A stretch of 38,698 nucleotides of DNA, taken from positions 57,501-96,198 of the forward strand of contig CACEOC010000003.1 of the NCBI GenBank assembly GCA_902561075.1. Direction: 5' to 3'. This DNA comes from an uncultured Pelagibacteraceae bacterium. Its GTDB lineage: Bacteria; Pseudomonadota; Alphaproteobacteria; Pelagibacterales; Pelagibacteraceae. The notes below the pieces were generated by a model. It was not told the origin of the DNA and did not search any database. It saw only the letters and a program-made list of their open reading frames with translations. Below are positions 1 through 38,698 of the stretch, piece by piece (within the stretch, counting starts at the first letter, position 1; each line of letters begins with the position of its first letter). The position numbers and the translations under genes were made by a program.

Positions 1-1
1 A

Positions 2-385
2 GGTGAAATAAAGAAAATAAAAATGATCAAAAAATTGTTAAACCCAAATATAAAGATTTTATTTATAGGGCCAGTGCCAAATATTAAAAAAGAAATAAAC
101 CCTTTAAAGTGTTTTATCAAAAATATTGAATGTAGTTACCTCAAATCTGAAGATTATGTTAAAAGAAATCTAAAATCGTACTACAATGATATTGATAAAA
201 TATTTTCAGAAAATAAAAATATGTTATTCTATGATCCATATAATATAATTTGTTCAACTGAAAATTGTAAAGTGTATAGTCCAAACCAAAAAATTCTGAC
301 ACACAGAGACAATAGTCATTTAACAATAGAAGGATCTTTGATGCTTCAAAAAGATTTTGAAAAATTTTACAAGAAAAGATTTTAA
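2..385 (+). CDS. SGNH-domain O-acyltransferase, C-terminal fragment (cut by window start)
   Basis: The reading frame is open from base 2 with no stop upstream of the first ATG at 23, so the gene almost certainly begins outside the window. The visible part looks like the end of the periplasmic SGNH domain that follows the membrane domain in OafA/YrhL-type acyltransferase-3 proteins. Counting from the ATG at 23, D96-N-S-H99 followed by LTIEG fits the Asp-x-x-His catalytic dyad box near the end of SGNH domains. Family members O-acetylate surface polysaccharides. The membrane half and nucleophile Ser block are not visible, so the whole-protein assignment is an inference. A complete 120-residue protein starting at 23 is the less likely alternative. 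The next gene starts 18 bp downstream on the same strand. Confidence 0.6.
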   Translation, partial: GEIKKIKMIKKLLNPNIKILFIGPVPNIKKEINPLKCFIKNIECSYLKSEDYVKRNLKSYYNDIDKIFSENKNMLFYDPYNIICSTENCKVYSPNQKILTHRDNSHLTIEGSLMLQKDFEKFYKKRF

Positions 386-403
386 TAACTTTTAAGACAA
401 TTA

Positions 404-2026
404 ATGTATTCATTTAGAAAAAAACTAGATTCTAAGTTAATCAGAGCTTTCCAAAAATTAAATACTTTTAAAGTTAAAAATAAAAATAGTGTTAAAAAAA
501 TACTTTTAGTTGATAGAAATCTTCCAGAGGCAAATATTGTATCCTCTTATTTTGCATACTTGGCAAATAAAAAGTTTAAATATGATATCTATTTATTAAA
601 TAATCAGTCACCTAATAATGAATTAAATAAAATTTATGAATCTTTTAATTTAAGAGAGAGCTTTAATATAAATATTAAACAAAAAATATTTTTTAAATTA
701 GATTTAATTTTTAAAGCTTTAATTTATTTTGTACCAAATTTTTTTTTCATACTTTCAAATTCTAGAAAATGGATTATTGAAAATTTTAAAATTCACAACA
801 TTTATTTAGGCGATGTTGTTTATGATACCTATATAAGGCAAGACAATAATTATGATAAAGAAAACTTATTAAATTTTAAATTTCTAAAAATTATTTTTAT
901 TACATTATTTAAATTTTTTTACATTGATAGGTTATTGGATAATAAAAAATTTAACTTCATAATCTCCAATACACATACGTATGCTTCAAATTCGACATTA
1001 GCAATGAGAATAGGGCTAAAAAAAAAGATAAAAATTATAAATTTACTTAGTAGTAGAATAAGGTTTTATGAAAAATTAGAACAAAGTTATAGATCTGAGC
1101 TTTGTTTAGATTTAAAAAATATTAAGAAAAAAAAATTAACAGACAAAAACTGGAAAAAGAAAATTGATATTTATTTAAACAAAAGATTTAAAGGACAAAT
1201 TAAACAACAAACCACCATTGACGCTTTTTCAAAAAAACAAAGAGTTGATTTAAATAAATTATTTCTTAAAAAGAAATATAAGAAAACTATTTTATTTGCA
1301 CCACATGCCTTTTCTGATGCAAATCATGGAAGAGGCAAAATGATTTTTGACAGCTATTACCATCAGTTTTTAGAGACATTAAAAATTGCAAAAAAAAATA
1401 AAGAGTTTTTATGGATAATTAAAAATCATCCTAGTAATTACAAATATAAATCAAAAAAATATATATACGGCGAAGAAGAAATTGTTAAAAACATTATAGG
1501 TGACCTTAAACAAACAAACATTAAATACTGTCCGAAATATATTTCAACATATTCATTAATAAAGTTTTCTGATTTAATAATTACTGGGCGCGGAAGTATA
1601 GGAATGGAAACAGCAGTTTTAGGAAAAAAATCTTTATTATGTGGGGAAAGTTTTTACTCTAACCTTGGCATTACAATAGATCCTAAAAATAAAAAAGAAT
1701 ATGAAAGAATAATAATGAGTATTAAAAAAGATCGTAAATTAAGTAAGTCAAAAATATTATTAGCAAAGAAAATATTTTATATGTTTGCGTTTAAAAACTC
1801 TCATATAAAAGAAGATATGATAGAAAGAAATAACTATATCGAGATTAATTTAAAATATAAAAAAATCAATCAGAAGTTTTTTTCAATAGAAGAGTATCTC
1901 AAAAAATTTTTGGTTTCCTTAAAGATATATAAGAATACTATAATTTATGATAATATATTTAAACATTATGTTAGTGAATTTAAAAATTATATAAAGTTAA
2001 ATGATAAAAATATTAAAAAAAATTAA
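404..2026 (+). CDS. Capsule polysaccharide synthesis-like glycosyltransferase (KpsC/KpsS or CDP-glycerol transferase superfamily)
   Basis: A 540-residue cytoplasmic protein whose second half looks like the GT-B-like capsule synthesis and glycerophosphotransferase superfamily. APHAFSD (299-305) opens the nucleotide-binding half, KNHPS (340-344) is the conserved His-Pro loop, and GRGSIGMETAVLGK (395-408) is the donor-binding segment. The N-terminal 280 residues are less conserved but contain SNTHTYASNS (188-197), compatible with the acceptor-side Rossmann domain. Such enzymes add Kdo or glycerophosphate-like units to capsules or lipid-linked glycans, and the substrate cannot be read from sequence. 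The ATG at 404 lies 18 bp after the upstream gene, and the last 26 bp overlap the next gene, so co-translation is likely. Confidence 0.7.
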   Translation: MYSFRKKLDSKLIRAFQKLNTFKVKNKNSVKKILLVDRNLPEANIVSSYFAYLANKKFKYDIYLLNNQSPNNELNKIYESFNLRESFNINIKQKIFFKLDLIFKALIYFVPNFFFILSNSRKWIIENFKIHNIYLGDVVYDTYIRQDNNYDKENLLNFKFLKIIFITLFKFFYIDRLLDNKKFNFIISNTHTYASNSTLAMRIGLKKKIKIINLLSSRIRFYEKLEQSYRSELCLDLKNIKKKKLTDKNWKKKIDIYLNKRFKGQIKQQTTIDAFSKKQRVDLNKLFLKKKYKKTILFAPHAFSDANHGRGKMIFDSYYHQFLETLKIAKKNKEFLWIIKNHPSNYKYKSKKYIYGEEEIVKNIIGDLKQTNIKYCPKYISTYSLIKFSDLIITGRGSIGMETAVLGKKSLLCGESFYSNLGITIDPKNKKEYERIIMSIKKDRKLSKSKILLAKKIFYMFAFKNSHIKEDMIERNNYIEINLKYKKINQKFFSIEEYLKKFLVSLKIYKNTIIYDNIFKHYVSEFKNYIKLNDKNIKKN

Positions 2027-3038
2027 GCAATACAGAATATATAAATATTCTTTTTTGTTGGTATTTTCCTCATTCTATGAATTTTTTTGGCAATATATAA
2101 TTAATTTTAAGTCTAAAATTTTATATTTTTATTTTAAAACAACTAATTTGAAACAAAATTATTTTAATTTATCAAATAAACCTACTTTTATAGTTTCTGA
2201 TGATAGTGATTATAAAAAAATTGCATTTGAAATCAATAATGAATTGACAACTGAAAAAATTGAAAAAGCTAAAAATGAATTTAAATTAAAATTTGATAGC
2301 AGCAAAGATATTAAAGATTATAGTATTAATTTAACTAATTATATTTCTGATGATTTGATGAAAAAAATAATTAATTTTTCTACAAACGTAAAGAATATAA
2401 AAACTGCCAGTGAATATCTTAAAGTTCTTCCGTATTTAGCGAAGGTAAAATTATACATGAATATACCTCTTAAAAATAAGACACCCAAAGCTTCAATGCT
2501 TTGGCATAGAGATGATTTTGGTTATAAAAGTTTAGACCTTTTCTTGGCAATTAGAAAAGTTGATAACCTAAACGGGCCACTTCATTATGTTAATAAAAAT
2601 TCATTAAACAAGATATTCTTACAAGTACCAGATGAAAAAAAAGAAAAAATTATAGGTGAAAGAAATAAACATAGTCTTGAACATTTTGATAAATTTATAA
2701 AAAAAGAAAATACCACAACTTTTGTTGGAAACCCAGGAGATGGGTTATGGATTGATAGTTTTAGAGTTTATCATAGAGGTGGTCATTGTACTGAAAATGA
2801 GAGGTACATGTTGAGATTGTCATACCAAACTTCAGACAACACAAGATCTAACAGTTTAGATGATAACTGTTATTACTATGATAAAAGTATAAAAAAGGTG
2901 AATATAAAGAAAATACTTGAAAAGCACTATTTTTTTGGTCATAAATCCTCTTTTATAAGTAAGCTTAATTTGGCAAACAACTTGATTTTTTTATACAGAT
3001 TAGTTGCTATTAAAATTAGAAAATTTAAATTAAGTTAG
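2001..3038 (+). CDS. PhyH-like Fe(II)/2-oxoglutarate-dependent dioxygenase
   Basis: 345 residues resembling the phytanoyl-CoA dioxygenase superfamily. The metal triad is visible as H169-R-D171 in MLWHRDD and a distal His in VYHRGGH (H258 or H262). An Arg shortly after (R268 or R272, in ERYMLRLSY) would hold 2-oxoglutarate. GNPGDGLWIDS (243-253) is the usual strand before the distal His. The basic, aromatic N-terminus (1-45) may be a membrane-associated helix. These enzymes hydroxylate or desaturate small molecules, and relatives act on sugars, lipids and aminoalkylphosphonates. The substrate here is unknown, although the context suggests a glycan precursor or decoration. The start overlaps the upstream gene by 26 bp, but no other ATG occurs before residue 120, so it is kept. 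Confidence 0.75.
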   Translation: MIKILKKIKQYRIYKYSFLLVFSSFYEFFWQYIINFKSKILYFYFKTTNLKQNYFNLSNKPTFIVSDDSDYKKIAFEINNELTTEKIEKAKNEFKLKFDSSKDIKDYSINLTNYISDDLMKKIINFSTNVKNIKTASEYLKVLPYLAKVKLYMNIPLKNKTPKASMLWHRDDFGYKSLDLFLAIRKVDNLNGPLHYVNKNSLNKIFLQVPDEKKEKIIGERNKHSLEHFDKFIKKENTTTFVGNPGDGLWIDSFRVYHRGGHCTENERYMLRLSYQTSDNTRSNSLDDNCYYYDKSIKKVNIKKILEKHYFFGHKSSFISKLNLANNLIFLYRLVAIKIRKFKLS

Positions 3039-3049
3039 AATATAGTTTT

Positions 3050-4462
3050 ATGAAAATTTTAGGCATTTCAGCAAGTTTAAGAAATAGAAGATTTGCTTAC
3101 AAAAATGAGTTAATCGAACAAATTAAAAGCATTCAAAATTTAAATGGAATTAAATCTTTTGTCGAAGAACAAGTAAAGATCACTTTTGATGAAATTGAAA
3201 ATTTGAATAAAGATTTATCTTTTGAAGAAAAATATAAACAACTCAAAAAACATAAAGGAAACAGAGGACTTAGTAATTCAGAAGCATCCTTAGTTTATGC
3301 TTTATGGCAATCTTACAGAAACGATGTTGATATTGATTATTTGAGTTTATCAAACATTTTTGAAAATGAGAATAAAAATAAATTAAATTTTTTCAAAAAA
3401 AAATTCTTGTCCTCTGACGCCATACTTATATCAGGACCAGTTTATTTTGGTGATAGAGGAAGCTTAACTCAAAGAATGATTGAATTTATTAATTCTGACA
3501 AACAATGCATTAGACATGTAAAAAAAATATTTTATGCAGGTTTAGCAGTTGGAGCAAAAAGAAATGGTGGGCAAGAAACTACTTTAATTTTTCAAATGAC
3601 AGATTTCCTAAATATGGGTGCAAAAGTTGTAGGCAATGGTCATGATACAACATCCCAATATGGAGGCACTTTAGTAGCAGGGGATATTGGAAAAGTACAA
3701 GGTGATGAATATGGCATTAGAACAGCTTTAAGCACTGGTGAAAATCTAGCAAAAAGCTTAAAAGATTTTAATCAAACTCATAATAAAAATAAACAAGAAG
3801 ATCGAAGATCGATTAAAAAACCAAAAATTTGTAATGTTTTTGTCATGCAGGATAACGAGGAAGAAGAGTGCACTAAAGTTATAAACTCATTTGTGAAAAA
3901 TAATAGAAATAATAACGTAAAATTTAATATTTTTAAAGTTTACAAAGAAAAAGTTTACAGATGTATAGCTTGTGATCTTTGCCCAACCTCATATGGTGAT
4001 AAAAATAATTATAGATGTATTATTAATAACAAGGATGACTTTTTTAAATTGTACCATCAAGAGATAATAAATTGTGATAGTTTCATATTTGCTGCTTATA
4101 GTGGAGAAAATTTCTATAATATCAATTCAAATTATCAGCAATTTATTGAGCGAACAAGATACTTGAGAAGAGACGATTATACGATGGGAAGCAAATTAGT
4201 AACATCATTTATTGTAAGTGAGGTAAACTCAAATAGAAATTTACATATCAGAACATTAACATCTTTAATTAGACATAAAAATATATTGTCCAAACCTCTT
4301 TTGGTTTTTAAGAATAATAATACCTATATAAATATAGATAGTGTCAAAAAAAATTTTAAGAACTTTGTAAAAGATATCGAAAATATTAAGTCACAAAAAG
4401 AGGAAAATACTTATGTGCCAATAGGTTACGAAATTAGCTATAAAGGTTTTCTTAATCGGTAA
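3050..4462 (+). CDS. Tandem flavodoxin-fold (NADPH-dependent FMN reductase-like) protein with a cysteine cluster
   Basis: 470 residues that read as two flavodoxin-like domains in tandem. Domain 1 (about 1-240) starts with the phosphate-loop-like GISASLRNRR and has SGPVYFGDRGS (128-138), typical of iron-sulfur flavoproteins and NAD(P)H:FMN oxidoreductases. Domain 2 (about 258-450) begins KICNVFVMQ and carries C305-x2-C308-x2-C311 with C323 eleven residues later. This resembles the compact cysteine motif that binds a 4Fe-4S cluster in iron-sulfur flavoproteins, with a longer last spacing. It would act as a cytosolic redox protein. It follows the dioxygenase by 11 bp, so the two may share a pathway. 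The 3' end overlaps the convergent ACP gene by 11 bp. The substrate is unknown. Confidence 0.65.
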   Translation: MKILGISASLRNRRFAYKNELIEQIKSIQNLNGIKSFVEEQVKITFDEIENLNKDLSFEEKYKQLKKHKGNRGLSNSEASLVYALWQSYRNDVDIDYLSLSNIFENENKNKLNFFKKKFLSSDAILISGPVYFGDRGSLTQRMIEFINSDKQCIRHVKKIFYAGLAVGAKRNGGQETTLIFQMTDFLNMGAKVVGNGHDTTSQYGGTLVAGDIGKVQGDEYGIRTALSTGENLAKSLKDFNQTHNKNKQEDRRSIKKPKICNVFVMQDNEEEECTKVINSFVKNNRNNNVKFNIFKVYKEKVYRCIACDLCPTSYGDKNNYRCIINNKDDFFKLYHQEIINCDSFIFAAYSGENFYNINSNYQQFIERTRYLRRDDYTMGSKLVTSFIVSEVNSNRNLHIRTLTSLIRHKNILSKPLLVFKNNNTYINIDSVKKNFKNFVKDIENIKSQKEENTYVPIGYEISYKGFLNR

Positions 4463-4703
4463 TTTTCTTTATTAAAAGAATTAAATTCCCAATTGACTTA
4501 AAATCCTCCACACTAACTTTGTTAGTTGGAATAATAACTTTATGTTTTTTTTCTAAAAAAGAAACAATTTCAATTAAAAAAAGTGAGTCAACAATTTCCT
4601 CTCTAATTAAATTTGTAGCTAAATTTATTTTTTTTTTGGATTTTTTGTTAATAACTTTAATTAAATCGTTCTCAATTTTTTTAAGTTTATTTACCTTAAT
4701 CAT
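4452..4703 (-). CDS. Acyl carrier protein-like carrier
   Basis: An 83-residue small protein with the phosphopantetheine attachment motif: EEIVDSLFLIEIV places the modifiable Ser at residue 40, after the conserved Asp and before helix II. Unlike the acidic fatty-acid ACP it is Lys-rich, so it is probably a specialised carrier of the DltC or D-alanyl-carrier kind. It is the last gene of a three-gene minus-strand operon (N-acyltransferase, ligase, carrier) and its start overlaps the end of the ligase gene by 8 bp. It would hold the acyl or aminoacyl group loaded by the ligase. Its 3' end overlaps the flavoprotein gene on the other strand. Confidence 0.8.
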   Translation of the reverse strand: MIKVNKLKKIENDLIKVINKKSKKKINLATNLIREEIVDSLFLIEIVSFLEKKHKVIIPTNKVSVEDFKSIGNLILLIKKITD

Positions 4704-6015
4704 TATTTTTAATTTTTATTCTATCAATTTTGTTATTTCTAAGTCTTGGTAATTTCTTATACCATTTAAACTTTTTTGGAATATGAAAATTGTCTAGCTT
4801 ATTTTTAATTAATGATTTTAATTTATCTATATTAATTTCCTTGGAGGATTCATAAGCACAAAATGGAACATTTCCATAATTTTTCAATTTACCTTTATAG
4901 ACAAATACATCATCAAAGAGATTAGACTCTATGAGGGTATTCTTAATTTTTTGAGTAAAAATTTTTATACCAGAAGATTTAAAAACATCATCCTTTCTTC
5001 CGTGTAGAATTATATTACCATTTTTATCAATATTTCCCTGATCACCGGTAATATAAATATTTTTATTAGGTATCTCAAAGTTTTTCTTAAAATAATAACC
5101 GTAAAATAAATAATTTGATTTAATATAGATATCATTATTTCTTGTCATTAATTTATATATAGGAAGTGGTTTCCCAACAGAATTACAACGGCTTGAGTTT
5201 TTTAAATTATTTATACAAACTCTCCCTGAGGCTTCAGTAATTCCATACATATAATAGAATTCAAAATTTTTTTTAGATTTGTATTTTTTAATAGTTTTAT
5301 TTTCTAAAAAATCACCAGATGAAAAAATTTTTTCAAGTTTAGTCAAATTTTTCTCAGAATCGATTACCCACTTATTGTGAATTGGCGGTCCACCAAAATA
5401 ATTTACATTAAATTTTTCTAAAGAATTTATCAAATCTAATGGAAATATTTTCTCCTCAATAAAAATAAATTTTGATCCACTAACTAGAGCTGTAAAAAAA
5501 TGTAAAATTGAACTATAAAAATATCCTGGAATAGCAATTAAGTAATTCTTTTTTTTTTTAAGTTTACAAAAATTTTTTACTTTTATTACATTTGTCATAA
5601 TTTTATCAAAATTGAGTAAAATAAGTTTTGGTTTACCAGTTGAGCCAGATGTTGCAGATATAAAATTAAATTTTAATATATTTTTATTTTTAACAATTTT
5701 TTTTAAGTTTTTAATACTAATTTTTTTTTTATCTAAAATTATTATTGTTTTATAATAATTCTTTAATTCGTTAATTTTATAAGATGAATCAATTGGAAAA
5801 CAAGTATAACCTTCGTTTACACACGATAATATATTCATCCAAAAATAAATACCGTTGCCATTTTTAATAAGCACTAAAGTTTTTTTTTTTTCATATTTTT
5901 TTAATAATTTAGAAATTGAATGCATATATTTTTGTATTTGAGTTTTGTTGAAGTTATTTTTTGAGTCAGCTAACTCAAAATTATCGTGAATGTTAAGTAA
6001 ATTCTTTTTATTCAT
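4696..6015 (-). CDS. AMP-forming acyl/aminoacyl ligase (ANL superfamily)
   Basis: A 439-residue adenylate-forming enzyme with the core ANL motifs in order: TSGSTGKPK (122-130, ATP phosphate loop), YGITEASG (257-264), TGD (323-325), the hinge HGRKDD around R340, and NNKIDR near the end with the catalytic Lys at about 429. It is shorter than acyl-CoA synthetases (500-600 aa), closer in size to stand-alone adenylation enzymes that load carrier proteins. It would activate a carboxylic or amino acid with ATP and transfer it to the phosphopantetheine arm of the ACP encoded next to it. The substrate cannot be deduced by eye. The gene starts 6 bp after the acyltransferase gene and contains runs of 12 (5880-5891) and 11 (5549-5559) A on its coding strand. 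Confidence 0.85.
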   Translation of the reverse strand: MNKKNLLNIHDNFELADSKNNFNKTQIQKYMHSISKLLKKYEKKKTLVLIKNGNGIYFWMNILSCVNEGYTCFPIDSSYKINELKNYYKTIIILDKKKISIKNLKKIVKNKNILKFNFISATSGSTGKPKLILLNFDKIMTNVIKVKNFCKLKKKKNYLIAIPGYFYSSILHFFTALVSGSKFIFIEEKIFPLDLINSLEKFNVNYFGGPPIHNKWVIDSEKNLTKLEKIFSSGDFLENKTIKKYKSKKNFEFYYMYGITEASGRVCINNLKNSSRCNSVGKPLPIYKLMTRNNDIYIKSNYLFYGYYFKKNFEIPNKNIYITGDQGNIDKNGNIILHGRKDDVFKSSGIKIFTQKIKNTLIESNLFDDVFVYKGKLKNYGNVPFCAYESSKEINIDKLKSLIKNKLDNFHIPKKFKWYKKLPRLRNNKIDRIKIKNND

Positions 6016-6021
6016 AATTTA

Positions 6022-6831
6022 CTAGTCATCTATATAATTTTTTTGATCTACCTTTTCATTTTTAAGCCAGATTTTAGGATTATCATTTAATATATTAATT
6101 AATTCATTAACTAGTAAGTTATAATCAGCACAATAAAGTTCTCCTTTATTTAGCTTTATTATTTTAAAGATTTTTTTTTTTTTTAATTTCATAACAATTT
6201 TTTTGTTGTCATCTTTTGCTAATTTATTTGAATTAAATCTTACTCCTAATATGCAATACTGTTTTTTAATTTTATTTTTAATTTGTACTTTAATTCTAAA
6301 TTCTTTGTTAAACCTATAGGGAACACCAACAATATGTTCTGCATAGTGCAACATACCCATAGATTTATGAGGTTTTCCCATAGATATAAATAAAGTATTT
6401 CTTTTGAGCAATCTTTCGAACACTGAATTCTTACCATAGGCAGAATAAGAGGTACCTTTTAGAACTTTTTTTACGTTTTTACCCAAGCCAGCAAATGACC
6501 ATAATGGGTGATTGGATCTAAAGCTTAACCTTTTTTTTCTAATAAATTCAGAAAAAATTCCCATCATGTAAGATTTTGAATTTTTATTTGAAAATTTTCC
6601 TCTATTTTCTGTTAAATTGAGTGTAGCTGTAGGAACATATAAATCTTTATTTTTACCAATTTTTTTTTGAAACTTATCCAGAAAAATTTGAGGAAACAAT
6701 TCTGTATCTTTAATAGAAAATCCAAAATTATAAATATTTCCAGCTATATAAAATGAATTATATTTTCTAGTATTAATTTGATTTATAGCGTTATGAATTT
6801 TAGATAACATAGAACTAAAATATCTACACAT
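6022..6831 (-). CDS. AAC(3)-family N-acyltransferase, probably acting on an amino sugar
   Basis: A 269-residue protein matching the aminoglycoside 3-N-acetyltransferase fold family. SNHPLWSFAGLG (106-117) is the diagnostic His-Pro...Ser...Ala-Gly segment, and LHYAEH (161-166) carries the catalytic His-x-x-Glu. Family members in glycan clusters acylate an amine on a sugar rather than an antibiotic. Sitting upstream of a ligase and an ACP, it probably takes its acyl group from the carrier instead of acetyl-CoA, which is an inference. First gene of the minus operon. An alternative start at 6810 (Met8) is possible. The coding strand has a run of 14 A (6171-6184) near the C-terminus, which could be unstable. 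Confidence 0.75.
   Translation of the reverse strand: MCRYFSSMLSKIHNAINQINTRKYNSFYIAGNIYNFGFSIKDTELFPQIFLDKFQKKIGKNKDLYVPTATLNLTENRGKFSNKNSKSYMMGIFSEFIRKKRLSFRSNHPLWSFAGLGKNVKKVLKGTSYSAYGKNSVFERLLKRNTLFISMGKPHKSMGMLHYAEHIVGVPYRFNKEFRIKVQIKNKIKKQYCILGVRFNSNKLAKDDNKKIVMKLKKKKIFKIIKLNKGELYCADYNLLVNELINILNDNPKIWLKNEKVDQKNYIDD
6171..6184. repeat. Homopolymer run of 14 T (14 A on the coding strand)
   Basis: Fourteen consecutive T on the plus strand inside the AAC(3)-like gene, encoding Lys codons near the C-terminus. With 35275-35288 it is the longest single-base run I found. A length change would shift the frame of the last part of the protein. Confidence 0.9.
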
Positions 6832-6893
6832 AAAACTTTTATTTTACAAGATAAATGGTAGGTTTTACTTCTAAGTTTTTTTATAAATCATTT

Positions 6894-8150
6894 ATGAAAG
6901 TTTCTATTATAGTTACAAATTTTAATTATGGAAAATATATTGATCGTTGTATTAGAAGTTGTCTAAATCAAAATTATAGTGTTGGTTTAAAAAATTTAAA
7001 AAAAGACTTTGAGGTAATAGTTGTTGATGATTGTTCGAAAGATAACTCAAGAGAAAAAATAAGAAGATTTAATAAAGTAAAGAATTTTAGATACATATTT
7101 AATAAAAAAAATATAGGTGTTGCTGCAAGCGCAAATAAAGCAATACGTGAATCTAAGGGCAAGTATTTTGTTCGTGTAGACTCTGATGATTTTATATCGT
7201 CTTATCTAATAAATATTCTTTCATACTTCCTAGACGAAAACCCGAATTTTTTTGGTGTTGCATGCGATTATTATCACGTAGATAAATTTGAAAATAAAAC
7301 AAAAAAAATTCAATCTGAAAAATTCCCAATCTCATGTGGAATTATGTACAATAAAAAAAAATTTATTAAATATGGTATGTACAAGAAAGAATTTAGACAC
7401 AGAGAAGAAGAAGAACTTAAAATTAGATTAGGTGAAAAATATAAAATATTTAATCTACCGCTTCCGCTTTATAGATATAGGATGCATACTAATAATAAAA
7501 CAAAATCAAATGGTTATCTTAAAGATTTTAAGAATAAAATTTTAGATTTATCTTTTGATAAATTAAAAAAAAGTAAAAATAAGTTGTTAAATAATATTAT
7601 ATTAATAATACCTGCAAGAGGAAATTCAAAAAGATTTAAGAGTAAAAATATATTTAAATTAAAGAATAAGCCCATGATATATTATGCAATACAAGCTGCG
7701 AAGAATTCAAGATTTCTGAAACAAATTTATGTTAGTTCTGAGAGTAAAAGAATTATGAATATTGCATCGAAGTACAAAGTCAAAATAATCAAAAGACCTA
7801 ATTATTTATCTAAAGATAAAGTATTTAAAATAGAAGTTATTAGACATGCTGTCAGAGAAATTGAAAAAAATAAAAAAAAATTATGTAGTTTGGTAGTTAG
7901 TTTACAACCAAACTCTCCAGAAGTTAAATCTTTTCAAATCGATAGTGCAATTAAAAAACTTATAGAAAATAACCTCCAAGAAGTAATAACCGTTGACGCT
8001 AATCTAAACTCAAATGCAGCTATAAGAGTAATGAAAAGAAATGCTTTATTTCAAGAGAGTTTAAGTACATATTTAGGTTGTATAAAAACAGATATTAATG
8101 ATATTCATTACAAAAAAGATTTAAAAAAAATTGATTTACTTAAGTTTTAA
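6894..8150 (+). CDS. GT2 glycosyltransferase fused to a NeuA-like CMP-sugar synthetase
   Basis: A two-domain protein. I place the start at the ATG at 6894, because the GT2 fold begins right there (MKVSIIVTNFNYG); an upstream ATG at 6855 would add 13 unmatched residues. Numbering from 6894: the GT2 domain (1 to about 215) has VVDD (43-46) and the metal-binding VDSDD (95-99). After a Lys-rich linker, a cytidylyltransferase domain (about 235-418) has IPARGNSKRFKSKN (239-252), the CTP-binding signature of CMP-NeuAc and CMP-Kdo synthetases, and LQPNSP (337-342). It would make a CMP-activated acidic sugar and perhaps transfer a sugar. The synthetase domain is somewhat shorter than free NeuA. It overlaps the NeuB-like gene by one base (TAATG). 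Confidence 0.8.
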   Translation: MKVSIIVTNFNYGKYIDRCIRSCLNQNYSVGLKNLKKDFEVIVVDDCSKDNSREKIRRFNKVKNFRYIFNKKNIGVAASANKAIRESKGKYFVRVDSDDFISSYLINILSYFLDENPNFFGVACDYYHVDKFENKTKKIQSEKFPISCGIMYNKKKFIKYGMYKKEFRHREEEELKIRLGEKYKIFNLPLPLYRYRMHTNNKTKSNGYLKDFKNKILDLSFDKLKKSKNKLLNNIILIIPARGNSKRFKSKNIFKLKNKPMIYYAIQAAKNSRFLKQIYVSSESKRIMNIASKYKVKIIKRPNYLSKDKVFKIEVIRHAVREIEKNKKKLCSLVVSLQPNSPEVKSFQIDSAIKKLIENNLQEVITVDANLNSNAAIRVMKRNALFQESLSTYLGCIKTDINDIHYKKDLKKIDLLKF

Positions 8151-8872
8151 TGAAAACAAATCTTAGCCAAAGAAAAGTAAAGATCATCTCTGAAATTCAT
8201 CCTCAACATCTTGGTTCAATGGATGAGTCAAAAAGAATGATATTGCAATCAAAAATTGCTGGAGCTGATTTCGTAAAAGTTCAATTATACGATTCAAAAT
8301 TATTATTTAACAACAATGATAGAAATTATATTCAACTGACCAAAAAAGAATTCTTTGAATTAAATGATTATGCCAAACAAATAGGAATTAATTTTTTTGC
8401 ATCTATTTTCGATAAATCTAAGATTGATTGGTGTGAAGAAGCAGGGATTGATTTTTATAAAATAGCAAGTAGATCAATTAAAGATAAAAGTTTATGTAAA
8501 GAAATAATCGGATTAAATAAGAAAGTTTTTATATCTTTGGGAATGCACAAAAATTTAAAATCTTTACCTTATAAGGAAAAAAATATTATATATTTTTATT
8601 GTGTTTCAAAGTACCCAACGCAACTAACTGATATTAAGATGCCAGATTTTACAAAATCTCAAATTAAAGGTTATAGCGATCATACAATTGGAACTGCAGC
8701 CTGCATATATGCTGCTTCGAAAGGTGTAGAATATATTGAAAAACATTTTACTTGTAATAAATCACTTAATGTAAATACCCAATTAGCTCATACTTGTAGT
8801 ATGGATTATGAAGATTTGTCTCAGATTAGAAGGACAGTTGACTCTATAACACTTTTAAAAAGTAGTGAATAG
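8150..8872 (+). CDS. neuB: NeuB-family nonulosonic acid synthase, barrel only
   Basis: 240 residues forming the TIM-barrel half of the sialic, legionaminic or pseudaminic acid synthase family, which condenses PEP with a hexosamine-derived sugar. Visible landmarks are E15 in ISEIHP, K43-x-Q45, CVSKYPT (151-157), SDHT with H178, and EKHFT with H199; the last two His are the metal ligands in the family. Usual NeuB proteins are about 340-350 residues with a C-terminal antifreeze-like SAF domain that closes the active site of the partner subunit. Here the gene ends right after the barrel and the next gene starts 7 bp later, so the SAF domain is absent. Translational coupling to the CMP-sugar synthetase supports a shared pathway. 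The product identity is unknown. Confidence 0.82.
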   Translation: MKTNLSQRKVKIISEIHPQHLGSMDESKRMILQSKIAGADFVKVQLYDSKLLFNNNDRNYIQLTKKEFFELNDYAKQIGINFFASIFDKSKIDWCEEAGIDFYKIASRSIKDKSLCKEIIGLNKKVFISLGMHKNLKSLPYKEKNIIYFYCVSKYPTQLTDIKMPDFTKSQIKGYSDHTIGTAACIYAASKGVEYIEKHFTCNKSLNVNTQLAHTCSMDYEDLSQIRRTVDSITLLKSSE

Positions 8873-8879
8873 TTAATAG

Positions 8880-9758
8880 ATGAAATATAGGTGTATTTGC
8901 TGTGGTCTTCGTAATCACAAAGTAATTTGGAATGATAAAATAAGAGTAGGAAAAAATATTTTTTCTAAAAACAAGCAAAAACTTATAGCTTGCAATAGTT
9001 GTGGTCTAGTTAGTTTAAAAAAAAAAACTAAAATATTGGAAGATTCATCAATAGCACGTAATTTATACAATAATAATAATTCAATTAAAGAATTTATAAA
9101 ATTTCATTATCCACGCGAAATTAAAAAAATTAGATTTATTGAAAAATACATAAACTTTAAAAATAAAAAGGTTTTAGAATCAAATTGTGGGTCAGGAATA
9201 CTTATAAATTATCTAAAAAAAAAATCATCTTACACAGCTGGTCTTGATAATAAATTATATGAAAACTTTATAAAAAAAAATGGACATTCTTTTTATTCAT
9301 CAATAAATGATATACTTACAAAAAAAACAAAATTTGATGCAATTCTATCTCTTTCCGAGTTAGAGCATAAAATTAACCCCATTTTATTCTTGAAGAATTT
9401 AAAGAAAATATTAAGTAGCAATGGTAAATTAATTCTGAGAATCCCTAATTATAATAATATTTACAAATTTTTATTAGGATATGATTTTTTAAAATATGAT
9501 TTTAGAAATAGCCACAACTACTATTTTTCAGAAAAAAATTTAGACATTATTTTTTCAAAACTTAATTTTAAAATAATAAAAAAAGTTGGAATGAATGAGT
9601 ACAGTTTTAATCATTTATTAAATTATGTAAAAACTAAAAAAAGAGTAGATAATAAAGACGTTTTAAATTTTCTAAATAAAAAAAGAGATTATAATTTAGT
9701 ATCTAATATTGAAAAAAACATGATTTCAACAAGTTTACTTTATATTCTTAAAAAATAA
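8880..9758 (+). CDS. Zinc-ribbon class I SAM-dependent methyltransferase
   Basis: A 292-residue protein with an N-terminal four-cysteine ribbon (C5-x2-C8 and C38-x2-C41), then a Rossmann-type methyltransferase domain. VLESNCGSG (98-106) is the SAM-binding loop, with Glu-Ser-Asn in place of the usual Asp-Ile-Gly. LSLSELEHKINP lies at the post-motif region and KLILRIPNY (about 178-186) at the following strand. The architecture resembles C-methyltransferases and related enzymes acting on nucleotide-activated sugars. It is in the long plus-strand run, one base overlapping the DUF4910 gene (TAATG), and a second zinc-ribbon protein lies just beyond that gene. Confidence 0.7.
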   Translation: MKYRCICCGLRNHKVIWNDKIRVGKNIFSKNKQKLIACNSCGLVSLKKKTKILEDSSIARNLYNNNNSIKEFIKFHYPREIKKIRFIEKYINFKNKKVLESNCGSGILINYLKKKSSYTAGLDNKLYENFIKKNGHSFYSSINDILTKKTKFDAILSLSELEHKINPILFLKNLKKILSSNGKLILRIPNYNNIYKFLLGYDFLKYDFRNSHNYYFSEKNLDIIFSKLNFKIIKKVGMNEYSFNHLLNYVKTKKRVDNKDVLNFLNKKRDYNLVSNIEKNMISTSLLYILKK

Positions 9759-11056
9759 TGAAATTTAAAACTTTATCTAATATAAATGAATATATTAATC
9801 TTGGAAAAAATATATTTCCAATTTGTAGAAGCTTAACAGGTAATGGAAATAGAAAAACTTTAAATATTTTAAAAAGTAAGATTCCAAATTTACATATATT
9901 AGAAATACCGTCTGGCAAAAGGGTCTTTGACTGGATAATTCCACCTGAGTGGAATATTAAAGATGCTTACATAAAAGATGAATTTGGAAATAAGATAATC
10001 GACTTTAAAAAAAATAATCTTCACGTAATAAATTATTCAGCTCCTGTTTCTAAAAAAATTAGGTTCAAGGATTTAAAAAAAAATCTACATACATTGAGAA
10101 AACAGCCTAATCATATTCCTTACATTACCTCTTACTATAAGAGATTATGGGGTTTTTGCTTGAGTCATAAATACCTTTTAAAACTGGAGAAAAAATACAA
10201 ACTCAGTTCAGTATTTGAGGTAAAGATAGCATCAAGCTTCAAAAAAAAGGGGAGCCTTTCAATTGGTGAAGCTGTAATTAAAGGTAAATCAAAAAAAGAA
10301 ATACTTATATCAACCTATATTTGTCATCCGTCGACGTGCAATGATAATTTGTCTGGAATTTTATTAACAACGATGCTCTATGAACATTTTAAAAAATTTT
10401 CATCATATTACACCCTAAGATTTGTTTTTTTACCAGAAATTATTGGATCAATTAGTTATATCAATAAAAGATTTAAAGAATTAAAAAATAATGTAATAGC
10501 CGGATATAATCTTACTTGCGTTGGAGATGATAGAAATTTTTCTTTTATACCATCAAAAAAAAGTGATTCTTTGACGAATAATATTGCTATTCAAGTTTTC
10601 AAAGAGAATAAAATAAAATTTAAAAAGTATAGTTTTCTAGACTTTAGGTCTGATGAAGGCAATTTTAATTCACATGGAGTTGATTTAGATGTAGCAACTT
10701 TTTGTAGAACAAAATACGCTGAATTTAAGGAATATCATACATCTGCTGACGATTTCAAAGTTTTAACTCAAAAAGGTTTAAAAAAAAGTTATATAATTAT
10801 GGTTAAGATAATTAACAAAATTTCATCAACGATTTTGCCTGAATGTAAGGTTTATTGTGAGCCACAATTAGGAAGAAGGGGACTTCATCCATTACTAGGT
10901 ACTAAAGAAAGGAAAACACAAGTTAAAAAATTAATTAACTTTCTACAATACTCGAATGGAAAAAATGACTTAAAACGAATTACTAAATTAATAAATATAG
11001 AATATAAAGAATGTGAACAAATTTATAAAATTTTAAAAAAAAACAGATTAGTTTAA
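9758..11056 (+). CDS. DUF4910-type aminopeptidase-like protein
   Basis: 432 residues matching the DUF4910/DUF2172 family of M28-like zinc aminopeptidase-fold proteins that recur in glycan gene clusters. Starting from FPICRSLTGNG (20-30), the conserved region includes FDWIIPPEWN (57-66). The likely metal ligands are H190 in YICHPS, D196 in CNDNLSG, E227 in FLPE and H327 in YHTSADD, so the metal site appears intact. The C-terminal about 70 residues read as a small helical, winged-helix-like domain. There is no signal peptide, so it should be cytosolic. Its biochemical role in glycan synthesis is not known to me; hydrolysis of an amide on a sugar precursor is a guess. It lies between two zinc-ribbon methyltransferase-like genes. 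Confidence 0.75.
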   Translation: MKFKTLSNINEYINLGKNIFPICRSLTGNGNRKTLNILKSKIPNLHILEIPSGKRVFDWIIPPEWNIKDAYIKDEFGNKIIDFKKNNLHVINYSAPVSKKIRFKDLKKNLHTLRKQPNHIPYITSYYKRLWGFCLSHKYLLKLEKKYKLSSVFEVKIASSFKKKGSLSIGEAVIKGKSKKEILISTYICHPSTCNDNLSGILLTTMLYEHFKKFSSYYTLRFVFLPEIIGSISYINKRFKELKNNVIAGYNLTCVGDDRNFSFIPSKKSDSLTNNIAIQVFKENKIKFKKYSFLDFRSDEGNFNSHGVDLDVATFCRTKYAEFKEYHTSADDFKVLTQKGLKKSYIIMVKIINKISSTILPECKVYCEPQLGRRGLHPLLGTKERKTQVKKLINFLQYSNGKNDLKRITKLINIEYKECEQIYKILKKNRLV

Positions 11057-11071
11057 TATCCAGAATAATTT

Positions 11072-12109
11072 ATGAAATATTTCCAAAAATATAATTATTG
11101 TATATATTGCGGTTCATCAAAATTAAAAAAAGAAAAAAATCAAATTCATCCTAAAAATTTTTATGTTGATGCAATTAAATCTGATTTAAATTTATCACAG
11201 AAACAATTAAACAATATAACTGTTCACCGCTGTTTAAACTGCAACATATTACAAAATAATCCATGGTTTAAAAAAGAAATTTCAAGAAGAATTTATTCAA
11301 ATATATATGGACAACATAACAGAAGTTGGACTAATTTAATAAATTTCGTTAAAAATAATAAACTTCCAAATCATGGTGATTTATATAAAATTTTAAGTAA
11401 AAATATAAAGATTAAAAATTACGCAGAATATAATAGCCCATTTATGGGATTATTTTTAAATTTTTTTAAAGAAGAATATAAAAATAATAAACTTTTTTAT
11501 AAAAATTTATCCAATAAAGTTTTTGATTATTTTAATTTCAGACAGGTTGCAGGTAAATCAAAAATATTGCAAAAAAAATATTTTAAAAAATCAATTAAAT
11601 CTTACTCTGATATTTTAATTTTAAAGAAAAAGAATCTAAAGAAAAAAAATTTAAAAAAAAAATACCTTTTTATCGATAATTCAAATTTATTTTGGGGACA
11701 AAACGATAATTATAAATCCGTTAATAGCAAAAGTTTTGCTGAAGAATTTTTAGATCTTCAAATTTCGAATCATTATAAAAATATCAAAGCTAAATCCTTT
11801 GATCTATTTGGAATTTTTCATACTTTAGACCATACATTTGAACCTAAGAAAATTTTAGATTTTGCATTAAACTCAAGTAAAGTTGTAATTATATATTGTC
11901 ATGCTGATAAAACAGTAAACAAACAACATTTATTTACATTTACAAGTGATTTTGTAAAATATTTGAATAAAAATAAAATAAATACTTTTGATTTGACAAA
12001 TAAAATAAAAAAGAATTTTAAATCAAAAGAATTATATTTTATATGTTCTAGACAAAAAACTTATTTAAATAAATTTAAAAAATCATTTGAAAAAAAAATT
12101 GAAAAATAA
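11072..12109 (+). CDS. Zinc-ribbon protein with a degenerate methyltransferase-like domain
   Basis: 345 residues. The N-terminus has C10-x2-C13 and C54-x2-C57, a four-cysteine ribbon like that of the methyltransferase gene two places upstream. No clear glycine-rich SAM loop is visible. The region around FGIFHTLDHTFEP (about residues 248-260) looks like the post-SAM segment of C-methyltransferases, followed by VVIIYCHAD where a strand of the fold would be. It may be a divergent or inactive methyltransferase that partners the protein encoded at 8880, or a rearranged one; I cannot decide. The 3' end overlaps the next gene by 23 bp. Confidence 0.55.
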   Translation: MKYFQKYNYCIYCGSSKLKKEKNQIHPKNFYVDAIKSDLNLSQKQLNNITVHRCLNCNILQNNPWFKKEISRRIYSNIYGQHNRSWTNLINFVKNNKLPNHGDLYKILSKNIKIKNYAEYNSPFMGLFLNFFKEEYKNNKLFYKNLSNKVFDYFNFRQVAGKSKILQKKYFKKSIKSYSDILILKKKNLKKKNLKKKYLFIDNSNLFWGQNDNYKSVNSKSFAEEFLDLQISNHYKNIKAKSFDLFGIFHTLDHTFEPKKILDFALNSSKVVIIYCHADKTVNKQHLFTFTSDFVKYLNKNKINTFDLTNKIKKNFKSKELYFICSRQKTYLNKFKKSFEKKIEK

Positions 12110-13175
12110 AAAATTAAAAAAAGACGTCACATTTTTTTACTCAGATCATATTGAAAAAAATACTTGGGTAAACCTAAAAAAAAGGCTAAAAAATAAAGGT
12201 TATAAAACAAGATTTTCAAATAAATTAAGAGGAAAAGCTGAGATCGGTTTTTATAACCATGATCTAAATATTAATAATAATTCAAAATTTTCAATAATCT
12301 CTTTACATGGTATGGATCAGGGAAGAACAAGTTGGCCAAATGCTTGGAAAAAAACTAGGTGGGACCTATATGATATTGGACTTTTGCCTGGAAAAAAGTG
12401 GGTTAATTTATGGAAAACTTCTTGTAAAGATCCAAAAGCAAATCCGAGAAATGGCGTATACGAGATTGGTTGGCCTAAATCAGATGATATAAATTCTACT
12501 TCTTTTAAGCAAAAAGTTAAAAAGATTAAAAAAAAAATTAACCCAAACAAAAAAACGATCTTGTACGCACCTTCATTTGAAACAGATAATAAACAATTAG
12601 ACATTCTTAATTTAGCCAAAAAAAAGGGGTTAAATTTGATTGTTAAACATTGGCCGTCAAAAGATGATAAAAAATATTCTGATATATATAAGAATACGAT
12701 AAAAATGAATAATATCTCCAAACAAAATTACAAAGATGTTTATATATATCCACCAAAAACAAATATTTTTCTCTATTTAGCTGTAGCTGATATTTTAATA
12801 ACAGATGAGTCCAGTGTTATGTATGAAGCGATGTTATTTAACGTACCAACTATAATACCAAATGATTGGAGCATGAGAATAAACAATTCAAACAAACCAA
12901 GAAAGATAATGCCTTCTAGCGATGCTTATCTTAACTGCCAACTAAACGATTTATCTAAAAATATTTCTTTAACTTTAAATAATCTTTCAGAAGTAAAAAA
13001 AATAATAAAAAAACAAAAAAAATTGCATTTTTCATACATTGAAAATTCTTCAGAAAAAATTTTTAATTTAATAGAAAAAATAATTAACAATGATTTAAGT
13101 TATAAAAGTATAAATGTAAGGAAGCCTTTAAAACGGAGTATTTTTGAAAGAATTAAAAAATATTTTTTAAAATGA
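12087..13175 (+). CDS. CDP-glycerol glycerophosphotransferase-like enzyme
   Basis: About 362 residues resembling the CDP-glycerol:poly(glycerophosphate) glycerophosphotransferase family. Evidence is HGMDQGRTSW near residue 74, KKTILYAPSFETDN at about 150-163, the loop VKHWPS, and DILITDESSVMYEA, the donor-binding Asp-Ser-Ser segment. These enzymes move a phospho-alditol from a CDP donor onto a glycan, or act as related phosphotransferases. The start is a TTG at 12087 (an alternative TTG is at 12099), since no ATG occurs before the conserved core. It overlaps the upstream gene by 23 bp, with a run of 9 A directly after the TTG. In this neighbourhood it is a candidate for transferring a cytidylyl-activated phosphonate, which is speculation. 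Confidence 0.75.
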   Translation: MKKKLKNKKLKKDVTFFYSDHIEKNTWVNLKKRLKNKGYKTRFSNKLRGKAEIGFYNHDLNINNNSKFSIISLHGMDQGRTSWPNAWKKTRWDLYDIGLLPGKKWVNLWKTSCKDPKANPRNGVYEIGWPKSDDINSTSFKQKVKKIKKKINPNKKTILYAPSFETDNKQLDILNLAKKKGLNLIVKHWPSKDDKKYSDIYKNTIKMNNISKQNYKDVYIYPPKTNIFLYLAVADILITDESSVMYEAMLFNVPTIIPNDWSMRINNSNKPRKIMPSSDAYLNCQLNDLSKNISLTLNNLSEVKKIIKKQKKLHFSYIENSSEKIFNLIEKIINNDLSYKSINVRKPLKRSIFERIKKYFLK

Positions 13176-13176
13176 T

Positions 13177-14910
13177 ATGTTTAAGAAGATACTAAAAATT
13201 CTAGATAATAATCAAAGAAATAGATTAATTTTATTAATCTTAAGTTCGTTTCCGCTCATTTTACTTGAAACTATTTCCATTGGATCTCTTCCTATTTACT
13301 TAGTTACAATTATAAATCCATCTAAAATTTTCGAATATTTAGACAACCAGACTTTAGAGAATTTAATATTAAATATGCCAATTTCTGAAAGATCATTATA
13401 TGGATTAATAATTATTTTTATCATTTTCTTTATTAAAGCAATTTATAATTTATTATTTAATTATTTTGAATTAAATATGATAAAAAAGATTAATTTAGAA
13501 CATTCAAGAAAAATTTATTCTTTTTATCTTAATGAAAGTTTTTTATTTCATACTCAGAATAACCCTTCAAAATTAATACAAAATATAGATGATGTAAAAA
13601 GGTCTACTTCTGTTATTTTTAGTATTTTAAAAATCATCAAAGAATTAATTTTAATTTTCTTTATTATTTTTATCTTAGTTTTAAGTAATCCATTAGTATT
13701 ATTAATAACATTATGTATTTTTAGTTTTCCGGTTATTTTTTTCCTAACTATTTTTAAAAAAAATTTAAAGCAAAGAGGTGAAATTGCAAAGAAATCAAGA
13801 ATTTTAATTCTTAAAAACATGCAAGAAAGCTTCTCATTAATTAAATTTATTAAAATGATTGGAAATCAAGAATTTATAGAAAAAAACTTCAATTTACAAA
13901 ATTATAGATCATTACACCAAGAGACCAATGTTGCTTTATTGGCAACAACACCAAAAATTATCCTTGAACTTTTTACTGTGTTGGCTATATCCTTGATAAT
14001 CTTATTCCTCTTTAATAATAACCAATCATTTGAATCAATGTTGCCATTACTCACTTTACTTGTTGTATCATTAGTAAGATTTATACCTTCTGTGGGTATT
14101 ATTTTAGTTGGAATAAATCAATATAAATTTCATTACGTATCATTATTAAATATTTATGAGATATTTATTTTATACAAGAAAAATCAATTAGAGACTAAAA
14201 AAGAAATTAATGAAAAAAAATTAGATTTTAAAAAAAATATCAAATTTTCAGGAGTTGAGTTTTCTTATCCAAATTCAACTAAATCTTCTATTAAAAATTT
14301 GAATTTTCAAATTAAAAAAAATAGTAGCATTGGAATTCAAGGACCAACAGGGTCAGGAAAATCAACTTTAATAGCTTTGTTAATGGGTTTATTAAAACCA
14401 AACCAAGGAGAAATTGTATTTGATGGAATTAGTATTTATCAAAATCTAAAAGGTTGGCAAAAAAATATCGGGTATGTGCCTCAAACTATCCAATTACTAG
14501 ATGACACAATTAAGAATAATATTTGTTTTGGGATTAATGAAAAACAAATAGATTTTGATAGACTAAACAAAGTAGTAGATATATCAGGGATCCGTAATTT
14601 TATAGATAGTCTTGAAAAAAAAATAGATACTATGGTTGGTCATTCTGGTGCTAGAATTTCAGGAGGTCAATTACAGAGAATTGGTATTGCAAGAGCATTA
14701 TATCTTAATCCAAAAATATTAATCTTGGATGAGCCAACAAGCTCATTAGATCCAAATACTGAGGAAAAAATAATAGAAAAAATATTATCCTTAAATGAAT
14801 TAACTGTAGTCTTAATTTCTCACAATCCAAAAGTCATAGAAAAATGTGATAATGTTTTAATTTTGAAAAATCAAACAGTTTTTGAATTAAATAATAAAAA
14901 TAAAATTTAA
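13177..14910 (+). CDS. ABC transporter, fused permease and ATPase (MsbA/PglK-like exporter)
   Basis: 577 residues with the half-transporter layout. An N-terminal membrane domain (about 1-320) has hydrophobic segments near 17-45, 72-95, 147-168, 172-193, 260-280 and 288-312. The nucleotide-binding domain follows, with Walker A GPTGSGKST (389-397), Q-loop Gln at 436, signature ISGGQ (495-499), Walker B ILILDEP (514-520) and H-loop His 549. All catalytic motifs are intact. It would form a homodimer in the inner membrane. In this locus a lipid-linked oligosaccharide flippase role like PglK or WlaB is likely, and no Wzx-type flippase is visible in the window. The gaps to its neighbours are 1 bp upstream and 3 bp downstream. 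Confidence 0.9.
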   Translation: MFKKILKILDNNQRNRLILLILSSFPLILLETISIGSLPIYLVTIINPSKIFEYLDNQTLENLILNMPISERSLYGLIIIFIIFFIKAIYNLLFNYFELNMIKKINLEHSRKIYSFYLNESFLFHTQNNPSKLIQNIDDVKRSTSVIFSILKIIKELILIFFIIFILVLSNPLVLLITLCIFSFPVIFFLTIFKKNLKQRGEIAKKSRILILKNMQESFSLIKFIKMIGNQEFIEKNFNLQNYRSLHQETNVALLATTPKIILELFTVLAISLIILFLFNNNQSFESMLPLLTLLVVSLVRFIPSVGIILVGINQYKFHYVSLLNIYEIFILYKKNQLETKKEINEKKLDFKKNIKFSGVEFSYPNSTKSSIKNLNFQIKKNSSIGIQGPTGSGKSTLIALLMGLLKPNQGEIVFDGISIYQNLKGWQKNIGYVPQTIQLLDDTIKNNICFGINEKQIDFDRLNKVVDISGIRNFIDSLEKKIDTMVGHSGARISGGQLQRIGIARALYLNPKILILDEPTSSLDPNTEEKIIEKILSLNELTVVLISHNPKVIEKCDNVLILKNQTVFELNNKNKI

Positions 14911-14913
14911 AAA

Positions 14914-15564
14914 ATGAAAAAAAATTTTTATGTAGAGTTTATTGGAATGCCAGCTAGCGGTAAATCTTATTATTGTAAAAAGATAAAAAAGATATTTCAA
15001 AAAGAAAAGATCGCAACTAATGATTACAATATCTTAAGCAAACCAAAAAAAATTTTTTTTTTAATTTTTTTTTTTATAAAATATACAACTTATTCAATAA
15101 GAATTTTTAACACATTTTTGAATTTAAATTTTTCTCGATGGGAAGTGAGGAAACATTTTTATTACTTTATCAATGAGGCTTCATTGCGTATTTATCATGA
15201 ACTAAATAAAAATTTAGTAATAAACTCAGAAGGTTTTAGATATAGATCACTATTTTATATAATTTGTAACTCCAACAAAAAAAAAATGAGATATATAAGT
15301 AAACTTATAAATTCACAACCAAAAGTTCATTTGCTTATAATTATAAAATCAAAAAAAAAAATTAATTTAGAAAGAAGTAAAAATAGAAAAAAGGGCTATA
15401 AATACACAAATCAAGAAAAAAAAATGTATGAAAAAAATGAAAAAATTATTATGCAAATTTGTCAAGAAAGTAGTAAAAAATCTTCTGTTATAAATATTAC
15501 AAAAAAAAATGAAAAAAAAGATTTAAAAAAAATCGTAAATGAAATTAAAAAGTTTTATAAATAA
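14914..15564 (+). CDS. P-loop kinase-like protein of unknown substrate
   Basis: 216 residues with Walker A GMPASGKS at 11-18, resembling small-molecule or nucleotide kinases. The middle is unusually hydrophobic (about 48-72, encoded by T-rich sequence with runs of 10 and 11 T at 15053-15062 and 15065-15075). INSEGF (about 105-110) would sit at the second conserved strand, and ERSKNRKKGY resembles an Arg-rich lid. No assignment to a known kinase family is safe. It lies between the ABC exporter and the cytidylyltransferase genes, so phosphorylation of a precursor for nucleotidyl activation is a reasonable guess. Confidence 0.5.
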   Translation: MKKNFYVEFIGMPASGKSYYCKKIKKIFQKEKIATNDYNILSKPKKIFFLIFFFIKYTTYSIRIFNTFLNLNFSRWEVRKHFYYFINEASLRIYHELNKNLVINSEGFRYRSLFYIICNSNKKKMRYISKLINSQPKVHLLIIIKSKKKINLERSKNRKKGYKYTNQEKKMYEKNEKIIMQICQESSKKSSVINITKKNEKKDLKKIVNEIKKFYK

Positions 15565-15573
15565 ATTAAATAA

Positions 15574-15975
15574 ATGAAAAAACAAAAAAAAATATTAGTG
15601 GATATGTCGGCATCAATTATTCATCATGGTCATATAAGATTATTAAAAAAAGCTAGTAAATACGGAAGAGTTATTATTGCTTTAACTACTGATAAAGATT
15701 TAAAAAAGTTCAAAAATTTTAGTCCAGAAATTAAATTTAAAAATAGAGCTGAGATACTAGAATCTATTAAATATGTATATAAAGTTATACCTTCAAACTA
15801 TATTGTTGACGATAAATTTGTTACAAAGAATAAAATAAATTTAGTAATAAATGGAGCAGATTATAAAAATAGAAAATTTAAAGTTAGATCAATTTATTTT
15901 GAAAGAACAAAAAATATTAGTAGTTCAATAATAAGAAAAAGGGCAGCAAAAAATTATGAAAAAACAAAAAAATAA
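15574..15975 (+). CDS. Stand-alone cytidylyltransferase-like protein (HxGH family)
   Basis: A 133-residue single-domain nucleotidyltransferase of the glycerol-3-phosphate cytidylyltransferase/TagD type. HHGH at 17-20 is the nucleotide-binding signature, and TKNISSSIIRKR near the C-terminus corresponds to the second signature (ISS/T then Arg). The usual GxFDxxHxGH is altered to DMSASIIHHGH. Its length fits the family (about 130 aa). It would couple a phospho- or phosphono-compound to CMP or AMP. It overlaps by 20 bp the next gene, whose N-terminal domain is a diverged version of the same fold. Its donor and acceptor are unknown. Confidence 0.75.
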   Translation: MKKQKKILVDMSASIIHHGHIRLLKKASKYGRVIIALTTDKDLKKFKNFSPEIKFKNRAEILESIKYVYKVIPSNYIVDDKFVTKNKINLVINGADYKNRKFKVRSIYFERTKNISSSIIRKRAAKNYEKTKK

Positions 15976-17266
15976 AAAAGTTTATATTGGTTTATCGATT
16001 GATATTTTGCATCATGGGCATATAAATTTGATCAACAAAGCAAAAAAATATGGGGATTTAATTGTTGGTCTTTATACAGATAAAGCAATAACGACTCATA
16101 AACAGCTTCCTCTTATTTCATATGAAAATAGAAAAAAAATTTTAAAAAATATAAGCGGCATAAAAAGAATTATTCCCCAAAATGAATGGGAATACTGTAA
16201 TAATTTGAAAAAAATTAAACCAGATTTTATGGTGCATGGAGATGATTGGAAGTTTAATGAAACAAAATTAAGAACAAAAACTCTAGGCACACTAAAAAAA
16301 ATTGGAACAAAATTAATTGAAATTCCATATACAAAAAATATTTCTAGTTCAGGTTTAAATGAAAGAATGTTTCAACAAAATATGCTTCCAAATAATAGAA
16401 TGTCATCATTAAAGAGAATGATAGAGAGTGGAAAGTTTTGTAGAATAATTGAGGCACACAGCCCTTTATCAGCATTAATTTCAGAAAAGATTTTCTATGA
16501 AAAAAAAAATGGAGAAAAAATAAGTTTTGATGGTTTTTGGTCAAGTTCATTAACTGACTCGGCATTAAGAGGTAAACCCGACATAGAAGTAATTGAAATA
16601 AACCAAAGGTTATCAAATATTAATGAGATTTTTGATGTCACATCTAAACCATTAATAATTGATGTTGATACAGGTGGTAAGCCAGAACATTTTGAAATTA
16701 ACGTTAAAACAATTCAGAGATATGGTGTTTCAGCTCTTATTGTTGAAGATAAAAAGGGATTAAAAAAGAATTCGCTATTTGGAACTGAAGTAAAGCAAGA
16801 ACAAGAAAGTATAAAGGCTTTTTCAAAAAAAATTAAAGTTGGAAAAAATGTAAGTGATAGTGATTTTATGATTATTTCAAGAATAGAAAGCCTGATATTA
16901 AATAAACCTATTTCTGATGCATATAAAAGAGCATGTGAATATTTAAATGCAGGGGCGGATGCCATCATGATTCATAGTAAACATAAATCCCCTAAAGAGG
17001 TGTTAAAATTTGCAGACATTTTTAAAAGAAAATATCCAAATGTTCCTTTAGTAGCAGTTCCTTCTAGCTATAACAAAATTAGAGAAACAGACCTCATAAA
17101 TAGCGGGTTCAATATTGTGATTTATGCAAACCAACTGCTTAGGGCCTCTTATCCAGCAATGTATAAAACTGCTTTAGGTATTTTAAGAAATGGTCGATCA
17201 TTTGAAATTGAAAAATCTTTGTTGAGTATAAAAGAAATATTAGAATTAATCCCAGGAACAAAATAA
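15956..17266 (+). CDS. pepM: Cytidylyltransferase domain fused to phosphoenolpyruvate phosphomutase
   Basis: 436 residues, two domains. The N-terminal part (1 to about 135) is an HxGH nucleotidyltransferase: HHGH 19-22, MVHGDDWKF (92-100), NISSSG (128-133). The C-terminal part (about 148-436) is PEP mutase of the isocitrate lyase superfamily: SLTDS (198-202), the metal-binding DVDTGG (236-241, D236 and D238), and EDKKGLKKNS (264-273), which fits the EDK-x5-NS signature separating true PEP mutases from lyases. PEP mutase converts PEP to phosphonopyruvate, the first step of nearly all phosphonate synthesis. Fusion to a nucleotidyltransferase fits the known PntC-type activation of 2-aminoethylphosphonate as CMP-AEP. 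Ppd and transaminase genes follow directly, 3 bp and then 0 bp apart. Confidence 0.93.
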   Translation: MKKQKNKKVYIGLSIDILHHGHINLINKAKKYGDLIVGLYTDKAITTHKQLPLISYENRKKILKNISGIKRIIPQNEWEYCNNLKKIKPDFMVHGDDWKFNETKLRTKTLGTLKKIGTKLIEIPYTKNISSSGLNERMFQQNMLPNNRMSSLKRMIESGKFCRIIEAHSPLSALISEKIFYEKKNGEKISFDGFWSSSLTDSALRGKPDIEVIEINQRLSNINEIFDVTSKPLIIDVDTGGKPEHFEINVKTIQRYGVSALIVEDKKGLKKNSLFGTEVKQEQESIKAFSKKIKVGKNVSDSDFMIISRIESLILNKPISDAYKRACEYLNAGADAIMIHSKHKSPKEVLKFADIFKRKYPNVPLVAVPSSYNKIRETDLINSGFNIVIYANQLLRASYPAMYKTALGILRNGRSFEIEKSLLSIKEILELIPGTK

Positions 17267-17269
17267 TTA

Positions 17270-18376
17270 ATGATAAATATTAATGATTTTGTGAAAGAAC
17301 TTACTAAAAATGGATTAACATTTAGTGTTGGAGTCCCTGATTCTTTATTTAAAAATCTTTGTTTTAGTTTTGAATATTCATTTAAAAAAAATCATTCGGT
17401 GTCTGCAAATGAGGGATCTGCAATTGGTCTTGGCATTGGTTATCATCTATCTACAAACAAAATTCCAATTATTTATATGCAAAATTCAGGTCTTGGAAAT
17501 TCAATCAACCCTTTAATATCTCTAGCTGATAACAAAGTTTATAGTATACCATTATTTTTAATAATTGGCTGGAGAGGTGAAAAAAATAAAAAATTTATTG
17601 ACGAACCCCAACACAGAACTCAAGGTAAAGTGACTCAACAATTTTTAAAAAATTTGGGTATTAAATACAAAGTACTAAATAGCTTAAGTAAATATAAAAA
17701 AGATATAAAATTCTTAAAAAATTATGCAAAAAAAAACAAAAAACCTGTAGCCTTACTTATAAAAAAAAATACTTTTGAAGATATAAAATTGAAAAAAGTT
17801 AAAAAAAAAGTTTATCCTCTTAGAGAAAAATTGTTAAAAATTATACTTAAAAAACTACCCAATAAATCTAATATAGTTTCTACAACTGGAATTATTTCAC
17901 GAGAAATTTATGAAAATAAAACCAAAAAAAACAATATTAATCATTTTATGTGTGTTGGTGGAATGGGACACGCAATATCTGTTGCTCAAGGAATAGCGAA
18001 AACTTCAAAAAAAAAAATATTTTGTTTTGATGGAGATGGCGCTTTAACAATGCATATGGGATCTCTCTCTACAAGTAAAAATTTAAATAATTTAGTACAT
18101 ATTGTTTTTAACAATTTTAGTCATGAGTCGGTTGGTGGCCATGATAATGCCGCTAAACATGTGAAATTTTATGAACTAGCAAAAATTCTTGGATATAAAA
18201 ACTCTGTAGTTTGCAAAAATGAGAAAGAAGTATTATTAAGTTTAAAAAAATCACTAAAATCCAATAGAAATTATTTCATTGAAATTTTATGTGCTAAAGG
18301 TCATAGAAAAAATATTTCTAGACCAAAGGAAAATATGATCTATTTAAAAAATACTTTTATGAAAAAATTTAGATAA
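17270..18376 (+). CDS. ppd: Phosphonopyruvate decarboxylase
   Basis: A 368-residue thiamine diphosphate enzyme, near the usual Ppd length of about 375. The N-terminal pyrimidine-binding domain begins DFVKELTKNGLTFSVGVPDS, and SANEGSA supplies the catalytic Glu. The C-terminal domain has FDGDGALTMHMGS followed about 25 residues later by NN, the ThDP-magnesium motif. The family-typical MGMGHA-like segment reads GGMGHAIS. It decarboxylates phosphonopyruvate to phosphonoacetaldehyde, the step that makes PEP mutase run forward. It lies 3 bp after pepM and ends directly against the transaminase gene. A run of 11 A (18007-18017) is in frame. Confidence 0.92.
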   Translation: MININDFVKELTKNGLTFSVGVPDSLFKNLCFSFEYSFKKNHSVSANEGSAIGLGIGYHLSTNKIPIIYMQNSGLGNSINPLISLADNKVYSIPLFLIIGWRGEKNKKFIDEPQHRTQGKVTQQFLKNLGIKYKVLNSLSKYKKDIKFLKNYAKKNKKPVALLIKKNTFEDIKLKKVKKKVYPLREKLLKIILKKLPNKSNIVSTTGIISREIYENKTKKNNINHFMCVGGMGHAISVAQGIAKTSKKKIFCFDGDGALTMHMGSLSTSKNLNNLVHIVFNNFSHESVGGHDNAAKHVKFYELAKILGYKNSVVCKNEKEVLLSLKKSLKSNRNYFIEILCAKGHRKNISRPKENMIYLKNTFMKKFR

Positions 18377-19360
18377 ATGAAAAAAACAATTCTTAATTTT
18401 GTTAAACAACAGAACTTTAAAAAAAAACTTTTTACCCCAGGTCCTGCAAGTTTGTTGTCTGAAAATATTTCTTCTTTAGAACCATGTTTTGGGAGAGGTG
18501 ATCAAAAGTACGAGAAAATTGAAAAAGAGGTTTTAAAAAAAATACTCAGCATTAGTGGACAAAAAAAAATAGCAAGACTTCAGGGTTCTGCTAGCTTTGC
18601 TTTAGAAGTTATGATTTCCAATTTTTTATATGGAAAAGTTCTAATTATTAAAACAGGTGTCTATTCTGATAGATTACGTTATATGTGCGAAACTAGTAAA
18701 CTGCACTTTAGATATATTAAAGAGATAAAGTATATCGAGTTCGAGCACTTAGAAAATATTACTGAAAAATTTGATTGGATAATTGGCTGTCCCGTTGAAA
18801 CAAGTATTGGTTTTCGAATACCAATAAAAGATTTATATAAACTTAAAAAAAGACTTAAAGCTAGACTGGCTCTAGATGCGACAGCATCTATAGGGCTAGA
18901 GTTAGATCATAATCTTGCAGATGTAATGGGTTTTAGTTCTTGTAAAGGTTTATTTGGATTAACTGGTGGAGCGTTTATTTGTTTTAATATTAAAAAAAAT
19001 AATGAGATAAAACCTTTTAATTTCAATTTAACAAATCATTTAGAAAAAAAAATGACTGGTCCTTATCATTCTATATGTTCACTTTACGAGATTTTAAAAA
19101 ATTATAATGACTTTAGTTATGCTGTTAAAATCAATAAAAAAATTTTTTTAAAAAAAATGAAAAATTTTTTAAGTTATACTAATTATCATCAGCCAAATTT
19201 GTGTACTTTAATTAATAAAAAAATTAAAGCAAAAAAGAATAATATTATTTTATATCAATCAAGAGCTGATATTAATGGATCAGTTGTTTGTCATCTTGGT
19301 GAAGTGCATTTAAAAAGAAAGGCTAAAGGAAAAATTTTTGATAATTTGATATTAGATTAG
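18377..19360 (+). CDS. phnW: 2-aminoethylphosphonate transaminase-like PLP enzyme
   Basis: 327 residues of class V aminotransferase fold resembling PhnW: FTPGPASL (19-26) at the N-terminus, GSASFALE after the first helix, D167 in LALDATAS contacting the PLP nitrogen, and the Schiff-base Lys190 in SSCKGLFG. The C-terminal Arg of SRADINGS is a possible carboxylate or phosphonate contact. It is somewhat shorter than canonical PhnW (about 365), mostly in the C-terminal domain. Working as the last biosynthetic step, it would aminate phosphonoacetaldehyde to 2-aminoethylphosphonate. The same reaction runs the other way in phosphonate catabolism, but the Ppd and PEP mutase neighbours point to synthesis. 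It closes the 12-gene plus-strand run. Confidence 0.88.
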   Translation: MKKTILNFVKQQNFKKKLFTPGPASLLSENISSLEPCFGRGDQKYEKIEKEVLKKILSISGQKKIARLQGSASFALEVMISNFLYGKVLIIKTGVYSDRLRYMCETSKLHFRYIKEIKYIEFEHLENITEKFDWIIGCPVETSIGFRIPIKDLYKLKKRLKARLALDATASIGLELDHNLADVMGFSSCKGLFGLTGGAFICFNIKKNNEIKPFNFNLTNHLEKKMTGPYHSICSLYEILKNYNDFSYAVKINKKIFLKKMKNFLSYTNYHQPNLCTLINKKIKAKKNNIILYQSRADINGSVVCHLGEVHLKRKAKGKIFDNLILD

Positions 19361-19506
19361 CCTTTATGTATGATAAGCACTTTTTATTTAAAATTTTTGT
19401 TTTATTGAATTTTTTATTTCTTTTTTTTTAATTTTATACATTAAATTTTAATATATTAGTTTAGAAAATTCTTTTAATTTTTTTTTTTATGATTAAAAGG
19501 TATTAA
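19361..19506 (+). other. 146-bp AT-rich spacer after the phosphonate operon, with a ribosome-binding site
   Basis: This is the longest intergenic gap in the window. It is nearly all A and T, with T runs of 9 (19421-19429) and 11 (19478-19488). I see no GC-rich hairpin that would be a strong intrinsic terminator. AAAAGG at 19495-19500, six bases before the ATG at 19507, is one of the clearest Shine-Dalgarno-like sites in the window. A promoter for the next gene is likely here, but no convincing -35/-10 pair stands out. Confidence 0.5.
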
Positions 19507-20196
19507 ATGATTAAATTACCTAAATTAAATGTGCAAGCCATGTTCGATTTTGAAACAAATTATCATTTAACAATGAATGAAGAACGTTTAGGTAAATTTT
19601 TAGCACATTATGAATCCATTAAAATTGCGCAGAGCATACCAGGAGAAATTGTTGAGTGTGGGGTATTTAAAGGAACATCTCTTATGAGATTTGCATTGTT
19701 GAGAAATCTATTTGGTGGTGAAAAATCTACAAGAATACTGGGATTTGATACTTTTAGTAATTCTTATCCTAATACAAATTTTAAAGAGGATAAAATTCAA
19801 AGATCGCATTGGATAAAAACAGCTGGCTCCTCGTCTATTGGTAAATCTCAATTAATTTCACTATTTAAAAAAAAAAATATTAAAAATTATTCTTTAATAA
19901 AAGGAGATGTAAAAAGATCAATTCCAAAATTTATAAAATCAAACCCTGGATTAAAAATTTCATTATTGAATATTGATATAGATTTCGTTGAGCCAACCTT
20001 AACAGTTTTAAATAATTTTTATTCTAATGTTTCAAAAGGTGGAGTTATATTATTTGATAATTATGCCGGGAGAGGAAACTCTGGTAAGTATTTGCATGGA
20101 GATACTAAAGCAATAGATATTTTTTTTAAAAATAAAAAACAGAAAATTTTAAGATTTAATTTTTCACCAAGACCTTGTTATATTATAAAAAAATAA
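19507..20196 (+). CDS. TylF/MycF-family O-methyltransferase-like protein
   Basis: A 229-residue class I methyltransferase of the macrocin O-methyltransferase (TylF) family. Evidence is GEIVECGVFKGTSL (about 46-59, SAM loop), ILGFDTFSNS (the acidic residue after strand 2), LLNIDIDFVEPT (metal-binding Asp region) and GGVILFDNYAGRG. These enzymes methylate sugar hydroxyls with a divalent metal, and relatives are common in surface-glycan clusters. It has its own RBS after a 146-bp gap and ends 1 bp from a convergent gene, so it is probably a single-gene unit. The target sugar is unknown. Confidence 0.8.
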   Translation: MIKLPKLNVQAMFDFETNYHLTMNEERLGKFLAHYESIKIAQSIPGEIVECGVFKGTSLMRFALLRNLFGGEKSTRILGFDTFSNSYPNTNFKEDKIQRSHWIKTAGSSSIGKSQLISLFKKKNIKNYSLIKGDVKRSIPKFIKSNPGLKISLLNIDIDFVEPTLTVLNNFYSNVSKGGVILFDNYAGRGNSGKYLHGDTKAIDIFFKNKKQKILRFNFSPRPCYIIKK

Positions 20197-20197
20197 T

Positions 20198-20725
20198 TTA
20201 CAAAATTTTATTTAATTTTATAATAAGTTCTTTTGAAATTTTTTGTAATGGAGTTTTAAAATCATTTTTGACTTTAATATTAATATTTTTGGGTAAATAT
20301 GATTTAATATGGACCCCCACAACATCTTTTTTTAATTTGTAAATTTTTTTTTTTTTACCAAAATTTATGATATTTTTTATTTTAGCATCTATATACACAT
20401 TGATTAAATTTTTAATATTGCTTTGCCACACTTGATGAGCAAATTTATTAAGACCTATATTATTATAAATAACATTTATATTTTGATCTAAGATGATGTT
20501 TAAAATTTTATAGACAGAAATAGCACTTTTTGATCTATCTTTTAGTGTATATCCATATTTTTTATCAAAAGCATATAAAAGTTCTCTAAAATCGTCTCCA
20601 TTAATTAGAAGGGTTTTGCCAATCTTTTTTTCAACGTGAGGATGAATGAATTTTGATAAACTTGTTTTGCCCGCACCAGAGTATCCAAAAATAATAATAC
20701 ATATGCCTTTTTTATTTTTTTTCAT
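20198..20725 (-). CDS. APS kinase-like P-loop kinase (first of two)
   Basis: 175 residues resembling adenylylsulfate kinase (CysC): Walker A GYSGAGKT (14-21), INGDDFR (41-47) at the position of the APS-kinase DGDNxR box, and VVGVHIK (135-141) near the C-terminal substrate region. The segment that in CysC carries the phospho-Ser region (ISP-x-R) reads YNNIGLNKFAH here, and the GLNxDLGF stretch is missing. True APS kinase activity is therefore uncertain. Relatives in capsule clusters, such as the Campylobacter phosphoramidate kinase, act on other nucleotides. It overlaps by 14 bp the end of the methyltransferase gene upstream of it. A run of 13 A (20344-20356) lies in the coding strand. Confidence 0.65.
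   Translation of the reverse strand: MKKNKKGICIIIFGYSGAGKTSLSKFIHPHVEKKIGKTLLINGDDFRELLYAFDKKYGYTLKDRSKSAISVYKILNIILDQNINVIYNNIGLNKFAHQVWQSNIKNLINVYIDAKIKNIINFGKKKKIYKLKKDVVGVHIKSYLPKNINIKVKNDFKTPLQKISKELIIKLNKIL
20344..20356. repeat. Homopolymer run of 13 T (13 A on the coding strand)
   Basis: Thirteen T on the plus strand inside the APS-kinase-like gene, encoding four Lys codons. A slip here would change the C-terminal third of the protein. Confidence 0.9.
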
Positions 20726-21416
20726 ATTTTAAAAAGACGTTAAACCTAAATTTGCTGTTAACTTTTTTAATAAGTTTTTGATCAGATATTTTTACCTCAA
20801 AATTTCTTTGTTTAAAAAAATCTTTGAACATTTTCTTTTGATAAAATTGGTGTTTTAATTTAGAGTAATTAGAATCAAAGTGTTTTTCACTATATTTATT
20901 TATAATATTATTTTTCCAATTATTATATTTGTTTTTGTCAGGTATATCTAATAGAAATATTTTTGTATTTTTATTTGATATTGAGATAATATTTTTTAAT
21001 ACTTTTTTTGAATAATTTAAGTTTTTAAAGTATTGAAAAACTGAATTTACAAATATGATATCAAAATTTTTCCCGTTTAACTTTGAAAGATTAGATGCTT
21101 CCGATACAATAAATTTTCCTTTAGGCATATTAATTCTGCAATACTTTATTAATTCTTTTGAATAATCTATACCAAAACAATTAGAAGTTTTTTTATAAAA
21201 GGGAATTAAAAAGGCTCCCGAACCACATCCAATGTCAAGAATATTTGTAGATTTACCTATTTTATATTTTTTAATAAAATATTGAGTATATTTTTTCCAT
21301 TCTTTAGAATTAACAGATGATGTAGTGCTTTCATAACCATTTAGTTTTAGTAATGATTTTAAATTGTTAGGATTTTTAATTTTATGCTTTCTATTCCAAA
21401 TTACTTTCCAGTTCAT
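20712..21416 (-). CDS. Class I SAM-dependent methyltransferase
   Basis: A 234-residue protein with a textbook SAM site: NILDIGCGSGAFL (about 59-71), FGIDYSKELI with the acidic residue after strand 2, and FDIIFVNSVFQYF as the motif after strand 4. VIWNRKH at the extreme N-terminus is a common feature of glycan-cluster methyltransferases. The acceptor is not predictable. It is the first gene of a two-gene minus-strand operon with the APS-kinase-like gene, overlapping by 14 bp, so the pair may act on one pathway. Upstream is a 78-bp divergent spacer shared with the second APS-kinase-like gene. Confidence 0.85.
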   Translation of the reverse strand: MNWKVIWNRKHKIKNPNNLKSLLKLNGYESTTSSVNSKEWKKYTQYFIKKYKIGKSTNILDIGCGSGAFLIPFYKKTSNCFGIDYSKELIKYCRINMPKGKFIVSEASNLSKLNGKNFDIIFVNSVFQYFKNLNYSKKVLKNIISISNKNTKIFLLDIPDKNKYNNWKNNIINKYSEKHFDSNYSKLKHQFYQKKMFKDFFKQRNFEVKISDQKLIKKVNSKFRFNVFLKYEKK

Positions 21417-21494
21417 AATATTTATTTTACATCCAAATGATTTTAATTTTTTTATTAATGACTTTTATATTATATAACTCTATTACTTTAAAAT

Positions 21495-22007
21495 ATGAAA
21501 AAAAAGAGGCTAAATAGGAGCAAAGGAATATTATTTTTTATTACAGGATTGTCTGGAGCTGGAAAAACTACATTTGCGAGACAAATTAAAAGTAAGATTA
21601 AAAAAAGGTATGGTGAAACAATATACTTGGATGGTGATAATTTAAGAAAAATATTTAATTTTAAAGAATATGATAAAAAACAAAGATTTAATAATGTTTT
21701 AAAATATTTAACTCTTGCTAAATTTTTAATCAATAATCGTGTGAATGTAATTTTGAGTGTAATTGGCTTATCTTATAATATTCATAAAATAATAAGAAAA
21801 TTCGATAATCACATAATAATCTTGATAAAAGGAGATGACAAACTGATTAACCAAAAACGTAAATTATTGATAAAAAATATTGTAGGAAAAGATATAAAAG
21901 AAGAATTTCCTAAAAATCCTGAATTAGAAATTTTTAATAAATATAATAAACACAAAAAAATTTTGAAAATCAAAACTATCTTCGATAAAATAATCAAAAT
22001 TATTTAA
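21495..22007 (+). CDS. APS kinase-like P-loop kinase (second copy)
   Basis: 170 residues, also of the CysC type: Walker A GLSGAGKTT (18-26), LDGDNLR (45-51), and IVGKDIKEEF followed by PKNPELEI where APS kinases have the VKGLYKKA/PENPEI-like segment. The region expected to hold the ISP-x-R motif reads LSVIGLSYNIH. It shares the pattern IGLxxxxH with the other copy but with no close CysC. The two copies are clearly diverged from each other and lie on opposite strands with a methyltransferase gene between them. The 3' end overlaps the convergent CMP kinase gene by 8 bp. It either makes PAPS or phosphorylates another nucleotide-linked group. Confidence 0.65.
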   Translation: MKKKRLNRSKGILFFITGLSGAGKTTFARQIKSKIKKRYGETIYLDGDNLRKIFNFKEYDKKQRFNNVLKYLTLAKFLINNRVNVILSVIGLSYNIHKIIRKFDNHIIILIKGDDKLINQKRKLLIKNIVGKDIKEEFPKNPELEIFNKYNKHKKILKIKTIFDKIIKII

Positions 22008-22644
22008 CAAACTTTTTAAGTTTTTTATTAATTTCCAGTGTCATTTTTTCTAACATTTGTTTTTTACTCAATTTATCACTTCTTATAAGGATAGCATCTT
22101 TAACTCTTTTTAATGGACTATGAACCCTAGTTTTATCAAGTTTAGTTCTCAACCTAAGAGTTTTTTTAACTTCTTTAAGAGGAACTTTTTTTTTTAGATC
22201 TAGCCACCTTCTATAACCTGCTACATTATTATTACATTTAAAGTAGAAAGCTATATCGTATCTAGGTTTATTATTTAAAATTTTACTTGCAATATCTCTA
22301 CCTTCAACGCATATCTTTTTATTCTTTTTTATAATTTTTCTTTGCAAACCATTAATAATTAATCTGACTGCCTTTTTTTTTGCTAAAAGTCCAACATATT
22401 TACTGATCTCTTGTGTATGTAAATTTTGAGAGGAAATATTTTCATATTTTATTTTTTTTAATTCTTTTCTTAAAAAAGGAACAATTTTTTTTGGTTTGTT
22501 TTCAATAATTATTTTACTAGCGTATCTGTAAAATAAACCTGAATTGATTAATAAAAGTTTATACTTTTTAGAAATTAATTTTGCACCTGTGCTTTTACCA
22601 CTTGCAGCCTCACCATCGCATGCAATAATTAGAGAATTTTTCAT
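22000..22644 (-). CDS. cmk: Cytidylate kinase-family protein (accessory CMP kinase)
   Basis: A 214-residue protein following the CMP kinase pattern: GEAASGKST (11-19) P-loop, NSGLFYR (34-40) matching the D-T/S-G-xx-YR box, VEGRDIAS (about 112-119), and an Arg-rich lid with HSPLKRVKDA where Cmk has SPLxxAxDA. Length is close to the family's 220-230. It would phosphorylate CMP or dCMP. A housekeeping cmk is expected elsewhere in the genome, so this copy probably recycles CMP released by CMP-sugar or CMP-phosphonate transferases, or uses a modified substrate. It starts 3 bp after the membrane sulfatase-like gene, so the two are probably co-transcribed. Confidence 0.82.
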   Translation of the reverse strand: MKNSLIIACDGEAASGKSTGAKLISKKYKLLLINSGLFYRYASKIIIENKPKKIVPFLRKELKKIKYENISSQNLHTQEISKYVGLLAKKKAVRLIINGLQRKIIKKNKKICVEGRDIASKILNNKPRYDIAFYFKCNNNVAGYRRWLDLKKKVPLKEVKKTLRLRTKLDKTRVHSPLKRVKDAILIRSDKLSKKQMLEKMTLEINKKLKKFVK

Positions 22645-22647
22645 AAA

Positions 22648-24288
22648 TTATTCACTATAAATTTTTCGTTTTAAAAGTTTTACTTTAGTACCGGTTGCAC
22701 AATTAATAGATAATCTTACAGCATTCACACTATCAATTTCGTTTGTAAGATATTTTTTGCATAAATTTGGTACTTTGATTAAATTAAATATTTTATACTT
22801 GTTATTATTTCTATTTAAAGTTATTTTCTCACCATGATCAGCTTGAAAAACAACTATTGCATCTGGGTCATGTAAATCAATAAACTCAATAAATTCCTTA
22901 ATCTTTTTAAGAGCACATTTATAATTTTTACTATAATTCTTTAAGTATATATTCATATCACCATCATCCTTAACATGATTCTTTTTATTACAATCTTCAT
23001 CAAATATAAAAGGGTCGCTCGGCAAAATGTTATGAATAAAATAAAAATAGTTTATATTGTTTTTTTGGTATTTATTAACATTCAATATAAATTCACTTAA
23101 CACTTCATTTCTAGAATTTAAATCGTTTTTTTCGTTTAATTTTATTTTTTCTCTGTCAGGCAGTGTAATATCTATTTTTAATTTATTTCTGAAAAAACCA
23201 TATAATTCTAATGTAGGTGTATTTATTAAAAATGATTTTAAAATATAAAAATTTATAATTGATTTATTTTTATAAGATTTTTTATTTTCATAATCATAGC
23301 ATAAGTTAGGATTTACAAACTTACAATTTAGTTTATATCCTAGCCATTTAAAATCATAATCTATTTTGTATAAATCTTCTATTAAATTTGGAAAATTATT
23401 TATCTCAAATTTATTTTTTGTTAGAACAGCCGGATAAAGTAAATTTTGATACTTTAAACTTTTTTTATTAAGCTTATTTAATTCTAGTGGTTTAAGATTC
23501 ATGATAGATCCTAGTGTATGATGAGTATCATTAAATGTTGAATAGCTATCCTCTATATATGTAAAATTTTTTTTTAAAAAAAATTGCCTATTATCTTTTA
23601 TATATTTTTGAGTTTTATCTGAAAAAAAATTAGCTTCTCTCAATAAAAATTCATACTGTTCTAATGAAGCCATACCATCCATAATTATGAAATAAATATT
23701 TTTGTTATCTTTATTAGTTCTGATTTTTTCTATTTCTTTATTAGAAAAAAGAGAAGTTGGAGTTAAAGTATTTTTATTTATCAATTCTTTATCAAAAAAA
23801 TTATTTTTTATTAAAAAAAATAAATTAAACATTAATACTAATAGTTGTATTAAAATAAAATAACTAAAAAAGCTAAAAAAAATTTTTGAATATCTATTTT
23901 TTTTAATTAATAGAAAAAAAATTATGATTGTTACGATTAAAAAAAATAATGCTAAAAATAATTGTAAAATTGAGCTTTTAATAAATAGATCCGTTATTGA
24001 AGAAGTAAATAATCTAATTGGCTCAAACTTGAAAAAAATCCAAAATGAAAAAGATATTGTTAAAAAAAAACAAATAGTTTTTTCAATATTTTTTGAAAAA
24101 ATATAAAAAAAATAAAAACTTAAGTAAAACAAAATAAATGTTACAAGCATGTAAATTGAAAGCTGTTTGTAAACTATTGAGTCAATTTTATAAAAATTTA
24201 CATTTATAAATTCAAAAAATGGAATAATTAAAATTAAAAATGATAAACTTATCTTTTTGAGTAAATTATTTTTTATTAATTTCATCAT
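22648..24288 (-). CDS. Membrane-anchored sulfatase/alkaline phosphatase-superfamily protein
   Basis: 546 residues. The N-terminal part has about five hydrophobic segments (12-33, 43-66, 71-88, 103-128, 134-160), then a periplasmic-type alkaline-phosphatase-fold domain from about 195. IYFIIMDGMA has the metal-binding D204. TFNDTHHTLG (251-260) lies where the nucleophile Thr or Ser is expected, T255 being the best candidate. H419 in FIHNILPSDPF and D484-H485-G486 in FQADHGE complete the metal site. The layout is that of LtaS or phosphoethanolamine transferases, so it may attach a phospho- or phosphono-group to a glycan rather than hydrolyse sulfate. The start is the first of two adjacent ATGs. 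The CMP kinase gene follows 3 bp later. Confidence 0.75.
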   Translation of the reverse strand: MMKLIKNNLLKKISLSFLILIIPFFEFINVNFYKIDSIVYKQLSIYMLVTFILFYLSFYFFYIFSKNIEKTICFFLTISFSFWIFFKFEPIRLFTSSITDLFIKSSILQLFLALFFLIVTIIIFFLLIKKNRYSKIFFSFFSYFILIQLLVLMFNLFFLIKNNFFDKELINKNTLTPTSLFSNKEIEKIRTNKDNKNIYFIIMDGMASLEQYEFLLREANFFSDKTQKYIKDNRQFFLKKNFTYIEDSYSTFNDTHHTLGSIMNLKPLELNKLNKKSLKYQNLLYPAVLTKNKFEINNFPNLIEDLYKIDYDFKWLGYKLNCKFVNPNLCYDYENKKSYKNKSIINFYILKSFLINTPTLELYGFFRNKLKIDITLPDREKIKLNEKNDLNSRNEVLSEFILNVNKYQKNNINYFYFIHNILPSDPFIFDEDCNKKNHVKDDGDMNIYLKNYSKNYKCALKKIKEFIEFIDLHDPDAIVVFQADHGEKITLNRNNNKYKIFNLIKVPNLCKKYLTNEIDSVNAVRLSINCATGTKVKLLKRKIYSE

Positions 24289-24296
24289 TTAATTAG

Positions 24297-24312
24297 ATTG
24301 ATTATGATCAAT
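24297..24312. promoter_or_regulatory. Short inverted repeat in a divergent promoter region
   Basis: A perfect 6-bp inverted repeat (ATTGAT-TATG-ATCAAT) lies in the 89-bp gap between the divergent sulfatase-like gene and the YLDPGTGS gene. A TTGACA hexamer, a good -35 match, follows at 24348-24353, but no good -10 at proper spacing is seen before the ATG at 24378. It could be an operator, but in such AT-rich DNA short palindromes arise often by chance. Confidence 0.25.
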
Positions 24313-24377
24313 AACTCAACTTAAATTATGTTTACAATTAAAAAAAATTGACATAAATAATATATCATATCCTGTGT

Positions 24378-24569
24378 ATGAAAAAACTCTACTTAACTAT
24401 ATTCTTTTTCTTTATTTCGAGCGGAAACGCTTATGCGTATTTAGATCCAGGAACCGGGAGTATCATATTATCAGCCATTATTGCTGGACTTGTGACTATA
24501 AAGACATACTGGAATATACTCACAGAAAAGATTAAAAAAATTTTTAACAAAAAAAAAAAAGAAAATTGA
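24378..24569 (+). CDS. Small YLDPGTGS membrane protein
   Basis: A 63-residue protein with a clear signal-peptide-like N-terminus (KK, then a Phe/Ile-rich core, ending NAYAYLDPG; cleavage plausible after AYA). The motif YLDPGTGS follows, then a hydrophobic stretch (about 28-48) and a Lys-rich tail. Small proteins with a Y-x-DPGTGS motif recur near glycan and sulfatase or glycerophosphotransferase genes. I know of no assigned function. The motif would face the periplasm or sit at the membrane face. The tail is encoded by 12 consecutive A, and the stop codon overlaps the TTG start of the next gene (TTGA). Likely an accessory subunit of the enzyme encoded beside it. Confidence 0.75.
   Translation: MKKLYLTIFFFFISSGNAYAYLDPGTGSIILSAIIAGLVTIKTYWNILTEKIKKIFNKKKKEN
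24549..24560 (+). repeat. Run of 12 A at a gene-gene junction
   Basis: Twelve A directly before the overlapping stop and start of two genes. The downstream frame is open from 24548 through the run, so gaining one A (or a -1 slip) would fuse the small membrane protein to the next protein. Confidence 0.9.
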
Positions 24570-25591
24570 TTTTTGTTAATTTCATTAAAGATTTGATTAG
24601 TTTTTATTATTACAAAAAAACTGAGAGAAAATTTAATATTGGTTTTTTTTGTGAAAGTGAATTTATATTTAATTACATACAACCATATTTAGAAAAAAAA
24701 ATTCTTAAAACTAATGTAGTTTTAATTTCATTTGAAAATATTTTATATAAAAATGAAAATAATTTAAACATTTTTATATTCCGCACTAATTTTTTTAGAG
24801 AGCTATTTTTTTTGACATTAAAGCTCAATTTTCTATATTCTTCAACACCTGATTTAGATAATACAATATTTAAAAAAAGTAAGTTTTTTAGATGTAAATA
24901 TATTTATTTACAACATTCACCGGTAAGTCTTAGCTTAATTTATAATGAAAACGCTTTTGACTCATTTGATGCGGTCCAAACTATAAATAGGTTTCAATAT
25001 AACGAAATGAAAGAAATTAAAAAGTTAAAAAATTTAAATCTAAAAATTTTTAAATCAAAATATTTGTTTATTGAAAAACAAAAATTAATCAAATCTAATC
25101 ATGAAAAAACCCAAGTTTTAATAGCTCCATCATGGAATACTGAATTTTATAGTATTAATTGTCATTTAAATTTAAGAAAATTTTTATTAGAAAATTCAAT
25201 TTCTTTTAAGTTTAGGCCTCACCCAATGTCTTTTAAAAAAAAAGAAATAGATAAAGACGTTTTTGATAAGCTTAAAATACGTCTTGATAATTCAAAATTT
25301 GTAAATTTTTTTGATTATGATTATTTAATTTCTGATTGGTCTGGAATTTTTATAGAATACTCTCTAATAACTAATAGAAAAGCATTTCTTTTGAATACTC
25401 CTAAAAAAATTTCAAATAAAAAATTTGAAAATTTTAAAAATGAACCTTTAGAAATATCATTAAGGCATAAACTTGCTAATACTTTTGAAGTTGATAAAAT
25501 TGAAGAATTAGTAAAAAAAATTAATGAAAACAAAGAAGACGTTTCAGAAAAAAACGAAATTAAAAAGATTATTCAGGAAAATTTTTATTGA
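24566..25591 (+). CDS. CDP-glycerol glycerophosphotransferase-like enzyme (second copy)
   Basis: About 341 residues resembling the glycerophosphotransferase family: IYLQHSPVS at about residue 112, VLIAPSWNTEF (about 188), RPHPMS with the His-Pro loop, and YLISDWSGIFIEY as the Asp-x-Ser-Gly...Glu donor segment. The start is a TTG at 24566 that overlaps the upstream stop codon; no ATG is available before the conserved part. Coupling to the YLDPGTGS protein is therefore tight. It would transfer a phospho-alditol or similar unit on the cytoplasmic membrane face. It is diverged from the copy at 12087 and the capsule-type protein at 404. It ends exactly next to the convergent ATP-sulfurylase-like gene. 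Confidence 0.72.
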   Translation: MIFVNFIKDLISFYYYKKTERKFNIGFFCESEFIFNYIQPYLEKKILKTNVVLISFENILYKNENNLNIFIFRTNFFRELFFLTLKLNFLYSSTPDLDNTIFKKSKFFRCKYIYLQHSPVSLSLIYNENAFDSFDAVQTINRFQYNEMKEIKKLKNLNLKIFKSKYLFIEKQKLIKSNHEKTQVLIAPSWNTEFYSINCHLNLRKFLLENSISFKFRPHPMSFKKKEIDKDVFDKLKIRLDNSKFVNFFDYDYLISDWSGIFIEYSLITNRKAFLLNTPKKISNKKFENFKNEPLEISLRHKLANTFEVDKIEELVKKINENKEDVSEKNEIKKIIQENFY

Positions 25592-26629
25592 TTAAGATTT
25601 TATCAAAGAATTTTTACTTAAATTCTTTGATATATTTTTTGACATTAAATAATTTGGTATTTTCTTACCACTTTTAATTAATTTTCTAATTAGAGTTCCA
25701 CTTATTTTTATTTTACAATTATTATTACAAGAACAACTATTTAAAATTTTAGATTTATTTTTACAAAAATAAGGCTCGCGTTCAGCAATGATTTTTATAT
25801 TAATTTTTTTTTCAATTTTTTTACAAAATTTTTGAGACTCATAAATATCATAAAAATTCTTTATACCAGCATGGTCTCTTCCTATCCAAAAATATTTACA
25901 ACCATAGTTTCGTCTTACTAAGGCATGTAATGCTGCTTCTCTTGGTCCCCCATATCTGGGATATGAAAAAAAAGGTAATACGAGAACATTTTTATTATTG
26001 TATTCACCTTTTACCAGTTGATTAAGTTTTAATATAGTTGAGTCTTTATATTCACCAGATTTATACTGGCCTATCATTGGCTGTATTAGCAGGCCATCAT
26101 ATTTATTAAATAAATATTTATGTATCCATTGATGAGCCAAATGAGGTACATTTCTTGTATGAAAGGCTGCAAATCTTAATTTTTTTATTTTCTTTAAAAC
26201 TTTTGATGGTTTAACAAATCTCTCATCTTCATATTTAGTTTTAAATACTTTTAAAATCCTAAAACTAGAAAATTTATAATTTTCTTTATCAAATTTTTTA
26301 AAAAAAGGATGAGTATGATATTTTTTTCCATAAATTTTTTTTCCAAATTTTTTTTTATTTATTGAAAAAAAAATAATCCTATCAATAGTTGCTATCTTTT
26401 TGTCTTTATAAATAAGATCCAGAGTGTTAAAATTTTTAATTTCATGATATTTTTCTCTATTTATTCCAAAAAAGATTGGAAAAGGAAAAAATTTTTTTTC
26501 GTATTCCATTTTATTGATAATTGATAAAAATTGACTTTTATTTATAAACTTTTTTAGAGGATAAAAAACTTTATGAGTCAAATTTAATAAATCTGAAAAT
26601 TGATTTTGATTGATGTGAAGTTTTGGCAT
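25592..26629 (-). CDS. ATP sulfurylase (Sat)-like nucleotidyltransferase
   Basis: 345 residues matching the homo-oligomeric ATP sulfurylase family: HTRNVPHLAH (157-166) has the HxxH ATP site, where typical enzymes read QTRNPxHxxH. GGPREAALHALVRRNYGC (227-244), GRDHAG (250-255) and ISGTLIR (309-315) are all recognisable. Cysteines at 289, 299, 301 and 305 could bind zinc, as in some bacterial Sat proteins. It is 40 or more residues shorter than usual, and the first Gln and first Pro of the ATP motif are changed to His and Val. It would make APS from ATP and sulfate, or adenylylate another oxyanion. It is a single minus-strand gene, divergent from the FAD and HIT pair. Confidence 0.8.
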   Translation of the reverse strand: MPKLHINQNQFSDLLNLTHKVFYPLKKFINKSQFLSIINKMEYEKKFFPFPIFFGINREKYHEIKNFNTLDLIYKDKKIATIDRIIFFSINKKKFGKKIYGKKYHTHPFFKKFDKENYKFSSFRILKVFKTKYEDERFVKPSKVLKKIKKLRFAAFHTRNVPHLAHQWIHKYLFNKYDGLLIQPMIGQYKSGEYKDSTILKLNQLVKGEYNNKNVLVLPFFSYPRYGGPREAALHALVRRNYGCKYFWIGRDHAGIKNFYDIYESQKFCKKIEKKINIKIIAEREPYFCKNKSKILNSCSCNNNCKIKISGTLIRKLIKSGKKIPNYLMSKNISKNLSKNSLIKS

Positions 26630-26662
26630 TTAAAAAAATTTTTTAATCTAAAATTAAATATA

Positions 26663-26690
26663 TTGATAATTTATAACTAGATGTTATATC
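26663..26690 (+). promoter_or_regulatory. Putative promoter for the FAD-protein gene
   Basis: TTGATA at 26663-26668 is a five-of-six match to the -35 box. A 16-bp gap follows, then TATATC at 26685-26690 preceded by TGT, an extended -10 arrangement. Transcription would start at about 26697, immediately before the ATG at 26699, giving an almost leaderless mRNA. This arrangement argues against the upstream ATG at 26681, which would lie inside the promoter. Confidence 0.4.
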
Positions 26691-26698
26691 ACCAATTA

Positions 26699-28246
26699 AT
26701 GCTTACAAATATAACTATTATAGGATTTGGAGTAATAGGTACAGAAATATTATCAGTTCTTGGCAGCAGATATAAACAAAACAAAAAATTAAATATTATA
26801 ATAGTAGAAAAAAATCTTAAAAATATACCTGGTGGCGAGGCTTATAGTGAACACCAATCAAGATTTGGTTTTTTTAACAATCCTTTAAGAATTTCCAATC
26901 CTGAATTTGTAAAATGGTTAAAAAAAAAAGAAAATAGTAAAAAACTATGTAAATTATCAACTGATAAAAAATATAATTTAAAAGATTGGTTGAAAATAAA
27001 CACTTTTTTTTGTGAGCATAAATTAAATAAATTTGACGAATTATATGTCCCACGTTTTTTTTATTCATTTTTTCTAAAAGAAAAAATTTTCAATATTTTT
27101 AAAAAACATAAAAAAAAAATAAAAATTACTATTATAAAAGGGGAGCTGGATTCAATTAAAAGTAAAAATGCAAATTTTTGTAATTTAAAAAAATACTCAA
27201 GTAAGTATTTACTTTCATTCAAAAAAGATAAAATTTTTTTTAAAAAAACAAATTTTAAAACTAAGTTTTTTAAAACTGAAAATGTTGTAATAGGAACAGG
27301 TATTATCCCTCCAGAAAAAATATATTCAAAGAATAAGATTACAAATAAAAATTATATTAATGATTTCTATGGTTCAAGGGGAACATATAACTTGATTCAT
27401 AAAATTAAAACTAAACTAAAGATAAAAAATATTGTTAAAATAATTTTTATTGGTAACAAAGCGGGATTATTAGAGGCTATGCCTGAGCTCCAAAAAATGA
27501 ATAATAAATTTAAAAAAAGAATAAAGATTATATGTATTTCTCCAAGCTCTGTTTCATTAGAAAAAGCTGAATTATCGAAAAACTATAAAAAACTTCAACT
27601 CAAAATTTATGAAAATCTTAAGGAAAAAAAAATTAAAAAAGCTATTTATTTATATGATTATGTAATTAAAGAATTTGAAAATGGGAAAAAAGGTGGATTT
27701 AGCAAATATGATATCTGGACCACTATTTTAAAAAAAAAAATATTAAATAAACTTTATAAATCTTTGTCTTACGAAGAAAAAAACAATTATAATGAACATG
27801 TTTTCACTAAGATAAGAAATATTACAAGATATACATATCCAGCTACAGTGGTCGCAAAAGAACAGTTGGAAAAAAATAAAACTTTAAAATTTGTGACTGA
27901 CAGAGTTTATAAATTAGATGAAATTAACAAAAAACTGATTGTAATCAGTAAAAAAAACAAAAGAATTGTAGGTGATATTGTAATAAACGTATCTGGACCG
28001 TCTAATTTACTGTCTAAAAACAACCATTTAAAATACCTAGAGTCTCTTAAGAAAATAAGCAAAAAATTTACTAATCGTGGTTTTATGACAAATAGTTCTT
28101 TCTTATTAAGAAACAATATTTACATTCCAGGAAGTTTATCTATTAATTTTAACCCAAATAGACTTACAATAATTAGAGCAATTACTAAAAATGCTCATAA
28201 AGTTGCAACTAAAATTTCAAATATATATAACAAAAAAAGAATATGA
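26699..28246 (+). CDS. FAD/NAD(P)-binding protein of the NAD_binding_9 type
   Basis: About 515 residues. I use the ATG at 26699 because the dinucleotide loop GFGVIG then lies at 9-14, the normal place; the ATG at 26681 adds only six residues. PGGEAYSEHQSRFGFFNNP (about 45-63 from this start) and the FVKWL that follows resemble the family of FAD/NAD(P)-binding proteins with a conserved Asn-x-Pro stretch. VVIGTGIIPPE (about 202-212) is the second NAD(P)-binding-like motif. A C-terminal segment INVSGPSNLL closes the flavin fold. It should be a cytosolic oxidoreductase of unknown substrate. It overlaps the HIT-like gene by four bases (ATGA), so the two are very probably one functional unit. Confidence 0.72.
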   Translation: MLTNITIIGFGVIGTEILSVLGSRYKQNKKLNIIIVEKNLKNIPGGEAYSEHQSRFGFFNNPLRISNPEFVKWLKKKENSKKLCKLSTDKKYNLKDWLKINTFFCEHKLNKFDELYVPRFFYSFFLKEKIFNIFKKHKKKIKITIIKGELDSIKSKNANFCNLKKYSSKYLLSFKKDKIFFKKTNFKTKFFKTENVVIGTGIIPPEKIYSKNKITNKNYINDFYGSRGTYNLIHKIKTKLKIKNIVKIIFIGNKAGLLEAMPELQKMNNKFKKRIKIICISPSSVSLEKAELSKNYKKLQLKIYENLKEKKIKKAIYLYDYVIKEFENGKKGGFSKYDIWTTILKKKILNKLYKSLSYEEKNNYNEHVFTKIRNITRYTYPATVVAKEQLEKNKTLKFVTDRVYKLDEINKKLIVISKKNKRIVGDIVINVSGPSNLLSKNNHLKYLESLKKISKKFTNRGFMTNSSFLLRNNIYIPGSLSINFNPNRLTIIRAITKNAHKVATKISNIYNKKRI

Positions 28247-29142
28247 TAAAAGATCAATTGTCTTGGGAAGAATTTTTAAAGAAAAGTTTAAAAAATAAAA
28301 AAATTTACAAAGTAGAACCCTTTAATAGATTAATCGCTCACTCAAAAAATTTATTTGTAATCTCAGGTTATGGTGCATTCACTAAAGGTTATTTAATAAT
28401 AATTACAAAAGATTATCTTCCATCCTTTGGCCTTATAGAAGATGATCAAATAGAGGAGTTAAACTTTATGATAAAAATTTGTAAAAAATCTATTCAAGAA
28501 GAATACAAAAAAAAAACTGTTATATTTGAACATGGTATGTGCGCATGTGTTGGGGGACTAGATAGAGCTCACCTACATATGATGAGTATAAATAAAAGAT
28601 CAAACAATGACACATTAAAAATATCTATTAATAAAAGCTTGTTTATGAGAAAAGCTGGAATAAAATCAATAACATTTAACGGACATAAATTGCAAAATAT
28701 ACATGATATAAATCAATTATATGATGAGGCGTTAAAAGATAATAGAACTTATCATATTGAAGGTAAACTTCTTAAGATTAATGATATTAAAAATCTTGAT
28801 CATACTAGTTGGCCAAAAATAACCTTTGATCATATTTCAAAAGGTGGTCATTATGTATATTTTAAAAGTGATTATGATGATGCTTCATTCATAACAACAA
28901 ATAATTTTCAAACCCAATTAGGAAGAGAAATCGTTTTCCATAATGAAATATTTATAGACACCGATTTTGCAAAAAATATGGATAATTTAAATCAAAACAA
29001 ATTTTTAAATACATGGCAATGGCAAAATTTTATGTTTGAAAAAAATATCATTGAATCAATAGAAAAAGGAAAAAAAAATTTTAATATTTACAAAGATATC
29101 TATCAAGAAGATTATAAAAAATTTAAAATAGAAGTATTATAA
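28243..29142 (+). CDS. HIT-like nucleotide hydrolase or transferase
   Basis: 299 residues with a histidine-triad-like core in the first half: FEHG (95-98) and RAHLHMM (108-114), where H110 and H112 fit the middle and last His of the HIT motif, while the first is replaced by Arg108. The middle His is the nucleophile in the family. The C-terminal 170 residues (GGHYVYFKSDYDD, then GREIVFHNE) are an extension that might be a second half-HIT or a substrate domain. HIT proteins cleave or transfer nucleotidyl groups; some act on adenylyl sulfate or diadenosine compounds. It overlaps the FAD-protein gene and faces the ATP-sulfurylase-like gene. The substrate is unknown. Confidence 0.65.
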   Translation: MIKDQLSWEEFLKKSLKNKKIYKVEPFNRLIAHSKNLFVISGYGAFTKGYLIIITKDYLPSFGLIEDDQIEELNFMIKICKKSIQEEYKKKTVIFEHGMCACVGGLDRAHLHMMSINKRSNNDTLKISINKSLFMRKAGIKSITFNGHKLQNIHDINQLYDEALKDNRTYHIEGKLLKINDIKNLDHTSWPKITFDHISKGGHYVYFKSDYDDASFITTNNFQTQLGREIVFHNEIFIDTDFAKNMDNLNQNKFLNTWQWQNFMFEKNIIESIEKGKKNFNIYKDIYQEDYKKFKIEVL

Positions 29143-29176
29143 CTTTTTTAAAAAATATCTTAAAATATAACCTGGA

Positions 29177-30328
29177 TTATTTTTGTAAAGATTTATATAA
29201 TTCAAAATATTTATCTGATATTTTATTTATATCAAATCTATCTTTTACATTTTCTCTAACATTTGCAGAATTAAATTCTTCTAAAATCCACTTAATCCCT
29301 CTAGCATAATCTTTAACATCTAAGTTTTTTGCAACATAACCATTTTTTTTATGTTCAATTATTTCAGATATTCCATTATTTTCAAAAATAACTGAAGGTG
29401 TTTCGCAAGCTGCTGCCTCCAAAGCTACTAAACCAAAAGCCTCTAACACACTGGGTGCAGCCAAAACATCTGCAGCACTGTAAAGTAATCTTCTTGTAAT
29501 AATATCAGACGGCTTATCAAAAAATATGGTATTTTCATAAGATAAATTTTTAGGAATTTGATCACCTGATATTACAAGTTGGAATTTTTCATCTAAATAG
29601 CTTAATGACTCATTGAGTAAGTCAAAACCTTTTCTTGGGCTTTTTCCGCTAATAGAAGAAAATAATATAATTTTGATGTTTTCTTCTAAGCCGAGCAAGT
29701 TTCTTGCTGTTTTCTTATCTTCTGGGTACCATACATTAAAATTTATTCCACAAGGTATCTTAATTATTTTGTTTTTATCGTATAGATTCGATTCTAATAT
29801 TGCATTATTCATCCAACTTGATGTTGGAACAAAATTAATTTTTTTTTTATTTAATTTTTTTTTTCTGTTTAAAAAATAACTTTCAAAATAACCAATGCTT
29901 TTATTATTATCTTTGTAATGTTCTACAGGTAGAAATGTCCACATATCGTGCAAAGTCCATACAATTGGTTTATTAAAATTTAAAATTTCGTTAATTGATA
30001 AAAATTCATTTCCAATCCAATGAATATTTATTAAATCAGGCTTTTCTTTTTTGATTATTTTTCGAATTTCATAGGAGTTAAAAAAAGCCAATGTTACTGT
30101 TTGATTACTCTTTATTATAAACTTATTTATTATTTTTATTAATATCACTTTAATCATATTGTGAAATTTAAAAAAAATACTATTGGGATGTATTAATTTT
30201 GGTATATTTCTTTTTTTTGGAATATATAAAATAGATTCTACTTTCTTTTCCAAGAGAGACTTATGTAAATCTATGACAAAATTTGCTGCTCCACCATATG
30301 CAGTTCCATTAATATGAAGTATCTTCAT
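29177..30328 (-). CDS. GT4-family glycosyltransferase
   Basis: A 383-residue GT-B retaining glycosyltransferase. The N-terminal acceptor domain begins with a GTAYGGAANFVI loop, and VWTLHDMWTFLP (123-134) is typical of GT4 enzymes. The donor domain has SGKSPRKGFDLL (227-238) and the E-x7-E motif EAFGLVALE (296-304) with NDP-sugar contacts. All elements look intact. It should act at the cytoplasmic face of the membrane on a lipid-linked glycan. It is followed 68 bp away by another GT4 on the same strand. Sugar specificity is unknown. Confidence 0.88.
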   Translation of the reverse strand: MKILHINGTAYGGAANFVIDLHKSLLEKKVESILYIPKKRNIPKLIHPNSIFFKFHNMIKVILIKIINKFIIKSNQTVTLAFFNSYEIRKIIKKEKPDLINIHWIGNEFLSINEILNFNKPIVWTLHDMWTFLPVEHYKDNNKSIGYFESYFLNRKKKLNKKKINFVPTSSWMNNAILESNLYDKNKIIKIPCGINFNVWYPEDKKTARNLLGLEENIKIILFSSISGKSPRKGFDLLNESLSYLDEKFQLVISGDQIPKNLSYENTIFFDKPSDIITRRLLYSAADVLAAPSVLEAFGLVALEAAACETPSVIFENNGISEIIEHKKNGYVAKNLDVKDYARGIKWILEEFNSANVRENVKDRFDINKISDKYFELYKSLQK

Positions 30329-30396
30329 TTATTTCAATCAATTTTGATTTTTAAAAATATTTCCAACATAAACACTTTATACTTAACAATAAACTA

Positions 30397-31530
30397 TTAA
30401 TTAAACAATATTTTAGTGAAATCTTTAAAGTGGTAAAGATAAGTAAATTTTCTTGTTTCTTTTTTTGTTAAAATTTTTTTTTTAAACTTATCAATATCAC
30501 TTTCATTCATAAATTTTTCAAATTTAGCTAAGAAATCCTTAGCGTTATTATTTTTAAATAAGTATCCGCCCTTTCCATCGTTCAAAAATTCTCTAGGACC
30601 ATTTTTACAATCAGAAGATATAATGTTAATATTGCAAGATGCAGCCTCTACAATTACAAAACCAATTTCCTCCCATAAAGAACTTAAAATAAAAACTTTT
30701 GAGTTTTTTAAATATTTATAAACATTAGATTGAAACCCCTCCAATTTAACTTCACTATTTAAATTTAAATTATTTATTTGGTTTTCAATATCTTTTCTTA
30801 GTTCTCCTTCTCCGACAATGACCAGTTTTAAATCTCTAAATTTTTTTTTTAAAATACTAAAATTGTCTATTAAAAATGAAAAATTTTTTTGTTTTGTTAA
30901 TCGACCGATACATAGAATATAATCTTTATCAATTACATTTTTAGAGATAATATTATCCTTTTTGGATTTTATCACTTCTTTGTAACTAATAATGGGATCG
31001 TATAAAACGCTCATTTTTTTTTCATCAAAAATTTTTAAACGTTTAAAATCTATATATAAATCATTCGATGGAAATGTAATTTTGTGAATTTTGTCAGACA
31101 CTAGCTTCCAAAAAAGTCTCCTAAAAAAGTGCATTTTAGGATAACCAGAAATTCTTAAAATTAATTTAGTTTCTAAATTAAATAGTAACTTTAAAAATAG
31201 TGGTAGTGATGTTATTAATTGAACTACTAAATAATCTGGTCTCTCTTTTTTTAATAATCTTTTGAGAGGCAAGAAAGAAAATAGAAAAATAATTATATAA
31301 GTTATTCTGCTTTTAATGAAACCACCTTGGGGTAAGAATTTATAAATTTTAAATTTACTCAAATTTAAAAATCTTTCACTACCGCTTAGATTATCCCATT
31401 CTCCAACAGAATTTATTATTTTAGTTTCAATTTTATTTTTTGAATAATGATCTAGGATGTGCGCAGAATTTAACACAGCTTTTATAGTACCAATTTTGCC
31501 AATCCAAGGAGCCCAATAGAAAACTTTCAT
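30397..31530 (-). CDS. GT4-family glycosyltransferase
   Basis: 377 residues, GT-B fold. CIGRLTKQKNF (207-217) is the phosphate-binding loop, VIVGEGELR (237-245) follows, and the E-x7-E motif is EEIGFVIVE (287-295). A hydrophobic stretch (about 74-90) in the N-terminal domain may dock it at the membrane. It is the upstream gene of a minus-strand pair with the GT4 at 29177 and is divergent from the GT4 at 31634 across a 103-bp spacer. It adds one sugar of the glycan, donor unknown. Confidence 0.87.
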   Translation of the reverse strand: MKVFYWAPWIGKIGTIKAVLNSAHILDHYSKNKIETKIINSVGEWDNLSGSERFLNLSKFKIYKFLPQGGFIKSRITYIIIFLFSFLPLKRLLKKERPDYLVVQLITSLPLFLKLLFNLETKLILRISGYPKMHFFRRLFWKLVSDKIHKITFPSNDLYIDFKRLKIFDEKKMSVLYDPIISYKEVIKSKKDNIISKNVIDKDYILCIGRLTKQKNFSFLIDNFSILKKKFRDLKLVIVGEGELRKDIENQINNLNLNSEVKLEGFQSNVYKYLKNSKVFILSSLWEEIGFVIVEAASCNINIISSDCKNGPREFLNDGKGGYLFKNNNAKDFLAKFEKFMNESDIDKFKKKILTKKETRKFTYLYHFKDFTKILFN

Positions 31531-31582
31531 AAATACAATAATTATTTATTAAACTTATTTATTATTCAATTTTTTAATTGTA

Positions 31583-31588
31583 TATAAT
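31583..31588 (+). promoter_or_regulatory. Putative -10 box upstream of a GT4 gene
   Basis: A perfect TATAAT hexamer lies in the divergent spacer between two GT4 genes, 45 bases before the ATG at 31634. The -35 region is weak, with only TTTATT-like sequence nearby. In DNA this AT-rich a chance match is possible. Confidence 0.35.
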
Positions 31589-31633
31589 TATATATAGAGT
31601 TACCAAAATACTAAAGTTTTACTAACAATATTA

Positions 31634-32746
31634 ATGTTAAAAAAAAAATATAATTCATCAAAAACATTAATTATATATGCCCCATTTATTGAGATAGGAG
31701 GAATAGAAAAAAATTTAGTTATACTAGTAAATTACTTAACTAAAAATATTAGTAAATTGATACTTGTTACATGGAAAAAAAAAGATAAAAAATTATTTAA
31801 TAAAAAAGTCAAAATTGTAAATCCAGATATTTTTTTTTCTAAAATTAATAATAGATATATTAAAAATTTCATAGGTATTTTAATATTAATTAAATTAATT
31901 GTAAGAAATAAAAATTGTATAATATTTTCACTTCAGTCAAATCTATATGTAACATTAATCGCAAAAATATTTAATATTAAAAATATTATTAGAATAGCTT
32001 CTTATGGCTGGATGTTAAGTAGAATAAAAAAAGTTATATTTTATTTCATTTTAAAGTTACCAACCGAAATTATCGTTAATAGTCTTGAAATGAAAAAAAT
32101 TTTAAAAAAACAAATAAATATTAATTCTATATGTATTTATAACCCATTAAATAAATTGCAAATTTTAAATGAAAAAAAGACAAACAAAAAATTTTTCTCA
32201 GATCAAAAAAATATGAAGATTTTGTTTTTAGGTAGGTTTGTAGATGTAAAAGATCCAATAACATTTTTGAAAGGTTTAAAAGAATTAGACAGAAAAATAG
32301 ATTATGAAGCATTAATGGTTGGAAATGGAGGCATGAAAAAAACTATTTCAAGATATATAGACAATTTCGATTTAGGTCGGAAAGTTAAAATTATAAGTGA
32401 AAAAAAAAACGCAATGCAGATTTTGGATCAATGCGATTTGCTAATACTCACATCTAAGTTTGAAGGACTTCCAAATGTTTTGATAGAAGCTCAATATTTA
32501 AAAAAATATATTATTTCTACAAATTGCAAAACTGGACCAAAAGAAATCTTAGCGAGTGGAAAGTATGGAACATTAATTAATATTGGAGATTACCATAATT
32601 TAAAAAATAAAATTGAATACTTTTATCGTAATCGAAATAAAAAAAAAATTAAAAAAAAAATAAGAGATGGATTTAATGATTTATATAGATTTGATTACAT
32701 AAAAAATTGCCAAAAATTCGAAAATATTATTTTTAAATATTTATAA
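31634..32746 (+). CDS. GT4-family glycosyltransferase
   Basis: 370 residues with GT-B architecture. The N-terminal IGGIEKNLV (21-29) is the glycine loop common to GT4 enzymes; FLGRFVDVKDP (198-208) opens the donor domain, followed by LMVGNGG (227-233). The E-x7-E element is EGLPNVLIE (277-285) and CKTGPKE follows. It has all the residues expected of an active enzyme. It starts a plus-strand pair with the GT4 at 32752, 5 bp apart. The acceptor and donor sugars cannot be assigned. Confidence 0.88.
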   Translation: MLKKKYNSSKTLIIYAPFIEIGGIEKNLVILVNYLTKNISKLILVTWKKKDKKLFNKKVKIVNPDIFFSKINNRYIKNFIGILILIKLIVRNKNCIIFSLQSNLYVTLIAKIFNIKNIIRIASYGWMLSRIKKVIFYFILKLPTEIIVNSLEMKKILKKQININSICIYNPLNKLQILNEKKTNKKFFSDQKNMKILFLGRFVDVKDPITFLKGLKELDRKIDYEALMVGNGGMKKTISRYIDNFDLGRKVKIISEKKNAMQILDQCDLLILTSKFEGLPNVLIEAQYLKKYIISTNCKTGPKEILASGKYGTLINIGDYHNLKNKIEYFYRNRNKKKIKKKIRDGFNDLYRFDYIKNCQKFENIIFKYL

Positions 32747-32751
32747 TTAAA

Positions 32752-33840
32752 ATGAAAAAAAAAAATTTAGTTTTTTTCTTACCAGACTTCTCACCTGGAG
32801 GTGCAGGTAAATCAATATTAAATATTTGTAAATATCTAAATAAAAGAAAATATAATATTTTAATTATATCGATTGGTAAAAACTATTATAGAAAAATTTT
32901 AAATGAATATTGTACAAAAATAATTGAAATTGAAAAATCAGGTACATTAATATCTTTAAGTAAAATAAAAAAACACTTAAATATTTTAAAAAAGGAGAAT
33001 ACTATTTTAATTTCAAATATAAATTATGCTAACGCTTTATTTGTTTTATATTTTAAAATACTTTACAATTTTAAATTAATATTAGTTGAGCGTACTCCTC
33101 TGCAAGAGTTATTTATTTATTTTGGTTTAAAAGACTTTATTAAAAAACTAATTATAAAAATCATTGTAAAATATTTTTATAGATATGCCGATGAAATTAT
33201 TGCAAATTCAAAAAAAACAGCAAAAGACTTTTCATTTTTCACAAAAAAGAGATGTTCATATATATACCCACTAACGATTGACAAATTAATTGTTTCAAAA
33301 AAAAAAATCTTAAAAAAAAATAAGCTAAACATTCTTACTATCAGCAGATTATCTAAAGAAAAAAACGTTTTGGAGCAGCTAAAAGCTTTAGATATATTAA
33401 AAGATAAAAATTTTTTTCTTTATATTCTTGGGGATGGTTTAGAAAAAAAAGGAATAAATACTTTTATCAAGAGAAATAAATTAAACGCTAAGATAATAAG
33501 ATATTCTGACAAAATTAAGCATAAATTACTTAAAAATTGTAATTTGTATATTTGTAGTTCATTATTTGAGGGTTTTCCGAACGCAGTAGTAGATGCTTTA
33601 AATTATAATATGCCAGTAATTTCATCTAAAAATCATGGAGGAATTAATGAAATAATTTTAAATAAAAGAGGTGGAGAACTATATGATGTCGGAAATCAAA
33701 ACCAATTAGCAAAAAAAATATTTTATATCTCAAAAAATTACAATTCTTCTATAAAAAAAACTTTTATAGCAAAAAAATTTTTAAAAAGATTTACAAAAAG
33801 TAATATAGAAAAGTACGAAAATTTATTCGATAAGATTTAA
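32752..33840 (+). CDS. GT4-family glycosyltransferase with an E-x7-D variant
   Basis: 362 residues, GT-B fold. PDFSPGGAGKSIL (11-23) is the N-terminal loop, ISRLSKEKNV (197-206) the donor-domain loop and YILGDGLE (224-231) the next strand. The catalytic E-x7-E element reads EGFPNAVVD (273-281), so the second acidic residue is Asp. This variant occurs in some active GT4s. NHGGINEII follows. It lies 5 bp after the preceding GT4 gene and ends 11 bp from the convergent epimerase gene. Confidence 0.87.
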   Translation: MKKKNLVFFLPDFSPGGAGKSILNICKYLNKRKYNILIISIGKNYYRKILNEYCTKIIEIEKSGTLISLSKIKKHLNILKKENTILISNINYANALFVLYFKILYNFKLILVERTPLQELFIYFGLKDFIKKLIIKIIVKYFYRYADEIIANSKKTAKDFSFFTKKRCSYIYPLTIDKLIVSKKKILKKNKLNILTISRLSKEKNVLEQLKALDILKDKNFFLYILGDGLEKKGINTFIKRNKLNAKIIRYSDKIKHKLLKNCNLYICSSLFEGFPNAVVDALNYNMPVISSKNHGGINEIILNKRGGELYDVGNQNQLAKKIFYISKNYNSSIKKTFIAKKFLKRFTKSNIEKYENLFDKI

Positions 33841-33851
33841 TTTTTGAAATT

Positions 33852-34817
33852 TTATTTTAAGTAAATTTTTTTATTTTTAAAAAACCAATCGTGCGTTTTT
33901 TTTAATGCTGAGTATATATTTGTAAATTTATAAATTTTTAAAGTTTTTAATAACTTTTTATTATTACCGTGGGTTTTATAAACATCCGCTTTTTGAAAAC
34001 CTCTTTTATTAATTCTGATTTTTGGTGATAATTTTTCAAAAAATTTAATAATTTTAATTAAACCTATAGGATTATTTGAGCAAATGTTATAAATTTCATT
34101 TTTTGAGATTTTTTTACTTCTTAATTTTATAAGAATATTTGTTACATCATCAACATATGTAAAATCTCTAATATGTTTACCAAAGTTATTTAGGTAAAAT
34201 TTTTTTGAATTATAAACTGCATTTAAATATTTAATCATAAACATATCAGGCCGGCCCCACTCACCAAATACAGTAAAAAATCTTAGTCCTACACTTTTAA
34301 ATTTGTAGTTCTCATAATACATTTGAGCAACATCCTCGTTCATTTTTTTTGTAATACCATAAAAATTTTTTGGATTTAATATTTCTTTTTCTTTTAAAGG
34401 AAAGTTATTATTATCGCCGTAGACGGAACTAGAGGATGCATAAAAAAATTTTTTAATTTTATTTTTCTTGCTGAGTGAAATTAAATTAATAAAACCTTCA
34501 ACATTTGATTTAATATACGCGTTTGGATTTTTTTCTGAATATCTTACACCTGCTTGCGCTGCAAAATTATAAACTTCTTCAAATTTATAACTTTTAAAAA
34601 GTTTTTTGAGATTTTCAAAATTGCTTAAATCAATTTTTAAAAATTTGAAATTTTTAAATTTTCTGAATCTTTTAATTCTAGCTTTCTTTATGTTAACAGA
34701 GTAATAATTATTAATATTATCTATACATATAATTTTAGTTTTTAGCTTCTTCTTCGCTAATTTTTCACAAAAATTATGTCCAATAAAACCAGCTGCACCC
34801 GTTATTAAAATTGCCAT
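33852..34817 (-). CDS. NAD-dependent nucleotide-sugar epimerase (UDP-GlcA/GlcNAcA 4-epimerase-like)
   Basis: A 321-residue extended SDR: TGAAGFIG (6-13) binds NAD, SSS (129-131) with Y153 and K157 in YGITK form the catalytic set, and the block around FFTVFGEWGRPDMF (about 180-193) is typical of UDP-uronic acid 4-epimerases. The gene is divergent from a TviB-like dehydrogenase. Therefore the most likely reaction is UDP-GlcNAcA to UDP-GalNAcA, as for TviC and WbpP, but UDP-GlcA to UDP-GalA is possible. Cytosolic. A putative promoter for it lies at 34835-34861. Confidence 0.85.
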   Translation of the reverse strand: MAILITGAAGFIGHNFCEKLAKKKLKTKIICIDNINNYYSVNIKKARIKRFRKFKNFKFLKIDLSNFENLKKLFKSYKFEEVYNFAAQAGVRYSEKNPNAYIKSNVEGFINLISLSKKNKIKKFFYASSSSVYGDNNNFPLKEKEILNPKNFYGITKKMNEDVAQMYYENYKFKSVGLRFFTVFGEWGRPDMFMIKYLNAVYNSKKFYLNNFGKHIRDFTYVDDVTNILIKLRSKKISKNEIYNICSNNPIGLIKIIKFFEKLSPKIRINKRGFQKADVYKTHGNNKKLLKTLKIYKFTNIYSALKKTHDWFFKNKKIYLK

Positions 34818-34834
34818 TGTTTAATTTAATCATT

Positions 34835-34861
34835 AGTATAAATTATTTATTTGTCTATCAA
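34835..34861 (-). promoter_or_regulatory. Putative promoter of the epimerase gene
   Basis: On the minus strand, TTGATA (34861-34856) and TATACT (34840-34835) are each five-of-six matches to the -35 and -10 boxes. The 15-bp spacing is a little short. The start codon at 34817 is 18 bases beyond the -10. The same 57-bp spacer must also serve the divergent dehydrogenase gene, for which TTGCCA at 34811-34816 with TAGTAT at 34834-34839 is a weaker candidate. Confidence 0.35.
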
Positions 34862-34874
34862 ATAAATTATTAAT

Positions 34875-36110
34875 ATGACTAATAAAATTTTTCCGTGTAT
34901 TTTGGGACTTGGTTACGTAGGCCTCCCGGTATTTACCAGACTTAATAAAAAATATAAAACTATTGGTTTTGATACAAACCGACTCAGAATAAATTCATTG
35001 AAAAAAAAACTGGATATAAATAAGGAGGTCCAGAATTCTGATTTAAAATTGCTTAATGACTCAAATATTACCTCAAATGAAACAAATATAAAAAATTGTA
35101 ATTTTTATATAATTACTGTTCCTACACCTTTAAAGAATAAAAAAATTCCTGACCTTAGTCAATTAGAGAAAGCCTATCAAATAATATCAAAGTATTTAAA
35201 AAAAAATGACATCATAGTTGTAGAGTCAACAGTTTATCCTGGTGCAACTAAGGAATTAGCGACTAAAATATTTGAAAAAAAAAAAAAACTAAAGTCTAAT
35301 AAAGATTTTTATCTAGCATATAGCCCTGAGAGAATAAATCCAGGCGATAAAAAACATCAGATTCATAATACACAAAAAATTTTAGCTGTTGAAACTAAAA
35401 ATAAATTAATAAAAAAAAAAATTTTAGACGTATATAAGATTATAACAAAAAAAATAAAAATTTCAGACTCAATAGCTGAGGCTGAAACTGCGAAGGTCAT
35501 AGAAAATATACAAAGGGATTTAAACATTGCCTTGATGAATGACATATTTATTTTTTGCAAAAAAATGAATTTAGATTTTAAAAAAATTTTAAACTTAGCT
35601 TCTACTAAGTGGAATTTTTTAAAATTTGATGCAGGTTTAGTAGGAGGGCACTGTTTGCCAGTAGATCCATATTATTTAAGTTTTATTGCAAAAAAAAATA
35701 GAATAACATTAGATACTGTACTTGCTGGAAGAATAGTTAATAACAAGCTTAAGAACTTTATTTATAATGAAATAAAAAAAATAATTATTAGTTATGAAAA
35801 GAAATATAAGAAAAATTATAGAGTTTTGATTTCAGGTATAACTTATAAAAAAAATGTTGCAGATATTAGAAACTCTTATGCATTAGAAATATATATGAAA
35901 TTAAAAAAAGATTTTAAATCAGTTTTTGCTTATGACAAGTATTGTAATAAATACAATCAAAAAAAATATAAAGTAATGAACAAATTAAAATCTATGTCAA
36001 AATATGATCTAATTGTTTTTTTAGTAGATCATAATTACAACAAAAAATTATTTAATTCTATTAAGACTAAAAAAATAAAATACTACGATCCATTCAGATA
36101 TTATTTATAA
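34875..36110 (+). CDS. tviB: UDP-N-acetylglucosamine 6-dehydrogenase (TviB/WbpA-like)
   Basis: 411 residues of the UDP-glucose/GlcNAc dehydrogenase family. GLGYVG (11-16) binds NAD, TVPTPL and ESTVYPG (117-123) follow, then YSPERINPGDKKH (149-161). AKVIENIQRDLNIALMND is the central helix, and the catalytic Cys260 lies in LVGGHCLPVDPYYL. The string of motifs matches TviB of Vi antigen synthesis best, so UDP-GlcNAc to UDP-GlcNAcA is the likely reaction. A run of 14 A (35275-35288) and one of 11 A (35411-35421) are in frame. It is divergent from the epimerase that would use its product and starts a plus-strand run of glycan genes. Confidence 0.88.
   Translation: MTNKIFPCILGLGYVGLPVFTRLNKKYKTIGFDTNRLRINSLKKKLDINKEVQNSDLKLLNDSNITSNETNIKNCNFYIITVPTPLKNKKIPDLSQLEKAYQIISKYLKKNDIIVVESTVYPGATKELATKIFEKKKKLKSNKDFYLAYSPERINPGDKKHQIHNTQKILAVETKNKLIKKKILDVYKIITKKIKISDSIAEAETAKVIENIQRDLNIALMNDIFIFCKKMNLDFKKILNLASTKWNFLKFDAGLVGGHCLPVDPYYLSFIAKKNRITLDTVLAGRIVNNKLKNFIYNEIKKIIISYEKKYKKNYRVLISGITYKKNVADIRNSYALEIYMKLKKDFKSVFAYDKYCNKYNQKKYKVMNKLKSMSKYDLIVFLVDHNYNKKLFNSIKTKKIKYYDPFRYYL
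35275..35288 (+). repeat. Homopolymer run of 14 A in the dehydrogenase gene
   Basis: Fourteen consecutive A encode the end of a Glu codon and four Lys codons (about residues 134-138). Loss or gain of one base would truncate the enzyme before its catalytic Cys. Confidence 0.9.
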
Positions 36111-36112
36111 TA

Positions 36113-36898
36113 ATGATTTTAATTAACGGTAGAAGAAAAAAAGTTTTTTTTTCAATTATAACTGTAACTAAAAATAGTCATTTAACATTAGAAAAATGCA
36201 TCAATAGTGTTTTCAAACAAACTTTCACAAATTTTGAGCATATAATAATTGATGGAGGATCAAATAGTAAAACAATTAATATTATAAAAAAAAATTCAAA
36301 AAAAATTAGTTATGCAATATCTGAGAAAGATAAAAATCTTTGGCATGCCATTAATAAAGGAATAAAAGCCTCAAGAGGTAAAGTTATTTGTATTCTAAAT
36401 TCTGATGATATTTTTTTTAAAAATGCCCTTAAAATTGCTTATAATTACTTTAAATCTGACAAAATTGATTATCTTTTTGGATCAGTTAAAAAAAATAAAG
36501 TTTATGGTAGTTTTTATCCTGAAAAAATTAATTATAAATTTAATATTTTTCCATCACATTCAATAAGTTTTTTTGTAAAAAAAAAATTACATAAGAAAAT
36601 TGGTCTTTATAACGATGATCTAGATTATTGTGCCGATTACGATTTTATTTTTAAATTAGTAAAAAATAAAATACCATATGCTTGTTCTAAACCAAACGAA
36701 GTCTTTGGTAAATTTGCTAAAGGTGGCATCTCAACTAGAATAAGTATATTTGAAAAAATTTATTATGAGTCAAAAGTTAGAATTAATAATGAACAAAATT
36801 TTGTAGTTGTTATTTTATTAGGGTTACTTCACTTTTTAAATTTTCTTAGAAATAGACTATTACTTTTATTAGGAATTAAAAAATCTTTAAATTGGTGA
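36113..36898 (+). CDS. GT2-family glycosyltransferase (WcaA-like)
   Basis: A 261-residue GT-A enzyme. SIITVTKN (14-21) starts the fold, IDGGS (46-50) binds the nucleotide, SEKDKNLWHAINKG (70-83) is the characteristic segment of this GT2 subgroup (usually SExDxGIYDAMNKG), and LNSDD (95-99) binds metal. A hydrophobic C-terminal stretch (about 235-255) suggests membrane association. It starts 2 bp after the dehydrogenase gene. Donor sugar unknown. Confidence 0.87.
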   Translation: MILINGRRKKVFFSIITVTKNSHLTLEKCINSVFKQTFTNFEHIIIDGGSNSKTINIIKKNSKKISYAISEKDKNLWHAINKGIKASRGKVICILNSDDIFFKNALKIAYNYFKSDKIDYLFGSVKKNKVYGSFYPEKINYKFNIFPSHSISFFVKKKLHKKIGLYNDDLDYCADYDFIFKLVKNKIPYACSKPNEVFGKFAKGGISTRISIFEKIYYESKVRINNEQNFVVVILLGLLHFLNFLRNRLLLLLGIKKSLNW

Positions 36899-36906
36899 TT
36901 TATTGC

Positions 36907-37719
36907 ATGAAGACAAAATATAAAATAGTATTTGCAAAAATTTTATATTTGCTAATTAAAATCTTTATTTCTAAAGATAATGTTATAGTTAAAAGAAATG
37001 GTATAAATTGGCATTTAGAATTAAATGAAGGAATTGATTTAAGTATATTTATTTTTGGAAATTTCGAGAAATCAATTTTAAAAACATCAAAAAAATTAAT
37101 TGGAAGTAAACCAATCGACATAATTGATATTGGATCGAATATGGGGGTGCATTCGCTTAATTTTGCAATTAATTTCAAAGCTTCTAAAGTTTACTCAATT
37201 GAACCAACTAATTTTGCATTTAATAAATTATTGAAAAATTTATCATTAAATCCTTTAATTAAAAATGTTTTAACTAATCAATATTTTATATCAAATATGG
37301 AAATTAAACCTCACGAAATTTATTCCTCATGGAACTTAAAATCCTCAGATCCTAAACATCTAAAACATTATGGTATAAAAAAATCTGCTAGTTCTGCTAA
37401 AACTATTTCTTTAGACAATTTCGTATTAAAAAATAATATAAATAGAAAAACTCTAATTAAATGCGATGTAGATGGACACGAATTAAGTGTTTTTAAAAGT
37501 GGAAGAAAATATTTGAGCAATTACAAACCGATTATAATTATGGAATTAGCTCCATATTTATATAAAGAACATGGTTATACTGCAGATGAATTTTTGGAAT
37601 ATATAAAAATATTCAAATATACGTACTTTGAGTTTAGCTCTTTAAAAAAAATAAATAACATTTTCGAATTCGCTAAAAAAATCGAAGATGGTTCAAGCAA
37701 AAATATAATTTTGAAATAA
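36907..37719 (+). CDS. FkbM-family methyltransferase
   Basis: About 270 residues. I use the ATG at 36907, 8 bp after the upstream stop; TTG at 36892 and GTG at 36895 are possible but would overlap. IIDIGSNMGVHS (about 72-83) is the SAM loop, YSIEPTNFAFNKL places the acidic residue after strand 2, and LIKCDVDGHELSVFKSG is the FkbM-specific segment. Family members O-methylate sugars and other hydroxyls in surface glycans. It lies between two GT2 genes, so it probably caps or modifies a residue they add. Confidence 0.85.
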   Translation: MKTKYKIVFAKILYLLIKIFISKDNVIVKRNGINWHLELNEGIDLSIFIFGNFEKSILKTSKKLIGSKPIDIIDIGSNMGVHSLNFAINFKASKVYSIEPTNFAFNKLLKNLSLNPLIKNVLTNQYFISNMEIKPHEIYSSWNLKSSDPKHLKHYGIKKSASSAKTISLDNFVLKNNINRKTLIKCDVDGHELSVFKSGRKYLSNYKPIIIMELAPYLYKEHGYTADEFLEYIKIFKYTYFEFSSLKKINNIFEFAKKIEDGSSKNIILK

Positions 37720-37720
37720 A

Positions 37721-38488
37721 ATGAAAAGTAGAAAAAAAGAAGATTTAGTAAGTATTATAATTCCTTATTATGAAAATAAAAAATTTATTAAAAAATCTTT
37801 AATGTCTGCAATAAATCAAACATATAAAAATATACAGATTATAATAATTTATGATGAAAATTCCTTAAAAAACTTAAATTTTATAAAAAAAATTTGTAAA
37901 ATTGACAAGAGGATTAAACTTATCATAAATAAAAAAAATATTGGTGCAGGCTATTCTAGGAATATTGGTATTAAACATTCTAGAGGAAAATATATTGCTT
38001 TTCTTGACAGTGATGATTTTTGGAACAGAAAAAAATTAGATATTCAAATAAATTATATGAAAAAAAATAATTTCTCTGCTTCTCATACTTCCTACAAAAT
38101 TGTTGATATAAATAAAAACTATCTTTCAACTAGATATGCGTTTAATTTAAACTATAAAAAATTATTAAGATCCTGTGATATTGGTCTGTCAACCGTTGTT
38201 ATAAAAAAAAAATTATTAGAAACATTTAAAAAACCTTTTCCAAAACTTAGAACAAAAGAGGATTTTGTGCTTTGGCTTAATATTACAAAATCAGGTGCAA
38301 ACTTTTATGGATTAAACAAAACCCTCACTATTTGGACCGATAATCCAGGATCTCTATCAAAATCTGCCTACCAAAAAATAAAAGATGCTTTCAGAGTATA
38401 TTTTTATTACCAAAAGTTAAGTTTTATAAAATCAATTTATTTTATATTTTTATTATCAATCAATTACCTAATTAAAAAATACAAATGA
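37721..38488 (+). CDS. GT2-family glycosyltransferase
   Basis: A 255-residue GT-A enzyme. VSIIIPYYEN (10-19) and the metal-binding FLDSDDFW (94-101) are clear, with NIGAGYSRNIGIKHSRGKY giving the usual helix between them (73-91). The first acidic nucleotide-binding motif, normally VDDGS, reads IYDENS here, an atypical form. The C-terminal FIFLLSINYLIKK is hydrophobic. It starts 1 bp after the FkbM gene and overlaps the WecA-like gene by four bases (ATGA). Confidence 0.85.
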   Translation: MKSRKKEDLVSIIIPYYENKKFIKKSLMSAINQTYKNIQIIIIYDENSLKNLNFIKKICKIDKRIKLIINKKNIGAGYSRNIGIKHSRGKYIAFLDSDDFWNRKKLDIQINYMKKNNFSASHTSYKIVDINKNYLSTRYAFNLNYKKLLRSCDIGLSTVVIKKKLLETFKKPFPKLRTKEDFVLWLNITKSGANFYGLNKTLTIWTDNPGSLSKSAYQKIKDAFRVYFYYQKLSFIKSIYFIFLLSINYLIKKYK

Positions 38489-38698
38489 TTTACTTTCAAT
38501 CAATTCTTTTTATTTTAACTTGCTTGGGTCTATTATCTTTCTTTAATAGAATAAATATATATGATAATGAAAAATTTCCTCATCAAAATTTTACCTCAAA
38601 AAATTATGTACTACCAATAGGTGGATATTTTATAGTTATATTTTTTATTATATTTGGTTTTAAAATAATAGATTATAGTTTTATTTATATTTTATTGT
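38485..38698 (+). CDS. N-terminal part of a WecA/MraY-family sugar-1-phosphate transferase (cut by window end)
   Basis: An open frame from the ATG at 38485 runs off the window after 71 codons. The first 20 residues (QSILFILTCLGLLSFFN) form a membrane segment. The stretch around PHQNFTSKNYVLPIGGYF resembles the first cytoplasmic loop of polyprenyl-phosphate HexNAc-1-phosphate transferases, where the pattern is P-x-x-R-K-x-H...P-x-x-GG. A second membrane segment follows (about 48-66). If right, it would begin glycan assembly on undecaprenyl phosphate. Only the N-terminus is seen, so the catalytic Asp residues cannot be checked. Confidence 0.55.
   Translation, partial: MIYFQSILFILTCLGLLSFFNRINIYDNEKFPHQNFTSKNYVLPIGGYFIVIFFIIFGFKIIDYSFIYILL

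Follow-up and report, generated by a model that had tools for sequence, protein, structure and literature searches.

The window, the whole stretch of 38,698 nucleotides that was analysed, comes from a genome of the Pelagibacteraceae (SAR11), which are among the most abundant bacterial groups of the ocean. It contains a four-gene phosphonate set inside a glycan cluster (Table 1), and the family matches of the neighbouring genes bear out the glycan setting that a first-pass annotation of this DNA had described.

Table 1. Phosphonate genes and their upstream neighbours, with positions in the window.
Feature	Position	Strand	Family evidence
PF04464 protein, CDP-glycerol glycerophosphotransferase-like	12087–13175	+	PF04464 41 bits, cut-off 22.1
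PglK/MsbA-like ABC transporter	13177–14910	+	NF050066 254.1 bits; PF00005 109.3 bits
Small P-loop protein, kinase-like (GMPASGKS)	14914–15564	+	No Pfam family passed its cut-off
NT1, standalone HxGH cytidylyltransferase-type enzyme, 133 aa	15574–15975	+	PF01467 43.9 bits
Fusion, N-terminal Fom1-type cytidylyltransferase domain and PEP mutase	15956–17266	+	PF01467 and PF13714
Ppd, phosphonopyruvate decarboxylase, thiamine enzyme	17270–18376	+	TIGR03297; PF02775/PF02776
AT, short divergent class V aminotransferase, putatively AEP-forming	18377–19360	+	PF00266 26.5 bits

The gap between the fusion and Ppd is 3 bases, and AT begins directly after the Ppd stop codon, in keeping with the near absence of spacing noted earlier. 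The start of the fusion, which had been placed at position 15574, was corrected to 15956: the first 402 bases form a separate gene in a different frame, overlapping the fusion start by 20 nt. This gene, NT1, is a second, standalone nucleotidyltransferase that was absent from the first-pass annotation. The same four genes recur with 81–91% protein identity in genome G003 and 95–97% in AG-390-A20, with dN/dS values of 0.03–0.20 per gene or domain; because of this recurrence and the low dN/dS, we regard the four reading frames as real genes. Among the upstream neighbours, the transporter scored below the NF050066 PglK cut-off of 1000 and is a possible glycan exporter, while the small P-loop protein gave weak matches only and accompanies part of the AT loci (7 loci, one near-duplicate counted).

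Committed phosphonate synthesis, claimed earlier from the presence of PEP mutase and Ppd, is well supported by the sequence, as both enzymes exceeded their family cut-offs. The PEP mutase part of the fusion (residues 152–435, extent about 150–436) reached 374.6 bits on TIGR02320 (cut-off 319.55) and contains the diagnostic EDK-x5-NS signature, as had been stated, in the form EDKKGLKKNS (residues 264–273, nt 16745–16774). Ppd scored 379.4 bits on TIGR03297 (cut-off 312.5), with a GDG motif at residue 255. Judged by these family models, PEP mutase would form phosphonopyruvate and Ppd would convert it to phosphonoacetaldehyde. Within the genus, Ppd was found above the cut-off in 14 of the 16 genomes with AT. 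The exceptions were G088, in which the AT contig stops inside the fusion gene, and G019, in which NT1, fusion and AT follow one another without Ppd between fusion and AT and the best Ppd-like gene, on another contig, reached 284.7 bits against the 312.5 needed.

The nucleotidyltransferase domain lies in one frame with PEP mutase, as annotated before: PF01467 matched residues 16–134 (E = 3e-17, domain extent about 5–140). Among solved structures, the Fom1 cytidylyltransferase was the best match to this domain (5x3d, 129 residues, E = 1e-37). The catalytic residues, whose loss the first-pass annotation had asked to check, are retained as HHGH (19–22), HGDDW (94–98) and ISSS (129–132), compared with HPGH, HGDDW and ISST in Fom1. 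Fom1 shares the two-domain order and the HxGH, HGDDW and ISS motifs with the window fusion; Fom1 serves fosfomycin synthesis, whereas in the window an aminotransferase gene belongs to the operon, which is part of a glycan island. The product of Fom1 is CMP-hydroxyethylphosphonate in the fosfomycin pathway, and PF01467 is fused to 23.6% of PEP mutases, according to the available text of Rice et al. (2019, PMC6697681). The PF01467-PEP mutase fusion is therefore of a known kind and not new.

The PntC and PntC-AEPT enzymes of the same study share with the window the proposed logic that 2-aminoethylphosphonate (AEP) is formed and then converted to CMP-AEP for surface tailoring. PntC is a LicC-like (PF12804) AEP cytidylyltransferase, whereas both nucleotidyltransferases of the window belong to PF01467; no PF12804 match was found in NT1 or the fusion N-domain at E ≤ 0.001, and PF01467 alone was detected. 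The earlier view that the HxGH domain differs in class from LicC-like PntC thus stood, but the class itself was already known, from Fom1 and from the fusions counted by Rice et al. (PMC6697681). The novelty may instead lie in the genes around the fusion, namely an unusual aminotransferase and NT1, which nearly always occur together.

AT, with 327 aa, fell far below the cut-offs of the AEP transaminase (AEPT) models. On TIGR03301 it reached 70.8 bits, about a fifth of the cut-off of 360.8, over approximately its first 220 residues, whereas three AEPTs from Prevotella and Clostridium fusion loci, used as positive controls, scored 464, 399.9 and 411.5 bits. On PRK13479 it reached 58.5 bits (cut-off 296, passed by the three controls) and on TIGR02326 54.9 bits (cut-off 400.8, which the three controls also failed). 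The complete AEP pathway claimed earlier therefore holds for PEP mutase and Ppd, and its last step is one that we infer. Nevertheless, AT resembles the PhnW/AepZ transaminases. All 17 AT sequences, the window's included, matched PhnW-AepZ, which had the best E-value among the 12 families listed; the three AEPT models were matched by 17 of 17, other families by at most 9. The AlphaFold2 model (pLDDT 93.5) is a confident class V aminotransferase; Foldseek ranked the AEPT 7e7g first, and VIA Z values of 32.0–31.0 were tied among several class V aminotransferases. K190 and D167, which we take to be the PLP-binding lysine and the pyridine-binding aspartate, are invariant in 20 aligned rows (17 AT, 3 AEPT). 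Differences are found at the C-terminus, where the domain is shortened relative to AEPTs and the arginine of the TFR stretch, present in 3 of 3 AEPT rows and presumably equivalent to Arg340 of Salmonella PhnW, is absent from all 17 AT rows of the alignment; an invariant arginine (YxxR, R296) stands a few residues before that position. A search of 22 genomes of the genus, all of them incomplete assemblies, gave no gene above the TIGR03301 cut-off. In four of these, including the AT genome G247, another aminotransferase outscored AT at 142–145 bits, below the cut-off.

The missing arginine and the shortened domain would also fit an AT that is not AEP-forming and aminates another keto compound, for example a sugar or phosphonopyruvate (giving phosphonoalanine), or performs different chemistry, with NT1 activating that product. 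The gene order of G019, which lacks Ppd between fusion and AT, points in the same direction. We consider this reading quite improbable: Ppd accompanies AT above its cut-off in nearly all AT genomes, and the AEPT models are the ones that every AT sequence matched.

NT1 matched PF01467 with E = 3.5e-11 and contains HHGH (17–20), GAD (94–96) and RTKNISSS (111–118). With TagD, the CTP:glycerol-3-phosphate cytidylyltransferase, it shares the fold and the HxGH, GxD and RTxxIS motifs; unlike TagD, the window NT1 remained below the TIGR01518 cut-off (53.7 against 165.4 bits) and stands apart from TagD in the tree. All 15 NT1 members matched TIGR01518 (best E = 1.9e-18), and the catalytic signature is kept across their alignment (15 distinct loci). 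In comparisons with the AlphaFold2 model of NT1 (pLDDT 87.1), CTP-using TagD, Fom1, phosphoethanolamine and phosphocholine enzymes gave VIA Z values of 17.0–13.3, the phosphopantetheine adenylyltransferases listed 10.8–11.9, and HldC (13.9) and 3glv (14.8) were intermediate. The top match was TagD 2b7l (Z 17.0), tied with Fom1 (16.2).

The distribution of NT1 across the genus follows AT. Among 399 genomes, 14 had both genes, two AT only, two NT1 only and 381 neither (Fisher p = 6e-22, without correction for kinship). Of the 43 fusion-bearing genomes, 15 have AT; NT1 was found in 14 of these and in none of the 28 others, as counted with a search profile that was built from AT-linked members and is biased toward them. 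At 5 of 15 loci the stop of AT and the start of NT1 share 4 nt, and at two more they are separated by 0 or 3 nt. NT1 relatives without AT occur in G072, G349 and, at 54% identity, on a virus contig. NT1 forms one clade (support 100/94). The fused domains that accompany AT, in contrast, are scattered over several tree positions; NT1 therefore tracks AT and not the fusion lineage. Because it accompanies AT from genome to genome, we link NT1 to the product of AT.

As the first-pass annotation proposed, the fused domain itself may be the AEP cytidylyltransferase; NT1 would then activate another substrate, for example a TagD-like alditol phosphate for the PF04464 protein. The best family and best VIA match of NT1 are indeed TagD (the former below cut-off), and a PF04464 gene lies close by. 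Moreover, fusion, Ppd and a cut-off-passing AEPT occur in Clostridium (L055) and Prevotella (L049) with no solo PF01467 or LicC-like gene flagged; a second Clostridium locus (L054) is similar, but has a LicC-like match of 104 bits close to the fusion. The fused domain is also conserved in the window lineage (dN/dS 0.034 and 0.076) and has therefore not given way to NT1 there. However, a PF04464 gene was present within the fetched region at just 7 of 18 AT loci, and it is AT that NT1 tracks. Catalytic signatures have been lost from the fused domain at two AT loci (L087 and L089), where NT1 keeps its own and AT and Ppd are still present. Motif loss was also seen beyond AT loci (L042, L049, L050, L057, L141, L144, L146 and L149), and the L049 domain has HPGL in place of HxGH. 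Taken together, this division of labour appears unlikely, though it deserves serious weight.

We give about an even chance to the reading that AT makes AEP and that NT1, the fused domain or both make CMP-AEP for surface attachment. In this sequence-derived scheme AT would probably aminate phosphonoacetaldehyde to AEP, a PF01467 cytidylyltransferase would use CTP to convert AEP to CMP-AEP, and the CMP-activated group would end up on a surface glycan, with the PF04464 protein as candidate transferase. The whole operon would then serve phosphonate tailoring in a SAR11 surface-glycan island. The Fom1-type fused domain may share the substrate of NT1 or serve a hydroxyethylphosphonate branch.

Such a branch is suggested by the fusion-bearing genomes without AT, as 23 of 28 have an alcohol dehydrogenase of the hydroxyethylphosphonate type within the cluster, together with the same kind of fusion. 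In the window's own genome the end of another contig (G000:C28) encodes a second standalone nucleotidyltransferase, NT2, and a 32-residue N-terminal piece of the dehydrogenase. The main product could accordingly be hydroxyethylphosphonate, the compound activated by Fom1, with AT and NT1 as a minor addition. We regard this as very improbable, since a close dehydrogenase match was limited to three of the 16 AT genomes (G266, G210 and the 32-residue piece in G000); in nine others no match exceeded about 62 bits, and four had none, in genomes that are incomplete. Tentatively, and with rather low confidence, phosphonoacetaldehyde may be split in SAR11 between an alcohol branch, which uses the dehydrogenase, and an amine branch, whose transaminase family would be new and trimmed; genomes with both would have, besides the fused domain, dedicated PF01467 enzymes: NT1 for AEP and NT2 for hydroxyethylphosphonate.

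The phosphonate clusters of SAR11 and Prochlorococcus described by Acker et al. (2022, PMC8931226) are similar in that, in the text available, pepM of SAR11 single cells often lies near glycan genes and a surface phosphonoglycoprotein is proposed. They differ in that the main text contains none of the terms nucleotidyl, cytidyl, aminotransferase and transaminase. The same text reports pepM in 18% of SAR11 cells. Our literature search found no report of an HxGH-type AEP cytidylyltransferase.

The type of phosphonate made by a cell bears on the fate of that phosphonate: alkylphosphonates tend to build up in dissolved organic matter and aminophosphonates do not, according to the available text of PMC8316502. 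Among the 43 fusion-bearing genomes of the genus, AT occurs in 15 and the alcohol dehydrogenase arrangement in 23 others. AT scores far below the AEP transaminase cut-offs, and the amine branch would therefore escape surveys that apply trusted cut-offs. If the two-branch reading is true, NT1 would represent AEP cytidylyltransferases of the HxGH type, and the AT family a source of AEP that is invisible to such surveys.

The window contains a real phosphonate operon with an already known fusion, and the part flagged by the first-pass annotation is ordinary. Both PEP mutase and phosphonopyruvate decarboxylase (Ppd), which that annotation had proposed, passed the curated cut-offs. Its single fused gene starting at 15574 had to be split, and 15574-17266 was ruled out as one gene: a standalone PF01467 (HxGH) nucleotidyltransferase (NT1), conserved by itself, lies in a different frame from the fusion of an N-terminal PF01467 domain with PEP mutase. 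The last gene encodes a short, divergent class V aminotransferase (AT). The proposed glycan setting is real, because the operon is surrounded by NeuB, a glycosyltransferase/CTP_transf_3 fusion, a further glycosyltransferase, an epimerase and a UDP-sugar dehydrogenase. The window (contig C3, 57501-96198) comes from a genome assembly (890 kb, 33 contigs) that is 70% complete; the nearest named relative found was the Pelagibacteraceae genome AG-390-A20 (97% over the fusion).

Features of the operon and its glycan cluster in the window
Feature	Position	Strand	Remark
AMP-binding enzyme	4696-6015	minus	inside glycan cluster
Antibiotic_NAT-family gene	6022-6831	minus	inside glycan cluster
Family 2 glycosyltransferase joined to CTP_transf_3 domain	6855-8150		CMP-sialate synthetase family; NeuB next
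PF04464 protein	12087-13175		
PglK-like transporter	13177-14910		
Small P-loop protein	14914-15564		
NT1	15574-15975		
Fusion	15956-17266		
Ppd	17270-18376		
AT	18377-19360		
APS-kinase-family gene	20198-20725		inside glycan cluster
APS-kinase-family gene	21495-22007		inside glycan cluster
ATP-sulfurylase	25592-26629		inside glycan cluster

The Antibiotic_NAT-family gene and the AMP-binding enzyme perhaps serve acyl- or amino-group decoration of sugars. APS-kinase-family genes also directly adjoin NT1 at loci L036, L085, L086 and L089 (by clustering) and L188 (by Pfam); together with the ATP-sulfurylase they possibly act in glycan sulfation, or the kinase is tied to the NT1 product.

The fused N-terminal domain carries the motifs HHGH, HGDDW and ISSS. 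Its best solved relative was the cytidylyltransferase domain of Fom1 (1e-37), with human phosphoethanolamine cytidylyltransferase (1.3e-15) and TagD (4.8e-13) well behind. According to Rice et al. (2019), PF01467 is fused to 23.6% of 1485 PEP mutases, with Fom1 named as an example, and in some clusters a fused nucleotidyltransferase has another one nearby. As the fused architecture was thus already known, the HxGH fusion was ruled out as a new class; the different class suggested earlier for this domain does exist, but it already has a name, the Fom1 type. In viral contigs no match to the fusion was found. Two phage records (MT837901.1 and MT836947.1) matched it at 46% identity over 94% of its length; both are short, unannotated "Bacteriophage sp." entries of human faecal origin, either host DNA or true phage cargo. 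A PEP mutase relative in a Saccharibacteria MAG (L058, 10001-10942) has no N-terminal nucleotidyltransferase domain in its frame; next come a Ppd match and a gene that looks, by eye, aldehyde-dehydrogenase-like.

AT (327 aa) matched the models of 2-aminoethylphosphonate (AEP) transaminase (AEPT) over only about its first 220 residues, scoring 70.8, 58.5 and 54.9 bits where the cut-offs are 360.8, 296 and 400.8. All 17 AT sequences scanned matched these three models, and the next family was matched by 9. As a control, the aminotransferases at the fusion loci of Prevotella (L049) and Clostridium (L054, L055) reached 464, 399.9 and 411.5 bits, above the TIGR03301 cut-off. Aligned with these control AEPTs, AT has kept the Lys and the Asp, and a block of some 23 residues is missing from its C-terminal domain. 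The Arg of the AEPT "TFR" motif, which we take to be the substrate-binding Arg340 of Salmonella PhnW, was absent in 17 of 17 AT rows, with an invariant Arg (R296) in "YxxR" instead. Foldseek ranked AEPT 7e7g first for the AF2 model of AT (pLDDT 93.5). VIA-align, in which a family missing from the list was not taken as evidence, gave no AEPT-specific signal, several class V aminotransferases being tied at Z 32.0-31.0. On these models AT is assigned to the class V aminotransferases, and AEP formation is, judged from context, its most likely activity.

No gene above the TIGR03301 cut-off was present in 22 searched genus genomes; in 4 of them another aminotransferase scored 142-145 bits with this model, higher than AT. 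Searches for AT in phages, plasmids and viral contigs were negative, and at E ≤ 1e-30 it was found in only one of 398 genomes of the phylum, the window's own. Loss of Ppd is not general at loci with AT immediately after the fusion, as Ppd was found elsewhere in G019 (below cut-off) and G360; in G088 none was seen. Directly downstream of NT1-fusion-AT in G019 (L035, 1-668) lies a CDP-alcohol phosphatidyltransferase (PF01066), a candidate transferase of a CMP-activated phosphonate, maybe yielding a phosphonolipid.

The distribution of AT and NT1 was followed in 399 genomes of the genus, where absences are soft because only 57 genomes are ≥90% complete and ≤5% contaminated. Thresholds were E ≤ 1e-60 for the fusion, E ≤ 1e-20 for AT and ≥168 bits for NT1 (next score 94); the NT1 profile was built from AT-linked NT1s. 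The fusion was present in 43 genomes and AT and NT1 in 16 each, 14 of them having both. AT occurred without NT1 in G088, whose contig ends within the fusion and which is not among the 43, and in G389, scored AT-positive with a 39% AT (37-39%) away from its fusion. NT1 occurred without AT in G072, among core genes, and in G349, on a short contig with an APS-kinase-family gene adjoining. Among the fusion genomes, NT1 was found in 14 of the 15 with AT and in none of the 28 others (Fisher tests on these counts ignore kinship). At 15 distinct loci AT and NT1 were adjacent in the order AT-NT1 with a 4-nt overlap (5 loci) or 0 or 3 nt apart (2), or arranged as NT1-fusion-Ppd-AT (6), NT1-fusion-AT (1) or Ppd-AT-fusion-NT1 (1). 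L044/L081 (AG-390-A20, G388) and L045/L034 (AH-324-L09, G003) are each apparently one cluster and were counted once among distinct loci; G388 is included in the 399-genome tallies and the 18 AT loci, outside the 17-row and 15-row alignments. L044 and L092 were omitted from the AT profile used in comparing the loci.

In another 23 fusion genomes the fusion cluster includes an alcohol dehydrogenase, which lies on the far side of Ppd in 22 and next to the fusion in G431; in five (G037, G061, G235, G376, G413) neither AT nor dehydrogenase was in view. The dehydrogenases were called by a local profile, and all five submitted to Pfam (L037-L040, L046) were Fe-ADH. Loci L046, L083 and L084 have AT and NT1 as well as the dehydrogenase, directly preceded by a second standalone nucleotidyltransferase (NT2); at L046 the Fe-ADH and PF01467 identities were confirmed. 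At its end (2761-3289), another contig of the window's genome (C28, locus L043) has NT2 together with the 32-residue N-terminal fragment of an iron alcohol dehydrogenase. The fragment is 63% identical to the L046 enzyme and belongs to the type that adjoins Ppd in other SAR11 genomes. These two pieces suggest that the window's cell probably has both branches. A close dehydrogenase was missing in 13 of the 16 AT genomes, which are incomplete (9 with matches of at most about 62 bits, 4 with none). Faster evolution of the fused nucleotidyltransferase domain relative to the mutase was not seen at AT versus dehydrogenase loci (ratio 1.18 vs 1.37), and only three columns, and these loosely, separated the two kinds of fusion.

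In a tree of 80 nucleotidyltransferase domains NT1 formed one clade (100/94), separate from TagD and all Fom1-type domains. The fused domains of AT loci fell into several groups (few columns, many forks open), with 5 label changes, at least 2 of them forced by starred branches. The whole set also occurs in a Vulcanococcus MAG (L047), whose fused domain branches with the G376 domain, outside the main AT group. Gene orders, tree and L047 together look as would be expected of a mobile AT-NT1 pair. A virus contig (L154, 3998-4357) carries an NT1-like gene (54% identity) beside radical-SAM-like proteins (by eye); when 13 proteins of the window's cluster were compared, the two containing nucleotidyltransferases were the only ones to match this stretch.

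Two nucleotidyltransferases in one operon raise the question of which acts on AEP. NT1 is favoured because it follows AT, and because the fused domain has lost HxGH at L087 (NLGH) and L089 (SKSN, with HKNSW), where the NT1 residues are kept; lesser changes occur at L085 (HHAH) and L090 (ISS lost). Against NT1, however, similar losses occur at loci without AT (L042, L049, L050, L057, L141, L144, L146, L149), and the window's own fused domain is conserved. For the window lineage its dN/dS was 0.034 and 0.076 (NG86; one dS saturated at 1.5), which rules out NT1 as the replacement of a dead fused domain in this lineage. The NT1 model was about equally close to TagD (Z 17.0 and 16.5), Fom1 (16.2) and human phosphoethanolamine cytidylyltransferase (15.9), with 3glv (14.8) and HldC (13.9) in between and phosphopantetheine adenylyltransferases lower (10.8-11.9). 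The higher Z to cytidylyltransferases would make CTP the likelier nucleotide of NT1; the acceptor is not readable from the fold.

In Acker et al. (2022; PMC8931226), pepM is reported in 18% of SAR11 cells and surface phosphonoglycoproteins are proposed; the words nucleotidyl, cytidyl, aminotransferase and transaminase are absent from its main text. The accessible part of an ISME J 2022 survey (PMC9381506) treats pepM, aepY, phpC and phnW and shows no AT-NT1 pair. Searches of open-access papers listed none that describes, by title or abstract, this AT or an HxGH-type AEP cytidylyltransferase. The more interesting part of this SAR11 operon is thus the divergent AT together with its companion, the putative cytidylyltransferase NT1.
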